Source of the DNA: Thiohalocapsa sp.
Lineage (GTDB): Bacteria; Pseudomonadota; Gammaproteobacteria; Chromatiales; Chromatiaceae
Length of the DNA: 41,431 nt
NCBI GenBank assembly: GCA_021736785.1
Contig: JAIPFF010000050.1
Location: forward strand, 1-41,431
Reading direction: 5' to 3'
Shown here: in pieces, positions 1-41,431 of the stretch
Position numbering within the stretch: the first letter of the stretch is position 1
Layout of the letters: every line of letters begins with the position of its first letter
Translations under genes and position numbers: made by a program
Notes under the pieces: model-generated
What the model was told of the DNA's origin: nothing
The model's input: the letters and a program-made list of their open reading frames with translations, nothing else
Databases searched by the model: none

Positions 1-151
1 CACAACCCCGCCGGGGTGCTCGGCCCGGTGCTGTGATCCTCGTTGCCACCGCCCCGCGGCGGCGCCGGCCGGCCCCGCCGGGGGCTGGCCTGCCGGGCTT
101 TCCATGCGCGCCGGCGGCTTCGACCGACTCGACAATCGCGTCGGCGCCCGT

Positions 152-1576
152 TTACGTCGCCGGCCGCTGTTCGGCCCAGGGTGCCGTGGTCACGGGCTCA
201 CCCAAGTCCGCGGCGATCAGACGCTCGCGCACGGCCAGCAAGTGGTCGATCAGCGCCGGCTCGAAGCGGGCATAGGCGTCCGCGTCCGGTACGCGCTTGA
301 CCACCACGCCGAGCAATTCCGTAATGGCGTTGCCGATGGAATTCTGGCTGATGGTCACCAACAGCCGGCCGCCGTGCGGTCCCGGTCCGTTGCGGTAGAT
401 CAGCTGCTTGAACGCGGGCTCCCAGCGAATTGCATGGGCATAGGCCGCATCGCGCATACAGCGCTCGCGTAGCGTGCGTGCCGTGCCCATGAAGGCGTTG
501 TTCGGCAACAGGACGCGCTGTACCGCATCCGGAAAATGGAGGTCCGGCAGCGGGTCCGCGTTGCGCGTGGAGACCTGGCTGAAGAAGCTGCGGTAGAAGT
601 CCAGGAACCCCTTCAGAATGGCGTCGTATTCATCCCAAAAGCGGCTGTCGCTCAAGGCGTCGGCGCCGCCGACCACTTCCCAGCACGGCAGCCCCTGCGG
701 ATAGCCGGTCAGCGCCAGCCGCGAGGCGTCGCCGGAAACCGGCCGCAGCAGCGTCAGCTTCAGCGCCTGCTCGAAGAACTCCCGGTAGACGTCGCGCATG
801 TAGGCGTGGAACAGGCTGTGCTGGCCGCCGTCCGTCAGGTTCGGGTTGGCGGGGTCGGCGAGCGCCGCCGCGCGCAGCGCGGGCATCGGGAAGACCATGA
901 AGTGATTGTGCAGCATGCGGATGCTGGGCACGCCGGGAGCGGTCAGCGGCCAAGTTGCGTCCAGGCTCGCCTCCCCGGCCAGCACCAGCGCCTGTTCCGG
1001 ATCCGGCCAGTGCTCCAGCATGTAGCCGATGATCACCGCGTTCATGCGGTTCCAGATGCGCCGAACCGCGGGCGGCACCTGGGTCCGGCGCACGGGCCTG
1101 CCGAGCGGATTCAGGATGGACTTGGAGGTGTTGTAGATAATGGAGCAATCGAAGGTCGTGGAATGACCCAGGGCCTTGCGGTACAGCAACAGATCCTCGG
1201 GGTTGACCAACAGGCCGTTGTTGCCGGCCAGGTCCGAGAGGTTCTCGGTACTGTTGAAGAACTCGTTGGGCTCCATGCCCTCGGGCACATCGAGCGGAAT
1301 CGGGCGGAACGGGGTGACGATCTGGCGAGGACCTGGGTCGGGCTGCATGCCGGGCTCCGGGGGTTGATCTGACCCGTCCAGTGTAACCGTTCGCGCCGGC
1401 GCCTCCACGAGCACCTCGGGCGCGCTGCCCCGGATCTGCTCCAGAGGGCTGCGCCGGAGAGGCGCCCGACAGACCCGCCCCAGAGCGCCGCCCCAGAGCC
1501 GTCGCCCCAGAGCCGCCGCCCCAGAGCCGTCGCCCCAGAGCCGCCGCCGCACGCCGCGCGTTTGATCAACGTCCAT
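152..1576 (-). CDS. Unrecognised 474-aa protein
   Basis: I do not recognise this family. The body, from about residue 77 on, has normal protein composition with many aromatic residues, an HNHF motif in the middle and no signal peptide or membrane segment, so it is probably cytoplasmic. The first 60 or so residues are low-complexity and Gly/Arg/Leu-rich because they are encoded by a 14-bp tandem repeat (1474-1542). The chosen ATG (1576) lies before the repeat. A Met at 1348 would leave the repeat in the leader and may be the true start. Longer reading to 2107 is possible but would run through the start of the acylase gene on the other strand. The gene is divergent from that acylase across about 140 bp that hold a long palindrome. 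Existence as a gene is fairly sure; start and function are not. Confidence 0.6.
   Translation of the reverse strand: MDVDQTRGVRRRLWGDGSGAAALGRRLWGGALGRVCRAPLRRSPLEQIRGSAPEVLVEAPARTVTLDGSDQPPEPGMQPDPGPRQIVTPFRPIPLDVPEGMEPNEFFNSTENLSDLAGNNGLLVNPEDLLLYRKALGHSTTFDCSIIYNTSKSILNPLGRPVRRTQVPPAVRRIWNRMNAVIIGYMLEHWPDPEQALVLAGEASLDATWPLTAPGVPSIRMLHNHFMVFPMPALRAAALADPANPNLTDGGQHSLFHAYMRDVYREFFEQALKLTLLRPVSGDASRLALTGYPQGLPCWEVVGGADALSDSRFWDEYDAILKGFLDFYRSFFSQVSTRNADPLPDLHFPDAVQRVLLPNNAFMGTARTLRERCMRDAAYAHAIRWEPAFKQLIYRNGPGPHGGRLLVTISQNSIGNAITELLGVVVKRVPDADAYARFEPALIDHLLAVRERLIAADLGEPVTTAPWAEQRPAT
1474..1542. repeat. 14-bp tandem repeat, about 4.9 copies
   Basis: On the minus strand the unit GGCTCTGGGGCGAC alternates with GGCTCTGGGGCGGC; full units occupy 1487-1500, 1501-1514, 1515-1528 and 1529-1542, with a partial unit at 1474-1486. 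Fourteen is not a multiple of three, so each gained or lost unit shifts the reading frame of the gene that starts at 1576. Confidence 0.85.
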
Positions 1577-1647
1577 GCGCCGGATAAGCTCCGGCCTATC
1601 CCGCGACGAGATGCCCGCTTCGCCCGCTCCATCTTGCCGTCCGCCGA

Positions 1648-1670
1648 GCCGAGGACCATTGGTCCTCGGC
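1648..1670. promoter_or_regulatory. 23-bp palindrome between divergent genes
   Basis: Two perfect 11-nt arms, GCCGAGGACCA and TGGTCCTCGGC, are separated by a single T. The site lies between the minus-strand gene starting at 1576 and the acylase gene starting at 1718. A palindrome this long in a divergent promoter region suits a dimeric repressor or activator. The assignment as an operator is inference; no promoter boxes were identified. Confidence 0.4.
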
Positions 1671-1717
1671 GGGCGGGCGATGCATCGCCGCCATGCGGCC
1701 GAGGCAAGCGGAGGCGC

Positions 1718-4153
1718 ATGCCGGGCATTGCGCGCGCTTCGCCGAGCTTCCGGACTTTCTCCTTGCACAAGCTGCTTCGATGGATTCGACGAACCTTGCT
1801 TGCCCTGCTGGTGCTGATGACCGTGGCGGCGGCGGGCGGCTGGTGGTGGCTGCGCGGGAGCATGCCGCTGCTCGACGGCAGCCTCGCCCTGAGCGGGTTG
1901 GAGCAGCCCGTGAGCGTGGAACGCGATGCCCGGGGCCTGGTTTTCCTGGCCGGCGCGACGCGCGCGGATATCGCTCAGGCACTGGGGTTCGTCCATGCCC
2001 AGGAGCGCTTCTTCCAGATGGACCTGCAGCGGCGCGCTGCCGCCGGCGAGCTCGCGGAGTTGTTCGGCCCGGCCGCACTGGAGGCGGACCGCGGCGCCCG
2101 CCTGCATCGCTTTCGGGCCCGCGGCCTAGCCATTCTCCAAGCGCTGCCGCCGGCGCACCGCCGCCTGTTGGAGCGCTACCGCGACGGCGTCAACGCCGGG
2201 CTCGATGCGCTGGCGCGCCCGCCCTTCGAGTATGCGCTGCTCGGCCGCGCCCCGCGCGCCTGGACCGCCGAGGACAGCCTGCTGACGATCTTCTCGATGT
2301 ACCTGGTGCTGCAGGACCGCGAGGCTCGCTTCGAGCGCGCCCTTGGTCTCATGGCCGATACGCTGCCCGCAGACTTGTTTCGCTTCTTCGCCCGCCAAGG
2401 GGGTGACTGGGATGCGCCCCTGCTGGGCGACCCCCTGCCCCCGGCACCCCTGCCCCGAAGCGGACTTGCGCAACTGTTTCCGGGCTCGGCGCCGCGCATC
2501 GCCTATACGCCCCATCACGCGGACGACGCGCTGCCGGGCAGCAACAATTGGGCGGTCTCCGGGCGGCTGACCGCGCATGGCGGGGCCATCGTCGCCAACG
2601 ACATGCATTTGCCCATCCGCGTGCCGAATATCTGGTTCCGGGCTGGCTGGACCCATCCGCAAACGGGTCGGCCGGTCGGCGGCGTGACCCTGCCGGGCGC
2701 GCCGGTCATGGTGGCGGGCAGCAACGGGAAGGTCGCTTGGGGCTTCACCAACACGCAAGGCGACTGGTCTGACGTCGTATTGCTGGAAACGGAGCGCTCC
2801 GGCGCACGCTACGCCACGGCGGAAGGCTTCGAGCCCTTTACCGAGCTCGAAGAGATCATCCTCGTCAAGGGTGCCGAGCCGGACCGCCTCCTGGTCCGCG
2901 AGACCCGCTGGGGACCCGTCATCGGCAAGGATCACCGGGGGCGTTTGCTGGCGCTGCGCTGGACTGCCCACGACCCGCAAGCCGTCAACGCCGAGCTACT
3001 CTATCTGGAGCAGGCGGATACGGTGGAGGCGGCCATCACCCGCGCCCCGCGCCTCGGCATTCCTCACCAGAATCTGGTGCTCGGCGACGACCGCGGCGTC
3101 ATCGGCTGGACCATCGCCGGGCCGGTGCCGGACCGACAGGGGCTGGACGGCGTGCTGCCGGGCCGCTGGGACCGACCGGGCGTGGGCTGGCGCGGCTACC
3201 TTGGCGAGGCGTCCCATCCGCGGCTTGTCGACCCGGAGTCAGGGCGCCTCTGGAGTGCCAACGCGCGTGTGCTCTCCGGCGACGCCTATCGCGTCATGGG
3301 CAGCCAGGGCGCGGCGCTGGGAGCGCGGCAGCAACAGATACGCGATCGCCTGTTGGCCGGTGAGCAATTCGACGAGGCGGCCATGCTGGCGATCCAACTC
3401 GACGACGAGGCGCGCTTCCTGGCGCGCTGGCGCGATCGTATGCTGGCGGTCATCGGCCGGCAGCCCGCGGACGAGGCGCTGCGGGAAGCGGCCGAGCACC
3501 TACTTGGCTGGAGCGGGGCCGCCGACCGCGAGGACGTGGGCTACCGACTGACGCGGGCCTTCCGCCTGAAGGTCATCGAACTGGTCACGGCGCCGCTGGA
3601 GACCTACCTCAAGTCGATGGACCCGCGGTTCGAGCTGCGCCATATGAGCCGCCAGATCGAATACCCGGTCTGGGATCTGCTGGAACAGCGCCCGGCACAC
3701 CTGCTCAACCCGGACTTCGCGTCCTGGCCCGCGCTCGAGCAAGCGGCCGCCTCGGCGGTGGTGGAGCCGCTGTACGCGGACGGCAGCCTGGCCGACGATA
3801 CCTGGGGCGCGATCAACCGGCTGCGGGTGCGCCACCCGCTGGCGGGCGCCCTGCCGCCGCTGGACTGGTGGCTGTCCATGCCCGCCGAGCCCATGAGCGG
3901 CGACTCCTACATGCCGCGCGTCCAGCGCCCGACCTTCGCCGCCTCCGAGCGCTTCGCCGTCTCGCCCGGGCGCGAGGACCGGGCCTATCTGCATATGGCC
4001 ACGGGACAAAGCGCCCACCCGTTATCCCCGTTCTTCGCGGCCGGTCACGAGGATTGGGTGCAGGGCCGCATGTCCTCCTGGAGCCCGGGCCCGGCCCGCT
4101 ACCGCCTGCATCTGGTTCCGGCGTCGAGCGATCGAATCGACCACGACCGGTGA
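1718..4153 (+). CDS. Penicillin acylase family Ntn hydrolase
   Basis: 811-aa member of the penicillin amidase/acylase (N-terminal nucleophile) family, which hydrolyses amide bonds of beta-lactam side chains or N-acyl-homoserine lactones. A basic stretch and hydrophobic segment (about residues 20-40) suggest a periplasmic enzyme with an uncleaved anchor or signal. The hallmark motif GSNNWAVSG places the catalytic serine at Ser275. In the family the chain is cleaved just before this Ser to give alpha and beta subunits, so alpha plus spacer would be about 274 residues and beta about 537. Later parts show typical beta-subunit motifs (VAGSNGKVAWG, FTNTQGDWSDV). ATG 1718 was chosen because GGAGG lies just upstream and the segment from 1562 has no protein-like composition. 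Substrate cannot be told from sequence. Confidence 0.9.
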   Translation: MPGIARASPSFRTFSLHKLLRWIRRTLLALLVLMTVAAAGGWWWLRGSMPLLDGSLALSGLEQPVSVERDARGLVFLAGATRADIAQALGFVHAQERFFQMDLQRRAAAGELAELFGPAALEADRGARLHRFRARGLAILQALPPAHRRLLERYRDGVNAGLDALARPPFEYALLGRAPRAWTAEDSLLTIFSMYLVLQDREARFERALGLMADTLPADLFRFFARQGGDWDAPLLGDPLPPAPLPRSGLAQLFPGSAPRIAYTPHHADDALPGSNNWAVSGRLTAHGGAIVANDMHLPIRVPNIWFRAGWTHPQTGRPVGGVTLPGAPVMVAGSNGKVAWGFTNTQGDWSDVVLLETERSGARYATAEGFEPFTELEEIILVKGAEPDRLLVRETRWGPVIGKDHRGRLLALRWTAHDPQAVNAELLYLEQADTVEAAITRAPRLGIPHQNLVLGDDRGVIGWTIAGPVPDRQGLDGVLPGRWDRPGVGWRGYLGEASHPRLVDPESGRLWSANARVLSGDAYRVMGSQGAALGARQQQIRDRLLAGEQFDEAAMLAIQLDDEARFLARWRDRMLAVIGRQPADEALREAAEHLLGWSGAADREDVGYRLTRAFRLKVIELVTAPLETYLKSMDPRFELRHMSRQIEYPVWDLLEQRPAHLLNPDFASWPALEQAAASAVVEPLYADGSLADDTWGAINRLRVRHPLAGALPPLDWWLSMPAEPMSGDSYMPRVQRPTFAASERFAVSPGREDRAYLHMATGQSAHPLSPFFAAGHEDWVQGRMSSWSPGPARYRLHLVPASSDRIDHDR

Positions 4154-4195
4154 GGCCGGCGCCCGGCACTGGGGGCGATCCGCCCCGCGCCGGCC
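4154..4195 (+). terminator. Strong hairpin after the acylase gene
   Basis: Outer arms GGCCGGCGC (4154-4162) and GCGCCGGCC (4187-4195) enclose a second stem GGGGCG/CGCCCC with an ATC loop. It begins directly behind the stop codon. No T-tract follows, so it may stop RNA decay or aid rho-dependent termination rather than act as an intrinsic terminator. Confidence 0.4.
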
Positions 4196-4315
4196 CTTGC
4201 AATGCCCGCAATCGCCCTCCTGGCATCCTCTCGGCGAGCGTTCCGCCGCTTTCTCCGGCGCCGGTTGTCTCCGGCACACCTTGTCTCCGGCACGGCTTTT
4301 GGCGAGTACCGGGCG

Positions 4316-4654
4316 CTAACGACGCGGCCACAGTGTCTGCGCTTCGGCGGTCGTCGCGTCGCCTCCGGCGTCGAGACGCCACCGATGACCCACAAGCTCG
4401 TAGCGCATCAGTACGGGGTCGCCATCTACGGACGTCTGTACCGACACCGACGTCGGCGAGTGAATGGATCGGTCCTCGACCGCCAGATGCACGCCGTCGA
4501 AGCGCTGCTGCAGGTCCGCGCAGACCAGCTCCGAGGATGGCCCGATGTCCCCGAATTCGGGCGGGTCGGTGGCGCAGGCCGCCAGCGCCGCGGGGGGGAA
4601 AGGAAGCACGGCGGACACAAAGACCAGGGTAACGCTGTACTTGAGAGTGCGCAT
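4316..4654 (-). CDS. Small secreted protein, probable lipoprotein
   Basis: 112-aa protein with a clear export signal: a basic start, a hydrophobic core and the sequence ALAAC with Cys27. LAAC fits a lipobox, so the mature protein would be a lipoprotein; signal peptidase I cleavage after ALA is the alternative. The mature part (about 86 aa) has one further Cys and reads like a small soluble domain that I do not recognise. A GAGG stretch about ten bases before ATG 4654 supports the start. It is convergent with the acylase gene and divergent from the regulator gene at 4854. Confidence 0.6.
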   Translation of the reverse strand: MRTLKYSVTLVFVSAVLPFPPAALAACATDPPEFGDIGPSSELVCADLQQRFDGVHLAVEDRSIHSPTSVSVQTSVDGDPVLMRYELVGHRWRLDAGGDATTAEAQTLWPRR

Positions 4655-4853
4655 GGTATGAACCTCGGGTTGACCGGATCGGTCATGCCGCGATGGCGGG
4701 TCCGGCCCGATCCGGTGATGACGGGACCTGCCGCGGCTTACCTTTAGCTCTAGCCTTTCGCGCTCCCGAAGTCCGGACGGAAAAACGCCCGAATCACGAT
4801 CGTCGTTTTTTCGCCGCAGCCAAAGCCGCCGAGGCTAGTATTGTCTTAGAGGA

Positions 4854-6665
4854 ATGCATCGGCCGATCGCGATGAGACCACCCGCGCATGGCCAGCCAAT
4901 GAACGCTCCGCATCACCAGATGAATAGCGAAAATTACCCGGAACCGTCCGGCGCGGTCCCGGAAGACAACTTTCGCGTCGCCGACTGGATCGTCGACGCC
5001 GCCGGCAATCGGCTGCTGCAGGGCGACCGGGTGGTGAGACTCGAGCCGAAGGTCATGGGCTTGCTCGTCTATCTGGCGCAGCATCCGGGCCGCGTCGTCT
5101 CGCGGGATGAGCTCGAGCGCGCGGTCTGGACCGGCATGGTGGTGGGCTACGACGCGATCACCAATGCCGTCATCAAGCTGCGCCGGGCGCTGGGCGATAA
5201 TTCACGCGCGCCGCATATCATCGAAACCATTTCGAAGCACGGCTACAGGCTGATCGCGGACGTGGGACCCGCCGACCTGCCGCCCTCGACGCTCCCCGAG
5301 TCCCCGTCGACGCCTGCTGCGCCATCTACGCCTGCTACGCGACGGCAACCTTCCGTCGAGTCCGTTAAACGCCGACGCCGGACCGCGGCCGCCTTGCTGG
5401 CCCTGATGCTGGCGGTCGCGGCCGGCACGGCCATCATCTTCGACGGCATGCGACAGGGAACAAAGCCGGCGCCGCCGTCGGCTCCGCTGCCGTCGCTCGC
5501 GGTGCTGCCCTTCGATGATCCCGACGCCGCTGCGTCGCGCGCCTACTTCGCCAACGGGCTCACCGAGGACCTCATCACCGACCTGTCCAAGGTACCGGGA
5601 CTGCTGGTGGTCGCCCGCAACTCCGCCTTCGCCTACAAGGACAGCGACGCACCGGACGAGCGCATCGGGCGCGAGCTCGGAGTGGGCTTCCTGCTCCGCG
5701 GCAGCGTGCGCCGGGAAGCCGGGCAACTGCGGTTGAATGTCGGATTGGTCGATGTTCGCAATGCACATACGGTCTGGGCCGAGCGCTACGACCGCGAGCT
5801 GACCGATATTTTCCGCCTGCAGGATGAGCTGACCGCGCGCATCGTCGCCGCGCTGCAAATCGAACTGGCGCCCGATGCGAGGCGACGCTTGAGCCGCGGC
5901 GAGGCGGCCAGTGTCGAGGCCTACGACGAGCTGCTGCGCGGCAACGATCACTACGGACGGCGTTCCTTCGAGGACAACGAGCTTGCCAAAGCCCATTACG
6001 AGCGCGCCATCGCCCTGGATCCCGGCTACGCGCGGGCCTACGCGGCCTTGGCGCTCGCCTATTCGCGCGATGCCGTCGAGGGCTGGGCACCCGCGAACCG
6101 GGGCGCCATGGAGCAGGCCGAATCCCTGATTCTGCAAGCGGTGCAGCTCGACCCGGAAGTCCCGCAGATCTACTTCATCCTCGCTCAGGTTGCCCTTTAC
6201 CGCGGCCGCCACGCCGAAGCGATCCGCCATGCCGAGCGCGCCGTGTCGTTGGCGCCGGGCTATGCAGACGCCTACGCCATGCAGGCATGGGTGCTGCACT
6301 TCGGCGGGCGCCCCGCCCGCGGTCTGCAAGTCATGGAGCGCGCGGTTCGACTCAACCCCCGCGTGCCGTCGATCTATCGGCTGGTGCGCGGTGCGCTCTA
6401 CTACGCACACGGCATGAACGCCCGCGCCATCGACGACCTCGAGCAGGCGGTCTCCATGAACCCGACCTTTCAGATGCTGCGTCTGTGGCTGGCGGCGGCC
6501 TATGCCGGTACCGGGCGGCTTGAGGACGCGAGCTGGCAGGCGGCGGAAGCGATGGCGCTGAACCCCGATTTCACGCTCGCGCACATTCGCGACGTCTACC
6601 CGATCAGCGACCCGGACTATCTGGAACGCTTGCTGCACGACCTGCGCACGGCGGGGCTCGAGTAG
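4854..6665 (+). CDS. CadC-like winged-helix regulator with TPRs
   Basis: 603-aa one-component membrane regulator. Residues about 40-135 form an OmpR/PhoB-type winged-helix DNA-binding domain. A Pro/Ser/Thr-rich linker follows, then a single membrane segment (about 177-196). Residues about 213-340 resemble the TolB-N/FlgO-like domain often seen next to adenylate-cyclase or CadC-type proteins (PSLAVLPFDD, FANGLTEDLI). The C-terminal half consists of tetratricopeptide repeats, presumably in the periplasm. Such proteins bind DNA from the membrane in response to an external or protein-protein signal; target genes are unknown. The start is unsure: in-frame Met codons at 4854, 4872, 4902 and 4920 all precede the DNA-binding domain and none has a well-spaced ribosome site. 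Confidence 0.85.
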   Translation: MHRPIAMRPPAHGQPMNAPHHQMNSENYPEPSGAVPEDNFRVADWIVDAAGNRLLQGDRVVRLEPKVMGLLVYLAQHPGRVVSRDELERAVWTGMVVGYDAITNAVIKLRRALGDNSRAPHIIETISKHGYRLIADVGPADLPPSTLPESPSTPAAPSTPATRRQPSVESVKRRRRTAAALLALMLAVAAGTAIIFDGMRQGTKPAPPSAPLPSLAVLPFDDPDAAASRAYFANGLTEDLITDLSKVPGLLVVARNSAFAYKDSDAPDERIGRELGVGFLLRGSVRREAGQLRLNVGLVDVRNAHTVWAERYDRELTDIFRLQDELTARIVAALQIELAPDARRRLSRGEAASVEAYDELLRGNDHYGRRSFEDNELAKAHYERAIALDPGYARAYAALALAYSRDAVEGWAPANRGAMEQAESLILQAVQLDPEVPQIYFILAQVALYRGRHAEAIRHAERAVSLAPGYADAYAMQAWVLHFGGRPARGLQVMERAVRLNPRVPSIYRLVRGALYYAHGMNARAIDDLEQAVSMNPTFQMLRLWLAAAYAGTGRLEDASWQAAEAMALNPDFTLAHIRDVYPISDPDYLERLLHDLRTAGLE

Positions 6666-6692
6666 AGGGGCGTCCCTGCCCGGCTCGGCGCG

Positions 6693-7643
6693 TTAGTCCG
6701 TCACGCCGATGACCCGGACTATGGGCCTGGACTCCTCGCGGCTCCATTGCGCCATCGAACCGTCGTAGACGCGCACACGCTCGTTACCGAGGAGCTCATG
6801 GGCCACGAACCAGCCAAGACTGGAGTTGTGCCCGGTGTTGCAGAAAGCGATCTGGTCCGCGTCCCGCGGGATTCCGAGGAAGGCGTAGATTTCGCCGAGG
6901 GTCTCCGCAGAGCGGACATAGCCGCCGTTATCTCGGGTCAGCCAGTCCAGCGGCAGGTTGTAGGCGCCGGCAATCGTCCCCGCGCGCACCGTTCTCGGAT
7001 TACGGTTGAGCCCGGTGAACTCGGCACGTTGCCGATAGTCCACCAGCGCCGCGCCACGCTGCGCCGCATCCGCCACGTCTTGCGGCGAGACCAGCATGTC
7101 CTCGCGCAGCCGCGCCTGGAAGCGTGTCGGTTCAGCCGCTCGTTCGCCCGGTTCGAGGGCCCGCCCGTCCTTTTCGGGATAACCCAGCGTGCCGCCGTCG
7201 AGAATCGACACCCGATCGTGGCCGAGCAGTTGCAGCGTCCAATACACCCGTGCCGCGGCGGCCATACTCTTGGCGTCCGCCCCCAGCGGCGCGATCACGA
7301 CATGGGTATCGTTGCCGATGCCGAGCCCGCCGATCAGCGATTGCAGCTTGTCCACCGCCGGCAGCATGCCCGGCACCCCATCCATCTTTGCCCGCCAGCC
7401 GGCTTTGATGTAATCGCTGTGCACGGCGCAAGGCACATGGCCCCGGGCATAGTCTTCACGGGACTGCCCGTCGATCTTCATGCTGCGAATGTCCAGCACG
7501 ACAACGTCCGGACTGCAGGCAATGGCCTCGAGCTCGTCGGCACTGACCAGCGGGGAATCCTCCGCGGCGGCCAGTGCGCCGTCGGCGAAAAAGACCCCCA
7601 GCAGGATGGCCGCGGCGACGGGAGTGATAGTGATGGCCTTCAT
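6693..7643 (-). CDS. Secreted two-domain rhodanese (sulfurtransferase)
   Basis: 316-aa thiosulfate/3-mercaptopyruvate sulfurtransferase-like protein. A cleavable signal peptide ends near residue 26 (GALA|AAED), so it should act in the periplasm. Two rhodanese domains follow: an inactive N-terminal one (about 32-170) and a C-terminal one (about 185-310) with the active-site loop CNTGHNS, nucleophile Cys268. The family transfers sulfane sulfur from thiosulfate or mercaptopyruvate to cyanide or thiols. Start 7643 is preferred over 7682 because GGAGA lies about seven bases upstream and the signal peptide begins there. The gene converges on the CadC-like gene with only 27 bp between the stops. Confidence 0.88.
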   Translation of the reverse strand: MKAITITPVAAAILLGVFFADGALAAAEDSPLVSADELEAIACSPDVVVLDIRSMKIDGQSREDYARGHVPCAVHSDYIKAGWRAKMDGVPGMLPAVDKLQSLIGGLGIGNDTHVVIAPLGADAKSMAAAARVYWTLQLLGHDRVSILDGGTLGYPEKDGRALEPGERAAEPTRFQARLREDMLVSPQDVADAAQRGAALVDYRQRAEFTGLNRNPRTVRAGTIAGAYNLPLDWLTRDNGGYVRSAETLGEIYAFLGIPRDADQIAFCNTGHNSSLGWFVAHELLGNERVRVYDGSMAQWSREESRPIVRVIGVTD

Positions 7644-7828
7644 GGTTGGTCTCCGATTGCATTGCGTTTTCGTCTCGATCAATGCGCTTGGTGCGCATGT
7701 AACTTCAGCAATAGCAACCGGTTATCGAAAACTCCCGGCGAAGGTCCAATGCTTTTGCGACGTTTTTCCATCGACGACGACCATCGGCGAAGCGGCGCGA
7801 AAAGGCGGGCTGCGTAGTCGTTGCCGGC

Positions 7829-7874
7829 GGTAAAAGAAGAGAGCCCGCTGCCGGTCGGGTGACCGGCAGCGGGC
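7829..7874 (-). terminator. Intrinsic terminator of the amber-split membrane gene
   Basis: Perfect 14-bp stem: arms 7843-7856 and 7861-7874 with a GGGT loop. On the minus strand the stem is followed by the pyrimidine run CTCTTCTTTTA. It sits about 60 bp behind the stop at 7932 and so ends transcription of that gene. A second GC-rich hairpin (GCGCCGAC/GTCGGCGC) lies between. Confidence 0.75.
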
Positions 7875-7931
7875 AAGGCGCTTGCCGCGCCGACAGGTCG
7901 GCGCGGGGCCTACGGCCCCGCGCGCTCGCGC

Positions 7932-8585
7932 TCACTGCGAGGCAGTTTGGCTCGATGCGGGCGTGCGGTCCTCCGTGTAGAACGCACGCCGAGGAATGAA
8001 GAAATGGACGATCAAGCTGGCGATGAAACCGGCCACGGCCATCGCCGCAACGGCGGTGGCGGGGTGGGCCTGCGGATCGGCGATGTGGAACACTTCACCG
8101 GCCCAAGCCAGGGCGGCGTTATCGGTCGGCATGAACATCACATGCGCGCAGAACGCCACGAACAAACCAAACACCAACAGCTTGTAATCCATCTGCACGG
8201 CCGCGAGCAGCGTACCCAGCGACAACAAGCCGAGCAGTACCACCGTGTACTGCTGATCGCTCAGCAGCGCTCGGAAACCGACCGCGTTGAACAGGTACAG
8301 CACGGCGATGATCGCGCCCTAATGAACCAACTGCCTGATCAGATACCAGATCCGGCTGTGGCGCATCATCTGCGCCTGATTCCAACCCGAGAACACCGAC
8401 AACACTGCGACCACCGGCAGGAAAATCTCCCAATACTGAACAGTTCCGGCCAAATTCCGCGTGCTGAGCGAGAACAGAATTGCCGTCCCGACGAACAGGA
8501 TCAGCACCGGCAGAACCGACAGAATCATTGGACTTTGCTGGGTCTGAGACGTCGCAGGCGAGGTGCTGGAGGTAGCTTCGGACAC
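7932..8585 (-). pseudogene. Polytopic membrane protein split by in-frame TAG
   Basis: A GTG at 8585 with GGAGA eight bases upstream starts an 88-residue segment. It stops at a TAG codon (8319-8321, codon 89), and the same frame then continues without a gap for 128 more residues to a TAA. Both halves are clearly membrane protein: about two segments before the stop and four after it (around LFNAVGFRALL, VVLLGLLSLGTLL, LLVFGLFVAFCAHV and AAMAVAGFIASLIV). The context QLVH-stop-GAII fits a TGG tryptophan codon changed to TAG by one base. The intact protein would have about 217 residues and six membrane segments; I do not recognise the family. The strong terminator behind it shows it was, or is, an expressed unit. 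A recent nonsense mutation, a sequencing error and suppression are all possible. Confidence 0.7.
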
Positions 8586-9315
8586 TTTTTCTTTCTCCCA
8601 TGGTGGACAGAATGAGCTGCCGACGCACAAGCACGGAAACGCGCGGTTACCGGGCCCCGAGAAACGCGCGCGATCGGAGCGATTCCGGCGACGCGTCGGC
8701 ACGTTGGCGGTTCTATCGTTATCGGAGACGTGGGAGGCCGGGCGTTCTTTCGCCTGATCCCGCGCGCCCCGCAAGCCAACTCGACCTATTATGGGATATT
8801 CGGTGCGTTTTCTCGTATCGAAAAAGTCCTGCCGTGCTGTATCGGCAACGGCGCCGCGGCCCGGCGCGGCCGCGCCGGAGACGAAGCGCGCCGCGCTGCC
8901 GGCGAGATTGTCCCACGATTTAGCCCGAGCACAGCCTCTGATGCTTGCCGCGCCATTCCGCTGCGGCCATGCCTGTTGCGTATGCGCCATCACGCCCCGG
9001 CGCCGAGCAGCACGCCGAGTCCGCGGTGCCCTGTCGATGCATCGGCCGAACGCTCGGACTTCGATCCCGCGACAGGCGCCTTGCCCGTGACGGCCCGCAA
9101 ATGTGCGCAACCCGGAGAGCGGAGCCACAGTGAAGCGTGCATCTCGCCAAGGTTTTGTGCGAGTTGTGCAATAAGCCGCAGATCCGACGGCGTCACTTAT
9201 GCGACAACTAGACCTAGAGGCGGCGGTGGCGCCGGAGCAACATCCAACCGCCAAGGTACGCGCTGAATGATCGATGCCGACCCGATGCGGCCCCGACGCG
9301 GATAGGAGAAGAACA
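8586..9315. other. Gene-free stretch
   Basis: About 730 bp between the split membrane gene and the next plus-strand gene. The open frames here have arginine-rich compositions typical of unused frames in GC-rich DNA. I see no RNA gene, repeat or clear promoter. It must contain the promoter of the minus-strand gene starting at 8585 and that of the gene at 9316. Confidence 0.4.
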
Positions 9316-9684
9316 ATGATCGACGCACCCAGAGAGCGCAGCCATCAGCACGGGCACCCGAGAACCACTCCCGAGTGCGACTATCCGACGCGGTGGCGAG
9401 AGACAATGCAGCGGGTCATGAGCACGCTGTCGCCCGAAGCAGCGGAGGTGATCGTCACCGACTTCGTGCAGTCGCGCTCCGGCGTGGACAAGCACGCAGT
9501 CCGCGATGCGCGCGCCGCCTATGCGCTGTCCATCGACCGAAAATGGTTCGCCTTTGCGGCCGAATCACTGCCGGCCGGCCCCGAAGCTTGCCTGCACTGG
9601 TGCGCACTGGTGGCAGCACGACTGACGTCGACCGAGTGGCTCGGCATCCCGGATTCCGGCTATCCGAGCAGGACCTACCGCTAG
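9316..9684 (+). CDS. Hypothetical protein, 122 aa
   Basis: Unrecognised soluble protein. ATG 9316 has AGGAGA well placed upstream, which decides it over an in-frame ATG at 9274. The N-terminal 20 residues are His/Pro/Arg-rich and likely disordered; the rest is helical and contains two tryptophans and two close cysteines or alanines near LHWCALVAARL. No signal peptide or membrane segment. It stands alone, convergent with the ferredoxin-type gene. Confidence 0.6.
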   Translation: MIDAPRERSHQHGHPRTTPECDYPTRWRETMQRVMSTLSPEAAEVIVTDFVQSRSGVDKHAVRDARAAYALSIDRKWFAFAAESLPAGPEACLHWCALVAARLTSTEWLGIPDSGYPSRTYR

Positions 9685-9788
9685 CGGGCGCCGAGCCCCC
9701 GCACGTGTTCCGGCGCGCCGATTGCCGCGGCGCCGGAGTTTCCTGCGTCCACGCCCGGTATCCGGCCGCCTTCCGGCATCTGTCCCCT

Positions 9789-10979
9789 TTAACGCATCGC
9801 CCGCCGCAATCGATCCAACCCGCGGCGCATGCCCTCGGCGATGAACGGCATCAGGCGGCCCTTGTCCCAGAGAATCCTCGCGAATAGGGCGTTGCGGTCG
9901 CGCGGCGGGTGCGGTCGTTTGGCTCTCGGCACCAATCGAAGCGCACCTTGCTCGCAGGCCGGCAGGCAGGCGCCGCAGCCGAGACAGACGCTGCTGTCCA
10001 CTTGCGCCCAGCGCTGCTGTTTCGGCAGCGGCCGCGCCAGTTCGGCGAGGCCGATACACTTGGCGTTGCAGGCACTCAGGCAGGCGCCGCAGTAGTCGCA
10101 GCGCTCGGGGTCGACCTCGGCGAGAAAGGGCGTCTTGGCGATGCCGTCGCCGAAGCCCATCTGCACGCCGGCCAACAGCTCGCAGCAGCAACGGCAGCAG
10201 TTACACAAGAACGACGGGCGCTCGCGGATATTGTCCGTAATATGGGTCAGCCCCAGCTCGCGGGCGCGGTCGAGGATGGCGAGCATCTCGTCCGCGCTGC
10301 GCTGCTCCGCCATGCCGCGTCGCACCAGAAACCGCGCGCCCTCGCCGAGCACCATGCAGATGTCCTCCACCGGTGCCCCCTGCCGGCAAGCCTTTCCCTC
10401 GTGCGCCTTCTTGTGCCGGCAGAAGCACATGGTGACGGCATGGAAGTCGGCCTCGCGGATAATCTGCCGCGCATCCTCCCAAGGCGTGATGCGCGACTGC
10501 ACGGGAATACGGTCTTCATAGACCAGGGCCCGGGTCAGGGGCCAGCGGCTGCCGAAAAACTCCCCGGCCTGCCCCTGCTTGCCCTGCTCGCGCAGATACT
10601 CGGACATCAAATGCGCCAGCTCCGCCTGCGGCAAATCGCCGCGGTCGCGCATGAAGCTGAACTCCATGAAGCCGATCAGGCCGGGCACCAGCAAGTAGTA
10701 AGTGTCCCCGCCATAGGGTAAGTCCATCACCAGGCCCTTGTTGGCCATGGACTCCAGGATGCCGTCCAGCTCGGCCGCAGGCACGCCGGTCGCCTGCACG
10801 AGCTCGTCGAGGGTCGCCTCGGTCAACGGAAAGCGCGCGGCGACCTCCGCCTCGCGGTCATCGAACAGCAAGCCGAGAATCCGGCGCAGCTTCGGGCTGT
10901 CGACGAGGCCGACCGGATAGCGGTTGAGCCGGTCGATCAACGGGACGAGCGAGGATTTGCTGCTTAGAAGGTGTCCCAT
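9789..10979 (-). CDS. 4Fe-4S ferredoxin-type protein with extra Cys clusters
   Basis: 396-aa iron-sulfur protein. The N-terminal part (about 40-90) looks like a winged-helix fold (TLDELVQATGVPAAELDGILESM). Two classic CxxCxxCxxxC motifs near the C-terminus (Cys294/297/300/304 and Cys332/335/338/342) would bind two [4Fe-4S] clusters, with further cysteines such as Cys309 close by. In the middle lie Cys185, 187 and 198, and the unusual run CNCCRCCC (Cys259-266). The family occurs in anaerobic and sulfur-metabolising bacteria as a predicted electron-transfer or redox-sensing protein; its partner is unknown. AGGA six bases before ATG 10979 supports the start. The gene is divergent from truC and has no obvious redox enzyme beside it. 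Confidence 0.82.
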   Translation of the reverse strand: MGHLLSSKSSLVPLIDRLNRYPVGLVDSPKLRRILGLLFDDREAEVAARFPLTEATLDELVQATGVPAAELDGILESMANKGLVMDLPYGGDTYYLLVPGLIGFMEFSFMRDRGDLPQAELAHLMSEYLREQGKQGQAGEFFGSRWPLTRALVYEDRIPVQSRITPWEDARQIIREADFHAVTMCFCRHKKAHEGKACRQGAPVEDICMVLGEGARFLVRRGMAEQRSADEMLAILDRARELGLTHITDNIRERPSFLCNCCRCCCELLAGVQMGFGDGIAKTPFLAEVDPERCDYCGACLSACNAKCIGLAELARPLPKQQRWAQVDSSVCLGCGACLPACEQGALRLVPRAKRPHPPRDRNALFARILWDKGRLMPFIAEGMRRGLDRLRRAMR

Positions 10980-11281
10980 AACGGTTCCTTGATTGCCGGT
11001 GGAATGCCGAGGGGAGTGCCGGGGGGGAGTGCCGGGGGGTTGCCATTAGCGTAGGCCGGTTTTCTCGTCGGGGCATTGCGTTGGGTCGGTCCCAAGGGCA
11101 CGGCATTGCCGGTTTGCGCCACGGCCCGGGTTCCGTCCGCATTGTCTCGGCGGATGATCGGACCGCTGGCGCGGGTCGACGGGAGCGCTTCTCGGAACCC
11201 CGTCGCCGACGTCTCCCGGCCGGCCATCGTGCCCCGGCCGAGCGCCCGATGCGGGAGTCCGGCGGGGTATGCTTGTTGCCC
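10980..11281. other. Divergent intergenic region with short G-rich repeats
   Basis: About 300 bp separating the ferredoxin-type gene and truC. Near 11000-11045 the motif GAGTGCCGGGG is repeated imperfectly two to three times. No clear promoter boxes were seen. Confidence 0.3.
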
Positions 11282-11998
11282 ATGGACATCCTCTACCTGG
11301 ACGACTGGCTGGTGGCCGTGCATAAGCCCTCTGGCCTGCTGGTGCACCGAAGCCTCATCGACAAGCACGAGACGCGCTTCGCACTGCAACTGGTGCGCGA
11401 GCACATCGGCCGGCGCGTCTATCCCGTGCATCGACTCGACAAGCCCACCTCGGGCATCCTGCTGCTCGCCCTCGACCCCGCGATCGCCCGCGAGCTCGGC
11501 GTGCAGTTTGCCGGCGGCCGGGTCGCGAAGACCTACCGTGCCATCGTGCGGGGCTACACGGAACAGGCCGGGGTGATCGACTACGCCCTGCGCGAGGAGC
11601 CCGACAAGCTCACCGACGCACTCGCCGAGGCCGACAAGCCCCCGCAACCCGCGATCACCCACTACCGGCGCCTGGGTACCGTCGAGATACCGTATCCCGT
11701 CGGCCGTTATGAAAGCGCGCGTTACTCCCTTGTCGAACTGCAACCCAAAACCGGCCGCAGGCACCAGATCCGCCGGCACATGAAGCACATTTTCCATCCC
11801 GTCGTCGGCGACACCACGCATGGCGACGGCCGCCACAATCGGTTTTTCCGCGATCGCTTCGGCAACCGGCGCCTGCTGCTGGCCGCCACCGAACTGCGGC
11901 TCGTGCATCCTTGCAGCGGCGAGCCGCTGGCGATCGGCGCGCCCCCGGCGGCGGATTTCCGGCACATCGCCGACGCACTCGGTTGGGGGCCTGCCTAA
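11282..11998 (+). CDS. truC: tRNA pseudouridine(65) synthase TruC
   Basis: 238-aa RluA-family pseudouridine synthase that isomerises U65 in certain tRNAs. The catalytic motif HRLDKPTSG gives Asp53 as nucleophile. The rest follows TruC closely: an N-terminal LYLDDWLVAVHKPSG, then VTHYRRLGTVEIP, GRYESARYSLVELQPKTGR and RRHMKHIFHPVVGD. No S4 domain is present, as expected for TruC. ATG 11282 matches the usual family N-terminus; frame extension to 11081 is not protein-like. The stop overlaps the convergent secreted-protein gene by four bases. Confidence 0.9.
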   Translation: MDILYLDDWLVAVHKPSGLLVHRSLIDKHETRFALQLVREHIGRRVYPVHRLDKPTSGILLLALDPAIARELGVQFAGGRVAKTYRAIVRGYTEQAGVIDYALREEPDKLTDALAEADKPPQPAITHYRRLGTVEIPYPVGRYESARYSLVELQPKTGRRHQIRRHMKHIFHPVVGDTTHGDGRHNRFFRDRFGNRRLLLAATELRLVHPCSGEPLAIGAPPAADFRHIADALGWGPA

Positions 11999-12645
11999 TT
12001 CGCTGCCTGGCCAGCCGCCCCGGTCGCCACTCCGGTCGCCGCCCGAGTCGCCGCCCGAGTCGCTGCCGACCCGGCCCGAGCCGCCGGGATGTCCCCGAGG
12101 AGCACCATGAGCCGCGTGATCGCAGCACCCGCACCGTCCAAAGAGAAGTCCGTCTGCGCCTCGCCGCCGCCTGCGAGCGGATAGCGCATTCGAAGTCGCC
12201 CGCCCTCGATCAGCCCCCGCAGCGCGGACGCTGCCGCAAGAGGCGCGCCGGCATCGCGGATGACAAAAGAGACATAGTTGGGCCCGGCATGATGCAGTTC
12301 CTGCGGACGATTGCCGGATCGGCCGGCGATCTCCCGGGTCACGGCATCGAGCGAAAAGCGCGGCCCGCCGGCGATCTGCCAAGTCAAGTCACGGCTGCCG
12401 TCGATCGCGACCGAGGCATCGGTGGGCAACAAAAAGGTGGCCCAGATTCGGGTCTCGTGGCTGGCACCATGGACGTTGAGCCCAAAGGCCTCATCGTTTT
12501 GCACCGCCGCGATCCCGACCGTCGCCGCGTTGATATCATCGAAAAACGAGATCAGCGTCCATGGCGACTCGGCGCGAGCCGCTGTCGCGGCGGCAAGCAA
12601 CGCAAGCGCAACCGCGACCGGCCGAGACAGTGAAAACATGCGCAT
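11995..12645 (-). CDS. Secreted hypothetical protein, 216 aa
   Basis: Starts with a good signal peptide (cleavage near ARA|ES, residue 25), so it is periplasmic or secreted. AAGGA six bases before ATG 12645 decides the start among several nearby Met codons (12651, 12645, 12639). The mature protein contains no cysteine motif and no family I recognise. Its last 20 or so residues (AATRAATRAATG type) come from a short repeat of GCC/CGA/GTC triplets at about 12010-12070 and are probably a disordered tail. It converges on truC with a four-base overlap of stop codons. Confidence 0.65.
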   Translation of the reverse strand: MRMFSLSRPVAVALALLAAATAARAESPWTLISFFDDINAATVGIAAVQNDEAFGLNVHGASHETRIWATFLLPTDASVAIDGSRDLTWQIAGGPRFSLDAVTREIAGRSGNRPQELHHAGPNYVSFVIRDAGAPLAAASALRGLIEGGRLRMRYPLAGGGEAQTDFSLDGAGAAITRLMVLLGDIPAARAGSAATRAATRAATGVATGAAGQAAN

Positions 12646-13327
12646 GATCATTCCTTTGGGGTGTTGAAAGGAGCCGTACTCGGGCGCGCGCGGCGACACA
12701 GGCCGGCAATGGACGCCAATCTTGGGCGCCGATACCTCGCGCGTCCACAACACCTGTCAATCCGGCCACCCCACGATAGCCGGCTCCCACCATGCCGGGA
12801 TCCCCTACTGTCGGGACAAATGCAACCTGTCACCGTGAGCCTTCTCGAGAGCACCGAGGGGCAAGAGGAACCGCTCATGACACGACCCCCGATCGCGCTT
12901 CCGAGTCATCGGGTAGCCGATCGCCGGCGTCGTTCTATGGTCGACCGAGGGGATTAGCGCAAGGAGCCGCGCCTACCGTTGGGTCTGCCCTGGCTGCGCA
13001 CCCGGCGAACGCCAAAGGCGATCCAGAGACGCGTCAGTGTCGAGAGCGATGTGATCGAGGCGAATGCCGCGAGGCGTACCTCGGTCCCGAGGCAACGGAA
13101 GCCGCACTCGACCGGGGAATGCGATGGCGTCCACCCGCCCCGTCCTTTGAAGGCCGACGCCGGTTGTTCCGACAAAGAAAGGGGAGCATTCCGCGAAAGG
13201 AAGCTCTTGGCTGAAGTAAGCGGAAGGCAAAGTCTACGGGAACGGGTAATCGAGGCAGAGCGAAATAAGCGTCCGACTCGGGATGACGACGGATGACGAC
13301 TACCGGGGATGACTACGACCGGGATCG
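12646..13327. other. Long stretch without a supported gene
   Basis: About 680 bp. The minus strand has an 73-aa frame (12954-13175) without a ribosome site; its composition is better than most random frames and it includes the run LAAFASITSLSTLTRLW. I could not identify it. It may be a decayed gene or a dispersed repeat. No RNA gene or terminator recognised. Confidence 0.3.
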
Positions 13328-13537
13328 TCAGTCGATCCAGGCACCCCGATAGTTCTCTTGACCGCGCTCATTGAGCACGTAACAGCGATTGCGGCCCGCG
13401 GCGTTCTCCTTATCGCAGGCCTCGAGCGCTGTTCGGGCTTGTCCATAGCGGCCGACCAGGCTCTGTCGGTAAGAGGACATGGCACCCAGCGTCGGGTGCT
13501 CCAAAGTGTGTTTCACGGACTGCATGAGGCGATACAT
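13328..13537 (-). CDS. Small hypothetical protein, 69 aa
   Basis: Short hydrophilic protein ending in Asp, with two cysteines (ALEACDKEN and NRCYVLN). GGGAG about eight bases before ATG 13537 supports this start over the longer frame to 13648. There is no export signal. Function unknown. It is followed upstream (higher coordinates, same strand) by another small gene at 13620-13751, so the two could be co-transcribed. Confidence 0.5.
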   Translation of the reverse strand: MYRLMQSVKHTLEHPTLGAMSSYRQSLVGRYGQARTALEACDKENAAGRNRCYVLNERGQENYRGAWID

Positions 13538-13619
13538 CACGGAACTCCCGATAGTGTAGGAAACACGGCCGATTCCGCAAAACCGATGCCCGATGGGAGC
13601 GGCCGTCTGCTGAATGTAT

Positions 13620-13751
13620 TCAGTTACTCTTGACGACCAACGGCACATGGTCGCCGGCGTGCTTTTTCGCGAGCTTGACTGCCTTCTTCTCCTTGGGCGT
13701 CAGCACCGCGTGTTTCTTGGACTCTTTATTCGACTTTTCGCGCTTGGACAT
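13620..13751 (-). CDS. Lysine-rich 43-aa protein
   Basis: Tiny basic protein: starts MSKREKSNKESKKHA, continues LTPKEKKAVKLAKKHA and ends VPLVVKSN. About one residue in three is Lys or Arg and there is no hydrophobic segment. I recall similar short Lys-rich proteins with a TPKEKK core in other Proteobacteria; role unknown, possibly nucleic-acid or ribosome binding (inference). The ribosome site (AGAGA) is weak. It lies about 80 bp upstream of the 69-aa gene on the same strand. Confidence 0.6.
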   Translation of the reverse strand: MSKREKSNKESKKHAVLTPKEKKAVKLAKKHAGDHVPLVVKSN

Positions 13752-14058
13752 ACGGATCATCTCTCGGGTAAACGGAGGGACAAGGCTCGACATCGACATC
13801 GATGCCGGGGCCGGGGCCGGACGCGTCGGTTTTTCGGGGATCCGGCGGCCGATCGTTGCGGGTGCCGAGCGGCGCCCGCGCAGATCGCAAAAGAAGGCGT
13901 GTGGCGATTCGCCCGCCGTGGGCTATTGCCACGTCCGTCGGTCCGGCGCAGGCGGATTTCCGAAAACCACCCGGCATAGTCGGTTATGACCAAACTACGC
14001 CGTCTGCACGGAATAGCAAGGGCTATTTGATGGTCGATAGCACGGCGAAGTCTGCGTC
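13752..14058. other. Gene-free stretch
   Basis: About 300 bp between the small lysine-rich gene and the end of the DUF4124 gene. Nothing recognised; it should hold the promoter of the minus-strand small genes. Confidence 0.3.
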
Positions 14059-14544
14059 TTAGCGGTCGCGGTAGAGCTGGCGACGTTCTTGGCGGATCTG
14101 GTCGAGTTGCCGATAGGTCCAGTCGCGGCGGCTCTTGGTCACGTTCTTGCCGAGGATTTCGCGCATCGACTCCTCGCGGCTATCGAGTTGCTTGAGGCGC
14201 CTGTCGATCTTGTCGGCGTCCCCGCGGACAGCCGCAGGCCGTCCCGCCGGCATCGATGCGTGCCCCGCCGAAGCAGGTTGCCTGACCTGACGCAGCGCGC
14301 CCATCCGGCGTGTCTGCTCGATCACCGAGTTGCGGCTGCCGCGCGGGTCGCCGGAGGAAAAGTTGCGGTATCCCGATGCCTTGTAGCCTGGAATGTACTG
14401 GCGCCTCGTTTCTTGCGGGCAAGCCACGTCGGAGAAGTACACCTTGCCGTCTTTGTCGACGCACTTGAGGATGCCGCCGGCGGCATCGGCGCTCGCTGCG
14501 AGCATGAACAGAACGACGGTCAGATGTCGGATGCGCGGGCTCAC
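14059..14544 (-). CDS. DUF4124 domain secreted protein
   Basis: 161-aa exported protein. A signal peptide (to about ADA|AGG) is followed at once by a DUF4124 motif, GGILKCVDKDGKVYFSD, with a second Cys in VACPQ; in this domain the two cysteines probably form a disulfide. The middle is Arg/Ser-rich and the last 55 residues are highly charged and probably a helical coil (DADKIDRRLKQLDSREE onward). Start is a GTG at 14544, supported by AAGGAGG six bases upstream. DUF4124 proteins are envelope proteins of unknown function common in Gammaproteobacteria. Confidence 0.8.
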   Translation of the reverse strand: MSPRIRHLTVVLFMLAASADAAGGILKCVDKDGKVYFSDVACPQETRRQYIPGYKASGYRNFSSGDPRGSRNSVIEQTRRMGALRQVRQPASAGHASMPAGRPAAVRGDADKIDRRLKQLDSREESMREILGKNVTKSRRDWTYRQLDQIRQERRQLYRDR

Positions 14545-14625
14545 GGATTTCCTCCTTGTCGGTCTCCGCGCAAGCCGTGCGCAGAGCGTCTGTCGGGCGA
14601 CAGCGGGCAGCCGTCACCGAACGGG

Positions 14626-14982
14626 TCATCGCGCCTCGCACCAGCCGCGGCAGTTGAACCGCTGCAGACACTCGATCAGATCGGTGCGTTCGGCAAGGCG
14701 CCTGTGCAGCGCGGACCATAAGGTTTCGGTGGACTTGCCGCCCGGACATTTCGCAGCCCAGTCGGCCCAACCGGCGGCAAACCCGCCGAGCCAGATGCGC
14801 TGGGCGTGCGCATCGTCGAGGGGCGGCAACAGCCTCGAGTCGATACTATCGGTCCTGAAGACTGCATCCCCGGCCTCGAACCAGTCGAGACCGGAAATCG
14901 CATCGCCGAGCTCGCGATATGCCATGTGCTTCGCCTCCAACAGCCTGTGGTCCGCGCCAGGGTACGCGCTGTACCTGGTCAT
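14626..14982 (-). CDS. Hypothetical protein, about 118 aa
   Basis: Unrecognised protein with six tryptophans and a cysteine-rich C-terminus (CLQRFNCRGWC). It reads as soluble and helical (GLDWFEAGDAVF, IWLGGFAAGWADWAAKC). The frame is open to 15207, but the part beyond 14982 looks non-coding, so ATG 14982 is preferred although its ribosome site is poor. It lies 80 bp upstream of the DUF4124 gene on the same strand and may share its transcript. Confidence 0.5.
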   Translation of the reverse strand: MTRYSAYPGADHRLLEAKHMAYRELGDAISGLDWFEAGDAVFRTDSIDSRLLPPLDDAHAQRIWLGGFAAGWADWAAKCPGGKSTETLWSALHRRLAERTDLIECLQRFNCRGWCEAR

Positions 14983-15320
14983 TCCGTGACAGGCCGGTAT
15001 CGCTGACCGAATGGCCGTCAGGCGACAGAGGCACCCGAGGGAAAGGGTCGGGATCGGCAGGGTCGGAAGCCGGGGCAAAAAAAAATCCGCCGCTTCGCCG
15101 CGACCGAAGCCGCCGACGACCGGTTCTTTACAAATCCATGGGGTAACTCGAGCATTCGGTTGATCGACGTCAACACGAAACGAATCCGTCGAGATTTCTT
15201 CATACACAAGGCTATCCTATGCCTCCATGCGCAGGCGCGGGCACCGTTGCCTGACCCACGCCAAGTCCCCACGCTTGATGAGCTCGCCCAAGCGCCGCGC
15301 AACCGATAAGGAGTTTCGGA

Positions 15321-16097
15321 GTGTCCCCGAACCATCTGCCCTCGCCTCGCATCAATCAACTGCTATTTGTCGTCGTTGTACTCTCGATGATTAATATCTC
15401 GACCAGTGTTGCGCTGTATGCGCACATAAGCTCCTTTGGTGTGCGCGACAATCGATCGCATGTCGCCCTTTCGACGGAAGTTCTTACATCAGCCGAGACG
15501 AATAAGGCCTCACGCCCTGGCGCGGGCAACGAGGCCGACCCGCGGGACGCCGAGACTTGCGAATTGTCTACGATGACCGCCGAGCAGATTGAATCGATCT
15601 CGATCCGCCTTTCCACTTTACAGGCCCAAATAGGAGACTTGCTGGCAGCAGCGGATATCGCCCCTCCCGTCGAGCCCGCGGCAGCATCGGAATTGCTCAC
15701 CCACAGAAACGATGCCATTTCGGCGGCGATTGCCGCGAGCTCGGCAGAATCACCCCTCGTGCGCCGCTTCATGAACGATGGACCTCGCGGAGCCTGGGGA
15801 GAATCAGCAATCGGGCAGCTCCATCAAGGTTACGCGGATACCGGCTTCTTCGCCGAGCACGGCGGAGACCTGTCCATCGATTGCCGGCGGGATACATGCC
15901 AAATTGACTGGGCCGCGCCCGATCTGACGGGTCTAACGCGCGCGGAAGCAGATGAGCTGCTCGGAATTGCGCATTATGAGCTGACAGCCTTGGTAGCAAG
16001 AGGAGTAGACAATGCAGGAGTGATGCAGATATTTCCGGTTGCCGACAGCGCTGCCCCAGGTATCCGGCTCGTTGTCGCAAAGGCCGATGGAAGCTAA
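15321..16097 (+). CDS. Membrane-anchored protein with CX4C motif
   Basis: 258-aa protein starting at a GTG (15321) with AAGGAG well placed upstream. One membrane segment at about 13-34 is followed by a polar linker, a helical region likely to form a coil (about 83-112), and a C-terminal domain containing SIDCRRDTCQIDW (Cys188, Cys193). This points to an inner-membrane anchor with a periplasmic domain and a likely disulfide. I know no function. GC content is clearly lower than in the neighbours, which suggests transfer. A second secreted protein starts 76 bp downstream, also with a non-ATG start, and the two probably form one unit. Confidence 0.65.
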   Translation: MSPNHLPSPRINQLLFVVVVLSMINISTSVALYAHISSFGVRDNRSHVALSTEVLTSAETNKASRPGAGNEADPRDAETCELSTMTAEQIESISIRLSTLQAQIGDLLAAADIAPPVEPAAASELLTHRNDAISAAIAASSAESPLVRRFMNDGPRGAWGESAIGQLHQGYADTGFFAEHGGDLSIDCRRDTCQIDWAAPDLTGLTRAEADELLGIAHYELTALVARGVDNAGVMQIFPVADSAAPGIRLVVAKADGS

Positions 16098-16173
16098 AAG
16101 CGGCTTACCGAGCCGCCGAAAGAGCGCCGTTTCGGTCGTACCATTTCTTCAAAAAACGGAAGGAGAGTCACCC

Positions 16174-16746
16174 TTGAGGAAAATCTTGTCGAGCTCCAAG
16201 AAATCACTCCTCGCCGGGAGCGTCTTGAGCACCGCGGCATTATGCATGCTGATGCTCGCGAAACCCGGTATCGGCATCGCCGGCGACGTCAACGTTTCGC
16301 CGTCCTCCTGTCAGGCGCCGTTTCTGTCTCAAGCCCAAGGAATGCGCTGGCACGAGAACTATGTCATGAATCCCTCTTGGGGAGTGAATACATGGCTGGT
16401 TTGCCCCATCAATTTCGATAACGACACATTGCCGTCGGGGTTTGTCGTTGGCGTAATCGGAAGCTTAATGGATGGCGCTTCGTCGGAGCGACCGAATTGC
16501 TTCTTCACTGTGCATACCGCGGTCAATACCACGCAACCCCCTTTCCGCTCCGGAAACGACGGCGTGCTCACCTGGCCGCTGGAGTTCAACATGGTAGACC
16601 CAACGCTTTGGGCAGCCGGACGGGGGATCAGCAGTGTCGACGTTGCCGGCTACCTGGGTGACCCGGATTTTTGGGCGATGGCCGTCTATTGCAGAATACC
16701 GGTTGGCTACAGCATCTCGCAGGTCACGATCGGAGACGATTTCTAG
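16174..16746 (+). CDS. Secreted four-cysteine protein, TTG start
   Basis: 190-aa exported protein. The start is a TTG at 16174, chosen because GGAGAG lies six bases upstream and a signal peptide (KKSLLAGSVLSTAALCMLML, cleaved near residue 36) follows directly. The mature part has four cysteines (in SSCQAPF, VCPINF, NCFFTV and YCRIPV), probably two disulfides, and reads as a beta-rich extracellular domain with many aromatic residues. I recall similar uncharacterised secreted proteins in Xanthomonadales-like bacteria, but no function. It follows the CX4C membrane protein and shares its lower GC. Confidence 0.65.
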   Translation: MRKILSSSKKSLLAGSVLSTAALCMLMLAKPGIGIAGDVNVSPSSCQAPFLSQAQGMRWHENYVMNPSWGVNTWLVCPINFDNDTLPSGFVVGVIGSLMDGASSERPNCFFTVHTAVNTTQPPFRSGNDGVLTWPLEFNMVDPTLWAAGRGISSVDVAGYLGDPDFWAMAVYCRIPVGYSISQVTIGDDF

Positions 16747-16838
16747 GCGGCGCCGGGTTCGGGCATTCGGCGCCTCGCGGCTGCGGGTCGCTCCGCAGAG
16801 GCGCGCCTCCTGAACATCGGTAAAACGCCCCGCATCGG

Positions 16839-16857
16839 GCGCCCGCAACGCGGGCGC
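16839..16857 (-). terminator. Possible terminator of the P-type ATPase gene
   Basis: Arms GCGCCCGC and GCGGGCGC with an AAC loop lie eight bases past the ATPase stop. On the minus strand a GTTTTA stretch comes about ten bases later, which is further than usual, so efficiency is uncertain. Confidence 0.35.
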
Positions 16858-16864
16858 CGACCGG

Positions 16865-19564
16865 TTAACCGGCGCCCCTGGGCCGCAACCGCTTTTCCAG
16901 CCCCATCACCGCGTAGATGGCCAGCCCCACCGCGAGGACCGCGACCCAATAGCCGGCGGAGATCGGCGCCGTGTGGAACAGGCGGTTCATGATGGGGAGG
17001 TAGGTGAAGGCCAGCTGCACCGCGGCCATGGCAGCGATACCGGCCCACACCCAGGGGTTGCTGAAGACCCCGATGCGGAACATGGACCAGCGCAAGGAGC
17101 GGCAGTTGAGCAGGTAGAAGGACTGCCCGACGGCGAACACGTTCACCGCCACGGTGCGCGCCTGCTCGACGCTGGCACCCTGGCTCAGGGCCCATTCGAA
17201 CAGACCGAAGGCGCCCGCGAGCAGCATCAGCCCCACCAGCAGGATGCGTTGCAGCAGCACCGCGTCCAAGATAGGCGATCCGGGGGGCCGCGGGGGACGA
17301 TCCATCAGGCCCGGCTCCTTGGGCTCGAAGGCCAGGGTGAGCCCGAGCAGGACCGCGGTGGTCATGTTGATCCAAAGGGCCTGCACCGGTAGCACCGGGA
17401 GCGGCTGGGCGAGCAGCACCGCCACCAGGATGACCAGCCCCTGCCCGGCGTTGGTGGGGAGGATCCAGGTAATGAACTTGGTGAGATTATCGAACACGCC
17501 GCGGCCCTCTTCCACCGCGGCTTCGATGGTGGCGAAGTTGTCGTCGGTCAGCACCATATCGGACGCTTCCTTGGCCACCTCGGTCCCGGCCAGGCCCATG
17601 GCCAGCCCGATGTCGGCCCGGCGCAGGGCCGGGGCGTCGTTGACCCCGTCACCGGTCATGGCGACGACGGCACCCCGGGCCTGAATCGCCTCGACCAGTC
17701 GCAGCTTTTGCTCCGGGGTAACGCGGGCGAAAACGGCAGTCTCCGCCGCGGCGTCGATCAGGTCGTCGTCGTGCAGCTCGGCCAGCTCGCGGCCGGTGAG
17801 CGCCGCCGGCAGAGCCCGCTGCCCCGTCCGCTCCCCCAGGCCGATCTGTGCTGCGATGGCGGCGGCGGTCAGCGCATGATCGCCGGTGATCATCTTCACC
17901 GAGATGCCTGCCCGGCGACAGGCCGCGACCGCCCGCACCGCCTCGACCCGCGGCGGGTCGATCATGCCCTGCAGGCCGAGAAAGGTGAGTCCGCTCGCCA
18001 GATCGGGATGGTCGATGGCGCTGCGCCCCCCACCGTCCACGCGGGCAAAGGCCAGCACCCGCAGGCCTTGGGCGGCCAGTGCCTCGACCCGAACGCGGAC
18101 CTCTTCCGGATCCAAAGAGACCACCGTGCCGTCTTGAGCCAGGGCCGAGTCGCAGCGCGACAACAGCGCCTCCACGGAGCCTTTCAGGTACACCATGGGG
18201 CTCGTTCCGTCGTGGAGCGAGGCCATGTACTGGTGCTCGGATTCGAAGGGAATGGCGTCCAGGCGCGGGGCCCGGCCGTGCTCGGCAGCGGCGTCGAGCC
18301 CGGCCTTGGCCGCCGCGGTCAGCAGGGCCCCCTCGGTCGGGTCGCCGTCGATGCGCCAGAGACCGCCGTCCTCGCGCAGCCCCGAGTCGTTACAGAGGAG
18401 ACCGGCCCGGAGCAGCTCCGCCAGCGCCGGCCGCGCATCGAGCTCCACCCGGGCGCCATCCGCCGTCAGCTCCCCCTCCGGCGCATAGCCCACGCCACTC
18501 AGGGCATATTCGTCGTCCGGCACCCAAAGGCGCTGGACCGTCATCTCGTTGCGGGTCAGAGTGCCCGTCTTGTCGGAGCAGATCACGGTGGTGCTGCCCA
18601 AGGTCTCCACCGCCGGCAGCCGCCGGATGATGGCGTGGCGACGGGCCATGCGCGCCACCCCGATGGCGAGCGTGACGGTCAGCACTGCCGGCAGTCCCTC
18701 CGGGATCATGGCCACCGCGAGCGCCACCGCCGCCATGAACATGTCGACCCAGGACTCGCCGTGCAGCAGGCCGATCATGAAGGTGAGCGCGGCCAGCGCC
18801 AGGATGCCGTAGAGCAGCAGGCGGCTGAACTGGCCGATCTGCCGCGTGAGCGGGGTCTCCAGCGGAGACGCCCCGGCGATCAGCTCGGAGATGCGTCCGA
18901 CTTCGGTGTTGTCGCCGGTGGCGGTGACGAGTCCGGAGGCGGTGCCGAAGGTGACGAACGTGGAGGAATAGGCCATGTTGGCCCGGTCCGCCAGCGTGGT
19001 GTCGTGGTCCAACACGGCCGCCCGTTTTTCCACCGCCACCGACTCCCCGGTCAGCGCCGACTCGTCCACCCTGAGATTCCGCACCCGGAGCAGACGCAGA
19101 TCCGCCGGCACCTTGTCCCCGGAAGCGAGCTGCACAAGGTCACCGGGCACCAGTTCCCGGGCGTCGACACGGCGGCGCTCGCCGGCACGCACCACTGTGG
19201 CCTCGGTGGTCAGGGAGCGCGACAGGGCGTCCAAGGCGCTGGCGGCCTTGCTCTCCTGTACGAAGCCGATGATGGCGTTGAGCAGCACCACCCCGAAGAT
19301 CACCCCGGCGTCCACGTAGCCCCCGAGGGCGAGCTTCACCAGGATCGCCGCCAGCAGCACGTAGACCAGGGCTTGGTTGAACTGATCCAGGAAGCGCAGC
19401 AGGGGTCCGCGGCCCTTGCGCGGCGTGAGCGCGTTCGGGCCGAAGCGCCGCTGCCGCTCTTCGGCCTCGAGCCGATCGAGACCGCGCTCGGCATCCGCGT
19501 CGAGAAAATCGGCCACCTCCGCCTCGGGAAGGTGGTGCCAGTGCCTGTCCATCAGGTCCTGCAT
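16865..19564 (-). CDS. P2-type cation-transporting ATPase
   Basis: 899-aa P-type ATPase of the inner membrane, in the Ca2+-ATPase/PMA1-like group. Order: N-terminal cation-ATPase domain (HWHHLPEAEVADFLD onward), actuator domain with TGES, M4 with IPEGLPA (Glu289), phosphorylation motif DKTGTLT (Asp331), nucleotide-binding domain, hinge GDGVNDAPAL, then six C-terminal membrane segments. It couples ATP hydrolysis to cation transport. The ion is doubtful: against SERCA, M5 has Gln708 where Glu771 should be, and M6 has Asn733 and Thr736 but Ala737 in place of Asp800. GGAGG seven bases before ATG 19564 decides this start over 19606. It is convergent with the secreted-protein cassette. Confidence 0.9.
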   Translation of the reverse strand: MQDLMDRHWHHLPEAEVADFLDADAERGLDRLEAEERQRRFGPNALTPRKGRGPLLRFLDQFNQALVYVLLAAILVKLALGGYVDAGVIFGVVLLNAIIGFVQESKAASALDALSRSLTTEATVVRAGERRRVDARELVPGDLVQLASGDKVPADLRLLRVRNLRVDESALTGESVAVEKRAAVLDHDTTLADRANMAYSSTFVTFGTASGLVTATGDNTEVGRISELIAGASPLETPLTRQIGQFSRLLLYGILALAALTFMIGLLHGESWVDMFMAAVALAVAMIPEGLPAVLTVTLAIGVARMARRHAIIRRLPAVETLGSTTVICSDKTGTLTRNEMTVQRLWVPDDEYALSGVGYAPEGELTADGARVELDARPALAELLRAGLLCNDSGLREDGGLWRIDGDPTEGALLTAAAKAGLDAAAEHGRAPRLDAIPFESEHQYMASLHDGTSPMVYLKGSVEALLSRCDSALAQDGTVVSLDPEEVRVRVEALAAQGLRVLAFARVDGGGRSAIDHPDLASGLTFLGLQGMIDPPRVEAVRAVAACRRAGISVKMITGDHALTAAAIAAQIGLGERTGQRALPAALTGRELAELHDDDLIDAAAETAVFARVTPEQKLRLVEAIQARGAVVAMTGDGVNDAPALRRADIGLAMGLAGTEVAKEASDMVLTDDNFATIEAAVEEGRGVFDNLTKFITWILPTNAGQGLVILVAVLLAQPLPVLPVQALWINMTTAVLLGLTLAFEPKEPGLMDRPPRPPGSPILDAVLLQRILLVGLMLLAGAFGLFEWALSQGASVEQARTVAVNVFAVGQSFYLLNCRSLRWSMFRIGVFSNPWVWAGIAAMAAVQLAFTYLPIMNRLFHTAPISAGYWVAVLAVGLAIYAVMGLEKRLRPRGAG

Positions 19565-20153
19565 CGAAATGCCTCCGGGAGCGAACGAAATGTGGGAGTG
19601 AGCCAAATGCCCGCCGGCAGCGCCGCGCGGCCGAGGAGGGGGCGCGTCGGCGCAGCGCCGTCGGTACGATCAGCGCCGTCGGTCAGGCCGGGGGAGCGGA
19701 TAGCCGGTGGGAGGGGTCCGTGACGGGGGAGCATTGACCTCATGCAATAGGCTGTGGAGTTTGGGACAAGCTAGACCCGCCGACATCTGTTTTGCCGGCG
19801 CCCGACCATCGAAAAAAACGAATCCGGTTAAGGGTAACCCAACGCGGCCGCCTCCGGGTTTGCGGAGCAGGCGGCAGCCGGCAATGGCAAGCCACGTGAA
19901 GCCGGACGAGACTACCGCGACGTCCACCAGATCGCCCGACCGCTCCTCGCCCGGCGCAGACGCCGCAACGGCCACCGATTCAAAGACGGAGAATGCCGCT
20001 GATCCCATGCGCCCATCGGGCTCGAAACTCGGCATTTCCGTAAACGGCGCCGATCGGTCGGCGGCGGTTGCGCTTAGCATATCGGTCATCTTGCTGCGCT
20101 AAGCTTGGTCGCCACCATAGCGCTTTCCCACCATGCGACGATGGAGAACCGAC
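19565..20153. other. Long intergenic stretch
   Basis: About 590 bp between the ATPase gene (-) and the glyoxalase-fold gene (+). A 139-aa minus frame (19670-20089) contains a hydrophobic stretch near VDVAVVSSGFTWLAIAG but has no ribosome site and a repetitive tail; I do not call it. No other feature seen. Confidence 0.3.
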
Positions 20154-20531
20154 ATGAGCAACATCGAGAATCCGGTTGGCTGGTTCGAGATCCCGGTGAC
20201 CGACCTGACGCGCGCGAGGGCCTTTTACGAAGCGGTGCTGGACACGCGGCTCGACGAGCACGAAATGGGCTCCGCGAAGATGGCCTGGTTTCCGATGAGC
20301 GAGACGGCGATGGGTGCCGCCGGCAGTCTCGTTGCCTGTGAAGGCTATACGCCTTCCGCCCACGGCGTCATTGTCTACTTCTCCGCGCCGGACCTGGATG
20401 CGGCCATCAAGCGCGTGGGCGCAAACGGCGGCACCGTCTTGCAGGGACGCACCGGCATCGGCGAGTACGGCTACTACGCGCTGGTGCAGGACACCGAAGG
20501 CAACCGGATCGGGCTCCACAGCAGGCAGTGA
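20154..20531 (+). CDS. VOC family (glyoxalase-fold) protein
   Basis: 125-aa protein of the vicinal oxygen chelate superfamily. It begins with the usual pattern (GWFEIPVTDLTRARAFYEAV) and ends with VQDTEGNRIGLHS, giving the two beta-alpha-beta-beta-beta halves. His71 (AHGVIVYF) and Glu114 (DTEGN) are candidate metal or substrate contacts. Members include glyoxalases, dioxygenases and drug-binding proteins; this one resembles small uncharacterised members of the PhnB/YdcJ-like type, and no substrate can be named. GGAGA seven bases before ATG 20154 fixes the start. Confidence 0.85.
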   Translation: MSNIENPVGWFEIPVTDLTRARAFYEAVLDTRLDEHEMGSAKMAWFPMSETAMGAAGSLVACEGYTPSAHGVIVYFSAPDLDAAIKRVGANGGTVLQGRTGIGEYGYYALVQDTEGNRIGLHSRQ

Positions 20532-20589
20532 CCGGCGCCCCAGCCCCGGCATCTCCCGGATCCCGGCGGGCGCCCCGCGCCGAAGCCAG

Positions 20590-21008
20590 ACGCCGGGAGT
20601 CTGCGGCACGCCGCGGACGGATCTTCGGTGTCGGCGCGGGATTACGTCCGGGCTGAAGCCCAGACTCCCAAGAGCGCCGAGAGTCTGCGGCACGCCGCGG
20701 ACGGATCGCCGCTGCCGGCGCGGGATTACGTCCGGGCTGAAGCCCAGACTCCCTGAGAGCGCCGGGAGTCTGCGGCTCGCCGCGGACGGATCTTCGGTGT
20801 CGGCGCGGGATTACGTCCGGGCTGAAGCCCAGACTCCCAAGAGCGCCGGGAGTCTGCGGCACGCCGCGGACGGATCGCCGCTGCCGGCGCGGGATTACGT
20901 CCGGGCTGAAGTCCAGACTCCCAAGAGCGCCGGGAGTCTGCGGCACGCCGCGGACGGATCTTCGGTGTCGGCGCGGGATTACGTCCGGGCTGAAGCCCAG
21001 ACTCCCGA
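20590..21008. repeat. Array of five 84-85 bp repeats, ABABA
   Basis: Units begin with GAGTCTGCGG at 20597, 20681, 20766, 20850 and 20934. Two versions alternate: A has ATCTTCGGTGTCGG and B has ATCGCCGCTGCCGG at the same place, giving A-B-A-B-A. Each unit contains the hairpin GGGCTGAAGCCC and, across the unit border, GACTCCC/GGGAGTC arms, so a transcript could fold into a series of stem-loops. The array fills the gap between the VOC gene and the DUF5335-like gene. It looks like an expanded REP/BIME-like intergenic element rather than coding sequence, although open frames run through it on both strands. Confidence 0.88.
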
Positions 21009-21141
21009 GAAAGCGCGGCGTGCAGGGGGCCGCAACGGCAACGCCCGGCGCGGCAATCACGGTTCGACTTCAGAACGCACGGGGCGCCCCCTCGGCATGG
21101 AGACTGCTTCATACGGACAAAAACCGTTGGAGCCAATCACC

Positions 21142-21561
21142 ATGCCGCATATCGACATCCAGAATCCAGGTTCTTCCCGACCCGAGCGCGTGGCGCATAC
21201 CGAACCCGTAATGCCCGCCAACTGGCCCGCGGCCTGCACCGAGTTCGCTCGCGCCTACCATGGCCGATCAGTGCGGGTGCTGACGCTGCCCACCCCGGCA
21301 GCCGCGCGCGGCGACATCACCGACGCCCGGCAGATCGCAGCCGGCGTAATGCTCGACGACATAGCCGCCGTCGCCGCCATGCCACTGCCGAATATCGACA
21401 TCCGTATCCGCGAGGGTGAGGTTCACAGCACCGTACAACGGGTGGAGCGGCCGGAGAACGTGGCCCTCGAGAAGGCCGCTGACGGCGCGTTGCTCGGCCT
21501 GCGCATCGACGACACGGACGGCGTAACGACCCTGGTGAGATCAGACGACAATCCGCGGTAG
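21142..21561 (+). CDS. DUF5335-like protein
   Basis: 139-aa soluble protein. The pattern NWPAACTEFARAYHGRSVRV, a central LDDIAAVAAM and a closing VTTLVRSDD resemble the DUF5335 family, whose function is unknown. The upstream part of the frame runs through the repeat array and is not coding. ATG 21142 is preferred because GGAG lies about nine bases before it; an ATG at 21097 is the alternative. Followed after 160 bp by zupT on the same strand. Confidence 0.65.
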   Translation: MPHIDIQNPGSSRPERVAHTEPVMPANWPAACTEFARAYHGRSVRVLTLPTPAAARGDITDARQIAAGVMLDDIAAVAAMPLPNIDIRIREGEVHSTVQRVERPENVALEKAADGALLGLRIDDTDGVTTLVRSDDNPR

Positions 21562-21720
21562 GCAGAGCAACGCGCAGCGTGCCCGGCATGGCGTGAAGCG
21601 AAAGGCTCGAAAGCCGCGCCCCCCGATCATGTCGCCTGCAGGATCGGGCTCACCGGGCGCCGATAACGCGTGCTCGACGCCGGGCATCTTCCCGAAGCCT
21701 CCCCGCGGAGACCGACACCG

Positions 21721-22521
21721 ATGAATCCGGACAATATCGGCCCGGCCCTGCTGCTGACGCTGTTGGCCGGCCTGGCGACAACCATCGGCAGCGCGATCGC
21801 TTTCTTTGCCCGTCGCACCGACACCCGCTTTCTCGCCGTCTCGCTGGGCTTTTCGGCGGGCGTCATGATCTATGTCTCCTTCGTGGAGTTGCTGCCGGCG
21901 GGGCGCGACGCGTTGACGGGCACGCTGCCTTGGCCCGAGACCATCGCCGTCGCCGCCTTCTTCGTCGCAATCCTGCTGGTCGCCGTCCTCGACCGGCAGA
22001 TACCGCTGGGCTACAACCCCCACGAGATGCGGGTGCCGGACGACACCGAGGTGCCCGCGCCCGCACACCGGCAACACTTGCTGCGCGCCGGTCTGCTGAC
22101 AGCCGCCGCCATCGCGCTGCACAACTTACCGGAGGGGTTCGCGACCTTCCTGACCGCGATACACGACATAGGACTTGGACTGCCGGTCGCCATCGCCGTC
22201 GGCATCCACAACATTCCCGAAGGCATCGCGGTCTCGATACCGATCTACTTCGCGACCGGACGCCGCGGCCTCGCGTTCGGCCTCTCGGCGCTATCGGGCA
22301 TGTCCGAGCCGCTCGGCGCACTGATAGGCCTGCTACTGCTGGCCGGCGTCTGGTCCTCGGCGGTGCTCGGCATCTCCCTGGCTGTCGTCGCCGGCATCAT
22401 GGTCTTCATTGCCTTCGATGTACTGCTTCCTTCCGCCGAGACCTACGGCGAGCACCACGCGACCGTCTATGCGCTGATCGCCGGCATGGCGATCATGGCG
22501 CTGAGCCTTGTCTGGCTCTGA
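21721..22521 (+). CDS. zupT: ZIP family zinc transporter ZupT
   Basis: 266-aa inner-membrane permease of the ZIP family, importing Zn2+ and possibly Fe2+, Mn2+ or Co2+. Eight membrane segments are expected. The metal-binding segments are clear: LHNLPEGFATF in the fourth and IHNIPEGIAVSIPIYFATG in the fifth, followed by SALSGMSEPLGALIG. No long His-rich loop is present. A GGAG ten bases before ATG 21721 and the family's usual length (about 260) support this start. Confidence 0.92.
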   Translation: MNPDNIGPALLLTLLAGLATTIGSAIAFFARRTDTRFLAVSLGFSAGVMIYVSFVELLPAGRDALTGTLPWPETIAVAAFFVAILLVAVLDRQIPLGYNPHEMRVPDDTEVPAPAHRQHLLRAGLLTAAAIALHNLPEGFATFLTAIHDIGLGLPVAIAVGIHNIPEGIAVSIPIYFATGRRGLAFGLSALSGMSEPLGALIGLLLLAGVWSSAVLGISLAVVAGIMVFIAFDVLLPSAETYGEHHATVYALIAGMAIMALSLVWL

Positions 22522-22899
22522 AAACGCGTCGGACCAAATGCCCCCGCCATTGGTGCGAATGCCCCGACACCGCGCGTGCCGGCTCGTCCTCTGACCCTTG
22601 CCGCACCGATGCCGGCCGGACAGAGGTCCTGCCGGCGCTCCGGCAACGCCGGCTGCCGATAATCGAGCTTCGGCGGCATCCAGAACCAGGGCAACGCTCT
22701 ACAGTGACCGCGCAGGCACCGAACACTCGGCCGAGCCGCCGATGGCGCCCGCCGCCGCGGCTTTGCGCCGAGCGGCATCGGAGAGGCATTGAAGCAGCAG
22801 CTGCGATGAGGACCATATGTACTGGCGGCATGGTGTTTGCTCCGCGACCGCAAGCCTGCACCCTCACCCTACCCCCAAGCGGGAGGACGGAGATTCCCC
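22522..22899. other. Gene-free stretch before wrbA
   Basis: About 380 bp with Arg/Pro-rich random frames only. It presumably holds the wrbA promoter; no clear boxes or RNA gene were seen. Confidence 0.3.
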
Positions 22900-23517
22900 A
22901 TGCCAGCCAAGTTGTTGATCTTGTACTACAGCATGTACGGCCACGTGGAGAGCATGGCCCGCGCGGTGGCCGAGGGCGCCGGAACCGTCGAGGACGTCGA
23001 GCTTCAGATCAAGCGCGTGCCCGAGACGATGCCGGAAGACCAGGCCCGTGCAGCCGGTGCAAAGTTGGATCAGGATGCCGCGGTCGCCGATCCGGCAGAG
23101 CTCGGCGATTACGACGGCATCATCTTCGGCACGCCCACCCGCTTCGGCAATATGTGCGGCCAGATGCGAACCTTCCTGGACCAGACCGGTAACCATTGGA
23201 TGCAGGGTACGCTGATCGGCAAAGTCGGCAGCGTCTTCACATCCACGGCGTCGCAGCACGGCGGCCAAGAGACCACGCTGACTTCCTTCCATACGACGCT
23301 GTTACACCAGGGCATGGTCATCGTCGGCGTGCCCTACTCCTGTCGGGAGCTATTGAACATGGGCGAAATTACCGGCGGCACGCCCTATGGCGCGAGTACC
23401 ATGGCCGATGCCGACGGTAGCCGCCTGCCGTCTGCGAACGAGCTCGCCATCGCGCGTTTCCAGGGACGCCACGTTGCCCGGATCACAGGTGGGCTTGCGC
23501 GCAGCATGCGCAACTAA
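22900..23517 (+). CDS. wrbA: NAD(P)H:quinone oxidoreductase WrbA
   Basis: 205-aa flavodoxin-like enzyme that uses FMN and NAD(P)H for two-electron quinone reduction, protecting against oxidative stress. The start, [19 protein letters not shown], is the FMN phosphate loop; [21 protein letters not shown] and [13 protein letters not shown] are the other WrbA signatures. Length matches the family (about 200). A GGAGG/GGAGA region precedes ATG 22900. The stop is followed by GC-rich spacer and, on the other strand, a doubtful small acidic gene. Confidence 0.93.
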
Positions 23518-23750
23518 CGCCGCCGCCGGCCGGCCCTCGAGGCCCCCGCCCGACCTGATGCTCGGTGCAGCCGGTGCTGTTGTCGGCGGTCTCCGGGAGG
23601 CCGGTGATCGCTGCGGCCGGCGCCGACAGCTGCCGGGATATCGGGCTCATCCCCGCTGTCGGTATCGCACTCCCCGGTATCGTGGTCGTACTCCCCGATA
23701 TCGATCCATTCTTGTTCGTCCTCGTCCCACTCGGTCAAGGCTGATTTCAT
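23514..23750 (-). CDS. Doubtful small acidic protein
   Basis: 78-aa frame. The first 40 residues are strongly acidic and protein-like ([20 protein letters not shown], then [16 protein letters not shown]), and GGAAG lies seven bases before ATG 23750. The second half is Arg/His-rich and looks like random translation, so either the frame shifts near residue 45 or this is not a gene. Its end overlaps the wrbA stop by four bases. Confidence 0.35.
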
Positions 23751-23991
23751 CGGCGCTTCCAGGGCGGCGTCACAAGGTCTTATTTTACTCTAAATACCTG
23801 ATAGAGTTAAGCAAAATGCTAGTGGAGAAGGTAGATGCCGCAGGCAGGCCGGGCCGATGAGACGACCATCCGAAATGCCGGTGAGCGCATGACCAGCACG
23901 GCGCCGGCTCAGCGCGGCGGCTATTTCTGCGGGGATGTCGCGACCGAGTATCTGCGGCGGAGACGTGGCACCGCGACGATCGGCGAGCGGA

Positions 23992-24036
23992 CAAAAAGAA
24001 AGCGGGCACCGATGAGACCACCGGTAGCCCGCTTTT
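23992..24036 (-). terminator. Terminator behind the tRNA-Lys remnant
   Basis: Arms AAAGCGGGC (23999-24007) and GCCCGCTTT (24027-24035) with a 19-nt loop; on the minus strand TTCTTTTTG follows. It sits about 45 bp past the CCA end of the tRNA remnant and is most simply the original terminator of that tRNA gene. On the plus strand it is followed by TTTGCTTTC and could work there too. Confidence 0.7.
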
Positions 24037-24079
24037 GCTTTCTGGTCAGCGGCTTGGAAGCCGGCAACTGACCTTGATA

Positions 24080-24128
24080 TGGTGCGCCCTGTTGGACTCG
24101 AACCAACGACCACCTGATTAAAAGTCAG
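24080..24128 (-). other. 3' half of tRNA-Lys(UUU): attachment site remnant
   Basis: The minus strand reads an anticodon arm CTGACTTTTAATCAG (anticodon TTT), a variable loop, a T-arm (GTTGGTTCGAGTCCAAC), the 3' acceptor strand and an encoded CCA. The matching 5' half (acceptor strand, D-arm) is absent: the bases before the anticodon stem have no D-arm and do not pair with the acceptor strand. This is what a tyrosine integrase leaves at the distal end of an element inserted in a tRNA 3' end, and an integrase gene starts 184 bp away. The intact tRNA copy should lie beyond the element, to the right. Confidence 0.82.
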
Positions 24129-24208
24129 ATTTACGCCTCCTGGCCAGAATCCCAGGAAGCCCCACAACGTTTTATTAAAGGTATTATTTCCCTTCATAAA
24201 CAATAATA

Positions 24209-24214
24209 TATAAT
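24209..24214 (+). promoter_or_regulatory. Possible -10 box in AT-rich patch
   Basis: A perfect TATAAT lies inside a markedly AT-rich stretch (about 24168-24218) 100 bp before the integrase start. No good -35 box is visible. The composition contrast marks imported DNA. Confidence 0.35.
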
Positions 24215-24311
24215 CTTAGACCTTCCAAAGCCGAACGATGTCGTCCGGATGCAGCCACCGTCAAACGGCTACCAAACGGCTACCAGATAGCTGCGGGGAG
24301 AGAGGTGAGTC

Positions 24312-24943
24312 ATGGTTACCGTAAAGGCGCTGCGGGCACTCGCCCCAAAGGTTTGGCTATCCGATGGAGGCGCTCGGGGCGCAGGGACCCTCGTGTTTCG
24401 TCGCACTGGTGGTGTCACCCGAGCGTACTTCCGGTACACCCAGCCTGACGGCTCCCGGCATGCCCTTCCGCTTGGACATTACGATGAGGAGGGTACCAAT
24501 GGTCTGACGCTGGCCCAGGCTCGCGCCAAGGCCGGAGAACTATCGAGGCTATACGTGTCGGGCGAAAAGGATTTGCGAGCCTACCTCAATGCGATGGAAA
24601 CGGAACGGCAGGCGGTCCTCGTAGCCGAAGCGGCAGCGCAAGCTGAAGCCGCGGCCCGAAAAGAGGCCGGGCAGCGATACACGCTGAGCGCACTCTGTGA
24701 CGTCTACGTTGCCGCTCTCGACACTCAAGGGAAGACAAAGAGTGCGCGTGATGTCCGCTCCTCCTTCAATGTCCATATCATGTCGCGGCATGCGGTACTC
24801 GCGCACACTCCTGCGAAAGACATCACGCCGCAGCAGGTCGCTGCAATGGTCCGTACTGTCCGCGAAGCCGGCAAGGAGAGGACCGCCGGCGTCCTCCGCA
24901 GCTACCTCCGCGCCGCCTATGCCCTGGCGATACGCGCCCCCTT
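24312..24943 (+). pseudogene. Truncated tyrosine-recombinase integrase
   Basis: The first 210 or so residues are a phage/island integrase: an N-terminal arm-binding region (GGVTRAYFRYTQPDGSRHALPLGHYD, shown in pieces along residues 33-58), a helical linker (about 86-120) and the start of the core-binding SAM-like domain (LSALCDVYVAAL to VLRSYLRAAYALAIRA). The frame stays open to 25364, but from about residue 209 the sequence is fragments of transposase genes read on the wrong strand. The whole catalytic domain (R-H-R-Y residues) is missing, so it cannot recombine. ATG 24312 has GGAGAGAGGTGA before it. It lies next to the tRNA-Lys remnant it presumably once used. Confidence 0.82.
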
Positions 24944-25056
24944 CACTCAGTGGCGCAGCCGCCGCGATCGTGCGCGGCGACGCGCACCGCAGCATCGAGC
25001 GAGAACCCGCTGTTCTCCCAGGCGAGCATTTCGCGGACGTCGTCACGCTCGATCAG
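24944..25056 (-). mobile_element. IS91-type transposase fragment
   Basis: Minus-strand translation gives LIERDDVREMLAWENSGFSL followed by DAAVRVAAHDRGG. This matches the conserved region of IS91/ISCR-type (Y2, rolling-circle) transposases that normally leads into HDRAGLERLLRYCARPPFA; here the frame breaks after HDRGG and stops. Only about 37 codons remain. It abuts the broken integrase on one side and an IS5-type fragment on the other. Confidence 0.65.
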
Positions 25057-25199
25057 CCGCGCTCCTTCTGGTGCACCTGCTCCAGCAGCCGGCGGAACAG
25101 ATCCAAAGGAATCTCCGCGGCCAGCCGTTCCAACGGAGCACCCATGCGGCTGATGCTCTCCAGGCGGCGGTCGATGTCGCAGAAACCGGGTTGCGGCAT
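25053..25199 (-). mobile_element. IS5-type transposase N-terminal fragment
   Basis: 48-codon frame starting MPQPGFCDIDRRLESISRMG and running to LLEQVHQKERG, then a stop. This is the typical N-terminus of IS5-group transposases (MxQPGFFD, LxxIAAEVPWxxFRPxLE, then KSNAGRKP), cut just before the conserved AGRKP. The cut point coincides with the start of the IS91-type fragment, which suggests successive insertion and deletion. No inverted terminal repeats could be recognised. Confidence 0.68.
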
Positions 25200-25323
25200 G
25201 GCTCTGGTTTCGTCAGTGTCCGACTCCTGCGATTTTACTCACGTCGCCTTCGGGGCGGGCAATTCTTCAAGGTGCCCTTCATTGCGCGCTCGGTGAGTGT
25301 ACGGACATCGAGTCGGTTACGCG

Positions 25324-26457
25324 CTATTCCCCAAACGCAATGCGCCCCAGGTTCGCGATCTTGACGGCGAGTTGCGCCTGTCGATTGACGCCCGTCTTGC
25401 GAAAGACGGCCTTGAGGACATTGCGGGCCGTCCCGACCGTGATGCCCAACTGATCGGCCACCTGTTCGATGGGTACGCCCGCCGCAACGAGCGAAGCGAG
25501 CCGGGCCTCGCTGATGGTCAGATGCATGCAGTCCCGGAGCACCGCCGGATCGACTTGCATCTCGCGCTCCATGGGCGTTGCCAGCAGCAACATGGCCGCG
25601 GTGGAGCGGTGCTCGGACCCGCCGTGCGAGGCATAGCCAACCGGCATCGCCCAGAGGACGAGCCGCGTCCCGTCGCGACCAATGAGCACGCAGGACCTCG
25701 GCGCCCCGCACTCCGCGTTCAGTTGCCGCGCGGCGGCGAGGTAGTCATCGAGCTTCCGTCGTTCGTCGGCAACCTTCGCGATCAGGCGTCCATCGCGCCC
25801 CTCGAAGTAGGCATCCAACTGCAACCGACCCGCGCGATTGCTGAACAGGAGACGGCCGTCCGCGCCCAGCGCATGCATGCCTGCATCCACGGCATCAAGT
25901 GCCTGCTTGAGCGCCGCCTCCATGCTCACCAGGCTCGATAGCCGCAACGAGATCCGCAGGGCCTGTTCGACGTGCCGGCCGAGCAGGCCCAAGGTCTGCA
26001 TTTCTTCGGGTGTGAACGGGCCCTTGGCCTTGGCCCTCGGCACGGACAGGACGACCAGATCATGGCGATCCGGAAGGATGAGGCATGACATCAGCCAGCC
26101 AAAGCCGACACGCCGGAAAAAGTCCGTGTAGATCGGGTGTGTCCGTATCTCCGAGTCACTCGCGACGGTGTGATCACTCATGACCTCGAAGCCTCCGAGG
26201 TTCAATGAAATCGCGCGTTGGGCGTGCAAATCCCGTTCCCACCAGCGCTCCTCCAGATAGACGCCCACCGCCCCCGCCAGACTCTCCGGATAGATGAAGT
26301 GGGGCGTCTCCCGCGACTCATAGAAAAGAATGACGCTGCCTTCCGCACCGAAATAGTCTCCGATGCACTCCAGCGCGTGCGGCCATCGCTCGGGGTTCGG
26401 ACCCGCCTCGTAGATCGCCTCGAGGGTTTGGCTAAAGGCCTGCATTTGCACGGTCAT
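25324..26457 (-). CDS. LuxR-type regulator with PAS-like domain
   Basis: 377-aa transcription regulator. The C-terminal 65 residues are a LuxR/FixJ helix-turn-helix: LTISEARLASLVAAG, VADQLGITVGTARNVLKAVF and KTGVNRQAQL. The N-terminal half is a sensory region without a phosphoacceptor domain. Around residues 210-290 a PAS-like segment is visible (DAVDAGMHALGADGRLLFSN). No classical autoinducer-binding domain is recognisable, so the ligand is unknown. The start is uncertain: ATG 26457 was chosen because the region before it, up to 26640, does not look coding. The gene is divergent from the amidase-efflux cluster, and a palindrome lies between them, so it probably controls that cluster (inference). 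Confidence 0.82.
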   Translation of the reverse strand: MTVQMQAFSQTLEAIYEAGPNPERWPHALECIGDYFGAEGSVILFYESRETPHFIYPESLAGAVGVYLEERWWERDLHAQRAISLNLGGFEVMSDHTVASDSEIRTHPIYTDFFRRVGFGWLMSCLILPDRHDLVVLSVPRAKAKGPFTPEEMQTLGLLGRHVEQALRISLRLSSLVSMEAALKQALDAVDAGMHALGADGRLLFSNRAGRLQLDAYFEGRDGRLIAKVADERRKLDDYLAAARQLNAECGAPRSCVLIGRDGTRLVLWAMPVGYASHGGSEHRSTAAMLLLATPMEREMQVDPAVLRDCMHLTISEARLASLVAAGVPIEQVADQLGITVGTARNVLKAVFRKTGVNRQAQLAVKIANLGRIAFGE

Positions 26458-26530
26458 TGCGTCAAGTGGGCAAATCGATTGGTGAGGGCCGGAGGCAAGG
26501 ACCATCCAATGGGCGAGACGGCGCTTCTCT

Positions 26531-26544
26531 GTCCCATATGGGAC
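26531..26544. promoter_or_regulatory. 14-bp perfect palindrome, possible operator
   Basis: GTCCCATATGGGAC lies about 75 bp upstream of the regulator start and about 220 bp upstream of the amidase start. Dyad symmetry in this divergent region makes it a candidate binding site of the LuxR-type regulator. This rests on symmetry and position only. Confidence 0.4.
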
Positions 26545-26763
26545 ATTGACGCGAGCCCGCCCGAATCGCAGGATGTCGCGCAAGCGCACCGGCGCACCTC
26601 GCACGGCGACAACCCTTTCATTCAGATAGATTTCAGGCAAACCTTAGCGGTCGGACCGCCGCCGGCCGATGCAGCGGCGGCACAGACAGCGGTCATCACG
26701 GCCTTGACCATTGCCAACGGCTTCGCCCACCTGGCCTACTCTCACGCATTTCCAAGAGTCGTT

Positions 26764-27927
26764 ATGAAGAAGCCGATGGACGCCAAACGCACCATCCTAT
26801 CGACGTTCCTCGCGGCGAGCTTGGTGATCCCGGCCGTCGGCCAGGCCTGCACCTCGCTCGTGTATCGCGATGCCAATGGCGCGGCCTACGCGGGCAGGAC
26901 CATGGAGTTGCCCGCAGAACTGGCCTACCAAGTTGCATTCTACCCCAAGGGATCGAGCTTCTCCTCCAGAGCGGACCAACATGAGGCGCTCGACTACGCG
27001 GCGAAGCACGCCTTGGTGGCGATCACGGTGCCCGACCCCGTCACCAAGGATCACAAAGTGGTCGAGGGACTGAACGACCAGGGACTGAGCTTCAGTCTGC
27101 TGGCCTTCGCGAGCACACAAGGCCCCAAGGACATGTCGGAGAAGACGCTGAAGGTCTTGTCCGCCATCGACCTGGGCAGCTGGGCGTTGTCGCAGTTCGC
27201 AACCGTCGACGAGGTCAAGGCCGCGCTCGAAGAGCAGCCGATGCTGGTCACTGCGCTCCTCCCGCTGGACCTGCTGAAGTCGCCGTTTCACTACACCCTG
27301 CACGACGCCAAGGGCGATTCCATCGTCATCGAGTTCGCCGTTGGCAAGCAGCGGGTCTACGACAACCCGCTCGGTGTCATGACCAACGGACCCGAATTCA
27401 CCTGGCACCTCACCAACCTCAACAACTACACCTTCCTGAGCAACATCGATCGATCGGAATTGAAGCTCGGCGGCCTGCACCTCAAACAGCCCGACTCCGG
27501 CATCGCAACGGCAGGACTGCCGGCGTCGAATACCTCGGTCGGTCGATTCGTGCGCGCGGTCTATTACTCGCAGTTCGCCGAGAAGGCCAAGACCCCCGAC
27601 GCAGCGCTCACGACCCTGGCGCACGTCATGAACAACTTCGACCGGCCGCGCGGCATCACTATGGACAGTCGCGCGAAAGATGAGATTCAGGACAAGCTGG
27701 ACCCGGGCGTCACCGGTCACCCCATGTACACCTCTGAGTACACCACCTGGACCGCCCTGTCCGACCTCGAGCGGCTGCGGTTGAGCGTTCGGCTTTACGA
27801 CAGTTTGAACTACGTGACCTTCGACTTGAACGCGTTGAAAGACCAATCGAGCCAGATGGCGGTCCCGCTGAGCCGGTTCGCCGAAGAGACCGCGGACGGC
27901 ACCCGGGCACTGTCGGCTATCGACTGA
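26764..27927 (+). CDS. Choloylglycine hydrolase family amidase, secreted
   Basis: 387-aa linear-amide C-N hydrolase of the Ntn superfamily (bile salt hydrolase/penicillin V acylase group). A signal peptide ends at GQA|CTS; cleavage exposes Cys29, the N-terminal nucleophile, so export and activation are one step. Further family motifs: AGRTMEL (conserved Arg; Glu where BSH/PVA have Asp), GLNDQGLSFSLLAF, VMTNGPEFTWHLTNL and, near the end, Arg in DRPRGI. The family hydrolyses conjugated bile salts, penicillin V or, in some Gram-negatives, N-acyl-homoserine lactones. Substrate here is unknown. The gene starts a five-gene run with the AaeX-HlyD-FUSC-OMF genes (22 bp to the next). Confidence 0.9.
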   Translation: MKKPMDAKRTILSTFLAASLVIPAVGQACTSLVYRDANGAAYAGRTMELPAELAYQVAFYPKGSSFSSRADQHEALDYAAKHALVAITVPDPVTKDHKVVEGLNDQGLSFSLLAFASTQGPKDMSEKTLKVLSAIDLGSWALSQFATVDEVKAALEEQPMLVTALLPLDLLKSPFHYTLHDAKGDSIVIEFAVGKQRVYDNPLGVMTNGPEFTWHLTNLNNYTFLSNIDRSELKLGGLHLKQPDSGIATAGLPASNTSVGRFVRAVYYSQFAEKAKTPDAALTTLAHVMNNFDRPRGITMDSRAKDEIQDKLDPGVTGHPMYTSEYTTWTALSDLERLRLSVRLYDSLNYVTFDLNALKDQSSQMAVPLSRFAEETADGTRALSAID

Positions 27928-27949
27928 ACCGGGCAGCCCGCGCGAACCG

Positions 27950-28153
27950 ATGAGCCCGGCACTGCCCTTCTATGGCGCCTACTTCCCATCGTGGCTCATC
28001 TGCGCCGTGGTCGGCATTCTGGGTACGGTGCTGGTGAGGACCTTGTTGATCCGCCTGGGCGTCGACGCCGGCATCCCGCTGCGGACCCTCGTCTACCTCG
28101 CGCTCGCCAGCCTGATCGCCTCGACACTCGCCCTGACCGTTTTCGGACCCTAG
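27950..28153 (+). CDS. DUF1656 (AaeX-like) small membrane protein
   Basis: 67-aa inner-membrane protein with two hydrophobic segments (about 8-30 and 43-64). The start PFYGAYFPSWLICAVVGILG and the position right before HlyD and FUSC genes are typical of DUF1656, the AaeX type. It is a standard but ill-understood accessory of aromatic-acid efflux pumps. It starts 22 bp after the amidase and ends 3 bp before the HlyD gene, so translation is probably coupled. Confidence 0.85.
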   Translation: MSPALPFYGAYFPSWLICAVVGILGTVLVRTLLIRLGVDAGIPLRTLVYLALASLIASTLALTVFGP

Positions 28154-28156
28154 CGC

Positions 28157-29224
28157 ATGGCCCGTTCCGCCTATGCGCGCTCCTACACCGTCGTCGGGAG
28201 CGCCCTCGCGGTGGCCATTCTGGCCGGTGCCGCGGTGTCCGGCTGGCTCTATGCCCAGCGTGCCGCGAACAACCCCCTGTCAGAGGACGCCGTGCTGACG
28301 GCGAATGTCGTCAACGTCGCCGCCACCGTCACCGGACGTGTCGCGACCATCGCCGTGGCCGACAACCAGCGTGTCGCCGCGGGCGACCTGCTCTTCGCGC
28401 TCGATCCCGAGCCCTACGCCCTCGCCGTCGAGCAGGTCGAGGCCGACCTGCGGCTCGCCGAGGCACTAGGCGACGCGCAGCGGCGGACCATCGCGGCGGA
28501 GCAGTCCAACGCCGCCGTCGCCACCGAGCAGATCCGTCGGGCGCGCACCAATCTCGCACTCGCCGAGGCGACGCTCGCCCGGCTCCTGCCCCTGACACCC
28601 AAAGGCTATGTCACGGCCCAGCAGGTCGATGACGCGCGCACGGCCCGCGACGACGCGCGCACGAGCCTGGATCAGGCCCTGCGCCAGGCGGAGGCCGCGA
28701 ATGCGCTGATCACCACCCTCGACGAATCGGAGGCGCTGGTCGCCGCCCGCCAGGCCGCACTGGCTATTGCCGAACGCGAACTCGCGGCGACCCGGGTGCT
28801 CGCGCCCCATGACGGGCTCGTGGTCGGCCTCACCGTGTCGACGGGCGAGATCGTCGCACCGGGCCAGTCCCTGTTCACGCTGATCGACACCCGCAACTGG
28901 TATGCCTCGGCCACCTTCCCCGAGACGGAATTGAGCCATATCGCGATCGGTGACTGCGCGCGGGTCTACGTGCTGGCGGACCGTTCACGCCCGGTCGCCG
29001 GCCGGGTCGACAGCATCGGCTGGGGCGTGCTGTCGGAGGATTTGGTCAATCTACCCCGCAACGTCCCCTACGTGCCGAAGTCGCTCAACTGGGTGCGCAT
29101 CGTCCAGCGCTTCCCGGTGCGGATCAGGCTCGATGACCCACCCGCATCGCTGATGCGATTGGGCGCTTCGGCGGTGGCCCTGGTACGGCATGGCGAGGAC
29201 TGTGGCAGCAACGGGGCCGAGTGA
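28157..29224 (+). CDS. HlyD/AaeA-type periplasmic adaptor
   Basis: 355-aa membrane fusion protein. One N-terminal membrane anchor (about 12-33) is followed by a barrel-sandwich hybrid domain (VVNVAATVTGRVATIAVADN and, later, VLAPHDGLVVGLTVSTGEIV), an alpha-helical hairpin between them (about 95-205, rich in Ala/Glu/Arg) and a beta-barrel domain (WYASATFPETELSHIAIGD). It would join the FUSC pump in the inner membrane to the outer-membrane channel encoded two genes on. Its frame overlaps the FUSC start by 35 bp. Confidence 0.9.
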   Translation: MARSAYARSYTVVGSALAVAILAGAAVSGWLYAQRAANNPLSEDAVLTANVVNVAATVTGRVATIAVADNQRVAAGDLLFALDPEPYALAVEQVEADLRLAEALGDAQRRTIAAEQSNAAVATEQIRRARTNLALAEATLARLLPLTPKGYVTAQQVDDARTARDDARTSLDQALRQAEAANALITTLDESEALVAARQAALAIAERELAATRVLAPHDGLVVGLTVSTGEIVAPGQSLFTLIDTRNWYASATFPETELSHIAIGDCARVYVLADRSRPVAGRVDSIGWGVLSEDLVNLPRNVPYVPKSLNWVRIVQRFPVRIRLDDPPASLMRLGASAVALVRHGEDCGSNGAE

Positions 29225-31157
29225 AGCGCGCGCGGTGTCGCCATCGCCATGGCACCAGGCGCTGGAGGACCTGCGCCCGGTCCCCGGCCGGGCCGCGCTG
29301 ACCTGGCGGATTGCGCTGCTCTGTGCGCTGGTGACCGGTGCCGGCATGATGTTCCACATCCCGGAGGCCGCAATCAGCTGCTACCTGGTAATCTTCCTGA
29401 TGAAGCCCGACGCCGTGGTGAACATCGGCACCGGCATCGGCTTCCTGATCCTGCTGCCCGGGCTCATCGCGCTCCTGGTCTGGGTCATCAATCTGTCCAG
29501 TGGCTCGACGGCGCACATCATGGCGGCGATCGTCATCAGCTCCATCCTGTTCCTATACCTCGGCGCGGCGACGCAACTGGGGGAGCAGGGCAGCGTGGCG
29601 GCGCTGATCATCGCCTTCCTGCTCACGCTGATCGTGAAGGCCCCCTTCGGCGAGGCCGCGACCTTCGCCCTGCGCGAGGCCTGGGCCATGGCCGCGATGC
29701 CGATGATCCTGATGATCGGGTTCAACCTTCTGCTGGGCTTTTCGCCCGTGGCCCTGCTGCGCGACAAGCTGCGGGCACGGCTTGCCGCCGCCGCCGAGGC
29801 GCTGGAGTCGGGCGATGCAACCGCCCTGCGCGAGTGTCTGCGCGAGGGCAACGCGACCTTCGAGCCGCAGGCCCTGGCAGCCAGACTGTTGCGGCTGGTG
29901 CCGCGCGCCCAGGCACGGCAGATAGCGACCGATATCCGGGCCGGCTTCGCGCTGATGCTCGCGGTGTCGGCGCTGCCCGCCGAGTTGCACCCGGACCGCC
30001 GTGGCGCGCTCGCGGCCGCCATCCGCGCCGCCCACGGGTCACTCGGCAAGGGCCTGGCCCCGCCGCCCCCGAACACGGGCACCCGAGACCTCCCCGCGGA
30101 CGCGGACCCTGCCGAGCGCGCGGCCTGGGCGGCACTCGAGCGGCTAGCCGGAGCCCCGGAACCCGAGGTAGTCGCCGAGCCCAAGACGCCGTTCATCGCG
30201 CCGGATGCGCTGAGCAACCCCGCCTACACGCGCTTTGCCCTCAAAACCACGGCGGCGGCGGTGATCTGCTTTCTCATCTACACCGCGATCGACTGGCAGG
30301 GCATCCATACGGCGATGATTACCTGCTATGTCGCCGCGCTCGCGACCACCGGCGAGACCGTGCACAAGCTCGCCCTGCGCATCGTCGGATGCCTGATCGG
30401 CGCCGCGCTCGGCGTCGCCGCCATCTTCTTCGTGATCCCCCATATCGACGACATCGGCTCGCTGATGGTCCTGGTCTTCTTCGGCTGCCTCCTCGGCGCC
30501 TGGGTCTCGACCGGCCCCGAGCGCATCTCCTATGCCGGGATGCAGATCGCCCTAGCATTCCTGCTGACCGTATTGCAGGGCTTCGGCCCCAGCATCAGCC
30601 TGGACACGGCGCAGGGGCGGATCTTCGGCATCCTGCTCGGCAACCTCGTCGTTTACCTGATCTTCACGCGCGTCTGGCCAGCCCCGGTAGAGGGCGAGGT
30701 GCGCGCGGCGTTCGCCCGCGCCCTCGCGGGCCTGGCTCGGATGGCAAGGCTCGCGCCCGCGAGTCGAGCCAATGCCGTCGGAGGCGCCGCCGCGGTGGCC
30801 TCCCTGGCCGGTCGGTGCGAGGAGGCGCTGCGCCTGCTGCCATTCGAGCCCGGCGGGTTGCGGCCGACACCGGAGCGCGAGGCGGCACTGCATGGCGCGG
30901 TCGACGAGGTCGAGGCGCTCAATCGCGCCATCTGGTTGAGCCGTGACGCGGACCTCGGACCGACGGCCGACGCACTCGACCGGCTCGCGCAACGCTTTCG
31001 GGGACCGGTTCAGGGGCCAATTCAAGGACCGACTGGGGCGCCGGCGCTGCTGCCCGACCCCGCCGCATCCAAAGAGGGGACCAGGTCCGCTGGTCATGCC
31101 CTGATCACCGGTCCCTTCGGGCCCCCACTCGATCGACTCCAGGGGGCCGCGGGATGA
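29190..31157 (+). CDS. FUSC family inner-membrane exporter (AaeB-like)
   Basis: 655-aa pump of the fusaric-acid-resistance/aromatic-acid exporter family. Two blocks of membrane segments (about 35-190 and 345-490) are separated by a cytoplasmic helical region (about 195-330), the classic duplicated architecture. The second block contains the FUSC core (LKTTAAAVICFLIYTAIDWQ, HTAMITCYVAALATTGETVH). The last 165 residues are cytoplasmic and helical, with a repetitive RGPVQGPIQGPTG stretch near the end. The family exports hydroxylated aromatic carboxylic acids and similar amphipathic acids, using the proton gradient. ATG 29190 is preferred; a GTG at 29235 is possible. Stop and next start overlap (ATGA). 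Confidence 0.9.
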   Translation: MARTVAATGPSEARAVSPSPWHQALEDLRPVPGRAALTWRIALLCALVTGAGMMFHIPEAAISCYLVIFLMKPDAVVNIGTGIGFLILLPGLIALLVWVINLSSGSTAHIMAAIVISSILFLYLGAATQLGEQGSVAALIIAFLLTLIVKAPFGEAATFALREAWAMAAMPMILMIGFNLLLGFSPVALLRDKLRARLAAAAEALESGDATALRECLREGNATFEPQALAARLLRLVPRAQARQIATDIRAGFALMLAVSALPAELHPDRRGALAAAIRAAHGSLGKGLAPPPPNTGTRDLPADADPAERAAWAALERLAGAPEPEVVAEPKTPFIAPDALSNPAYTRFALKTTAAAVICFLIYTAIDWQGIHTAMITCYVAALATTGETVHKLALRIVGCLIGAALGVAAIFFVIPHIDDIGSLMVLVFFGCLLGAWVSTGPERISYAGMQIALAFLLTVLQGFGPSISLDTAQGRIFGILLGNLVVYLIFTRVWPAPVEGEVRAAFARALAGLARMARLAPASRANAVGGAAAVASLAGRCEEALRLLPFEPGGLRPTPEREAALHGAVDEVEALNRAIWLSRDADLGPTADALDRLAQRFRGPVQGPIQGPTGAPALLPDPAASKEGTRSAGHALITGPFGPPLDRLQGAAG

Positions 31158-32698
31158 GGAATCACCACCCTGGGCGGCACGGCGCCCGTCGCTCGCTGGG
31201 CGCCTTCGTGCTGGGCCTGGCATTGGCGGGTTGCGCCTCCGACGCAACCAACATGGCGCCTGCATCGCCCGCCCAGCCGTGGACGCCTCGCGGCGACGAG
31301 GAGACCGGCACTTGGAGCCTCGCGCGCCCCGGGCCGCGAACCCCATCGGATGGCGTCGCCGACTTCGCCATCCCCATGGATTCCGAGCGCGCGCAGCTTG
31401 CGGTGAACCCAAGGGTCGACCCCGCGCGCAGCTATGCCCTGCCCGAGCTGATCGATCTGGCGCAGCGCACGAATCCCGCGACCCGCACCGCCTGGCAACA
31501 GGCACGGCAGGCGGCGCTCGCCGTCGGCATGGTGGAGGCGACCTACCTGCCCGTGATCACCGCGAGCGTGATCGGCGGCGCCCAGGAGCTGACCCTGCCC
31601 CTACCGGAGGTGCTCGGCGAGAACATCAGCGTGGAGAACCGGCAGCAGGGCTCGGCCCAGATTCTTGCGCTGCAATGGCTGCTGTTCGACTTCGGCCAGC
31701 GCGAGGCGCTCGCGACGGCCGCGAAACACGCCGCCGTCGCGGCCAACATCCTGTTCAACGGCACCCATCAGAGGCTGATCTTCGAGGTGTCGCAGGCCTA
31801 CTACGCCTATGGTGCCGCGATCCAGCGACGCGGTTTCGCCGAGGCAGCCCTCGGCAATGCCAAGTCGGTGCGGGCCGCCGTGGACGCGCGTGCGGCCCAG
31901 GGCCTCGCCACCAGCATGGAGGCGGCCCAGGCGCACCAGGCCGTGGCCCAGGCCGAGCTCCGTCGCGTCCGAACAGCGGGCGAGGAACGCGACGCCTACC
32001 AGAACCTCCTCGCCGCCGTGGGCGTGAACGTCCCCCTGAACATCGACATGGCGGGCGCGGCACGGCGCCCCCTGCCGGCACCGGCCGCCGCGCCCTTGGA
32101 GCAAACCATCCGACAAGCGCTGTCCCGACGCCCCGACGTCGCGGCGAGCTACGCGGCGCTGCAGGCGAGCAAGGCCGACATCCAAGCCGCCCGGGCGGAC
32201 TATTTGCCCAAGGTCTACGCCGGCGGCAATCTCAGTTCCGGCTCGGGCGACTTCGATATCTCCGGCCTGCCCGCCATCGGGCAACTAGGCTCCGGCGACG
32301 GCCTGCTGTTGGGAGTGACCGTGCCGCTCTATGACGGTGGCCTACGGGATGCTCGAATCAGTGATGCCAAGTCCCGGGCCGCGACGGCCGCAGATGAATT
32401 CCAAAGGATACAGACCGCCGCGGTGACCGAGATCGTCGGGGCGCGCAATGCGCTGCTGACCGCGCTCGAATCACATCGAGCGGCCACCGCGCTGGTCGAC
32501 GCCGCCTCCACCACCTTCGACGCCGCCCTTGCTGCCTACCGCAATGGCGTCGGCACCGTCGATGCGGCGACGGCGGCGGACACCGCGCTGCTCGACGCCC
32601 GCCAGGCACAGGCGGATGCGCACACAGCCGCGCTGGTCAGCGCGGTCGACCTCGCCTTCGCGGTCGGTGCGTTGACCTCGCACGAGGCCCTGCCCTAG
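31154..32698 (+). CDS. TolC/NodT-type outer-membrane factor, lipoprotein
   Basis: 514-aa outer-membrane efflux protein. A signal peptide ends in a lipobox, LAGC (Cys27), so the mature protein is lipidated as in NodT/OprM channels. Two outer-membrane-efflux repeats follow: the first around 95-290 (LPELIDLAQRTNPATRTAWQ), the second around 305-505 (IRQALSRRPDVAASYAALQA). It forms the trimeric exit duct for the pump encoded just upstream, with which it overlaps by four bases. It closes the amidase-efflux operon. Confidence 0.9.
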   Translation: MRNHHPGRHGARRSLGAFVLGLALAGCASDATNMAPASPAQPWTPRGDEETGTWSLARPGPRTPSDGVADFAIPMDSERAQLAVNPRVDPARSYALPELIDLAQRTNPATRTAWQQARQAALAVGMVEATYLPVITASVIGGAQELTLPLPEVLGENISVENRQQGSAQILALQWLLFDFGQREALATAAKHAAVAANILFNGTHQRLIFEVSQAYYAYGAAIQRRGFAEAALGNAKSVRAAVDARAAQGLATSMEAAQAHQAVAQAELRRVRTAGEERDAYQNLLAAVGVNVPLNIDMAGAARRPLPAPAAAPLEQTIRQALSRRPDVAASYAALQASKADIQAARADYLPKVYAGGNLSSGSGDFDISGLPAIGQLGSGDGLLLGVTVPLYDGGLRDARISDAKSRAATAADEFQRIQTAAVTEIVGARNALLTALESHRAATALVDAASTTFDAALAAYRNGVGTVDAATAADTALLDARQAQADAHTAALVSAVDLAFAVGALTSHEALP

Positions 32699-32857
32699 GC
32701 GATGGACCCGAGCGATCGACCCGTGCGAACCCCGCTGCAAACCAATGCCTGGCCCCATGGTTGATAGACTCGGGTTCCGTGCAGCCGCGGCGAGGAGGAG
32801 ATTCGACGGGGTACGCAAAACGACACGATAGAACACGCTTTCAACGAGTCTTCGCTG

Positions 32858-33074
32858 ATGAATACAGGCCGACGCTTCCCGAGTATCCTCGCAAGCAGAT
32901 TCACGGCAGCCGTCCTGGCGACATCGCTGGGACAGGCCATCGTCTATGTGATCGGCCGCACCGATGGCCGCGCGGTGCTCAACCCCTGGGTCGCCGGGGC
33001 TGATAATGGTTGGCCTCATGGTCCTGCTGCTCTTTGCCCTGATCGTCCTGATCAGGCGACGAGGCCGTTCATAA
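32858..33074 (+). pseudogene. Possible frameshifted small membrane protein
   Basis: A frame from ATG 32858 gives MNTGRRFPSILASRFTAAVL followed by a hydrophobic stretch and AVLNPWVAGAD. It then runs into non-protein-like sequence, while the +1 frame from 33006 gives a clean membrane helix, VGLMVLLLFALIVLIRRRG, ending at 33074. Joining them by one shift near 33000 gives a two-helix protein of about 72 aa. The ribosome site is weak, and a chance pair of hydrophobic frames cannot be excluded. The rest of the gap 32699-33084 shows nothing recognisable. Confidence 0.3.
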
Positions 33075-33084
33075 GGTGCCGCTG

Positions 33085-35007
33085 ATGGTCAACAAAGCAG
33101 CGGCCAGAAGGGAGCTCGAGCAATTGCTTCACCGGCGATGCTCGATCCGGGCGCCGTGGTGGGCCCTGTTGTGCGCGATACTCCTATGGACGCCGAGCTC
33201 CGTGCTCGGCGCCACCATCGGCCTTCTCAGCCCGCCCGACACTTCGTCGCCTCGCGCGACCTTCACGAGCTTTCGCGAGCTCACCAACGAGATCGCCAAG
33301 CGCTACGTCGACTATCGCGAGGCGCCCAGCGCCCACACCCAGCAGGCCTTCCAGCACGCCGTCGAGCAGGGCAAGCAGCTGATGGACCTCAGCGCCGTGC
33401 CGCCGGCCGCCCAGCGTGAGATCGGCGTCGCCAGCATCATCTGGCTCTGGGAGGTGATCGCGCGCGTCGATCTGCCGGACGCCGAGCAGATCCCCGATGC
33501 AGCGGCCTACGCCGGTGACGGCGACCTGGCCGATCACCCGGCGCGCTGGCGCCTGCCGGACACCAACATCGTCATCGCGCGCGCCGGCGAGGGGCCACGC
33601 GCGGGCGAGTTCCTGTTCAGTCCCGAAACGATCGCCTCGGCGCGTGCCTATGCCGAGATTGCGCGCGAACTGCCCTATCGGCGTTCGTCGCGCGTCGAGA
33701 ACGTCAAAGACCTGACCGCAACGGCGCTCGGTTTCTCCGGGTGGATGCTGCCTTCGCATTTGATCGAGCGCCTGCCGGGGTGGGCGCGGCAGCCCATCGC
33801 CGGCCAGGTCGCGTGGAAGTGGGGCCTGACGTTCGCGAGCCTGGGCCTGACCCTGGTCCTGCTGGTGCTGCTCCTGCGCTGGAGCCGTCGCCGACCCTGG
33901 GATGCCCGCCCCATTACCCTGATGCAACGCCTGAGCGCACCTCTGGCACTGCTGCTCTGGATGCCGCTGCTGCGCACCTTTCTCGACGACCAGGTCCGTA
34001 TCACCGGACTGGTCATCGCCTGGCCGGACTACCTCGCCGAGCTGACCCGCGTGGTCGCCCTGGTCTGGATGGTGTTGCTGATCTCACGCTGGATTCCCGA
34101 GGCGATGATCGCCTCGCCGAGGCGAACCGCCGACAGCCTGGACGCCAGCCTGCTGCGTTGGGTCGCGCGCGTCTTCTCCCTGATGGTCATCCTCGGCCTG
34201 CTGTTCGCCGCCGCCCAGGATCTCGGGATCCCGGTCTTCGGTTTGGTCGCGGGCGCCGGCGTCGGCGGCCTCGCCATCGCCCTCGCTGCGAGGCCGACGC
34301 TGGAGAACTTCATCGGCGCGCTGAACCTGTTCGCCGACCGGCCGATCCGGGTCGGTGACCTCTGCCGCTTCGACGAGCGCCACGGCCAGGGATGGAATCC
34401 GGTCGGCACCGTCGAGGCCATCGGCTTGCGCTCGACCCGCGTTCGTCAGTTCGACGGCTCCCTGATCACCATCCCGAACGCCGACCTGGCCGAGCGCAAC
34501 ATCGTCAATCTCAGCGTCTGCGAGACCTTTCTGTTACAGCAACGGATACCGCTGCGCTACGAGACCAGCGCCGATCAGCTGCGTTATGTGCTGGCCAACC
34601 TGCGCGAGCTGCTGCACGCCCATCCGATGACCATCCACACCGAGGACTATCCGATTCGCGCGCGCTTCCTCGGCTTTCGCGATCAGGCGCTGACCATCGA
34701 GCTGCGCACCTACATCCGCACCAAGTCCTACACGGAGTTCCTGGCCATCCAGGAGGACATCATGCTGCGCGTGATGCAGGCCATCCAGCGGGCCGGCACC
34801 GGCTTCGCGCTGCCGGCCCAGACCTTGTACATGATACGAGACCCAGGCCTCGATCCGGACCAGCGGGCGGCCGCCGAACGGCAGGTCCGCGAATGGGCCG
34901 CCGCCCATGAACTGCCGTTTCCGGACCTCGACGAGGCGCAGCGCAAGCGCATCACCGGCACCCTCGACTACCCGCCCGAGGGCTCGCCCGGGGCGGAGCG
35001 CGGTTAG
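33085..35007 (+). CDS. MscS family mechanosensitive channel
   Basis: 640-aa inner-membrane channel. A signal-like segment is followed by a periplasmic domain (about 35-240), about five membrane helices (about 245-415) and the MscS pore and beta domain. The pore helix is AGAGVGGLAIALAARPTLEN, followed by GALNLFADRPIRVGD and the cytoplasmic alpha/beta cage. The family opens on membrane tension and releases small solutes; some members are involved in metabolite export. ATG 33085 has AAGGTG eight bases upstream; a GTG at 33076 is an alternative. An amidohydrolase gene follows after 54 bp, so they are probably co-transcribed. Confidence 0.9.
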   Translation: MVNKAAARRELEQLLHRRCSIRAPWWALLCAILLWTPSSVLGATIGLLSPPDTSSPRATFTSFRELTNEIAKRYVDYREAPSAHTQQAFQHAVEQGKQLMDLSAVPPAAQREIGVASIIWLWEVIARVDLPDAEQIPDAAAYAGDGDLADHPARWRLPDTNIVIARAGEGPRAGEFLFSPETIASARAYAEIARELPYRRSSRVENVKDLTATALGFSGWMLPSHLIERLPGWARQPIAGQVAWKWGLTFASLGLTLVLLVLLLRWSRRRPWDARPITLMQRLSAPLALLLWMPLLRTFLDDQVRITGLVIAWPDYLAELTRVVALVWMVLLISRWIPEAMIASPRRTADSLDASLLRWVARVFSLMVILGLLFAAAQDLGIPVFGLVAGAGVGGLAIALAARPTLENFIGALNLFADRPIRVGDLCRFDERHGQGWNPVGTVEAIGLRSTRVRQFDGSLITIPNADLAERNIVNLSVCETFLLQQRIPLRYETSADQLRYVLANLRELLHAHPMTIHTEDYPIRARFLGFRDQALTIELRTYIRTKSYTEFLAIQEDIMLRVMQAIQRAGTGFALPAQTLYMIRDPGLDPDQRAAAERQVREWAAAHELPFPDLDEAQRKRITGTLDYPPEGSPGAERG

Positions 35008-35061
35008 CCGAATCGGAATCGGACCGACCAAACCCGTAAAGGATCAACCAAAGCTGTCACC

Positions 35062-36540
35062 ATGAAAGAACGTTTTTGCCTCGCATCCCGGAAGTCGTCG
35101 AAGACGGCGCTCGGCAAGGCCACCGGAGCTGGCCCTGGAATCGAGATGGGCAGGCCCGGAGCGGCAAGCCGCGTCGGCCCAAGGCTGGCCCAAACACGCA
35201 CCGCCGCACTGTTCATGCTCATGTGCCTATCCACGTTCACGGCGGGCGCCGACGCGCCGACCGCCCCCACACCCGCGGTCTTGTTCGAGGACGTGGCCGT
35301 GTTCGACGGCCGCTCCGATGCCCTGACCGAGCCCGTGCAGGTGCTGGTGGTCGGCAACCGCATCGAGCGGATCTCATCCGACCCCATCGAACCGCCGGAC
35401 GGGCTCGACCTGACCCGCATCGACGGCGGCGGCCGGACCCTGATGCCGGGGCTGATCGACGCCCATACGCACGTCATGTACGCCACCCTATCGCGTCAGA
35501 CCCTGCTCACCAGCGACATCGGCTTCCTGAACGTCGCCGCCACCAAGGCCGCGCGGGACATGCTGCTGCGCGGGTTCACCAGCATCCGCGACCTCGGTGG
35601 ACCCGTGTTCGGGCTCAAGCGCGGCATCGACCGGGGGCTAGTGCCGGGGCCGCGGATCTGGCCGGCGGGGGCCTTCATCTCCCAGTCCGGGGGGCATGGA
35701 GACTTTCGTCTGCCCTATGAGCTACCGGCCGCGCCCGATGCCTTCTCCTACAGCGAGCGCATCGGTGCCGCGCTGATCGCCGACGGCCCCGATGAGGTGC
35801 AGAAGCGCACCCGGGAGCAGCTCGCGCTCGGGGCCTCGCAGATCAAGCTCATGGCCGGCGGCGGCGTGGCGTCCATCTACGACCCCCTGGATGTGACCCA
35901 GTACACCGTGCCGGAGCTGCGCGCCGCCGTGGGGGCCGCCGAGAACTGGGGCACCTATGTCACGGTACACGCCTACACACCCCGCGCGGTGCGCCAGGCC
36001 ATCGAGGCCGGCGTCCAATGCATCGAGCATGGCCAATTGCTGAACGAGGAGACGGTCCGCCTGATCGCGGAGCACGATCTGTGGTGGAGCCTGCAGCCGT
36101 TCATCGACGACCAGCCCTCGCCCTACGCCGAGGGCTCGGCGAATCGGCGCAAGCAGCTCGCCATGTACGCGGGCACCGATCGCGCCTACGGCCTCGCCAG
36201 GCAGTTCGACATCAAGACCGCCTGGGGCACCGACATCCTGTTCAACGCCGCCAACGCGACCCGGCAGGGCGCGAAGCTCGCGGTCATGGAGCGCTGGTAT
36301 ACGCCCGCCGAGGTGCTGCGCATGGCCACCTCCGGCAACGCGGAGTTGCTCGCCCTCTCCGGCCCCCGCAGCCCCTACGAGGGCAAGCTCGGCGTCGTCG
36401 AGGAGGGGGCGCTTGCGGACCTGCTGCTGGTCGATGGCAACCCGCTCAAGGACCTGTCGTTGGTCGCCGACCCGGCGACACACTTCCTGATGATCATGAA
36501 AGACGGCGAGGTCTACAAGAACCTGCTGGCGGGGGACTGA
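35062..36540 (+). CDS. Metal-dependent amidohydrolase, exported
   Basis: 492-aa amidohydrolase with a complete set of metal ligands: HxH in DAHTH (His135, His137), the carboxylated lysine in QIKLMAGGG (Lys262), His303 (TVHAY), His323 (IEHGQ) and Asp391 (GTDI), so a binuclear zinc-type centre is likely. It resembles the imidazolonepropionase-like/Xaa-Pro dipeptidase branch, whose members cleave N-acyl or prolyl amino acids. A hydrophobic segment (about 47-65) preceded by basic residues acts as signal peptide, so it should work in the periplasm. The signal is unusually far from ATG 35062; ATG 35146 would give a normal one. It lies between two MscS-type genes. Confidence 0.88.
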   Translation: MKERFCLASRKSSKTALGKATGAGPGIEMGRPGAASRVGPRLAQTRTAALFMLMCLSTFTAGADAPTAPTPAVLFEDVAVFDGRSDALTEPVQVLVVGNRIERISSDPIEPPDGLDLTRIDGGGRTLMPGLIDAHTHVMYATLSRQTLLTSDIGFLNVAATKAARDMLLRGFTSIRDLGGPVFGLKRGIDRGLVPGPRIWPAGAFISQSGGHGDFRLPYELPAAPDAFSYSERIGAALIADGPDEVQKRTREQLALGASQIKLMAGGGVASIYDPLDVTQYTVPELRAAVGAAENWGTYVTVHAYTPRAVRQAIEAGVQCIEHGQLLNEETVRLIAEHDLWWSLQPFIDDQPSPYAEGSANRRKQLAMYAGTDRAYGLARQFDIKTAWGTDILFNAANATRQGAKLAVMERWYTPAEVLRMATSGNAELLALSGPRSPYEGKLGVVEEGALADLLLVDGNPLKDLSLVADPATHFLMIMKDGEVYKNLLAGD

Positions 36541-36846
36541 CCCGCACCCCCCCGATTCAGGCCAAGGCCGGGCTTCGATACGCGCTGTGATCGGCGTCCC
36601 GGTCTATTTCCTGGTCGCTACGACGCTCTACCTCTGAACCCAACCCCTGAACCCTACCTCTGAAACCAGCGGCTTCGGTCACCGGTTTAGATGTCCTGAG
36701 ACCTTTCCTGTTCGTTGTCGCAACCGGTGTCCGTGGATTCTCAATGACGAACACGATGACGACAACGACAACGAGCGCAACTGGCCTTGGGACGCCTGCG
36801 CCGAAGCACTCGTCGAGCCAAAACTGCAATGAAAGGATCGACCTTT
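36541..36846. other. Gap between amidohydrolase and channel genes
   Basis: About 305 bp with no supported gene. Two short direct repeats occur: CTCTGAACCC-type units at about 36630-36665 and a (GAC/AAC) run at about 36750-36775. It may hold a separate promoter for the channel gene. Confidence 0.35.
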
Positions 36847-39660
36847 ATGCCATTTACTGTCATTCCCGTTCGCCTCTCGTCGTTGCTTCTGTTCCTGTTT
36901 CTGTCTTTCTCCCTTTCCCTGTCGGCTTCCGCGCAATCGAACACCGACACGGCCGCGTCCGACGCCGACCCCGTCGAAGGCGAATCGAGCACCGAAGAAC
37001 CGCAGGCGACACGGAAGGCGACGCGGCCGGAGCAGGACGCGGACCGCTTGACGTTCGACCCGGCGGACATCGGGCTGCCCGCCCTGCCCCGCCCGATGGT
37101 GTCGGCCGAGGACTTCAGCCAGACGGTGACATTGATCGACAGCCGACTGGCCGAGCTGGAGGCCGAGGCGGAGCGTACCGACGCCGCGGACGACGGCCCA
37201 GGGGAGGGACTGGCCGACGGCCTGGATGAAGACCCGGATGCGGAACGGGCCGACGCGGATGCGGGAAAGGCCCCGGCGGACGAGGCCACGCGCACCGGGC
37301 GCATCGAACTCCTGCGCTCGCTGCGGGCCACCGTGCAGCGTCGCGCACTGCTGAAGCAGCGCCTGGGCAGGCTTGAGGACGACCTGGCCGAACACCGCGA
37401 ACAGCTCACCGCCATCGAGCAGAACGACGACGACGCGGACTCCGCGAAGGGCCTCGGCATCGAGCCACCCTATACCGTGTCCCAGCTCGACCGGCAACAG
37501 GCCGAACTGGGCCTGACGGAGGCCGCCGAGGCGGTGGCCGAGACCCGGCTGGAGACGGCCACACGGCGTCTGAGCGCGAGCGAGAAGGCACTTGCGGCGG
37601 CCGTCCGCGCAAGGCGCGCGGCCCGTGATCGCCTCACCGCCGCCAGCGATGAGGGGCGCCCCGAGGCCGAGCGCGAGGCGCTGGCACAGTCCCTGGAACT
37701 CGCCAGACTGCAAGAGTTGCTCGCACGTCAACAAGCGGCCGCCGCCGAGGACGCGCTGACCCTGGCGCGCCAGGAGGACCGGCTCTCAGAGGCCCGGCAG
37801 GAGCTGTTGCAAGCCCGTGTGGAGTTCCTGGAATCGCGTGCCCAGCTGTCGCCGGAGATGCTCGAGCAGCGCCTGGAGGAGCTCGACGACACCGAGCGGC
37901 GCCTGCGCGATCAGATCGACACCCTGCTGGGCCAGGCCGACGAGGCCGAATCCGCCCTCTTTCAGGCCCAGCGCCGTCTGGCCGACGCGAGGGAGAACGC
38001 CGGTCCCGAGACCGGCCCCGAAGCCGGCCCAGACAGCGGCCCCGAAGCCGGCCCAGAGACCGATAGGGCCGCGCTGACGGAATGGGTGGCCGCTCGCCAG
38101 AGCGAACTCGACGCCATCAACTCCGCGGTGGACTCACTGACCGTGGCCATCGCGGACATCGACCAGATGCGACGGCGCTGGCAGCAGCGCTTCGAACTGA
38201 TGCAGTCGCCCGACACCGAGCATGCGGCCGAGCAGCTACGCGAGATCATCAACGCGGCGACGACGGCGCGTGCCGGCAAGGACGAGATCGAGGGCCGCCT
38301 CAACGCACTGCGCACCATGCAGCTGACCCAGGCGCGAAGACTGCGCGAACCCGACCTCGGCCAAGACCTGCGCGAGGCCCTGGAGACACGCACCGCGGCC
38401 CAGGAGCTCGCGGAACGCCATGGGCGTGAGCTGCTGGAGACCCGGGACGCGCTGATCGCCCTGCTGGTCGGCATGCGGCATCAACTCCAGCAGCACGTGG
38501 ACAACGAGCCGCTCAGCCTGCAGCTGCTCGAGGCCCAGGAGGCCCTGGTCGATTGGTGGGACGCCGAGCTGATCGTCATCAACGACCAGAGCATCACCGC
38601 CGGCGAGCTGGTGACCGCGCTGGCCATGTTCGCCCTCGTGCTCATCGTGGTGCCGTTGATCCGGCTCGGCGCGGGCCGCGCCTTGCGGCGACGCAGGGTG
38701 AAGAACCGCAACACGCAGGCGGGCGATCTGCGCCTGGTGCTGTCGGCCATCGCCGGCAACACCAGCCAGCTCTTCGTGCTGATCGCGGCCTTCTACGTGG
38801 CCATGGTCTTCTCCGGGCTGGCGAGCCCGACAGTGCGCAGTTGGCTCTGGACGGCGCTGGTCATCGCCTTCTATGCCCAACTCGGGCTCTGGGCCAACGC
38901 CGCCATGGTCGACTACTTCAACCGTCGGCGCACCCGCCAGGAGATGCGCGACCCCTCGACGGTGACCGGCTATGGCGTGCTGATGTTCTTCATCCGCATC
39001 GGCATCTGGATCAGCGTGCTGGTCTCTTTGCTGACCTACTTCGAGTACCCGGTCGCCGGGCTCATCGGCGCCCTCGGCGTCGGCAGCTTGGCCGTGGCCT
39101 TTGCGGTGCAGAACATCCTCGGCGACGTCTTCAGCTCCATGGCCATCATCCTCGACAAGCCGTTCCGGGTCGGGGATTTCATCAAGGCCGGCGACACCCT
39201 CGGCACGATCGAGCTGATCGGGGTCAAGACCACCCGCATCCGCAGCCTGTCCGGTGAGCAGGTGGTGATCTCCAACAGCGACCTGCTCAACAGTCGTGTC
39301 CACAACTTCAAGCACTTCTCGGAGCGCCGAATCACCTTCGGCATCCGCGTCGTCTACTGGACGTCGCCGGAACAGATCGAGCACATCCCGCAGATGATCC
39401 GCGAGGCCATCGAGCGCCAACCGCAAACCCGCTTCGACCGTGCCCACTTCGCGCGGCTCGGCGAGTCCTGCCTGGAGTTCGATGTCGTCTACTTCGTGCT
39501 GACCCCGGACTATGGCGTCTACATGGATATCCAGCAGGCCGTGAACCGCGAGCTGCATCGCCGTTTCCAGGAGTCCGGCATCGCGTTCGCCTACCCGACC
39601 CAGGCGGTCATCGTCCACGGCGGCCCGCATCCAATCCAAGCCTGGGCAGATGCCCGCTAG
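36847..39660 (+). CDS. Large coiled-coil MscS-type channel
   Basis: 937-aa channel of the MscK/YbiO-like type. A signal peptide (cleaved near SASA|QS) leads into a long periplasmic part (about 25-590) made mostly of Glu/Arg/Ala-rich coiled coil, interrupted by a GPE(T/A)GPEAG repeat at about residues 385-405. Membrane helices start near 600; the pore segment is VAGLIGALGVGSLAVAFAVQ and the beta domain follows (ILDKPFRVGDFIKAGDTLG). The C-terminal cage domain ends at 937. It releases solutes on hypo-osmotic shock. ATG 36847 is preferred because AAAGGA lies nine bases upstream; 36829 is also possible. It converges on the DUF481 gene with 27 bp between stops. Confidence 0.88.
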   Translation: MPFTVIPVRLSSLLLFLFLSFSLSLSASAQSNTDTAASDADPVEGESSTEEPQATRKATRPEQDADRLTFDPADIGLPALPRPMVSAEDFSQTVTLIDSRLAELEAEAERTDAADDGPGEGLADGLDEDPDAERADADAGKAPADEATRTGRIELLRSLRATVQRRALLKQRLGRLEDDLAEHREQLTAIEQNDDDADSAKGLGIEPPYTVSQLDRQQAELGLTEAAEAVAETRLETATRRLSASEKALAAAVRARRAARDRLTAASDEGRPEAEREALAQSLELARLQELLARQQAAAAEDALTLARQEDRLSEARQELLQARVEFLESRAQLSPEMLEQRLEELDDTERRLRDQIDTLLGQADEAESALFQAQRRLADARENAGPETGPEAGPDSGPEAGPETDRAALTEWVAARQSELDAINSAVDSLTVAIADIDQMRRRWQQRFELMQSPDTEHAAEQLREIINAATTARAGKDEIEGRLNALRTMQLTQARRLREPDLGQDLREALETRTAAQELAERHGRELLETRDALIALLVGMRHQLQQHVDNEPLSLQLLEAQEALVDWWDAELIVINDQSITAGELVTALAMFALVLIVVPLIRLGAGRALRRRRVKNRNTQAGDLRLVLSAIAGNTSQLFVLIAAFYVAMVFSGLASPTVRSWLWTALVIAFYAQLGLWANAAMVDYFNRRRTRQEMRDPSTVTGYGVLMFFIRIGIWISVLVSLLTYFEYPVAGLIGALGVGSLAVAFAVQNILGDVFSSMAIILDKPFRVGDFIKAGDTLGTIELIGVKTTRIRSLSGEQVVISNSDLLNSRVHNFKHFSERRITFGIRVVYWTSPEQIEHIPQMIREAIERQPQTRFDRAHFARLGESCLEFDVVYFVLTPDYGVYMDIQQAVNRELHRRFQESGIAFAYPTQAVIVHGGPHPIQAWADAR

Positions 39661-39687
39661 GGCGATCCGCCACCGCGGTCGCGGGGG

Positions 39688-40731
39688 TCACCACTGGTAG
39701 CCCATCTTCAGGCGCAGGGTCTCGTCGGTGGTCTTGGCCCCCTCGGCGGGGCTGCTGTCGTAGTCGACCTCGTACTCGATGCTGCTGACGAAGCCACCGA
39801 CCAGCGGAATCCGCAGACCAGCCCATGAATTCGAGATATCGAGGCTGTCTCCGCTGATCGTGGTGAAGCCCATGCCGTTGAGGTACAGCTGGACGCGATC
39901 GCCGAGGAGGTCCTGCTCATAGTCCATGAACAGGCCAGGCCCCCAGTGGTCGAGGTCGTTTTGGTCGTAGTAGTCCTCACGGATGTGTACGGGACCTAGC
40001 TCGACGCTCAGCCGCGTGTCCTCGCTCTCCTGGAGCTGGTACCCGAGACCGGGTCCGATGATGGTGCGCAGGCGCAGGTCGGCGAAGCGGTCGTGCCGGA
40101 AGCGCAGCCAGACGGCGCCGTACCAGGCGGTGTGCGGGAAGCGGCGGATGTACTTGTTGCGCAGGCTCCACTGCTCGGTGGTCTTGGTCCCGCGTGTGGT
40201 GTCGTAGTCGAGTTGGCCGAAGCTCTCGAACTCGTCCCAGCGCCGTCGGTACGAAAGATTGAAGTCCAGATCGAGCTCGGTGCTCGTGGAGTTGCCCCGG
40301 GAATCCTGCAAGCCGGCATTGACGGCACCCGAGAGCCGATGCCCCCGACCGAGCTCCCAGGGCTCCGGGTTGACCACCTCCACCCGCTCCGCCGCCACCG
40401 TCATCGGTGCGTCGGCGTCCGGTGCCTGGAGGCGTAACCGGCCCTGATCGCGCCTGATGGCCGCGACTTCGACCACCTTGTTGTCTTCCAGCAGCACGGT
40501 GGCGGGCTCGTCCAGACGACACTCCCGAACCTCCTCCCAGTCGATGGACAGGGTCCCGGCGTAGTGGGTCTCGAGCTGCAGCTGACCATCCTCCTGCCGG
40601 AGCACGGTTCCCGTGAGCCGGTCTCCGTTGTGCAGGATGACCACATCGGCCGTGGCGGTGGCCGTGAGCAGGCCGAGGACGAGCCCAGGGGGCGCCAGCC
40701 GGACAGGGTGGCGCGAAAGGGTAAGCTTCAT
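39688..40731 (-). CDS. DUF481 (YdiY-like) outer-membrane protein
   Basis: 347-aa envelope protein. A signal peptide ends near TATA|DVV. Residues about 28-125 form a beta-rich domain (VVILHNGDRLTGTVLRQEDG), and from about 135 the DUF481 region shows alternating aromatic and polar residues typical of an outer-membrane beta barrel, ending GYQW with a C-terminal aromatic residue as barrel proteins do. YdiY-like proteins are induced by acid in E. coli; function is unknown. ATG 40731 is chosen by the signal peptide; the ribosome site is weak. It converges on the MscS-type gene. Confidence 0.85.
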   Translation of the reverse strand: MKLTLSRHPVRLAPPGLVLGLLTATATADVVILHNGDRLTGTVLRQEDGQLQLETHYAGTLSIDWEEVRECRLDEPATVLLEDNKVVEVAAIRRDQGRLRLQAPDADAPMTVAAERVEVVNPEPWELGRGHRLSGAVNAGLQDSRGNSTSTELDLDFNLSYRRRWDEFESFGQLDYDTTRGTKTTEQWSLRNKYIRRFPHTAWYGAVWLRFRHDRFADLRLRTIIGPGLGYQLQESEDTRLSVELGPVHIREDYYDQNDLDHWGPGLFMDYEQDLLGDRVQLYLNGMGFTTISGDSLDISNSWAGLRIPLVGGFVSSIEYEVDYDSSPAEGAKTTDETLRLKMGYQW

Positions 40732-41160
40732 GGGTGGTCGATCGGTCGTCGGATGGCTTCTATCGAAGTATCCGGATGCGCTGAACGCTCGCAAGCCCGA
40801 TGGACTCGCGCGCCGGGCGTCGGGTGCTGCGCTCGGCACGGGATCGCCCCATCATCAAGCGCCTTAGAATGGCCTAGGACACCTGCAGTCTGGAGCGTGC
40901 GCACACCTGCAAGGCGCGATACCCGAAGGTCCCGATCATGACCATCGATCGCAAACATGGTACGGGTGCCGGCCGAGTATGCGGGGCGGCTGTTGCCTCG
41001 CTCACTGATCCGTAATTCGCGGAGCGATTCATCCCGGACTGCGGCGCTGCGGATTCGTCGACAGATCGGCGGATTGCGCTACGGCGGTTGACGCGTCCCC
41101 GCGAGTCGAGCGCGCCGAGGATTTGGCGGCCGAGGCCGGATTGGTCAGACTGCGCGCTGG
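40732..41160. other. Gene-free stretch
   Basis: About 430 bp upstream of the DUF481 gene. The open frames here are not protein-like. It should contain the DUF481 promoter. Nothing else recognised. Confidence 0.3.
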
Positions 41161-41304
41161 TCACGAAGCAGAAGGAGAAGATGGCCCGCCGCGGTAGCCC
41201 GTGATGGCCTGCTCGCGCAGCCGCGCCTTCATCTCCACGGCGAAATCGTCGACCGCCCGGTTCAGCCGGTCGATCTCTTCTTGTGTCGCAGCGTCTATCG
41301 TCAT
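41161..41304 (-). CDS. Small helical protein, 47 aa
   Basis: Begins MTIDAATQEEIDRLNRAVDD, continues FAVEMKARLREQAITGYRGG and ends in a Ser/Pro tail. One amphipathic helix, charged, no export signal. The ribosome site is weak (GGATAGGG). It lies 39 bp downstream of a probable PIN-toxin gene on the same strand, so the two may be one unit; whether it is an antitoxin is not known. Confidence 0.5.
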   Translation of the reverse strand: MTIDAATQEEIDRLNRAVDDFAVEMKARLREQAITGYRGGPSSPSAS

Positions 41305-41343
41305 GTGCCCTATCCGTCTTCGCCGCTCGGGGCTGTTTGGTGT

Positions 41344-41431
41344 TCAGGAAGCAGTTCCCGCCACTATCCGCAGAAAGTCCCGCGGTCGCACGATCGCAAT
41401 ACCTTGGTGCTCTTTCAGGGTCAGGAGGTGG
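41344..41431 (-). CDS. C-terminal end of probable PIN-domain toxin (partial)
   Basis: The last 28 codons of a gene that runs off the right edge: HLLTLKEHQGIAIVRPRDFL then RIVAGTAS and stop. The pattern D/H-L-L-x-L-x-x-x-x-G-I-x-I-V-x-P-R-x-F-L is the C-terminus of COG1569-type PIN toxins, endoribonucleases of type II toxin-antitoxin pairs. The catalytic acidic residues lie outside the window, so this is a fold-end match only. Confidence 0.6.
   Translation of the reverse strand, partial: HLLTLKEHQGIAIVRPRDFLRIVAGTAS

Follow-up and report, generated by a model that had tools for sequence, protein, structure and literature searches.

The window, a stretch of 41,431 nucleotides from Thiohalocapsa sp., probably a purple sulfur bacterium, carries one predicted operon in which open reading frame calls and profile searches identify a choloylglycine-hydrolase-family (CBAH) amidase together with all the parts of a tripartite FUSC pump; a divergently oriented regulator lies next to it (Table 1). 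The amidase-plus-pump operon proposed by the first-pass annotation was confirmed gene for gene, with junctions from amidase to YtcA, adaptor, FUSC subunit, and outer-membrane factor of 22 bp, 3 bp, a 35-bp overlap, and a 4-bp overlap. A consensus scan of positions 26300-36700 returned no promoter-like sites, and a scan of the same interval returned two terminator-like sites against 3.8 expected, both of them outside the interval that runs from the amidase to the final pump gene. The GC content is 62% in the CBAH gene and 70-71% in the three large pump genes. An MscS-type channel on the same strand beyond the pump is possibly associated with the operon.

Table 1. Genes and features of the amidase-pump region, in window coordinates
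Feature	Position	Strand	Basis or remark
Divergent transcriptional regulator	25324..26457	-	377 aa from ATG 26457; possible LuxR/NarL-like C-terminal HTH
Putative operator region	26530..26552	+	Palindrome plus stretch common to T. imhoffii
CBAH amidase (PF02275, Ntn), signal peptide, Cys29 nucleophile	26764..27927	+	Pfam profile; 387 aa
YtcA-family small inner-membrane protein	27950..28153	+	PF17090
MdtN-type periplasmic adaptor (HlyD-type)	28157..29224	+	NF007785
MdtO-type FUSC inner-membrane pump subunit	29190..31157	+	Pfam and NCBIfam profiles
Outer-membrane factor (TolC/MdtP place)	31154..32698	+	OEP, 148 bits
MscS-type channel	33076..35007	+	Profile match; 377 bp downstream of operon
Amidohydrolase PF01979, prolidase/ochratoxinase group, putative signal peptide (by eye)	35062..36540	+	Profile match

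Identity of the amidase and the pump

Membership of the amidase in the CBAH family is clear, with 178.6 bits against PF02275 and a Pfam gathering score of 20.4. Its Cys29 immediately follows a signal-peptide-like start that ends in VGQA, as judged by eye and from hydrophobicity. Across 83 aligned CBAH rows, C1, R17, N180, and R233 are conserved in 81, 81, 83, and 83, the remainder being gaps, and the window enzyme has the Cys, Arg, Asn, and Arg at all four catalytic positions. We take the N-terminal Cys and the Arg17, Asn175-like, and Arg228-like residues to have catalytic roles in this family. The window amidase would be expected to hydrolyze amides of a fatty or steroid-like kind.

The bile-acid and penicillin-like substrates put forward by the first-pass annotation found no support in the sequence, which allowed neither a bile-salt nor a penicillin V assignment. 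Scores fall below the NCBIfam bile salt hydrolase and penicillin V acylase equivalog cutoffs (NF038245, 158 against 350; NF058572, 138.5 against 600). Position 20 is Glu in 82 of the 83 rows, with one gap, where known bile salt hydrolases and penicillin V acylases presumably have Asp. At the 82-like position, located by eye from the 3pva alignment, the window has Ala (overall Ser in 45/83 and Ala in 30/83); we take Asn there to mark bile salt hydrolases and Tyr to mark BspPVA. The enzyme's scores for 2oqc and 3pva exceed its score for 4wl2.

Export was a further part of the earlier proposal. The signal peptide of the window enzyme stands, but cleavage outside the cytoplasm does not extend to the group: by hydrophobicity, 31 of 39 pump-linked amidases begin Met-Cys without a signal peptide, which rules out secretion as a general property. 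Three of the eight signal-peptide calls among the pump-linked rows are doubtful because these Brucella-clade N termini lack a basic start. With the window hydrolase exported and most linked relatives not, any one simple compartment story misfits some of them.

The first-pass annotation was right that the tripartite FUSC pump is complete, but its AaeX-type identity gives way to a YtcA-MdtNOP type. The small protein scores 45.8 bits against YtcA (PF17090; cutoff 28.8) and 22.8 against DUF1656 (AaeX; cutoff 26.5), and the adaptor scores 455 bits against the MdtN equivalog NF007785 (cutoff 376) and 129 against AaeA (cutoff 400), so that an AaeXAB identity was rejected. The FUSC and outer-membrane proteins fall below the MdtO and MdtP equivalogs (212 against 821 and 36.8 against 597). 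Together, these scores indicate the same type of pump as in E. coli and not the orthologous pump.

Linkage of amidase and pump across genomes

The pairing is seen again in many other proteobacteria, often near glutamate decarboxylase (GadB), as the neighborhood check suggested by the first-pass annotation required. Among 248 Hyphomicrobiales genomes, a CBAH gene lies near 12 of 13 close MdtO pumps at distances of 118-3970 bp, a figure that becomes 11/12 without G144, the genome already known to carry both through which this order was chosen. The two genes are adjacent in all 12 genomes where they co-occur (hypergeometric P 4e-14 for co-occurrence). In 146 Chromatiaceae genomes, a CBAH gene is found within 7 kb of six of eight close MdtO pumps counting the window and of five of seven without it. 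The close pumps lacking such a neighbor are those of G731 and G768 (Chromatiaceae) and G638 (Hyphomicrobiales), and more distant MdtO loci have a CBAH gene at 0/11. Within the window's own genome, the sole FUSC_2 match and the sole CBAH match adjoin each other. A chance neighborhood without functional meaning would fit the several CBAH relatives that have no pump, but it is contradicted by the 12 adjacent pairs and their repetition in a second family; on these counts it was rejected, and we give it almost no credence.

Gene order varies among the linked loci, with short gaps between genes on the same strand, and in two loci CBAH and YtcA overlap by 4 bp. The linked MdtO proteins form a single clade of 40 rows, 39 with CBAH, a figure that is not a rate, as most rows were found through CBAH. 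Seen from the amidase, MdtO lies within 10 kb of 35 of the 66 CBAH genes that have 6 kb of flank on each side, and GadB lies equally close to 21 of them. The other 31 have no MdtO within 10 kb, a sign that the hydrolase can also act in the absence of this pump.

Several recurrent neighbors in many relatives, namely GadB, YrhK, and a second amidohydrolase, had been missed by the first-pass annotation. Of the 83 CBAH genes, 25 have GadB within 10 kb, four a GadC-like gene, four ClC, three a Na/H exchanger, and 13 a PF01979 amidohydrolase; all three GadB proteins tested score above the TIGR01788 cutoff. YrhK also recurs near the module in relatives. In the window, no GadB gene occurs close to the operon, and a search of the window's genome gave no GadB match, an empty result that says little since the search had no positive control. 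The second amidohydrolase of the window is related to prolidases and ochratoxinase, enzymes that cleave amide bonds beside a carboxylate. An 80% relative of the MscS-type channel lies near the amidase in locus L051.

The window's pump groups with Thiocapsa pumps (support 100), and its CBAH protein falls in a different clade, with Vibrio injensis (support 100); joining it with the Thiocapsa CBAH proteins is disfavored (AU p 8e-6). Together with the lower GC content of the CBAH gene, the trees indicate that the amidase was exchanged with the operon kept, whether in the lineage of the window or among its relatives in Thiocapsa. Replacement of the amidase in a retained operon argues for functional coupling.

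The regulator and a shared DNA element

The regulator reading frame (25324-26640, minus strand) opens at TTG, and the start is more likely ATG 26457, since a 70% homologue begins at the residue matching that ATG. From there, 306 bp separate the regulator from the amidase. The C-terminal match to GerE HTH is weak (17.5 bits, cutoff 23.5), as are those to NarL/DosR HTH chains (E 0.06-0.5). The N-terminal part gave a subthreshold GAF match and is possibly GAF-like; no PAS match was listed in the profile search, and the PAS half of the LuxR/PAS label in the first-pass annotation was dropped.

The 70% homologue is the regulator's single close one among the 146 Chromatiaceae genomes, and it is divergent from gadB-gadC. 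A perfect 16-bp palindrome occupies 26530-26545 of the window, and the 15-bp stretch 26538-26552 is identical to part of the regulator-gadB intergenic region of Thiocapsa imhoffii, upstream of gadB-gadC; the longest shared word in 300 Markov shuffles was 11. From this shared element, the regulator likely belongs to the amidase-pump operon, in keeping with the earlier idea that the unit has its own sensor. The region 26530-26552 is a putative operator, through which the operon may be induced.

Related systems and candidate functions

In E. coli, ytcA-mdtNOP encodes YtcA, an HlyD-type adaptor, a FUSC subunit, and an outer-membrane factor. The window pump shares this four-part layout, down to an adaptor above the MdtN cutoff; unlike the E. 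coli unit, the window includes a hydrolase, and its other two large pump proteins lie below the MdtO and MdtP equivalogs. In Lactobacillus johnsonii 100-100, a Gram-positive host, the operon with the bile salt hydrolase has transporter genes for uptake-type carriers, and we know of no tripartite efflux pump or GadB in it. To our knowledge, the E. coli gadE-mdtEF operon contains no amidase. As excerpted, the literature lists MdtNOP with acriflavine and puromycin (review PMC8277102) and places the L. johnsonii hydrolase in an operon (PMC8066178), as for the CBAH-family enzyme here. The gadE-mdtEF operon joins an acid-resistance regulator, tied to glutamate decarboxylase control, to an efflux pump (PMC3708157, in part), which is an RND pump unlike the FUSC pump of the window. 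In Stenotrophomonas maltophilia, fuaR-fuaABC is a tripartite pump, inducible, whose substrate fusaric acid is a lipophilic carboxylic acid; the excerpt of PMC3517613 mentions no hydrolase, unlike the window operon. The Gram-negative enzymes PaPVA and Brucella CGH share PF02275 and the N-terminal Cys with the window amidase, but the portions of the literature compared leave their gene surroundings unmentioned. No description of an amidase combined with an MdtNOP-type pump was recognized in the open-licence literature; the components are known, and their combination was not found in print.

Recurrence of the pairing across proteobacteria, often beside an acid-stress enzyme, points to a conserved and apparently undescribed detoxification module. 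The reading we prefer, at a little short of even confidence, is one module acting against an N-acyl amide and its weak acid. The hydrolase would act on a lipophilic carboxylic acid conjugated to an amino acid or an amine and split the amide bond between the two; the freed acid would permeate membranes and acidify the cytoplasm, and the dedicated YtcA-MdtNOP-type pump would drive it out. The regulator would sense the compound or acid stress and switch the operon via the palindrome at 26530. In relatives, glutamate decarboxylase would remove the protons brought in by the acids, and a second, exported amidohydrolase might broaden the range of conjugates.

Hydrolase, pump, and decarboxylase might instead act separately against the same acidic, surfactant-rich stress, as an acid and surfactant tolerance island whose pump exports intact toxins instead of what the hydrolase releases. 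The acid-linked genes around CBAH, the pump-free CBAH genes (31/66), and the coupling of acid control with a pump in gadE-mdtEF (PMC3708157, in part) make this a real but doubtful possibility; the repeated, very tight adjacency and the in-place exchange of the hydrolase suggest a more direct tie, and the control-free GadB search of the window's genome was empty. That same search and the signal peptide of the window enzyme weigh against a hydrolase acting mainly as an N-acyltransferase, masking toxic acids with GABA or amino-acid amines for export as conjugates. This is unlikely, even though 22 of the 25 GadB-linked CBAH proteins lack a signal peptide and would thus share the cytoplasm with GABA, and published excerpts describe bile salt hydrolase as an amine N-acyltransferase (PMC10881385) and B. 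fragilis as forming GABA-deoxycholate conjugates and raising GABA output when given deoxycholate (PMC10810215). We consider quite improbable a role in signal quenching or envelope lipid turnover, in which the amidase would cut N-acylhomoserine lactones (AHLs) or N-acyl amino lipids of the cell itself and the pump would move the products. Gram-negative penicillin V acylases degrade AHLs according to a title cited in PMC5474475 and PMC8066178, and a Brucella CGH deletion changes envelope proteins (PMC3234258, in part), but inspection of the compared gene clusters, as opposed to a family search, brought out no synthase for AHLs or acyl amino acids, and the GadB linkage is left unexplained. More speculative, and about as improbable, is an undescribed conjugation-and-export pathway in environmental proteobacteria, in which cytoplasmic GadB would make GABA, the linked CBAH enzyme would couple lipophilic acids to this GABA or to a different amine, and a dedicated CBAH-associated MdtNOP subfamily would export the conjugates; the window's exported hydrolase would then be a derived form that runs the reaction backwards in the extracellular space.

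If a shared role is true, CBAH enzymes and the little-known MdtNOP pumps would have a joint, testable part to play in acid stress, namely the cleavage or synthesis of N-acyl conjugates, and their linkage offers a handle for finding the pump's natural substrate. Choloylglycine hydrolases are known chiefly as gut bile-salt and penicillin enzymes. Going by their names, the bacteria with a linked CBAH gene and pump are mostly not gut dwellers.

The amidase and its pump

All the genes that the first-pass annotation had named in the operon region were found in the window (see table). The amidase, a choloylglycine-hydrolase-family protein (CBAH), starts at ATG 26764 with a signal-peptide-like N-terminus that ends in VGQA and is followed by Cys29; PF02275 covers residues 29–305 (178.6 bits against a cut-off of 20.4). 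Only 22 bp separate it from the YtcA gene and 3 bp separate YtcA from the HlyD-type adaptor, which the FUSC gene overlaps by 35 bp; the outer-membrane factor gene overlaps the FUSC gene by 4 bp. The pump had been described as AaeX-type, an identity that was dropped: the small protein falls below the DUF1656 cut-off and matches YtcA (PF17090), while the adaptor scores 129 with the AaeA profile, which requires 400, and 455 bits with the NCBIfam MdtN profile (cut-off 376). The best NCBIfam relative of the FUSC subunit is MdtO. These three matches make this a YtcA–MdtNOP-type pump (MdtN, adaptor; MdtO, FUSC subunit; MdtP, outer-membrane factor), of the same type as E. coli MdtNOP but distinct from it, with a FUSC subunit far short of the MdtO cut-off (212 bits versus 821).

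Features of the window (positions in nucleotides)
Feature	Position	Strand	Remarks
Penicillin amidase family protein (PF01804)	1562–4153	+	460 bits; second, unrelated amidase, ~22 kb from the operon
Tandem repeat	20591–21010		five 84-bp copies, 91% matching; open frames on both strands
tRNA-Lys, then integrase N-terminal remnant	24080–24940		arm-binding and central domains only, both below cut-off
Regulator and amidase–pump operon	25324–32698
15-bp word shared with T. imhoffii	26538–26552
Amidase (CBAH)	26764–27927	+	heads the pump operon
Amidohydrolase	35062–36540		kin to prolidases and ochratoxinase
Second large MscS-type channel (957 aa); DUF481 protein	36787–40839		after the amidohydrolase; DUF481 protein on the opposite strand

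The window's genome holds a single CBAH match and a single FUSC_2 match, and the two are operon neighbours. A contig scan with the window amidase returned 58 loci, and across 59 sources (window included) open-frame comparison found MdtO in 26, MdtN in 25, MdtP in 24, glutamate decarboxylase (GadB) in 13, and the amidohydrolase and YrhK families in nine each; the sole non-module family of like frequency (14 sources) was read as an ABC ATPase from its motif alone. Stronger evidence of linkage comes from a draw of 248 Hyphomicrobiales genomes, where CBAH (E <1e-100) occurred in 21, MdtO (E <1e-130) in 13 and both in 12, always 118–3970 bp apart (co-occurrence hypergeometric P 4e-14); the cut-offs were fixed post hoc at wide gaps (4e-107 to 9e-77 for CBAH, 2e-140 to 3e-98 for MdtO), the order was picked via G144, a genome already known to carry both genes (11 of the 12 remain without it), and some genomes may duplicate species in the amidase-scan loci (genome G472 and locus L059 are the same contig). 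Among 146 Chromatiaceae genomes, eight carry a close MdtO. The neighbourhood of amidase and FUSC genes in many genomes, which the first-pass annotation had put forward as a check, is thus borne out: 12 of 13 Hyphomicrobiales pumps are linked, as are six of the eight in Chromatiaceae (same contig, <7 kb, window's genome included). The other two Chromatiaceae (G731, G768) have no CBAH that close, and the pump frame in each matched in two pieces; distant MdtO proteins (37–46%) in five more have no CBAH nearby. Across 397 Pseudomonadota, CBAH at ≥49% identity was confined to G000 and G144, and MdtO adjoins it in both.

The pairing has exceptions. Among the 83 distinct CBAH genes are 66 flanked by 6 kb or more on each side, and within 10 kb of these lie MdtO (35), GadB (21), YrhK (17) and the amidohydrolase (11); no intact YtcA–MdtNOP-type pump lies near 31 of the 66, and the Hyphomicrobiales pump genome G638 gave no CBAH match genome-wide. 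A Pfam scan of 15 neighbours at 14 of 36 non-pump CBAH genes found a mixture: an RND pump (L021), MFS/EamA carriers (L047, L056), ABC permeases (L020, L027), and otherwise unrelated proteins or none with a Pfam match. A different FUSC protein adjoins CBAH in four Brucella/Ochrobactrum loci (L026, L029, L030, L039), whose amidases have an odd hydrophobic N-terminus that is poor in basic residues or devoid of them. Three loci (L105, L107, L117) hold a divergent second CBAH gene (225–236 bits) in the neighbourhood of the first.

Active site and exchange of the amidase

Cys1, Arg17, both Asn and Arg233 are conserved in every aligned row of the 83 CBAH proteins. Position 20 is Glu in 82 rows, with one gap; known enzymes carry Asp there, as the aligned structures 2oqc and 3pva show. 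At the site used to distinguish bile-salt hydrolases from penicillin V acylases, 75 of the 83 proteins have Ser or Ala. The amidase had been proposed to be secreted, which fits the window enzyme with its signal peptide but does not hold as a rule: by an ad hoc hydrophobicity rule rather than a trained predictor, a Met-Cys start without signal peptide is found in 46 of 83 proteins, which include 31 of the 39 with a linked pump and 22 of the 25 with a linked GadB.

In an MdtO tree of 51 proteins, one clade of 40 (support 95) has a CBAH neighbour in 39, which is no rate, most of the 39 having come in via CBAH; unbiased rates are those of the Hyphomicrobiales and Chromatiaceae draws. None of the other 11 has CBAH in the fetched stretch. 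Linkage changes on the CBAH tree number 10 each for pump and GadB (quick tree, no bootstrap). On the pump tree the window groups with Vibrio injensis (99) inside a Thiocapsa group (100), whereas its amidase belongs, together with the T. marina and V. injensis enzymes, to a separate 13-row clade (100). Joining the window and Thiocapsa amidases cost 196 log-likelihood units (AU p 8e-6), with the constrained group picked after the trees were viewed and two long rows excluded. Because the trees conflict and GC is 62% in the amidase versus 70–71% in the three large pump genes, we conclude that an amidase was swapped in the window's or the Thiocapsa lineage, with the order amidase–YtcA–MdtN–MdtO–MdtP retained. 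The operon may have entered on an element inserted at tRNA-Lys. Thiohalocapsa marina (L022/L133) has only an inner amidase piece, whose DNA is 91% identical to that of the window, and the YtcA–MdtNOP-type pump is absent from the fetched stretch.

Glutamate decarboxylase and the regulator

The GadB neighbours are glutamate decarboxylases, three of three checked passing TIGR01788, and two of two GadC proteins checked are the corresponding antiporter. Same-strand pairs with gaps <400 bp, counted from first possible starts, included CBAH–GadB (14), GadB–YrhK (12), MdtP–CBAH (9) and CBAH–YtcA (8). Most of 11 amidohydrolase relatives have, by eye, Tat-like or Sec-like N-termini. A Flavobacterium locus (L068:1523–11650) carries genes in a row for CBAH, GadB, porin, outer-membrane factor, HlyD adaptor, two ABC-2 permeases and one GadC-like permease; a hydrolase and GadB paired with an exporter may therefore occur outside proteobacteria too, with another pump class.

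The regulator is divergent from the amidase operon, as had been proposed. Its start at TTG 26640 is doubtful; a 70% homologue (376 aa) starts at the residue matching ATG 26457, which would leave a spacing of 306 bp. This close homologue occurs in one of 145 other Chromatiaceae, inferred to be T. imhoffii, where it is divergent from gadB–gadC; relatives at 25–26% occur in four further genomes. The two regulator intergenic regions share a 15-bp word (longest in 300 Markov shuffles, 11 bp). In the window, part of this word belongs to a perfect 16-bp palindrome, which had first been spotted by eye. A 12-bp core recurs once more, in L103, away from the module. The shared element would tie the window operon to the GAD system via the regulator, even though a Thiocapsa GadB query found no match in the window's genome, a search without positive control that carries little weight.

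A proposed function and its rival

Hydrolase and pump behave as a single unit on which selection acts. The simplest mechanism is that the hydrolase would cleave an N-acyl conjugate and the pump would remove the freed acid, with GAD as a proton sink in many relatives. The mechanism need not hang strictly on compartment, since such amides and acids would cross membranes. Bile salts are unlikely as the general substrate because the names of many CBAH carriers point to soil, marine or phototrophic bacteria.

A serious rival is that the hydrolase runs in reverse and makes amides. Bile salt hydrolases are known also to form amides (PMC10881385), and GABA amides of bile acids exist, with deoxycholate raising GABA in Bacteroides fragilis (PMC10810215). 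No description of the amidase–pump combination was recognised in the open-licence literature searched; the parts are known, and the combination and its spread appear new. ClC and MarC proteins flank the module in L035, L046 and L048, and CrcB-like fluoride channel pairs, judged by sequence look only, in L046 and L048, as if it sat in a region for weak-acid or ion stress.
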